From Clostridiales bacterium UBA4039 (GTDB lineage Bacteria > Bacillota > Clostridia > Lachnospirales > Vallitaleaceae): a stretch of DNA of 22,899 bases. This document shows positions 1 through 22,899 of this stretch, piece after piece. A model generated the notes under the pieces. The model saw only the letters and a program-made list of their open reading frames with translations, was not told the DNA's origin and ran no database searches. A program made the position numbers and the translations under genes. Location: NCBI GenBank assembly GCA_002382805.1, contig DGAD01000036.1, forward strand, positions 92,266 to 115,164. The letters run 5' to 3'. How positions within the stretch are numbered: the first letter of the stretch is position 1; every line of letters starts with the position of its first letter.

Positions 1-1
1 A

Positions 2-172
2 CCGGATAAACCGGAACAACCCAATAAACCGGACAAACCCGAGCAATCGAATAATATGGAGCAATCAAACAAACCGGATTCAACGGATGTAGCGCCCAAT
101 GCAATAGATGAAAAGAAAAAAGAAAAATCAGAGGCTTCTAGTCAGCTGGAAAAAGATAAGAAAAAAGAATAA
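2..172 (+). CDS. C-terminal tail of an unidentified protein (partial, 5' end outside window)
   Basis: An open frame enters from the left edge and stops with TAA at 170-172, leaving 56 residues. The tail is rich in Pro, Asp, Lys, Asn and Glu, with repeated P-[DN]-K-P-E-Q units, and ends in a highly charged Lys/Glu stretch. Such low-complexity tails are common as flexible linkers at the ends of secreted or wall-exposed proteins in Gram-positive bacteria, but no domain is left here to name the protein. A strong terminator follows 10 bp after the stop, so this gene is transcribed separately from the pilus operon. The reading frame is fairly certain; the function is unknown. Confidence 0.6.
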   Translation, partial: PDKPEQPNKPDKPEQSNNMEQSNKPDSTDVAPNAIDEKKKEKSEASSQLEKDKKKE

Positions 173-182
173 AATCAAGAAA

Positions 183-217
183 ACAGAAAAAAGTTTATAC
201 TTTTTTCTGTTTTTTTT
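183..217 (+). terminator. Rho-independent terminator
   Basis: A perfect 12-bp inverted repeat (ACAGAAAAAAGT at 183-194 and ACTTTTTTCTGT at 199-210) has a 4-nt loop and is followed directly by a run of seven T. It ends the gene on its left and isolates the pilus operon that starts at 278. The A-rich 5' arm means it could also work on the - strand, but no gene there needs it. Confidence 0.85.
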
Positions 218-277
218 ATAAAAAGGTACCCAAAATAATCTATACCCTCGAATTATATAGTAAAAGAAGGTGATAAG

Positions 278-1957
278 ATGGTTGAACGCGTAAAACGTCT
301 AGGAGAGATTCTGGTTGATAGTGAAATAATAACAGATGAACAATTATTAGAGGCATTACGTTTGCAGGGGGAACGCAAAGAGGTATTAGGTAAGATACTC
401 ATTGATGAAGGGTATGTAACCGAAAAGCAGATTATCGAAGTGCTGGAAGTTCAATATCAAATTCCTCGTGTTCAATTAAATACCTATGATGTGAATGAAC
501 GAGCGACAGCACTCATTAGTTCCAAGATGGCACGAAGATATATGCTCATACCTATAAATGTAGATAATAAAAATTTGGAAGTAGCAATGGCAGATCCACT
601 GAATTTATTTGCGATTGATGATTTGAAACTTGCTACCGGATTAAATATAAAGCCATATTTGGCAACAGAAAAAGAGATTCTCTTAGCCATAGAGCAATAT
701 TATAAAAAACGCTCGGCTGAGGCAGCTGTAAGTGAATTTAGTCATAAATTCACAGGGAATATGGATGAAGAGCAATTGGATTTAGAATCTATATCGGATG
801 TAAATAATGCTCCGGTTGTTAAACTCATTGATTCTATTATTTTACAAGCAGCTGAAAGCAATGTCAGTGATATCCATATTGAACCGGATGATCAAGCGGT
901 ACGTATTCGTTTTCGTGTAGACGGTGACTTGTATGAACATATGCAGCTTAATAAAAAATCCCATTCATCATTGATTACTCGGATTAAAATCATGGGATAT
1001 ATGGATATAGCAGAAAACAGAGTGCCACAAGATGGTCGGGTGGAAGTGGAATATAACGGACGTTCGATTGATTTACGAATCTCCGTGATGCCAACAATTT
1101 ATGGAGAAAAAGCTGTCATACGTCTACTTGATCGCAGTGCCAAGCTCTTAACAATTAAAGAGCTGGGCATGACAGAGTTTAAATCCAATCGATATGAACA
1201 TATGATTCATGTTCCTAACGGTATCATCCTAGTAACTGGACCGACGGGTAGTGGAAAATCGACAACCCTCTATGCAACCTTGATGGAGATAAATAATATC
1301 AAGCAAAACATCATAACAGTAGAAGATCCGGTAGAGTATAGGATTAAAGGTATCAATCAGACACAAGTCAATGTCAAGGCAGGATTAACATTTGCAAATA
1401 GTCTACGCGCCATATTACGCCAAGATCCAGATGTTATTATGATCGGTGAAATCCGTGATGGGGAAACAGCAGAGATTGCTGTTCGAGCAGCAATCACCGG
1501 ACACCTTGTCTTATCGACTTTGCATACCAATGACACAGCATCTTCAATCCCACGACTGGTCAACATGGGAGTAGAACCCTATCTATTATCCAGTTCCATT
1601 AAAGGGATTGTGGCGCAGCGTTTGGTTAAGCGCATATGTACTAACTGTAAGCAACCTTATGAAGCTAGTGCACATGAGCTAAAAGTTATAAAAAATCAAA
1701 CAAACACCCTATACCGTGGTGAAGGATGTAATTTGTGTAACCATACAGGATATAAAGGGCGCATTGCCGTCTATGAAATTATGCCAATAACCTATGGAAT
1801 TCGTACCCTCATTGATGAGAATAAGAGTGCGGATATCTTGAAGAAAAAAGCGATGGAAGAAGGAATGACAACCCTTTACAGTAGTTGCTTAGACTTAGTT
1901 CTACAGGGAATAACCACAGTCGAAGAGTTGGTCAAGTTATCTAGCGGAACAGAATAA
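278..1957 (+). CDS. pilB: Type IV pilus assembly (extension) ATPase PilB
   Basis: A hexameric cytoplasmic ATPase that powers pilin addition at the base of the type IV pilus (GspE/PilB family). The 559 residues match the usual length. The N-terminal 150 residues form an MshEN/T2SSE-N domain. The ATPase core has a Walker A motif GPTGSGKS at 321-328, followed by the Asp box, a Walker B region (VIMIGEIRDGETA) and the His box (GHLVLSTLHTND). A four-cysteine zinc-binding site (C454, C457, C484, C487) is the mark of extension ATPases and is absent from PilT. The ATG is preceded by GAAGGTGAT at good spacing. It is the first gene of the operon, 17 bp before pilT. GspE of a type II secretion system is the alternative, but the neighbouring pilT and pilin argue for a pilus. 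Confidence 0.96.
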   Translation: MVERVKRLGEILVDSEIITDEQLLEALRLQGERKEVLGKILIDEGYVTEKQIIEVLEVQYQIPRVQLNTYDVNERATALISSKMARRYMLIPINVDNKNLEVAMADPLNLFAIDDLKLATGLNIKPYLATEKEILLAIEQYYKKRSAEAAVSEFSHKFTGNMDEEQLDLESISDVNNAPVVKLIDSIILQAAESNVSDIHIEPDDQAVRIRFRVDGDLYEHMQLNKKSHSSLITRIKIMGYMDIAENRVPQDGRVEVEYNGRSIDLRISVMPTIYGEKAVIRLLDRSAKLLTIKELGMTEFKSNRYEHMIHVPNGIILVTGPTGSGKSTTLYATLMEINNIKQNIITVEDPVEYRIKGINQTQVNVKAGLTFANSLRAILRQDPDVIMIGEIRDGETAEIAVRAAITGHLVLSTLHTNDTASSIPRLVNMGVEPYLLSSSIKGIVAQRLVKRICTNCKQPYEASAHELKVIKNQTNTLYRGEGCNLCNHTGYKGRIAVYEIMPITYGIRTLIDENKSADILKKKAMEEGMTTLYSSCLDLVLQGITTVEELVKLSSGTE

Positions 1958-1974
1958 GGAGAGGAGGAGATCTC

Positions 1975-3030
1975 TTGGATATAATGGAGATACTACAAAA
2001 AGGTAAAGAAACGAAAGCATCAGATATTCATCTTAAGGCCGGAACAAAACCTATTTTGCGTATTGATGGGATTCTACATTCAATAGGGGATGAGCCTATA
2101 TCCAATGAAGAAATCTATCAACTGTTAAAGACCATGTTATCTGTAGAACAGCTGGAAATGTTAGAAAAACAAGGTGAGTTTGACTTTTCCTATTCGGTTC
2201 CAGGAACGGGAAGATACCGTGTCAATGCTTATAGACAACGCAACACTTATTGTTTAGCGATGCGGATGGTGAACTTTGAGATTCCAACATTAGCTCAATT
2301 AAATATTCCGGACAGTTTGTTACGGCTAACAAGTTTAAAAAATGGTTTGGTTTTGGTAACCGGACCGACAGGAAGCGGAAAATCAACGACGCTGGCATCT
2401 TTAATTGAAGAAATCAACAAAACGCGACAGTGTCATATTATTACGTTAGAAGATCCGATTGAATACTTATTTTCTGACAAAAAAAGTGTCGTAGGTCAAC
2501 GGGAGATAGGAACAGATTCCCAATCCTTTAACAAAGCGCTACGTGCAGCCTTACGACAAGACCCAGACGTTATTCTTGTCGGAGAGATGCGAGACTTAGA
2601 AACCATTGAGATTGCACTTACTGCAGCAGAGACGGGGCATCTTGTTTTTAGTACATTACATACGATTGGAAGTGCAAAAACCATTGACCGTATTATTGAT
2701 GCCTTTCCAGAACATAGCAAATCGCAAATACGTATGCAGGTAGCATCTGTACTCCAAGGGGTTATTTCTCAACAGTTGCTTCCAACAAAAGAATTAAAAG
2801 GACGCGTTCCTGCTGTGGAGATACTGCTTCCGACGATGGCGGTGCGAAACTTAATACGTGAACAAAAAACTCATCAAATCCTTAATGAAATCCAGACCGG
2901 AAAAAATAGTGGGATGATTACAATGGATCAATACTTGGAGTCGCTATATAAAAAAGGAAAAATAACAAGTGAGGTAGCCGTTGAATATGCATTTGACCGA
3001 GAAGAGTTGTTAAAAGAAATCTCTTACTAG
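1975..3030 (+). CDS. pilT: Type IV pilus retraction ATPase PilT
   Basis: A hexameric ATPase that disassembles the pilus and drives twitching, DNA uptake or retraction. The 351 residues are standard for PilT. Visible motifs are the N-terminal KASDIHLKAG (found in all PilT), Walker A GPTGSGKS at 130-137, Asp box EDPIEY, Walker B VILVGEMRDLETI, the His box GHLVFSTLHT, and a C-terminal segment resembling the AIRNLIRE retraction motif (here AVRNLIRE). The zinc cysteines of PilB are missing, as expected. The start is probably TTG at 1975, because GGAGG at 1963-1967 lies 7 nt upstream, whereas the next in-frame ATG at 1984 is too far from it. The gene is co-transcribed with pilB and pilC. Its presence says that these pili are retractile. 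Confidence 0.96.
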   Translation: MDIMEILQKGKETKASDIHLKAGTKPILRIDGILHSIGDEPISNEEIYQLLKTMLSVEQLEMLEKQGEFDFSYSVPGTGRYRVNAYRQRNTYCLAMRMVNFEIPTLAQLNIPDSLLRLTSLKNGLVLVTGPTGSGKSTTLASLIEEINKTRQCHIITLEDPIEYLFSDKKSVVGQREIGTDSQSFNKALRAALRQDPDVILVGEMRDLETIEIALTAAETGHLVFSTLHTIGSAKTIDRIIDAFPEHSKSQIRMQVASVLQGVISQQLLPTKELKGRVPAVEILLPTMAVRNLIREQKTHQILNEIQTGKNSGMITMDQYLESLYKKGKITSEVAVEYAFDREELLKEISY

Positions 3031-3042
3031 AGAAGGTGAATT

Positions 3043-4248
3043 ATGGAATATCAATATAAAGCAATGAAGGCTAATGGAGAAATCGTTGAAGGTATTTTTG
3101 TAGCAGATCAACGCCGTGATGTTATCGAAATGCTCAAAAACAATAACAACTATCCTATCGATATTCAAGAAAAGCAACAGGTAGGAACTAAAGAGGTGGC
3201 TTTTTGGGCAGGAGTCAAAGCCAAAGATTTATCCTTTTTTTGTCGCCAGCTTCACGCCATGTTAAAGGCAGGAAGTACGATTTCCAAAAGTTTGGATATT
3301 ATGAAGCGACAAATAAAAAAACGTAGGTTTCAAGAGGTGGTCAGTGACCTGCATCGCGACGTACAAAAAGGTACGGTGCTTTCGCTAAGCATGAAAAACC
3401 ATCCGAAAGTTTTTCCGGAGCTCATGATATATATGGTTGAGTCGGGAGAGATGAGTGGAAATTTGGACACGATTTTCCTACGCTTAGCAGATTATTTTGA
3501 AAAAGAGAACAAGCTAAAAAGTAAAATTAAATCGGCAATGGTCTATCCAATCATTCTCATGATTATGTCGATACTTGTCGTTGCATTTTTGGTAACTTTT
3601 ATACTTCCTACATTTGTATCCATGTTTGAAAAAAGCGATGTAGAATTACCCATGATGACACAGATGCTTCTAGGATTTAGCACCTTCGTTCGCACGCATA
3701 GTGTACTTATACTTATTGGCATTCTTACCGTGGTGATTGTTGTGCATCAATACATTCATTCAAAAATCGGTCGTCACCATATAGACTGGTTAAAGATTAA
3801 GATACCTGTTGTTAAAGATGTGAATACAAAAATCATCACTGCACGATTCACAAGAAATCTATCCACCATGCTTTCAAGTGGCGTACCCATGTTGACCGCA
3901 TTAAAAAATCTGGCAGATGTGATTAGTAACCAAATATTTGCAGAAGCAATTCTATCCTTCCGTGAGGACATTCAAAAGGGTAATGACTTGCACGAAGTGG
4001 TTCGTGAGAGCCATTTGTTCCCGCCGATGGTTGACGGAATGATGGAAATCGGAAAGGAGTCGGGAACACTAGACGAGATCTTGGATAAGACAGCAGATTT
4101 TTTTGATGAAGAAGTTGAGACGGCATTAGCAAGATTGGTCACCATGTTTGAGCCACTGATGATTTTAGTGATGGCATTTATTGTCGGATTTATTGTTATT
4201 GCTATGGCACTACCCATGTTTGATATGTTTCAAACGATATCAAAGTAA
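3043..4248 (+). CDS. pilC: Type IV pilus inner membrane platform protein PilC
   Basis: A polytopic membrane protein (GspF/PilC family, 401 residues) on which PilB and PilT act. Two T2SSF cytoplasmic repeats are visible, each with the typical Gly-Glu-x-Ser-Gly-x-Leu turn: SGEMSGNLD near residues 131-139 and GKESGTLDE near 332-340. Hydrophobic segments lie at about 165-190, 220-240 and 370-395, as in other PilC proteins. The ATG follows GAAGGTGAATT. It is 12 bp after pilT and 44 bp before the pilin gene. Family assignment is secure from the order B-T-C-pilin and the repeat structure. Confidence 0.95.
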   Translation: MEYQYKAMKANGEIVEGIFVADQRRDVIEMLKNNNNYPIDIQEKQQVGTKEVAFWAGVKAKDLSFFCRQLHAMLKAGSTISKSLDIMKRQIKKRRFQEVVSDLHRDVQKGTVLSLSMKNHPKVFPELMIYMVESGEMSGNLDTIFLRLADYFEKENKLKSKIKSAMVYPIILMIMSILVVAFLVTFILPTFVSMFEKSDVELPMMTQMLLGFSTFVRTHSVLILIGILTVVIVVHQYIHSKIGRHHIDWLKIKIPVVKDVNTKIITARFTRNLSTMLSSGVPMLTALKNLADVISNQIFAEAILSFREDIQKGNDLHEVVRESHLFPPMVDGMMEIGKESGTLDEILDKTADFFDEEVETALARLVTMFEPLMILVMAFIVGFIVIAMALPMFDMFQTISK

Positions 4249-4292
4249 CTGGATAAGATTTTTAAAAAAAGAACATTGAGGAGGAATGAAGA

Positions 4293-4709
4293 ATGAAAAA
4301 ACTAACAAAACACATGAAAAAAAATGAAGGATTTACACTCATGGAGATTATTATCGTTATTGTTATCTTAGGTATATTGGCACTTATTGCTGTACCGCGT
4401 CTCATTGGATTTACCACGCAAGCTGAGATTGCAGCAGATAAAGAATATGCAGCTGTTGTAGCCAGAGCCGCAGAACTTTACTGGGCTGCAAATGATAAGA
4501 CAGCCCCAGCGATTGCTGACTTAACAGGTGACGATATGGTTGAGGCTCCTGCTACAGCATTGCAAGATTATACGGCAGCAACAGTGACTATGGGAACAGG
4601 CACTTATGAAGGCGTTGCGTCAGTACAGCTTAGTGGTAGCGGAAGTGGTGCAGATCCTATTTTTTATAATAGCATTGATGGCTATACTGCAGCCGCATTT
4701 ACGCCATAA
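4293..4709 (+). CDS. pilA: Major type IV pilin (class a, prepilin)
   Basis: The structural subunit of the pilus. The prepilin leader is short and basic and ends in NEG|FTLMEI, so cleavage and methylation would occur between G13 and F14, with Glu5 of the mature chain at E18. A hydrophobic N-terminal helix (about residues 14-40) follows. The remaining 100 residues are small and rich in Ala, Asp and Thr with no Cys pair, so the globular head lacks the disulphide loop of Gram-negative pilins. The mature length is 125 residues, typical of Gram-positive pilins. A strong site GAGGAGG lies upstream, and a hairpin with a T-run follows the stop, both fitting a highly expressed subunit. Confidence 0.93.
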   Translation: MKKLTKHMKKNEGFTLMEIIIVIVILGILALIAVPRLIGFTTQAEIAADKEYAAVVARAAELYWAANDKTAPAIADLTGDDMVEAPATALQDYTAATVTMGTGTYEGVASVQLSGSGSGADPIFYNSIDGYTAAAFTP

Positions 4710-4730
4710 GAACAGTTGCTTTTATACACC

Positions 4731-4765
4731 CATGCGCTGCCGGTCAGCGCATGATCCCTTTTTAA
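4731..4765 (+). terminator. Hairpin and T-run between pilin gene and pilM (probable partial terminator)
   Basis: A perfect 9-bp inverted repeat (CATGCGCTG at 4731-4739, CAGCGCATG at 4745-4753) with a 5-nt loop is followed by ATCCCTTTTT. The stem is GC-rich in an AT-rich genome. pilM starts only 32 bp further on the same strand, and no obvious promoter separates them, so a leaky terminator or 3' stabilising stem is the likely role: much pilin mRNA, less pilM-to-minor-pilin mRNA. Confidence 0.7.
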
Positions 4766-4796
4766 AGTGGCAAATGGCATGAAGGAGTTGAGCGGA

Positions 4797-5882
4797 ATGC
4801 AAGCACAAAAAGATAAATTGAAAAAAATCAATAAAAATATTATCGCTTTAGAGATGGGTGGGCATTCCATGAAGATTGTCTATGGCGATGTTCATAAAAA
4901 TCAACTCGTCATCAAAGATGTTATTACCCAATCCATACCGAGTGGTCTCTATAGTGATGGAGAAATAAAAGACATTGAATGGTTAAGCAAAAATCTAAAA
5001 AACACATTACGTCAGCATCATATTCACAGCCATCGATGCTTTTGCACAACAGATAGTGGGCAGATGATTATGCGTGATGTCAAAGTGCCAAGTATTAATA
5101 AAGAAAATTTACAAGAGATTGCAAAATTTGAAGTAGAACAGTTTTTGCCGGTAGATATGGAAAACTATAGTGTTCAATCTATTCTTATTGAAGAAACGCA
5201 GACGGGCAATAGTCCTTTTGCTGAGATGTTAGTTACAGCGGTGCCTAAGCGCATGATTAAGCAATATAAGACTTTTATTGATAAAGCCGGGTTAACTCCT
5301 ATGGTTTTAGATACACAGGCTAATGCATTGGGAAAACTTATTGAAAACCAAGAACGTATTAATCGAAGCTCAGACTTTAAGCACATGACAGTAGCGTTTA
5401 TTGATCTGGGATACGAAAAAGTACGTGTGAATATTTTTAAACATGGAAAGTTTCGCTTTCAACGGTTGCTAAACTTTGGAGCTAAAGATATCGATCAGGC
5501 CATTGTGGAATTTACAGAACTTTCTTTGGATGAAGCCAAAGTACGCAAGCAAGAGATACATGACATCAGCCAATATAGCATTGATGAATCTGTGGAAAGC
5601 GGTGTCGCACGAGCGATACAATTTGTCTTAGATCAATGGATGGATGAGATTACAAAAGTGTTTAGATATTATGTATCGCGCAGCAACAATGAAGAACAAA
5701 TTGAGCATATCTATCTATATGGTGGCATATCCAAAATCAATGGGATTGAAGCATATATTGAAAATAGATATAATTTACCCGTTGAAAGAGTGCGAGAAAT
5801 CAGTTCTGTGACCTTAAGCCAGAATGGACAATATGAACTTTCAGAAGTACTTAACGCACTTGGCGTTATGTATCGAAGGTAG
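4797..5882 (+). CDS. pilM: Pilus assembly protein PilM (actin-like)
   Basis: A cytoplasmic, actin-fold ATP-binding protein that binds the N-terminus of PilN and joins the cytoplasmic motor to the PilNO membrane complex. The start of the fold (IIALEMGGHSMKIVYGD, where the phosphate-1 loop lies) and the second phosphate loop (AFIDLGYEKVRVNIF, about residue 200) are visible, with the adenosine-loop region LYGGISKINGIEAYI near the C-terminus. The frame is open from GTG 4767, but AAGGAG at 4782-4787 places the start at ATG 4797 (361 residues, close to the usual 350). pilN starts 8 bp after the stop. Confidence 0.92.
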   Translation: MQAQKDKLKKINKNIIALEMGGHSMKIVYGDVHKNQLVIKDVITQSIPSGLYSDGEIKDIEWLSKNLKNTLRQHHIHSHRCFCTTDSGQMIMRDVKVPSINKENLQEIAKFEVEQFLPVDMENYSVQSILIEETQTGNSPFAEMLVTAVPKRMIKQYKTFIDKAGLTPMVLDTQANALGKLIENQERINRSSDFKHMTVAFIDLGYEKVRVNIFKHGKFRFQRLLNFGAKDIDQAIVEFTELSLDEAKVRKQEIHDISQYSIDESVESGVARAIQFVLDQWMDEITKVFRYYVSRSNNEEQIEHIYLYGGISKINGIEAYIENRYNLPVERVREISSVTLSQNGQYELSEVLNALGVMYRR

Positions 5883-5890
5883 GTGGAGAG

Positions 5891-6448
5891 ATGTTTGATT
5901 ATAATTTCTTTCAAGAAAATGAAGCAAAAAAACCGAAAAAACCGAGTATGATTATTGCGTCAATCATATGTGTAACACTGATACTTGGAATGGTTGGAAT
6001 TGTTGCATGGACATATACGCAAAAGTCAGCGCTCCAGATGAATCTAAACATAACCAAAGATCGTATTCGAGAGATTCAGTCCAACGATGATATTACTCGT
6101 ATTATGGAAAAAGAAGAGCTTCTTGTCCAATTGGAAAATATTCAGCAAAATATTGATGCAGCCAATCAAGTGATTCTATCGGAAAATCAAGTGTCAGAAA
6201 ATATATTGGCACTACTTAGTGACAATATACCGATGGATGCTAATTTGGAAAAGCTTGAAATCATTGAAGGGCAAATGTTTATCGTCGGCCGAGCTGACAA
6301 TCGACCTGCCATTGCTGAATTTGCACATAATCTACGCTTGACGGATACCATTGGAGACGTGTTTATTTCGAGTATTGAACAAGATGAAACCGAAATCCAT
6401 GATTATCAATTCTCCATGCAAGCAGTGATTGGAGGTGACACTCAATGA
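5891..6448 (+). CDS. pilN: Pilus assembly protein PilN
   Basis: A bitopic membrane protein of the alignment complex (185 residues). It has a short cytoplasmic N-terminus beginning FDYNFFQE, corresponding in position to the PilM-binding motif of PilN, one transmembrane helix at about 20-44, a coiled coil at about 50-85 and a ferredoxin-like extracytoplasmic domain. The start codon follows AGGTGGAG. Its stop overlaps the pilO-like start by 4 bp (ATGA), so the two are translationally coupled, as expected for partners that form a heterodimer. Confidence 0.88.
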   Translation: MFDYNFFQENEAKKPKKPSMIIASIICVTLILGMVGIVAWTYTQKSALQMNLNITKDRIREIQSNDDITRIMEKEELLVQLENIQQNIDAANQVILSENQVSENILALLSDNIPMDANLEKLEIIEGQMFIVGRADNRPAIAEFAHNLRLTDTIGDVFISSIEQDETEIHDYQFSMQAVIGGDTQ

Positions 6449-7632
6449 GGATATCAACGCGTGAACATATTTTGCTAATTAGTTTAATTACCTTTATCAT
6501 CCTGTGGGTGGCATTTGTATATATTTTAGAACCGCAATGGATTGAAATGGAAGCTATGCGCCAAGAACTTCGGGTTGAGACGGTAGAACTTGAACGTTTG
6601 GAAACGATGATAAAAAATGAAGAGATGCTCGATCAAAAGATAGAGACAAACTATGTTGCCATTGAACAAAAAGCGGCACAATATTTTAATACAACGCCTC
6701 AAGAAGAGTTAATACTTTTATTTAATGACTTTTTGAATATCCCATTCCTTGAAGGAACTTTGTTAAGTTTTAGAACACCTGAACAGGTGGAGATTGAAGG
6801 GATAACTTTTCAAAAAGACGTTATTGAAATCACAAGCGAAGGTCAATATGGATCTGTTGTGAATGTTTTTAAAAACATGTGGCAGTTTCAAAAACATGTC
6901 AATATGACATATGCCAATCTTAGCAAAAAATCGATTGATGAAGTAGTAGGTCAGATGGAGTTAGCCGTATATACACTTGTAGCCGATGTAAACATAAAAG
7001 ATCAACTTTATGAATGGTATATTGATGATCTGTTTTATAAGGAAGATCCGTTTGCCCCTTATCAACCAAATCCAGAAGCTGTACGCTATATTTATACACA
7101 AGAAGATCAAGGACTATTTAATTATGATTTGAATTACGCATTTACAGATATTGAAGGCCATTATATGGAAGCTGAGATTAACGAGTTTTTACAAGCGGGA
7201 TATTTGTTTTTAGACCCTTATATGACATTTAAACCGGATACACCTATAACCCGTGGTGAATTTATCGTTATGATGGATAAAGTATACGGATGGGAAAGTG
7301 TCAATGAAGAAGATACCATGGACTTAACATCCTTTGATGATTACGATGAGCTAGGAAGTCTTGAAAATGCCTTTGCAAAAGCTATATATCGCGGATATAT
7401 CAGTGGAATCATTGAAGGATATACAGATAATACATTGCGCCCGAGAAATCCTATCACTTATGGTGAGATTGAATATATTATGAATAACATCAAAGGAACC
7501 CAAGATTATTCTTTTGCCAATATTGGTAATGCTTTAGTTGCAGATAAAGGTGTACCTGCCAAAAATTGGTCAAACCTTAATGGACAATTAACAAAAGCAG
7601 AAGCTGTCTACTTATTATACTATCATAAATAA
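6445..7632 (+). CDS. pilO: PilO-like pilus assembly protein fused to three SLH repeats
   Basis: The N-terminal half has the PilO plan: a short cytoplasmic start, one transmembrane helix (about 8-28), a coiled coil (about 35-80) and a ferredoxin-like domain to about 185. PilO normally ends there at about 200 residues; this protein has 395. After a linker rich in Asp, Pro and Tyr it carries three S-layer-homology repeats: about 233-282 (with ITRGEF), 295-350 (with GIIEGYTDNTLRPRNPIT) and a weaker one at 357-395. SLH repeats bind pyruvylated secondary wall polymers, so this fusion could pin the pilus machine to the cell wall. The two halves lie in one uninterrupted frame with no sign of a frameshift. 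Overlaps pilN by 4 bp. Confidence 0.85.
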   Translation: MRISTREHILLISLITFIILWVAFVYILEPQWIEMEAMRQELRVETVELERLETMIKNEEMLDQKIETNYVAIEQKAAQYFNTTPQEELILLFNDFLNIPFLEGTLLSFRTPEQVEIEGITFQKDVIEITSEGQYGSVVNVFKNMWQFQKHVNMTYANLSKKSIDEVVGQMELAVYTLVADVNIKDQLYEWYIDDLFYKEDPFAPYQPNPEAVRYIYTQEDQGLFNYDLNYAFTDIEGHYMEAEINEFLQAGYLFLDPYMTFKPDTPITRGEFIVMMDKVYGWESVNEEDTMDLTSFDDYDELGSLENAFAKAIYRGYISGIIEGYTDNTLRPRNPITYGEIEYIMNNIKGTQDYSFANIGNALVADKGVPAKNWSNLNGQLTKAEAVYLLYYHK

Positions 7633-7663
7633 GCTTGTGATTCGTGAAGAGTAGGTGAAGAAA

Positions 7664-9022
7664 ATGAATGTGAAAATACGTGGGGAAAAAGGATCAACAT
7701 TTGCATATATTCTCGTCGTGATGGTTGTCTCCTTTTTGTTAGTAGCAGGTCTTATTCAAATAACAACCAGTGAAAACAATCAGGTGCGCTATCAGACGAA
7801 CGAGATGAAAGCGTATTATATCGCTCGTGCAGGTGCGGAATCTGTTGCAATGGAACTAGAACGAATGGATAATGCATATTATCAATACTTTTATAGCGGA
7901 CAACAGATTACCCAGGCAAATAATATGCTAGATGGTGTAGGAGATGCCGTTGTTAGTGTTGAATGTGTTGACGAAGATGGATTCTACCGTATCATCTCCA
8001 CAGGAACATATCAAGAGGCGCAAGCGACGGTTAAAATCATGATGGAATACCGTGAACGCTCGAATCTGGATTTTGGAGTCTATGCAAAAGAAACAATGGA
8101 TGATGTGAGTATCAAGGACTTTGATGGTGACTTGGGCTCAGGAGGAGATATAGAATTTAAGCCCGCAGGAGATGAAGATGGAGTTACTGGGACGGTGACA
8201 CGAAATACTGCAAATAATATTACTATTGCAGTACCTGAGATTTCAGATATCTATGATGCCTTGGATCAGTCAGGGACATTTATTGACCCAAGTCAGGCAG
8301 GTATAAAACTTGTTAAACAAACAGGTGGTGGACTTACACCGGCAGAGATGATGATGTTTGGCGAATATGATATAGATGTGGATATTCGAGAATCAATGAT
8401 TATCAGCCGATGGGATGATGATTATACTGGAAGCATAGCCGTTAATACGGATTTTGCAAAGTACTATATGCAGCCCTATGAAGATCATGAAGATACGTTT
8501 GAGTTGTCAACATCCAATCCCGGCGGCGCAGAAAAATGGCTTATCCTTTATCTTGAAGGTGAGGCGAATTTTGGAAAAGATGCGACGTTGGACATATATG
8601 GGAACCATAACGTAATGGTTATCGTAGAAGATGGGATTGAAATTTCAGGAACTATTAATGTGCATAACGATAATCGGATATGGTTTTATATAATGGATAT
8701 ACCAGAAGATAATCAAGTAGATTTGACCATTGTCAAAAATACGCTTATTGGTGTCGCTGGACATCCGGAATTATTGACCTTTTATTTAAATCCGCTTACT
8801 TCGCGTCCGATCGTGGCAGAGATAGATAGTAATCCGGATTTTTACGGATTTATCATTGGTCCAGAGGCAATTGTAAACTTAAAGAACGGGGCGACAACAG
8901 TTTATGGAGGAATCTATGCCAAAGAAGTTAATATTGAGGCTTCATCGTCCTTTCATCAACTGAATCCGTCCGATCCAAATGTGATTTTATATAAAGAAAT
9001 GGGAATTGCATATTGGGAATGA
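7664..9022 (+). CDS. PilX-like pilus assembly protein with large C-terminal domain
   Basis: The N-terminus (GEKGSTFAYILVVMVV..) is a prepilin-like hydrophobic helix at about residues 10-32, with a likely cleavage after the Gly in EKG, but without the Glu5 of true pilins. This matches PilX N-terminal-type proteins, followed by the conserved AYYIARAGAE segment. The rest (about 150-450) is rich in beta strands, Gly and Asp, with repeated short motifs such as FYGFIIGPEA and VYGGIYAKEV that suggest a beta-helix near the C-terminus. It probably serves as a tip or minor pilin-complex component. The frame is open from GTG 7655, but AGGTG at 7653-7657 favours ATG 7664 (452 residues). It is followed by two minor pilins. 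Confidence 0.8.
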   Translation: MNVKIRGEKGSTFAYILVVMVVSFLLVAGLIQITTSENNQVRYQTNEMKAYYIARAGAESVAMELERMDNAYYQYFYSGQQITQANNMLDGVGDAVVSVECVDEDGFYRIISTGTYQEAQATVKIMMEYRERSNLDFGVYAKETMDDVSIKDFDGDLGSGGDIEFKPAGDEDGVTGTVTRNTANNITIAVPEISDIYDALDQSGTFIDPSQAGIKLVKQTGGGLTPAEMMMFGEYDIDVDIRESMIISRWDDDYTGSIAVNTDFAKYYMQPYEDHEDTFELSTSNPGGAEKWLILYLEGEANFGKDATLDIYGNHNVMVIVEDGIEISGTINVHNDNRIWFYIMDIPEDNQVDLTIVKNTLIGVAGHPELLTFYLNPLTSRPIVAEIDSNPDFYGFIIGPEAIVNLKNGATTVYGGIYAKEVNIEASSSFHQLNPSDPNVILYKEMGIAYWE

Positions 9023-9039
9023 GAAGAGGTGGAAATGCT

Positions 9040-9456
9040 ATGTCAATAAAAAGAAAAATCATGCATCAAGCTGGATTTACCCTACTTGAATTGATTTTGT
9101 CCATTGCATTATTATCGATTATTATGATTGCAGCTTTTAGTGGATTGCACTTTGCATATAACACGCTATTTGCTTCAAAAGAGTTGTCAAAGCAGGCGTA
9201 TACTATACAAAAAGAATATGAAGGGGAACTGGCTAAAGTGCGACAATTGCCCACGGATACAACCGGCGCGACATATTTGGCTTTAGATGCATCGCGCGTA
9301 ATTGATGATCAGCCGATTGTATTTGATTGGAGTAGTGGTACATTGGTTAACTTTAACGCTCAAGGCTTAACGATTATAAAAGAAGGTAAAGGTGGCGATT
9401 ATCTTGAAGAGAGTATATATATGTTTATTCCGTTATATACAGAAGAAAGTCCATGA
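9040..9456 (+). CDS. Minor pilin / pseudopilin (PilV- or GspI-like)
   Basis: A prepilin with basic leader ending HQAG|FTLLELILSIALLS: cleavage after Gly, Phe+1 and Glu+5 are all present, followed by a hydrophobic helix. The rest (about 100 residues) has no named domain. Probably a minor pilin that starts assembly at the tip. The frame is open from TTG 9013 inside the preceding gene, but the site AGGTGG at 9027-9032 points to ATG 9040, 17 bp after the upstream stop (138 residues). Its 3' end overlaps the next gene. Confidence 0.8.
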   Translation: MSIKRKIMHQAGFTLLELILSIALLSIIMIAAFSGLHFAYNTLFASKELSKQAYTIQKEYEGELAKVRQLPTDTTGATYLALDASRVIDDQPIVFDWSSGTLVNFNAQGLTIIKEGKGGDYLEESIYMFIPLYTEESP

Positions 9457-9943
9457 CGAGGTTGGATTTACATTAATGGAAATTGTGACAGTCATTGCTA
9501 TTATGGGGATTGTTATAGCCATGATTTTTGGTTTTTTGGTCTTTAATGTAGATGGAATCAACTATGGTTCCGGGCAAACCCAAGAACAGGCAAATCTAAG
9601 AATGGCAGCACTTCGTATTACGCAAGAGGTACGTAATAGTGTGGACATCGAGTTATCGGATACGTCTATGCTACCTGGCATGGACTATGAAATCTATGTA
9701 GACAATAATGTCGTCATGCTCGACGACGGAAGTTCGACGATTTCTTTATCGGCAGATGGAATGCAAAGCGCTGCGTTTGAACTGAAAGAGGATAATTCCA
9801 GGTACCTTCTGATTATTACCTTAGACACAAAAGGGAGTACATTAGAAACAGAAGTACTGTTAAATAATATATCAACTATTGATGCAGCAGCCACAACACT
9901 TGGTGAACGTGTAGGATTTACCCTTCCTCCGGTTGCGCCATAA
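9404..9943 (+). CDS. Minor pilin / pseudopilin (PilW- or GspJ-like)
   Basis: A prepilin with leader ending DEVG|FTLMEIVTVIAIMG, with Phe+1 and Glu+5 intact, then a hydrophobic helix and a globular part of about 130 residues. The pattern (long helix, then NYGSGQTQEQANLRMAALRITQEVRNS) resembles PilW/GspJ. No ATG is available upstream of the cleavage site in this frame. TTG at 9404, with AAAGGTGG at 9388-9394, is the best start (179 residues, leader of 21) and overlaps the preceding gene by 53 bp, implying translational coupling; GTG 9392 is the alternative. Last gene of the pilus operon; its end overlaps nagZ, on the opposite strand, by 26 bp. Confidence 0.78.
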   Translation: MKRVYICLFRYIQKKVHDEVGFTLMEIVTVIAIMGIVIAMIFGFLVFNVDGINYGSGQTQEQANLRMAALRITQEVRNSVDIELSDTSMLPGMDYEIYVDNNVVMLDDGSSTISLSADGMQSAAFELKEDNSRYLLIITLDTKGSTLETEVLLNNISTIDAAATTLGERVGFTLPPVAP

Positions 9944-11159
9944 GAGTATTTTTTAAAGTCAATATTCGCCTTAGTGAAAGGTCGATCCTCTCCTCTCTCA
10001 TTCGACCGGAAGCTAGGGCGTTTATTATGCCTTCATAAGCCTCATAAAAATCATCAGGTAAGAGGATGAGATCACTGCCGGATTCAAGGACAAGGACACC
10101 AACCTCAGAAGCGGGATAAGTATCGCTTATAGCTTTCATACGAAGGGAATCGGTGACAACGACACCATCAAATCCCAGTTCGTTGCGTAGATAATCCGTG
10201 GTCATAACTTTCGAAAGAGAAGCTGGAAGGTTATCATCACTTACGTTGGGTGTATGGATATGCCCAGTCATTAGTACGGGAATACCATCGTTAATTGCTT
10301 GTTGAAAAGGAAGCCATTCGACACTGCGTAGACGGTCAAGAGAATGATCAATAGAGGTCACTTCAAGATGGGTATCTGTCTGTGTATCACCATGTCCCGG
10401 AAAATGCTTGCCGACAGGAAGTACATAGGATTCCATAAGCCCTTCCATAAACGCAGTTCCATAGTCTCCTACAATGCTAGGATCTGAACTAAAAGCACGT
10501 GTACCAATGACGGGATTGTCTGGATTGGTATTCACATCAAGAACTGGAGCAAAGTTCATATTAATGCCAATAGAAGCCAATTGCTGCCCTAACGTTTTTG
10601 CTAAGGCATGGACTTCGCCAATGTTATAGTCTGATGCTAGCTTAGCAGCGGTGGGAAGGTGAGTCACGCCGATATCCTTGGAGCCCATACGTGATACAAG
10701 TCCACCTTCTTCATCAACACTCATGAACAAAGGAATATCCGCAGTTGATTGCAAGTCAGTAATTAATTGTTGGGTTTGTGTAGCGGTACTAATATTTTCT
10801 CCAAAGAGAATAATACCTCCGACCGGATAAACGGATAAAAAATCTTCAATCTCAGTAGAAGTCGATAAAAGTCCGGGCGTATTATTCACTGTATATAGAT
10901 CAATCATAAAAAGTTGCGCAACTTTGTCCTCAATTGTCATGGTAGCTAGCTTCTTATCTATCCAAGACATGGTATTAGAAGGTAAGTCGAGAGAAGTCGC
11001 TGTGGATTCATGGCTTAGATTTGTGGATAAACGCCAAGGAAATCTCGGTGAAGGCGCAAAACTTTTTGATGGACAAAACCAAAAGATAAATAAAGCAAAG
11101 GCTCCTACCAGTAAAAATAAAATAATTATAAGGAATATATTTTTTTTAGTCTTTAACAT
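9918..11159 (-). CDS. nagZ: Beta-N-acetylhexosaminidase NagZ (glycoside hydrolase family 3)
   Basis: Removes N-acetylglucosamine from muropeptides during wall recycling or turnover. From ATG at 11159 the protein has 413 residues: a membrane anchor or signal at about 7-30, then the GH3 TIM barrel. Catalytic landmarks of the NagZ group are visible: KHFPGHGD at 251-258, the Asp-x-His pair of the acid/base loop (DTH, His264), and VVTDSLRM with the nucleophile Asp337. The N-terminal anchor suggests the extracytoplasmic lipoprotein- or membrane-bound form of Gram-positives, not the cytoplasmic form. The frame is open further up to TTG 11225, but AGGAGA just before ATG 11159 decides the start. Its 3' end overlaps the last pilus gene tail to tail. 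Confidence 0.93.
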   Translation of the reverse strand: MLKTKKNIFLIIILFLLVGAFALFIFWFCPSKSFAPSPRFPWRLSTNLSHESTATSLDLPSNTMSWIDKKLATMTIEDKVAQLFMIDLYTVNNTPGLLSTSTEIEDFLSVYPVGGIILFGENISTATQTQQLITDLQSTADIPLFMSVDEEGGLVSRMGSKDIGVTHLPTAAKLASDYNIGEVHALAKTLGQQLASIGINMNFAPVLDVNTNPDNPVIGTRAFSSDPSIVGDYGTAFMEGLMESYVLPVGKHFPGHGDTQTDTHLEVTSIDHSLDRLRSVEWLPFQQAINDGIPVLMTGHIHTPNVSDDNLPASLSKVMTTDYLRNELGFDGVVVTDSLRMKAISDTYPASEVGVLVLESGSDLILLPDDFYEAYEGIINALASGRMREERIDLSLRRILTLKNTLMAQPEEG

Positions 11160-11189
11160 AATGAATCTCCTAAAATATAGTGTTCCACA

Positions 11190-11218
11190 ATTATAACAAG
11201 TTTTTTGCAAAAGGTCTA
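11190..11218 (-). promoter_or_regulatory. Probable nagZ promoter
   Basis: Reading the - strand, a -35 like TAGACC (11213-11218) and a perfect -10 TATAAT (11190-11195) are separated by 17 bp, 31 bp before the nagZ start codon. The -35 matches 4 of 6 consensus bases. Confidence 0.6.
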
Positions 11219-11247
11219 TTGACAATATTTTTTTCCTATGCTATAAT
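11219..11247 (+). promoter_or_regulatory. Consensus sigma-A promoter of tRNA-Gly
   Basis: TTGACA at 11219-11224 and TATAAT at 11242-11247 with exactly 17 bp between them: a perfect consensus promoter, as is usual for stable RNA genes. The -35 box directly abuts that of the divergent nagZ promoter. The tRNA starts 80 bp after the -10, leaving a leader of about 70 nt to be removed by processing. Confidence 0.88.
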
Positions 11248-11326
11248 TCTTCAAGTCGGTAGCGATAGAGCACAAGCCAGTAGCTTGAATTATCTATCAA
11301 GTCTACATAAACATGATTTACTATAT

Positions 11327-11398
11327 GCGTGAGTGGCTCAGTGGTAGAGCATCGCCTTGCCAAGGCGAGGGTCGCGGGTTCGAATCCCGTCTCGCGCT
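11327..11398 (+). tRNA. tRNA-Gly (GCC anticodon)
   Basis: A full cloverleaf can be drawn. The acceptor arm GCGTGAG pairs with CTCGCGC (one G-U), the D arm holds GGCTCAGTGGTAGAGC, the anticodon stem TCGCC/GGCGA encloses loop TTGCCAA with anticodon GCC, and the T arm is GCGGG-TTCGAAT-CCCGT. The discriminator base is T, and CCA is not encoded. Length 72 nt. It stands alone between nagZ and pgsA. Confidence 0.97.
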
Positions 11399-11475
11399 CT
11401 CAGAAGTTCTAAGATTCTAGATAACTAGGGTTTTGGGGCTTTTTTTGTGCGTAAAAAAAGACATGCATCAACATT

Positions 11476-11527
11476 GAAAAAAATCATATCTTCTGCTACC
11501 ATAAACATAGGTATACATCAGAAGATA
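11476..11527 (-). terminator. Probable terminator of pgsA (- strand)
   Basis: A 9-bp perfect inverted repeat (TATCTTCTG at 11487-11495, CAGAAGATA at 11519-11527) contains an inner stem TACC/GGTA. Read on the - strand it is followed within 3 nt by a run of seven T. It lies about 40 bp beyond the pgsA stop, so it most likely ends the pgsA message. Confidence 0.6.
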
Positions 11528-11564
11528 CAAGATCTATTAAGTGTTGAGCATGGCTTGTTTTTAT

Positions 11565-12086
11565 CTAGGCTTTTGCTTTATAGACTTTGACATAGGTCAA
11601 GAGAGCAATTAGCTTTAAAGCAAATGCGACAATAAGCCCACCGACAAGTATAGAATTGTGTGGATAGATAATCAATAAGATGACCATTAACATAGAGAGT
11701 GCTGTGGCAGCTTTTCCCGGAAGGCTAGAAGCAATGACCATCCTTTCCTTACGGTACCACAGGATAGCTCCTGCCAAAATCATAAAAATCTCTTTGGCTA
11801 AGAAGAGGTAAAAGATTACAAAAGGAATGGCATAATCAATAGCTAAAGATCCTAATGCAGTTAAAAGCATCAGCTTGTCAGCTAAAGGATCTAATACAGT
11901 ACCTATTTTACTGATGCTTTGGTATTTTCTTGCTAGATACCCATCTAGAAAATCAGTGAAGCTGGCAACGAGAAAGATTATTAGTGCAATCAAGTGCCCG
12001 CGGGAAGCACCGGAAAAATATACAATGGCAAACAATGGGACGAGTAACAGGCGGATGACGGTTAAAATGTTTGGAACGTATTTCAT
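11565..12086 (-). CDS. pgsA: CDP-diacylglycerol--glycerol-3-phosphate 3-phosphatidyltransferase
   Basis: A membrane enzyme that makes phosphatidylglycerol phosphate, the committed step to phosphatidylglycerol and cardiolipin. The complete CDP-alcohol phosphatidyltransferase signature D-x2-D-G-x2-A-R-x8-G-x3-D-x3-D is present as DFLDGYLARK followed by GTVLDPLADK, near residues 45-72, in a polytopic protein of 173 residues, the usual PgsA size. The N-terminal KYVPNILTVIRLLLVP is also typical. The frame opens at ATG 12101, but GAGGG placed 6 nt upstream of ATG 12086 selects the inner start. Other CDP-alcohol transferases (synthases for phosphatidylserine or cardiolipin) are less likely from length and N-terminus. 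Confidence 0.93.
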   Translation of the reverse strand: MKYVPNILTVIRLLLVPLFAIVYFSGASRGHLIALIIFLVASFTDFLDGYLARKYQSISKIGTVLDPLADKLMLLTALGSLAIDYAIPFVIFYLFLAKEIFMILAGAILWYRKERMVIASSLPGKAATALSMLMVILLIIYPHNSILVGGLIVAFALKLIALLTYVKVYKAKA

Positions 12087-12133
12087 AAGCAACCCTCGCA
12101 TTCGTCAGTTGATTTTAATTAATGTATGTTTCT

Positions 12134-12162
12134 ATTATAGCGGAATTGTTATATAAGGACAA
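12134..12162 (-). promoter_or_regulatory. Probable pgsA promoter
   Basis: On the - strand, TTGTCC (12157-12162) and a perfect TATAAT (12134-12139) are spaced by 17 bp, about 50 bp before the pgsA start. Confidence 0.65.
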
Positions 12163-12200
12163 ACAATAATCGCTACAAATACTAAAAAGGATGTGAAAGG

Positions 12201-12872
12201 ATGTCAGAAAACCCCCAAGAAAGAGTTATTCAAATTCAAAAAAATGGTCCGATTAAGGTAATAAACCCTCCACGCCTTAAGATAAAAAAGGGTGTGGAAA
12301 AATTTAGCGACCCGTCAAAGATGATTCCCAAGGAAATCAACCTTTGCCGTTGTGGATACTCCAAAGACAAGCCCTTTTGTGATGGAAGCCACTTCGTTGA
12401 AGAATTTGACGAGGATAAAGGCAGTCAGTGGGAACCTGGAAAACGAAAGGATTATATAGGGGAACGGACTGAGATTACCATAACAGATAATCGACGTATT
12501 TGTGCTCATGTGGGATATTGTCTTAGCGATTTACCCTTGGTCTTTGATAAATATCGCCACCCGTGGATTATAACAGATAATGGGTCAGTAGAAGATATCA
12601 TTCGTGCTATAAGGCGTTGTCCTTCAGGCGCATTGGCGTATCGACTAAACGGGATAGAGTATCAAGCATACCATGTAGAACCAGAGATTATCGTGATAAA
12701 AAACGGTCCTTATATTGTGCAAGGTGGCATTCGCTTGGAAGGTGAAAAAAAACCGGAAACGCAAGATCACTATACCCTATGTCGATGCGGACATTCAAAG
12801 AATAAGCCGTTTTGCGATGGTGAACATATTGATCAAAGTTTTAACGATGAAGGGGAAAACCTGGAAATATGA
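12201..12872 (+). CDS. Double CDGSH iron-sulphur protein with central Fer4-like domain
   Basis: A soluble 223-residue protein with two CDGSH-type [2Fe-2S] sites: C49, C51, C60, H64 (ending FCDGSH) and C194, C196, C205, H209 (ending FCDGEH). Each shows the 3-Cys-1-His pattern of the family. Between them lies a segment with C101, C107 and C140 (ICAHVGYC ... RRCPSGAL) that resembles the divergent Fer4_19/DUF1271 domain, whose members usually bind a further cluster. Role: probably electron transfer or redox sensing; the substrate is unknown. The start is supported by GAAAGG at short distance. The gene is alone on its strand, upstream of a decayed gene. Confidence 0.88.
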   Translation: MSENPQERVIQIQKNGPIKVINPPRLKIKKGVEKFSDPSKMIPKEINLCRCGYSKDKPFCDGSHFVEEFDEDKGSQWEPGKRKDYIGERTEITITDNRRICAHVGYCLSDLPLVFDKYRHPWIITDNGSVEDIIRAIRRCPSGALAYRLNGIEYQAYHVEPEIIVIKNGPYIVQGGIRLEGEKKPETQDHYTLCRCGHSKNKPFCDGEHIDQSFNDEGENLEI

Positions 12873-12875
12873 ATA

Positions 12876-13136
12876 TAATATCGAAGAGGTGGCAAAACAC
12901 TCTGTGCATTATATGCTAGAGATACCCAAATTGGATTTATGATTATCTTTGGTAAAAACGAACGGACCAAGTTCGAATAAGAGCGAGATAAGTATTCAAT
13001 AAAAGTACAGTTTATCTATGATGAAGCGAAAACATATCATGATGGAAAGTGGATGATGTTTGACCTTAAAAATAAAGAAGACATACCTGAGTTGATAAAA
13101 TTATTGGCAATTAAGCGAAAACCGAATAAAAAATAA
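12876..13136 (+). pseudogene. Decayed DUF3788 family gene (C-terminal part)
   Basis: One frame reads RRGGKTLCALYARDTQ, MIIFGKNERTKFE, then an in-frame TAA at 12978-12980, and continues YSIKVQFIYDEAKTYHDGKW, then ELIKLLAIKRKPNKK before the stop at 13134-13136. The order GGKTLC..., FGKxE, YHDGKW, IKLLAIKRKP is what I know of DUF3788 proteins (about 130-200 residues, function unknown). The N-terminal part is missing; a short stretch TWKYEYNI in another frame just upstream may be its residue, implying a frameshift as well as the nonsense change. Not translated as an intact protein. Confidence 0.7.
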
Positions 13137-13156
13137 CACAAGTCTAATTTGCTGTT

Positions 13157-13195
13157 TAATATTATTAAAAATATGGTATAATTTTAATAATATTA
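13157..13195 (+). promoter_or_regulatory. AT-rich palindromic promoter/operator
   Basis: Perfect 14-bp inverted arms (TAATATTATTAAAA at 13157-13170 and TTTTAATAATATTA at 13182-13195) surround an extended -10 element TGGTATAAT (core 13177-13182). The -35 is weak. The small membrane-protein gene starts 30 bp downstream. A dimeric repressor bound here would cover the -10. Confidence 0.55.
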
Positions 13196-13224
13196 TATCT
13201 TCGGTCAACAGAAGGGAGTATATC

Positions 13225-13683
13225 GTGAAATCAAAAAATGAAAAGTGGATACAACATTTTCTTATTATCGCATTAATTCTTATGGTAGTTTTTTTAGGTC
13301 AATCAGCGTTAGGTAAACTAACTGAAGCATACAAACGTGCATATGATACCAGTATTATGCAGATGTCGCTATTGTCGTTCCTGATTTTTGGAGGAATCGG
13401 TGTACTATTAGGTGTGGAACATCTTATCAGTGAATATAATAAAGTTGGAAAGTGGACGATAAGCCATTCTAAGCTTGTCTTTATGGGGATACCTTCGCTG
13501 TATTTTTCTTTGGCGATACCCTTAAGTTTTTTACCTATATTACATGATACCTTTTTGTTATACCCAATCAGCATTTTGATGCGTTATGACGGGGAAGGTT
13601 TTTTAACGATTTTTAAAGTCATCTTTGGATACACAATCATCACAAGTTTTTATAAAAAAGAATTTAGAGTATTAAATAGATAA
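13225..13683 (+). CDS. Small membrane protein of unknown function
   Basis: A 152-residue protein with four predicted transmembrane segments (about 11-29, 46-66, 83-104, 125-142) and a basic N-terminus; no catalytic motif is apparent and I do not recognise the family. GTG start with GAAGGGAG 8 nt upstream. It is transcribed from the palindromic promoter just before it and ends 74 bp before the recombinase gene, which has its own promoter-like sequence. It is not bounded by attC-like sites, so it is not a cassette of the array. Confidence 0.65.
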   Translation: MKSKNEKWIQHFLIIALILMVVFLGQSALGKLTEAYKRAYDTSIMQMSLLSFLIFGGIGVLLGVEHLISEYNKVGKWTISHSKLVFMGIPSLYFSLAIPLSFLPILHDTFLLYPISILMRYDGEGFLTIFKVIFGYTIITSFYKKEFRVLNR

Positions 13684-13688
13684 CGTAG

Positions 13689-13717
13689 TGCACAGAGGTG
13701 AAAAAGTGTGCTATAAT
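13689..13717 (+). promoter_or_regulatory. Possible promoter of the recombinase gene
   Basis: TGCACA (13689-13694, 4 of 6 with the -35 consensus), 17 bp, then a perfect TATAAT (13712-13717), 40 bp before the start codon. GTG and CAC flank the -10 symmetrically. No LexA-type box (GAAC-N4-GTTC) is seen, so SOS control, usual for many integron integrases, is not indicated. Confidence 0.5.
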
Positions 13718-13757
13718 TACACAGATGAGAACTTAACATATTTATTAGGGAGGATAA

Positions 13758-14633
13758 ATGATGTTATTGGTAAGGGAACAAGTGGCTCGCTACAAGGGAA
13801 ATACGTCAAAAATCAACTCAATACAGCAAATGAAAAATTACATGATAAGAAAAGGTTATAGCCCAAAGACTATCAAGTCGTACGTTAATCACATCAAGCA
13901 TCTTGACCATGCTTTAAATGGTAAGATGTCACCTGAGAGTATAGAAGATTATCTGTTGACCCTACTTAATGAGCGACAGCTAAGTCATGCGTATGTCAAT
14001 CAGATGATTAACGCAGTAAAAATATATTCACAGTTTCGCTTTAAGTTAAATAGTGAACGATTACATGGATATATACGCCCAAAATCTGTTCATAAGCTAC
14101 CCAAGGTTATGAGTAAAGATGATGTCAAAAGATTGTTTGAAGTTACTGAAAATCTAAAGCATAAGACAGAACTGATGTTAGCCTACTCATGTGGTCTACG
14201 CGTCAGTGAAGTGGCAAATCTAAAAGTAACAGATATAGATAGCAAACGTATGGTGGTTGTCATTCATCAAGGAAAAGGACGAAAAGATCGAATTACTGGC
14301 CTTTCAACAAAAATGCTCGTACAACTTCGAGAATACTATAAGCAATATAAGCCTGGTGAGTGGCTCTTTGAGAACGCCACTAAGTCAGGTCCTATTAGTG
14401 TGCGCTCATTACAGAATGTCTTTCATCAAAACCGGGAAAAAGCAGGCATCAAGAAAATCTACTCTTTCCATGCCTTGCGTCACTCCTACGCAACACACTT
14501 ACTCGAAAGTGGCGTCAGCCTGCGACACATACAGCAACTACTGGGACATAAAAGTTCACGGACAACAGAACGCTACACCCACGTATCCACACAAGAGATC
14601 CAGAAGATTATCAACCCCCTGGACCTAATGTGA
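13758..14633 (+). CDS. XerC/D-like tyrosine recombinase at head of cassette array (non-IntI type)
   Basis: A 291-residue phage-integrase-family enzyme. The N-terminal SAM-like DNA-binding domain spans about 22-105 (SPKTIKSYVNHIKHL) and the catalytic domain about 115-285. The full catalytic set is visible: R148 (GLRVSE), K173 (GKGRKDR), H238 and R241 (HALRH), H264 (LLGHKSS) and Y273 (RYTHVS). From K173 to H238 there are 65 residues, as in XerD. IntI integrases have an extra domain of about 35 residues in this interval, and it is absent here. Start ATG 13758 follows AGGGAGG. The gene ends 66 bp before the first cassette boundary and runs in the same direction as the cassettes, whereas most intI genes are divergent. 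Context says it is the array's recombinase; sequence says it is not a standard IntI. A second integrase elsewhere cannot be excluded. Confidence 0.9.
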   Translation: MMLLVREQVARYKGNTSKINSIQQMKNYMIRKGYSPKTIKSYVNHIKHLDHALNGKMSPESIEDYLLTLLNERQLSHAYVNQMINAVKIYSQFRFKLNSERLHGYIRPKSVHKLPKVMSKDDVKRLFEVTENLKHKTELMLAYSCGLRVSEVANLKVTDIDSKRMVVVIHQGKGRKDRITGLSTKMLVQLREYYKQYKPGEWLFENATKSGPISVRSLQNVFHQNREKAGIKKIYSFHALRHSYATHLLESGVSLRHIQQLLGHKSSRTTERYTHVSTQEIQKIINPLDLM

Positions 14634-14636
14634 TTT

Positions 14637-14707
14637 ATTGTTGCAATGCGTAAAGCCTACACATATATGTTGTATTGCCGCAATGCTACAATATAAAAGT
14701 TATACGC
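14637..14707 (+). other. attI-like primary attachment site
   Basis: The core GTTATACGC at 14699-14707 is the exact reverse complement of GCGTATAAC (15104-15112), the R'' end of cassette 1, as expected when cassette 1 was inserted as a circle between G14699 and T14700. No attC structure lies upstream: the recombinase gene occupies that space. The site also has two imperfect direct repeats, ATTGTTGCAATGC (14637-14649) and ATTGCCGCAATGC (14674-14686), 11 of 13 identical and 37 bp apart, likely protein-binding sites. A TACAAT at 14687-14692 could be part of a weak promoter for the cassettes, but no good -35 is visible. Confidence 0.75.
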
Positions 14708-14720
14708 AACTGATCCCATG

Positions 14721-14806
14721 GATTCTTGCGGAGGATGAAGCAAATATATATTTTAGTATATCGATGTAAGAAGTGCTTGAAGAAGTAAGCTTTATCCGCA
14801 AGAATC
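14721..14806 (+). repeat. Inverted repeat near start of cassette 1
   Basis: Perfect 11-bp arms GATTCTTGCGG (14721-14731) and CCGCAAGAATC (14796-14806) are separated by 64 bp. They lie just inside cassette 1. Nothing in the sequence tells whether this is an RNA structure, a protein-binding site or the ends of a tiny insertion. Confidence 0.6.
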
Positions 14807-14938
14807 AACGTACGCCTTATGAAGATTGCTGGAACTGACAATTTGTCGGAACATAAAGAAGTCGTTGATGAACAAGATAAAGCTTGTCGCGATGACGTAC
14901 ATCAAAGTTATAGCACCGTTCTTAACGAAGCACTGTAG
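14735..14938 (+). pseudogene. Possible decayed ORF in cassette 1
   Basis: One frame begins MKQIYILVYRCKKCLKK after a GCGGAGG, stops at TAA 14786, then continues in the same frame through MKIAGTDNLSEHKEVVDEQD to TAG at 14936-14938. Read through, it gives a single polypeptide of 67 residues broken once. A further fragment in another frame (AIELNDEEKDRLKRIG) occurs near 15060-15100. This could be a gene lost by mutation. The competing 78-residue frame at 14826-15062 looks no better. No family is recognised, so cassette 1 may have no working gene or may encode an RNA. Confidence 0.3.
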
Positions 14939-14969
14939 TTTTAAGATTTATAATATAGCCGTTAAGAAC
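14918..14969 (+). repeat. Inverted repeat inside cassette 1
   Basis: Perfect 10-bp arms GTTCTTAACG (14918-14927) and CGTTAAGAAC (14960-14969) enclose 32 bp. The outer bases resemble attC R boxes (TTAAC ... GTTAA), but the arms do not match any cassette end nearby and no L boxes are seen inside. Perhaps a hairpin or a degenerate attC. Confidence 0.5.
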
Positions 14970-15105
14970 TCAACGAAACGAATGGAACGACTTATTCATC
15001 AACTCGATTCCGTGAGCGTTCAAACCGATGATAGTTATTGGATGTTGACGCAATCGAGCTGAATGATGAAGAAAAAGACCGCCTGAAGAGAATAGGATAA
15101 GCGGC

Positions 15106-15232
15106 GTATAACACCCAGTTTATGCCAAACAGATTGCAAACCGAGTCGGAATCGCATAGGGCGTTCGCAAGCTCACAGCCATCAGCTCATCCTGTAAGCG
15201 CCCTGTCGTCGTAAACTGGCGGTCCGTTATGT
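15106..15232 (+). other. attC site 1 (long type, subfamily B)
   Basis: R'' is GTATAAC (15106-15112) and R' is GTTATGT (15226-15232), 127 bp overall. An inner stem CCAGTTTA/TAAACTGG (15115-15122 with 15212-15219) is perfect. The central part closely resembles attC 8 (for example CGAGTCGGAATCGCATA). It ends cassette 1. Confidence 0.85.
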
Positions 15233-15285
15233 GAAAGTTCAGACTAGATTGTCTAAAGAATAAATGGATCAATGGAGGTGATATT

Positions 15286-15756
15286 ATGCTTAGTGTAGAA
15301 AAGAAATGGGAGAAGATTTCGAAAGAAGGCAAGTACAAATATGTGTATTTGTCAGTTCCGATTTTTAGAATCATTCCAGTAATATTGCTACTTTCAATAA
15401 TATATAATTTTATTTATGAAAAAGATGCATTTGGAATCTTTGGTATTGGGCTAAGTGTTTTAGTGAAAGGTTCTGTAGGATATTGCTTGGGTGTTGTAAT
15501 TGCTAAACTAGAATGGAATTTCTACAATGCTCTAATCTCTAGGGAATATAGTGAGATTAGGAATATACGTAATCAGTATATGTTGATTTACGGAATACTT
15601 ACGGCTGGTTGTACAATATTGATATCAATGATTACATTTCCGTATACTAGCGGTTTTGAGGTGATTAAATTATTTACATGGCCTGTATTTGGAGTGATTT
15701 TTAGTTTTGGTATGTGGTTATCATTTTCTTCAGAAGCGAAAGGTTTTCTTGGTTAG
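15286..15756 (+). CDS. Cassette 2: four-helix membrane protein of unknown function
   Basis: A 156-residue protein with four predicted membrane helices (about 25-44, 51-73, 99-118 and 128-148) and a short charged N-terminus. Between helices 2 and 3 lies a cytoplasmic or external loop NFYNALISREYSEIRNIRN. No motif allows a family name. Start ATG with TGGAGGTGAT upstream. The gene fills cassette 2 and lies 60 bp after its start; its stop is about 40 bp before attC 2. Small membrane proteins are frequent in cassette arrays and may act as effectors or in envelope stress, but that is only an inference. Confidence 0.75.
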   Translation: MLSVEKKWEKISKEGKYKYVYLSVPIFRIIPVILLLSIIYNFIYEKDAFGIFGIGLSVLVKGSVGYCLGVVIAKLEWNFYNALISREYSEIRNIRNQYMLIYGILTAGCTILISMITFPYTSGFEVIKLFTWPVFGVIFSFGMWLSFSSEAKGFLG

Positions 15757-15797
15757 TATACAAGGTATGATGTTTGAGTACTTCCGTCTGAACCTTC

Positions 15798-15871
15798 ACA
15801 TAACAGCATGTTGACAACATGTACAGGAAATTAGAAGGATGTCCACGTCGTCAACATGCGGAACGTTATCG
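15798..15871 (+). other. attC site 2 (short type, subfamily C)
   Basis: R'' ACATAAC (15798-15804) and R' GTTATCG (15865-15871), 74 bp. Inner arms GCATGTTGAC and GTCAACATGC pair perfectly. The loop region shares GTACAGGAA and AAGGATGT with attC 4 and attC 7. Confidence 0.85.
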
Positions 15872-15901
15872 GGCATCAATTTGCTCTGAAAGGAGGTCAT
15901 A

Positions 15902-16825
15902 ATGAAGAAAATTATCTTAACAATTTCATTTTTGATATTTGTTCTTACTTCATGTAGTTCGGTGAAAGATATTGATCATGTTGAACAATACAAGGAAGAG
16001 CTAGCAGAACTGAATCAGAAGTTAAATCAACTTGAGGAAGAAAACGAACTACAAAAGGTTTTGATATTAGAAATCGAAGAAAAAAATCAAGAGTTGTTAG
16101 AAAGAAATTTAGATCTTCAAAATGATATGGAAATTAGAACCGATTTTATTGAAGATACGTATCAAGAAATTACAGGTGTGAAAGTCTGTGATAAGTCAAT
16201 ACTTATGCTTACTCCATATACTGACTCAGTAGACCTAGGGAGAATTGAAGAAGATGAGGTCAAAGTTATTGCTACAGGGATGAATGATTATCAGGAAAAT
16301 TGGGCACTTGTTGAGGTTTTAAGCAGGCTGGGAGAAATGAAATATGGATACATTAAGACAGAGGATTTGTCAGAAGGAGTTTCGGGTAAGCATGATTACG
16401 ATTCAAAAAATGTAGATATTTCATTAGACACAATTTCTATAGGAGACAATATGGAAGCGGTTATTAATCGCTATGGTCATGATTATTATGTGGTTAAGGA
16501 TAGTAATGCGTATCAAATTGGTTATAAAACAGATAATCAGGGAGGACATATTGTTTTTACAATTGATAGTAGAGTCTTACGAGTCAGGGGTATGAGGACT
16601 GTAAGTAGTGAGTATAAATTGGATAATGGAATAGGTGTGGGAATGCCCTTAGCTTCAATTTATGATGTTTATAATGAAGATGAAGTGATAAACAATGAAG
16701 GACATTATTTTATTGATGTTAGCGATGGTTTTCTTATTTCTATACAAGTGAATGATGATGAAACAGATGTAGCGACGATATCACGAATTGATGTAGAATA
16801 TGATTGGGGTTATGTATTCAAATAA
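15902..16825 (+). CDS. Cassette 3: lipoprotein with coiled coil and SH3-like segment
   Basis: A 307-residue secreted lipoprotein. The signal peptide ends in a lipobox LTSC with the lipidated Cys at 18. Residues about 28-80 form a strong heptad coiled coil rich in Glu, Leu and Asn. Residues about 92-155 look like a small bacterial SH3-type beta domain (with ENWALVEVLSRLGEMKYGYI and a closing strand). The remaining part (about 170-307) is a repeated beta/alpha unit with GDNMEAVINRYG and GVGMPLASIYDVY, similar in plan to domains that start with a G-x2-x-x-V turn in other Gram-positive surface proteins. Function unknown; wall-facing location is likely. ATG with AAAGGAGG upstream. Ends 16 bp before attC 3. 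Confidence 0.78.
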   Translation: MKKIILTISFLIFVLTSCSSVKDIDHVEQYKEELAELNQKLNQLEEENELQKVLILEIEEKNQELLERNLDLQNDMEIRTDFIEDTYQEITGVKVCDKSILMLTPYTDSVDLGRIEEDEVKVIATGMNDYQENWALVEVLSRLGEMKYGYIKTEDLSEGVSGKHDYDSKNVDISLDTISIGDNMEAVINRYGHDYYVVKDSNAYQIGYKTDNQGGHIVFTIDSRVLRVRGMRTVSSEYKLDNGIGVGMPLASIYDVYNEDEVINNEGHYFIDVSDGFLISIQVNDDETDVATISRIDVEYDWGYVFK

Positions 16826-16841
16826 GTCGCTAATTGACGCC

Positions 16842-16968
16842 CTATAACATACGATTTCCAACACTCAATTCGCTAACCGAGTCGCACTTGCATTAGCCCA
16901 CCCAAAGGGTCCCGGGCATGAGCAAGCACTGTAAGCTCATTGGCGTCGTAAACCGACGAACGTTAGGT
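16842..16968 (+). other. attC site 3 (long type, subfamily A)
   Basis: R'' CTATAAC (16842-16848) and R' GTTAGGT (16962-16968), 127 bp. Shares ACATACGATTTCCAACAC and the 3' arm GCGTCGTAAACCGA with attC 5, 6 and 9. R'' differs by one base from the reverse complement of the start of cassette 3. Confidence 0.85.
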
Positions 16969-17003
16969 ACAATAAAAAGCTAGTTAATTATAGGGAGAAG
17001 ATT

Positions 17004-17981
17004 ATGGATATATTAGAATTGATAAAGAAGCAAGTTGAGCAGGCATTGTTAATTGATGAGTCAATAATGGGCTTAGAATCAGTTGTAACTCATATTGAAA
17101 GAGCTGAATACTTAATGGATTTAGCAAATACTGAAGATGATATTCATTTTTTCACAGATGTCATATATAGGACTAATCATGCATACGAAGGGATTCTTAA
17201 AGAAGCATATATTTGTCTAACCGGAAAGTCATCTAAGAATGTTACACCATATCAAATAGAAGACCATTTACTTAATAATGATATCTTGAAGGACAGAGTT
17301 ATTGAGCTACTAAAGAATTATAGAACTAATTGGCGAAACACATCTACACACGACTACAACTTGTTTTTCGATTCCAGTGAAGCATTATTAGCAATCTCTT
17401 CTGTGTCTGCTTTTGTTTATATTTTGTTACAACAAATATTAGGTAACTTATATCTAATAAAACAACAAAAGAATTTTGAAAACTTGAATCAAATACTAAA
17501 AAGTGAATTAACAGGGAATTATAATACCCTAAGTATTGATGATAAAGTAATAGCAATATTAAAGATTTATAAGGGATATAAGGGAATTAGTACTAAAGAA
17601 GGTAACTCAATAATTGATAGCTTTAGAGAAGTTTTATATCAAGTTGGTGCATTTATAAGTTCAGTTGATGATACTTTGACAGTTCAAATAGAGCCTGAAG
17701 TGAGTATGAAAGAAAGACATTTTTCTCCAGATATGATTGTGATTGATTCAAATGGAGACAAAGTAGTAATAGAATTAAAGATTTTCAATAAAATACGGAG
17801 AACAAGGGCGTTCGAAGCACAAGTGTTAGCATATATTACTTATACAGGAGCTGTAAGTGGCATTGTATTGCAAATCCCCCAAAACTTGGATGAAGAATTG
17901 GACTTAAAGGAATACTCTAGCGTGTTGGAAACGAATAATGGTAAATATAAAATATATAATGTGTATCATCAATCAAAGTGA
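17004..17981 (+). CDS. Cassette 4: putative HEPN-motif plus PD-(D/E)XK nuclease protein
   Basis: A 325-residue protein, probably a defence effector. The N-terminal half (about 1-155) is all-helical and holds the HEPN RNase signature R-x4-H as RNTSTH (R111, H116), in the last helices of the domain as in known HEPN proteins. The C-terminal half has a restriction-endonuclease-like core: an upstream Glu (E231), SPDMIVID with D243, then VVIELK with E257 and K259, followed by a helix with FEAQVLAY (Q273, Y277). The two together suggest an RNase-type sensor or effector joined to a DNase. I recognise each motif but not the combined family. Start ATG follows AGGGAGAAG. It occupies almost all of cassette 4 and ends 25 bp before attC 4. 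Confidence 0.72.
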   Translation: MDILELIKKQVEQALLIDESIMGLESVVTHIERAEYLMDLANTEDDIHFFTDVIYRTNHAYEGILKEAYICLTGKSSKNVTPYQIEDHLLNNDILKDRVIELLKNYRTNWRNTSTHDYNLFFDSSEALLAISSVSAFVYILLQQILGNLYLIKQQKNFENLNQILKSELTGNYNTLSIDDKVIAILKIYKGYKGISTKEGNSIIDSFREVLYQVGAFISSVDDTLTVQIEPEVSMKERHFSPDMIVIDSNGDKVVIELKIFNKIRRTRAFEAQVLAYITYTGAVSGIVLQIPQNLDEELDLKEYSSVLETNNGKYKIYNVYHQSK

Positions 17982-18006
17982 TTTGTAAGTTTCCGCTTTT
18001 TACTGC

Positions 18007-18079
18007 ACCTAACAGACTGTTCCCAACATGTACAGGAACAAGGAGGATGTACACGTCGGGAACAGCGGGAACGTTAGGC
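18007..18079 (+). other. attC site 4 (short type, subfamily C)
   Basis: R'' ACCTAAC (18007-18013) and R' GTTAGGC (18073-18079), 73 bp. Inner arms CTGTTCCC and GGGAACAG pair perfectly. The loop shares GTACAGGAA with site 2. Confidence 0.85.
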
Positions 18080-18109
18080 GACACTTAATCTGATTAATGG
18101 AGGATTGAA

Positions 18110-18679
18110 ATGTATAAGATTGAAATTAAAGCGGGTAAATACAAAGAACATAAGGACGATGACTATACAGAAGAAATAAAGAGTGAACAATTTGAAGAGA
18201 ACTCTGTAAAGATTATTATGACAACTGTGTTAAGAGAGCTTGATAATCAAAAATCTAGAAAGACTGGGTTTGAGAATCGAGCAGGAATTGCTTTGGCATT
18301 AGTTGGTGCTTTGTCTTTAGTAGTTATTGAGAAACTAAAGATTTCTGAGATAGTATCTAGAATGTATGTACCTTTCGATTTCTTTGATTTTATATACGTT
18401 TCTTCTGGAATATTATTTTATTTTACATTTATAACTTCGATTATATGTTTATTACTTGTGATTAATTCACGTAAATATAATACAGTTGATCCAAAGTATT
18501 TTGGTGACGAATATATTGCTGAAAGTGAGAATGTTACTGAATACTTCTTAGTTAGATATTATCGTGATCTTCTTTTAAATCATCAAGATTGTAACGATAT
18601 TCTAGCTTTACAATACACTATTGGAATATTATCATTAATGATTTCAGTGGTTATGCTAATTATTAATTTAAATCTTTAG
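18110..18679 (+). CDS. Cassette 5, gene 1: three-helix membrane protein (SLATT/Pycsar-TM-like plan)
   Basis: A 189-residue protein with a charged N-terminal tail of about 55 residues, then membrane helices at about 59-75, 93-119 and 167-187. The first helix is preceded by QKSRKTGFENRAGIALALVGAL, which resembles the entry into the first helix of SLATT and Pycsar-type effector membrane domains (a tail, a K/R-rich turn, then a Gly/Ala-rich helix). Those proteins open membrane pores after a phage signal. The resemblance is at the level of layout only; no nucleotide-sensing domain is attached, and the central loop (about 120-165) is unlike them. ATG with TGGAGGATTG upstream. A second small gene follows 15 bp downstream in the same cassette. 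Confidence 0.65.
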   Translation: MYKIEIKAGKYKEHKDDDYTEEIKSEQFEENSVKIIMTTVLRELDNQKSRKTGFENRAGIALALVGALSLVVIEKLKISEIVSRMYVPFDFFDFIYVSSGILFYFTFITSIICLLLVINSRKYNTVDPKYFGDEYIAESENVTEYFLVRYYRDLLLNHQDCNDILALQYTIGILSLMISVVMLIINLNL

Positions 18680-18694
18680 AGAGGAGGATAAACT

Positions 18695-18865
18695 ATGGGA
18701 GATAATGATGTTAACAAGAAGAAAGTGAAGCCTTTGCCAACTTTAACAGAGAAACACGAAAGACCTACATATAAATCAAAGAATTTTTCACGTGATTCAG
18801 AAAGACGAGCGGAACTTAGTGAAAAGGAAATAGTAGAAAAACTAAATGGGCAAACTGACGATTAA
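18695..18865 (+). CDS. Cassette 5, gene 2: 56-residue charged peptide
   Basis: A small gene of 57 codons with an excellent site GAGGAGG 7 nt before ATG 18695. The product is hydrophilic and Lys/Glu/Arg-rich, with a Pro-containing N-terminal part (KKVKPLPTLTEKHERPTY) and a helical C-terminal part (RRAELSEKEIVEKL). It lies 15 bp after the membrane-protein gene and stops 5 bp before attC 5, so it is translated from the same cassette transcript. It could be a partner or regulator of that membrane protein. No family recognised. Confidence 0.7.
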   Translation: MGDNDVNKKKVKPLPTLTEKHERPTYKSKNFSRDSERRAELSEKEIVEKLNGQTDD

Positions 18866-18870
18866 GCATC

Positions 18871-18998
18871 GCCTAACATACGATTTCCAACACTGCGATC
18901 GCTAACCGAGTCAGGCCTGCATTAGGTGTTCGGCTGAAGCCTCACAACCATGAGCAGACCTTGTAAGCTCCTTGCGTCGTAAACCGAGGACGTTATGC
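18871..18998 (+). other. attC site 5 (long type, subfamily A)
   Basis: R'' GCCTAAC (18871-18877) and R' GTTATGC (18992-18998), 128 bp. The sequence between is nearly the same as attC 6 and attC 9 (ACATACGATTTCCAACAC, CTAACCGAGTC, AGCTCCTTGCGTCG). Confidence 0.88.
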
Positions 18999-19038
18999 GA
19001 CACTAAAAGCTGTTTTACTGTCAATATAGGAGGTACAT

Positions 19039-19434
19039 ATGAATATATGGTCAACGATTGGTATAGCATCAATAATTTCCTTAACGATTAGTTTTTTATT
19101 TGACATGATTAAGGGTAGGTACTCATTAAGGTTTGAAAGAATTATGTTAGAGAAAGAGTCAAGATATCGGTCAATTTTAGTTTTCATGTCCGTAATTTTA
19201 GATGAATCGAATTTCAAGCATATATCCTCAGAATATAAGCCTAGTAAAGAAACTGACATTGTTAGCTACTATATTGAAGAAGTCCGCTTGCATGTTATGT
19301 TTTCAAGGATATATGCGAGCTCAGGCGTTATAAAGTCTATAGAAACCTTTCTTGACAAGCCGAATAAAAGCAATTTTTTGATAGTTGCCAATGAAATGCG
19401 GACTGATTTATGGGGAAAGAAAAGGATTCGATAA
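19039..19434 (+). CDS. Cassette 6: single-pass membrane protein of unknown function
   Basis: A 131-residue protein with one N-terminal membrane helix (about 5-24) followed by a cytoplasmic domain of about 100 residues, mostly helical and basic (KGRYSLRFERIMLEKESRYR). Such short N-anchored proteins with a helical tail are common in integron cassettes; no enzyme motif is visible. ATG with AGGAGGTACAT upstream. It begins 46 bp after the cassette start and ends 18 bp before attC 6. Confidence 0.7.
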   Translation: MNIWSTIGIASIISLTISFLFDMIKGRYSLRFERIMLEKESRYRSILVFMSVILDESNFKHISSEYKPSKETDIVSYYIEEVRLHVMFSRIYASSGVIKSIETFLDKPNKSNFLIVANEMRTDLWGKKRIR

Positions 19435-19452
19435 ACTTCCGCTTTTAGCATC

Positions 19453-19581
19453 GCATAACATACGATTTCCAACACTGCGATCGCTAACCGAGACGGGGTC
19501 GCATTAGCGGTTCAGCTGAAGCTTCACACGCATGAGCTCGCCCTGTAAGCTCCTTGCGTCGTAAACCGAAGACCGTTAAGC
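19453..19581 (+). other. attC site 6 (long type, subfamily A)
   Basis: R'' GCATAAC (19453-19459) and R' GTTAAGC (19575-19581), 129 bp. Its interior is close to attC 5; differences are concentrated near the tip of the fold. Confidence 0.88.
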
Positions 19582-19616
19582 GAAAGTTATTATTCGCGCA
19601 TTGAAAGGAGAAGGTC

Positions 19617-20507
19617 ATGGAAGAAACTAAAATAAAGTGGGCAGTATATTATGATGGTGAAACCACCCAAGAAGTTCACTATACTGAACTTGATGAAGAT
19701 TTGTATTTGCAGAAGTATAAAGGAAATCTGACTTGCATTAATGGATGTGAGGCCAAGATGAAGTTTACAGAAAGAAAAGATGGCACAAAGTTTTTCAGTA
19801 CTTGGAATGGTGAAGGTAAATTACATGAAGAGGGAGTTTGTCCATTTCATGTAAAGTATAAAGATAGTGTTGGAAGAAAGCAGTTAGAAGAAGTTCATGA
19901 GAAGTTGGCGTTATCGGATAAACAGATTGTGAGTTCAATACGAAGTAAATTTAGGGCACTAAAAGATAAGTCTACTGAAAAGAAAGACGAGAGAGGAACG
20001 ACAAGGAACACTAAAGACAAGGGAAAAAGTAGTGTAAATGTATACTCTGATAGTGGCGAAACCACTTCAGAATATAATGGTAGGGTCAGAATTGGGAGCT
20101 TAGATGCGAATCTGATTACTGACGATTACATCAACCTTCGTAAATGTATATTTGGTAAGATTAATCATATACATATTGGAGAATCAAATGATAACAAGTC
20201 TAAGTATTTATACCTAAACCTTAGGTGTAAAGAAACTAATATAAGTGTTTATTTTCCAGCAGCATTTTATTATTCCGAGAATAATAGCGTAAACAAATTT
20301 GAAATGTTTTCGAGTAAGTTAGAAGCAATTCAAAACTCTGAAAAGTCTATGATATTTGTAGGTGTAGGCTTTATTAAACCTAAAAAGAATGGAAAAGGTT
20401 TGAATTTAGTCATTTTGGATAAATCTCACTTTATGATTAATGAAACATCATATGATTCAATAAGATTAAATGGTGCAATAAAAGATGATATATACAAATA
20501 TAAGTAG
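19617..20507 (+). CDS. Cassette 7: zinc-finger-like protein with basic linker and C-terminal beta domain
   Basis: A 296-residue soluble protein in three parts. Residues about 35-80 contain a probable zinc site C40, C44, H70, C75, H78 (C-x3-C ... H-x4-C-x2-H, with CPFH), similar in layout to the N-terminal finger of competence protein CoiA. Residues about 100-155 are a highly charged, low-complexity linker (KSTEKKDERGTTRN). Residues about 160-296 are beta-rich with conserved aromatic residues and could be an OB-type nucleic-acid binding fold, but this is only a guess from the pattern. Start ATG with GAAAGGAGAAGG upstream. Sole gene of cassette 7. I do not recognise the full protein. Confidence 0.62.
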   Translation: MEETKIKWAVYYDGETTQEVHYTELDEDLYLQKYKGNLTCINGCEAKMKFTERKDGTKFFSTWNGEGKLHEEGVCPFHVKYKDSVGRKQLEEVHEKLALSDKQIVSSIRSKFRALKDKSTEKKDERGTTRNTKDKGKSSVNVYSDSGETTSEYNGRVRIGSLDANLITDDYINLRKCIFGKINHIHIGESNDNKSKYLYLNLRCKETNISVYFPAAFYYSENNSVNKFEMFSSKLEAIQNSEKSMIFVGVGFIKPKKNGKGLNLVILDKSHFMINETSYDSIRLNGAIKDDIYKYK

Positions 20508-20532
20508 GTGGTAAGAGGTCATAATAACCTTC

Positions 20533-20606
20533 GCTTAACAGAGAATTGACGATATGGACAAAAAATCGGAAGGATGTCCACGACGTCAATTCACGGAACG
20601 TTAGAC
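20533..20606 (+). other. attC site 7 (short type, subfamily C)
   Basis: R'' GCTTAAC (20533-20539) and R' GTTAGAC (20600-20606), 74 bp. Inner arms GAATTGACG and CGTCAATTC pair perfectly. Shares GGAAGGATGTCCACG with site 2. Confidence 0.85.
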
Positions 20607-20640
20607 AAAACATGAGACTTGGTTTCGAAAGGAGAGCACA

Positions 20641-21288
20641 ATGAAGTACAAAATGAAGCGGTATGTCGAACGCATTAGGGAACTGATTGATGAAGCGGAT
20701 GATGTTCTAGATTCAACAGTTCAGGATACATATGGTGATTATATAGGTGAGAAAGTGACCCTAAATGCATGGCTTACCAAAGTTAAGAATATAGTGCAAG
20801 TCGTTTTTGGAACTCATAGTATTCATAAGCGTGAGTTGAACAAGTTAACTGGGCAAGTTTCCAAAACTTCGCACGTCAAGGCTATAAAAGGCTTACTAAT
20901 TGGAGCGCTTGATGATGTTGAGAACGGTTTTATAGAAGGTCAGGAGTTTGTAATAGCCGGCGAGATATTTGATAGTGTGCTTGAAGAAGCAAAGCACTTG
21001 TTGAAAGCACAACATAAAGATCCTGCTGCTGTTTTGGGACGTGTTGTAGTTGAAGATACTTTGAAACGAATTGCAAGGCGTGAAGATATAACTGAAAATC
21101 TTAAAGCCGCGCGTCTTAATGATGAGTTGAAGAAACAAGGAGTATATTCTACTCCACAGTGGAGATTGATACAATCATGGCTTGATGTAGGTAACTCAGC
21201 AGCACATGGAAAGTTTGATGATTATGATTTTAATGATGTTGTGAATATGCTTAATGGAATTGAGCAGTTTATGGCAAATACATTTTAA
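20641..21288 (+). CDS. Cassette 8: DUF4145/HEPN-like protein
   Basis: A 215-residue all-helical protein. The C-terminal third has the DUF4145/HEPN-like signature WRLIQSWLDVGNSAAHGKFD (GNSAAHG at 184-190), preceded by a conserved GRVVVEDTLKRIAR helix (about 133-146). The Arg of the catalytic HEPN motif R-x4-6-H is not in place, so this copy may be a non-catalytic or structural HEPN relative. The N-terminal 90 residues are helical with no known motif. Such proteins are frequent in defence islands, often as RNA-sensing or toxin parts, which is consistent with the cassette context but not proof. ATG with GAAAGGAGAG upstream. Confidence 0.68.
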   Translation: MKYKMKRYVERIRELIDEADDVLDSTVQDTYGDYIGEKVTLNAWLTKVKNIVQVVFGTHSIHKRELNKLTGQVSKTSHVKAIKGLLIGALDDVENGFIEGQEFVIAGEIFDSVLEEAKHLLKAQHKDPAAVLGRVVVEDTLKRIARREDITENLKAARLNDELKKQGVYSTPQWRLIQSWLDVGNSAAHGKFDDYDFNDVVNMLNGIEQFMANTF

Positions 21289-21307
21289 ACTTGGCGTCTC
21301 ATAATTC

Positions 21308-21434
21308 GTCTAACACCCGTTTTACGCTATAGGGCTCGCAAACCGAGTCGGAATCGCATAAGGCGTTCGCAGGCTCACAGCCATAAGCTCATCCTGTAAG
21401 CTCCCGTACAGCGTAAACCGGCGGTCCGTTAGCT
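21308..21434 (+). other. attC site 8 (long type, subfamily B)
   Basis: R'' GTCTAAC (21308-21314) and R' GTTAGCT (21428-21434), 127 bp. Inner arms TTTACGC and GCGTAAA pair; next to them a T/C mismatch interrupts a CG pair, giving the kind of extrahelical position that marks attC folds. Interior close to attC 1. Confidence 0.88.
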
Positions 21435-21465
21435 GACATAATATATTTCGGAATTGGAGGAGAGA

Positions 21466-22677
21466 ATGGGGTCTTACACTAATTTTTCGATTAATGGATA
21501 TAGTATCTTTGAAGATAAGAATTCAGTTAGTAGCGATATACTTGCTTTGTTCACTGAGGAGATGAGAATTGACAATATTGAAGAAGAACAACATGTCATT
21601 AAGTATGTGACAAAGTCATCTGTCTTTGCAAAGCGCCTAAGTATTATGGGCTATACATATGATAGTGTTATTGATGACTTCAATAACACATTTGATTATG
21701 ATGGTTACTTTGAACTTTATGATAATGATGATGTACCACAAGAAGTTGATTTTGACTTTTTCAGAGAGATACTGTCAACTCTAGTATTGAAAGGAGTAGA
21801 GCCATGGGATTTATACGATAATCTAGTACCACTAATAGAACTAGGTATAGATGGTGATGATTATCTCTATAATTATGTTTTTGAGAATGCTGCTGAATAC
21901 ATGGAATATCCATTTGGTATACCCTTATCAGATCCAATTAACCTTCTTGTAATGATTTTAGACCTCTTTGAATATAAAGGTGAAGTTGTTTATGATATTG
22001 GGCAGGTGGTTGAAAATGGATGGGTTGAAGATTGTTTATTTGCTGAAGTGGCTAAGTTGAGAAAGCTTCAATCCCATTATACTTATGGGAGTATAATAGT
22101 AATTACTGAAGGTAATTCGGATAAGATTGTATTGGAAAAAGCACTAAGATACTTATATCCTGAATTGTCAGACTTATATACATTTTTTGATTTCAAATCT
22201 TCGAAAGCCCAGGGGAGCACAAGTGAAGTCATTAGAATTGCTAAATCATTTAAAGCTTCAAAAATTATTAATAAGACAGTAATACTATTAGATAATGATA
22301 CTGCAGGTCTAGAAGCACTGGAAGTACTTAACGGAATTGGTTTACCTTCTAATATTAGGGTCATGATATATCCATATCTTGATTCTTGTAGGAGCTATCC
22401 GGCAATAGGTCCTAATGGCATTGAGACTATGGATATCAATGGCCTTGCATGTAGTATCGAAATGTATTTAGGAAGTACTATTTTACAGTTGGAAGGTAGA
22501 AGAATACCAATACAATGGAAGGGTTATTCTGAGAAGATGCAACAATATCAAGGTACTATAACCAAAAAAGGTTATGTTCAAGATAAGTTTCATGAGCTTT
22601 ATAGGGATAATCCTAGTGATATAGATTGGGATGATTTAAAGAAGATATTAGATTGCGTTATCGATGCCTTTTCTTAG
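21466..22677 (+). CDS. Cassette 9: HEPN/Toprim-associated domain protein with TOPRIM nuclease domain
   Basis: A 403-residue protein of the HEPN/Toprim-associated family, which occurs in defence loci. The N-terminus MGSYTNFSINGYSIF is the family's opening. Residues about 1-200 are mixed with helical segments. A TOPRIM fold follows: the first strand IIVITEG with catalytic Glu215 (TEGNSD) and the second strand VILLDNDTAG with the metal-binding pair Asp276 and Asp278, as in OLD-family nucleases, topoisomerases and primases. The frame is open back to TTG 21454, but GGAGG at 21456-21460 and the conserved MGSY start point to ATG 21466. It is the only gene of the largest cassette (1403 bp). Substrate unknown; nucleic-acid cleavage is the best inference. 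Confidence 0.82.
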   Translation: MGSYTNFSINGYSIFEDKNSVSSDILALFTEEMRIDNIEEEQHVIKYVTKSSVFAKRLSIMGYTYDSVIDDFNNTFDYDGYFELYDNDDVPQEVDFDFFREILSTLVLKGVEPWDLYDNLVPLIELGIDGDDYLYNYVFENAAEYMEYPFGIPLSDPINLLVMILDLFEYKGEVVYDIGQVVENGWVEDCLFAEVAKLRKLQSHYTYGSIIVITEGNSDKIVLEKALRYLYPELSDLYTFFDFKSSKAQGSTSEVIRIAKSFKASKIINKTVILLDNDTAGLEALEVLNGIGLPSNIRVMIYPYLDSCRSYPAIGPNGIETMDINGLACSIEMYLGSTILQLEGRRIPIQWKGYSEKMQQYQGTITKKGYVQDKFHELYRDNPSDIDWDDLKKILDCVIDAFS

Positions 22678-22712
22678 ATTGAGTTTTTCGAAAGGGGTCA
22701 ATATATTACGTC

Positions 22713-22837
22713 AGCTAACATACGATTTCCAACACTGCGATCGCTAACTGAGTCGCACCTGCATTAGGTGTTCGCAAGTTCACAACCATGAGCAGGCACT
22801 GTAAGCTCCTTGCGTCGTAAACCGAAGAACGTTAGCA
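22713..22837 (+). other. attC site 9 (long type, subfamily A)
   Basis: R'' AGCTAAC (22713-22719) and R' GTTAGCA (22831-22837), 125 bp. Nearly the same as sites 5 and 6 in the interior. The last 62 bases of the window belong to the start of cassette 10, with no gene start visible. Confidence 0.88.
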
Positions 22838-22899
22838 GACATAACAACTCTCGAAATGTCTGTCTAATATAGCAATACAATATATAGTCTCTCGGAATT

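Follow-up and report, generated by a model that had tools for sequence, protein, structure and literature searches.

The locus raises the question of whether a tyrosine recombinase that lacks the insertion of integron integrases (I2) can operate an array of attC cassettes. In the sections of PMC7790495 consulted, the I2 helix is described as necessary for cassette capture and as present in no other protein; the integron integrase (IntI) is considered there to have gained recombination of folded, single-stranded attC via I2, with the intermediates missing. IntI is picked out by the IntI-specific domain in the parts consulted of PMC9668308 and PMC2426708, and the consulted part of PMC9024848 reports for Firmicutes one complete integron and a few CALINs (attC clusters without an integron integrase). 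An integron-like subgroup of simple tyrosine recombinases is described in PMC8138268, in which the insertion is tied to integron function and, in the portion consulted, attC arrays are unmentioned for insertion-less members.

The stretch analysed here (the window) comprises 22,899 nt of Clostridiales bacterium UBA4039, a draft genome of 3.5 Mb in 56 contigs. The first-pass annotation offered two readings of its recombinase and cassettes: an integron-type system derived from another branch of tyrosine recombinases, or a classical integron that had lost its intI and kept a neighbouring gene. A tRNA gene lies upstream of the recombinase (11327-11398), and the region 278-9943 further upstream is what we take to be a type IV pilus operon. 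The recombinase gene is as follows.

13758-14633, + strand: proposed array integrase, an I2-less tyrosine recombinase of 291 aa (profile scores, tree, K-to-H spacing)

All six catalytic residues that had been named (R148, K173, H238, R241, H264, and Y273) were found in the protein, and the claim that it leaves no room for the IntI insert was borne out. K173 and H238 are 65 residues apart in the window recombinase, whereas the spacing is 105-107 in 25 IntI proteins (the value for one was taken from the residue numbers of a PDB chain), which indicates that I2 is absent. The spacing is 64-65 in the 41 family members of our set, 66-68 in two XerA proteins, and 69-72 in six Xer proteins. The protein scored under every curated NCBIfam cut-off listed. 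The best model was archaeal XerA (190 bits, cut-off 220); scores were lower for integrase_gron (TIGR02249; 172.9 bits, cut-off 265) and the XerC and XerD models TIGR02224 (165.5 bits, cut-off 335.15) and TIGR02225 (159.2 bits, cut-off 329.6); a Xer candidate elsewhere in the same genome (contig C30) also fell slightly below, at 327.8 bits. In the genome profile search, the integrase_gron alignment split in two (2-180 and 239-314) around the absent insert. The AlphaFold model has a mean pLDDT of 86.1, with residues 267-274 around Y273 below 50. The PDB entry that this model matches with the best E-value is the integron integrase 2a3v; by sequence the closest PDB entry is the archaeal Xer 4a8e, and 2a3v is second. 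The HARP domain was considered as a stand-in for I2 and rejected; PF07443 was present in only 5 of the 44 family members scanned and absent from the window protein, and thus it is no general substitute. Many family members (e.g. P0145 and P0162) carry an N-terminal extension that the window protein lacks, and it is this extension that PF07443 matches in the five.

In a maximum-likelihood tree of 89 chosen proteins, 30 of which came from the 80 homolog loci described below, insert columns were excluded. IntI formed one clade with support of 100/100, separate from the window recombinase. The array-head family, recombinases linked to IS91, and most viral recombinases of the set were placed on the opposite side from IntI (85/83), and Xer and XerA fell outside this grouping (95/98). 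The array-head family was not monophyletic in the tree (4 changes), some viral recombinases being nested inside it. Profiles and tree together place the protein below the NCBIfam cut-offs and outside the IntI clade. The label 'XerC/D-like' of the first-pass annotation is loose: both Xer and XerA branch outside, and the top NCBIfam model, archaeal XerA, was matched at a sub-cut-off score.

Nine complete cassettes follow the recombinase gene on the same strand, and the array runs off the contig, whose last base is the end of the window. They were compared with those of G415, a one-contig complete genome listed as the same species as the window source. In the list below, the core rule denotes the bases at which the first 9-mer of a cassette is the reverse complement of the R'' box of its own attC; each attC runs to the next core.

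14634-14702, + strand: attI region, identity with G415 68 of 69 bases, a different cassette being next in that genome
14699-15225, + strand: cassette 1, no convincing gene, attC from 15104, core rule 9/9
15226-15864, + strand: cassette 2, ORF 15286-15756, attC from 15796, core rule 9/9
15865-16961, + strand: cassette 3, ORF 15902-16825, attC from 16840, core rule 8/9
16962-18072, + strand: cassette 4, ORF 17004-17981 (PDDEXK_3-like), attC from 18005, core rule 8/9
18073-18991, + strand: cassette 5, ORF 18110-18679, attC from 18869, core rule 9/9
18992-19574, + strand: cassette 6, ORF 19039-19434, attC from 19451, core rule 9/9
19575-20599, + strand: cassette 7, ORF 19617-20507, attC from 20531, core rule 9/9
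20600-21427, + strand: cassette 8, ORF 20641-21288 (weak, sub-cut-off DUF4145), attC from 21306, core rule 8/9
21428-22830, + strand: cassette 9, ORF 21454-22677 (HEPN/Toprim N-terminal domain), attC from 22711, core rule 9/9
22831-22899, + strand: start of cassette 10, truncated by the contig end, core GTTAGCAGA

The rule thus holds at 9/9 bases in six complete cassettes and at 8/9 in three. The attCs are 77-78 or 129-133 nt long, and similar sites occur on another contig (C14) of the same genome. Among 59 genomes of relatives, the source genome included, the cassette 8 protein was found in two and the cassette 4 protein in one. The cassette 9 protein, with its HEPN/Toprim N-terminal domain and weak RT-Toprim matches, is a possible anti-phage cassette. 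An anti-phage role of the cassettes in general was rejected, as such matches were obtained for this protein alone among the eight cassette proteins scanned.

The core G/TT lies at 14699, separated by 65 nt from the gene end at 14633. It had been claimed that a core just past the stop codon matches the end of cassette 1, and this was confirmed: GTTATACGC (14699-14707) and GCGTATAAC (15104-15112, in the attC closing cassette 1) are exact complements. One correction concerns the description of this core as attI-like: GTTATACGC is the start of cassette 1, and attI proper lies to its left. The attI region adjoins the recombinase gene and contains GCAATG arms at 14643-14648 and 14680-14685, that is, 56 and 19 nt 5' of the core; the same attI is followed by another first cassette in G415. 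Direct and inverted arm repeats scored 13.9 of 16 over 27 attI regions as compared with 12.9 in sequence resampled by a first-order Markov model rather than an exact dinucleotide shuffle (p 1.6e-8); the repeats are weak in many single regions, including that of the window, whose score was reached by 11 of 60 resamples. We discarded the idea that the attI arm and the attC L' arm of one array have sequence in common, since they matched at 7.1 of 17 positions and those of different arrays at 7.0 (p 0.66). A promoter search gave 6 promoter-like matches as compared with 5.3 in shuffles, no excess.

The comparison with G415 is the strongest evidence that the cassettes are mobile. With respect to REARRANGEMENT within the species, the window and G415 are ~98.5% identical from 499, the start of the aligned G415 stretch retrieved, to 14702, with one extra stretch of ~150 bases near 12857. 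They diverge at 14703, the first mismatch after attI and four bases into the core, beyond which G415 carries another cassette. Window cassette 1 occurs at three places in G415 with 93-96% identity: as the fifth cassette of the array, again further along, and once at a separate locus. Window cassette 8 occurs at two places, directly after the first copy of cassette 1 (99.9%) and at another separate locus (99.5%). At all four junctions where a core leads into a moved cassette, identity over 40 nt was 1.0; it was 0.975-1.0 ahead of the end core at five of five, as compared with 0.30-0.525 outside the cassettes; the cassette boundaries therefore coincide with cores. The comparison of these two conspecific genomes, in which cassettes differ in place, shows what appears to be site-specific cassette rearrangement. 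Profile searches of both genomes detected no IntI over the cut-off. The relatives G016 and G018 likewise have a cassette stretch of 581 nt in common, at 98.5% identity.

The two separate G415 arrays showed no recombinase motif in the 20-kb stretches read and no recombinase match from the genome search. Each starts at a site whose core is preceded by GCAATG at 19 nt, in one of them also at 56 nt; these are the two distances of attI. One site resembles attI at 12 of 14 bases, as did 20 of 2000 random 40-nt windows. The other (the C site) matches at 11 of 14, a modest likeness that 141 of 2000 random windows equalled. We read these arrays as probably acted on in trans by a single enzyme that has this attI specificity.

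We scanned species genomes with eight homologs and used the best 80 loci among the 574 relatives listed, 62 of the 80 being Bacteroidota by title. Same-strand downstream chains of at least two cassettes, detected by the core rule alone, were present at 27 of these best 80 loci (24 Bacteroidota, two Firmicutes, and one Nitrospirota by title), and upstream chains at 6; in other phyla among the best 80, the recombinase gene was present and no chain was seen. When the loci followed by 2.5 kb of DNA or more were considered, chains were found at 22 of 33, as compared with 6 of 99 stretches resampled by a first-order Markov model, which is not an exact dinucleotide shuffle; in this test, the rule produced one spurious link as well, preceding the attI of the window. 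A chain was present within 4 kb at 19 of 33 family loci but at only 1 of 51 other recombinases (Fisher 4e-9), these being the loci that qualified among the 52 of 80 viral loci entered. Minus-strand chains, which occurred at 31 of the 80 loci, were dropped as a control because the core rule is mirror-symmetric. The first core lay 36-109 nt past the recombinase stop at 17 of the 27 chain-bearing loci and at 179 to 4529 nt at the others. Among 13 near-relative loci not linked to IS91, five (G016, G014, G041, G013, and G018) had rule-obeying attCs downstream, and the other eight had just 0.2-1.8 kb of downstream DNA. The association of the recombinase with attC arrays thus recurs in relatives. Homologs away from arrays exist (11 of the 33 loci with enough downstream DNA had no chain, and there is a sister branch linked to IS91), but they are not the rule. 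Comparison therefore shows that recombinase, putative attI, and attC cassettes stand in a fixed order and that this layout recurs.

The absence of IntI was evaluated by profile searches. No IntI over the cut-off was found in 96 relatives, the source genome included, in a search in which no control matched. Over 299 genomes of the phylum a single one had an IntI over the cut-off, showing that the profile search can find IntI; this true IntI (locus L155 in G218) lies on a short contig. None of the 25 named genomes carrying a homolog contained an IntI over the cut-off, and a chain was seen in 11 of them. The possibility raised beforehand that a true IntI resides elsewhere in the same genome was thus searched for, and none was found over the cut-off.

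These results bear on who moves the cassettes. It could be supposed that this is a classical integron without its former intI and that the adjoining recombinase gene remains by chance. The cassette core rule is indeed that of classical integrons, and two relatives (G002 and G019) contain attC-like matches with no recombinase homolog at E <= 1e-30, so that attCs do occur there without a nearby homolog. However, members of this recombinase family stand at the head of arrays in many genomes, the attC geometry described below departs from that of IntI sites, the window source and G415 differ in their arrays with no IntI over the cut-off in either, and such an IntI occurs in just 1 of 299 genomes of the phylum. 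Because of the geometry, the recurrence, and the rearrangement without IntI over the cut-off, we rejected this explanation as exceedingly improbable; the corresponding reading of the first-pass annotation is hard to hold with IntI over the cut-off in 0 of 25 homolog-bearing genomes. It is nearly as improbable that the cassettes are moved by another cellular recombinase such as a housekeeping Xer, with the array-head gene serving as a marker or regulator; the separate Xer-type gene on contig C30 and further tyrosine recombinases elsewhere in the genome might speak for this. Against it, the linkage between recombinase and array is conserved, the catalytic residues are retained, 288 of 291 residues are identical in the G415 protein, and the first core follows closely upon the stop codon (36-109 nt at 17/27 loci). 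We infer that the array-head recombinase itself moves the cassettes.

To characterize the sites, 91 attCs from 26 family loci were compared with 46 from 13 IntI loci, the window and its near relatives being excluded. Family sites were taken from chains of at least two cassettes and IntI sites from chains of at least three opposite to the intI strand (13 of 80 loci); the removal of duplicates and of sites with a stem score < 6 reduced the family set from 109 to 91 and the IntI set from 61 to 46. L-stem pairing was optimal with no bulge in 63 of 91 family sites and in 4 of 46 IntI sites (Fisher 3.5e-12). A bulge in the L'' arm gave the best pairing for 15 of the 91 family and 34 of the 46 IntI sites, and one in the L' arm for 13 and 8, respectively. 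By the same criterion, six of the nine window attCs have no bulge and three have one. From these counts, attCs of the I2-less family mostly lack the L-stem bulge, although the geometry is not absolute, as 28 of the 91 family sites carry one. In IntI sites, this bulge is where the extrahelical bases read by I2 lie. Family sites have additional unpaired bases on the R' side: the surplus was 3 or 4 in 73 of 91 sites, whereas none of the 46 IntI sites fell outside -3 to 1 (rank test 1.3e-21); in the window attCs it was 2-5, as read from the stem scores.

Which strand folds was examined from the pairing. A good L stem was found in 82 of 105 sites that had been identified without using the stem, as compared with 236 of 2100 pairs formed by exchanging arms between arrays; in a milder control with arms swapped within one array, 669 of 2020 reached the stem score. 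Each of the first ten L-stem positions is occupied by all four Watson-Crick pairs in one site or another. Under neutral scoring, the imperfect pairs of the family sites were G-T on the bottom strand in 114 cases, on the top strand in 16, and on neither in 44; the corresponding numbers for IntI arrays were 27, 3, and 42. By locus, the bottom-strand excess was 17 against 3 with 6 ties (p 0.0026), and the window attCs had 14 bottom and 1 top wobbles. The bottom strand also folds better in all nine window attCs, in one by just 0.1 kcal. The ratio of 114 to 16 thus suggests that the bottom strand of attC folds, and strand-biased mutation could be the source of part of the excess.

It might be argued that attC is used as double-stranded DNA, as dif is by Xer, and that the hairpin symmetry merely reflects two inverted binding arms. 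The enzyme lacks I2, its nearest PDB sequence is an archaeal Xer, and many family L arms are near-perfect inverted repeats, all of which would be compatible with this view. We nevertheless regard it as unlikely: the G-T asymmetry (114 vs 16, by locus 17 vs 3) parallels that of IntI arrays (27 vs 3), the R''-R' complementarity is maintained between the attC of each cassette and its own start, and the extra unpaired bases are one-sided.

These sequence comparisons are best read as a second integron class whose integrase lacks I2 and whose attCs have their own geometry, in agreement with the first reading of the annotation, which gained from the recurrence, the separate IntI clade (100/100), the attC geometry, and the cassette differences within the species. 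That the window contains a recently active, integron-type cassette system driven by an I2-less tyrosine recombinase seems to us highly probable. We also consider it likely that Bacteroidota, Firmicutes, and probably further phyla harbour such a class, that its I2-less integrases recombine folded bottom-strand attCs of distinct geometry, that it arose beside the IntI clade or keeps a state preceding I2, and that I2 is not required for single-stranded cassette capture. Under this second-class model, the recombinase would use the GCAATG-type arms to bind attI as double-stranded DNA, whereas attC would be bound as its folded bottom strand; cutting would be at G/TT. The 3-4 extra unpaired bases between the bottom-strand R' and L' arms would mark the strand, replacing the extrahelical bases read by I2, and their one-sidedness would serve as the orientation mark. 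New cassettes would enter at attI, and excision followed by re-entry would reshuffle the array.

The system shares with classical integrons a recombinase beside attI, a cassette array, the core rule, the G/TT boundary, and the bottom-strand wobble excess. It differs in that its recombinase lacks I2 and lies outside the IntI clade, that its attCs mostly have no L-stem bulge but an R'-side surplus, and that the gene is codirectional with the cassettes, whereas the 13 IntI control arrays, a set chosen so, are opposite to intI. Unlike a CALIN, it has a recombinase at its head and has been rearranged. The recombinase resembles Xer and archaeal XerA in fold, catalytic residues, and length of the K-to-H segment, but it belongs to a separate branch, scores under the curated cut-offs, and is tied to attC arrays. 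The open-licence literature searched yielded no account of such a system; one may be in print in subscription papers or preprints. An I2-less branch heading mobile attC arrays would make the published account of I2 directly testable and provide a comparison for integron origins. Surveys that demand the IntI domain would then undercount integrons, above all in Bacteroidota and Firmicutes; such a search would probably class the window array as a CALIN, provided that its attC model detects these sites.

Two further arrangements were observed among the homologs. At one locus (L046 in G009), the attI of the homolog is immediately followed by a second recombinase (3402-4181; 38% identical), as though it were the cargo of a first cassette. 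In the sister branch, the recombinase gene precedes an apparent IS91-type transposase gene (L053-L056, also L059, L062, and L146, in the last of which it is annotated). At L053-L056, attC-like hairpins are present at both ends, facing outward, and the end motif GTTGNAC / GTNCAAC co-varies, as though the IS91-linked element followed the cassette rule.
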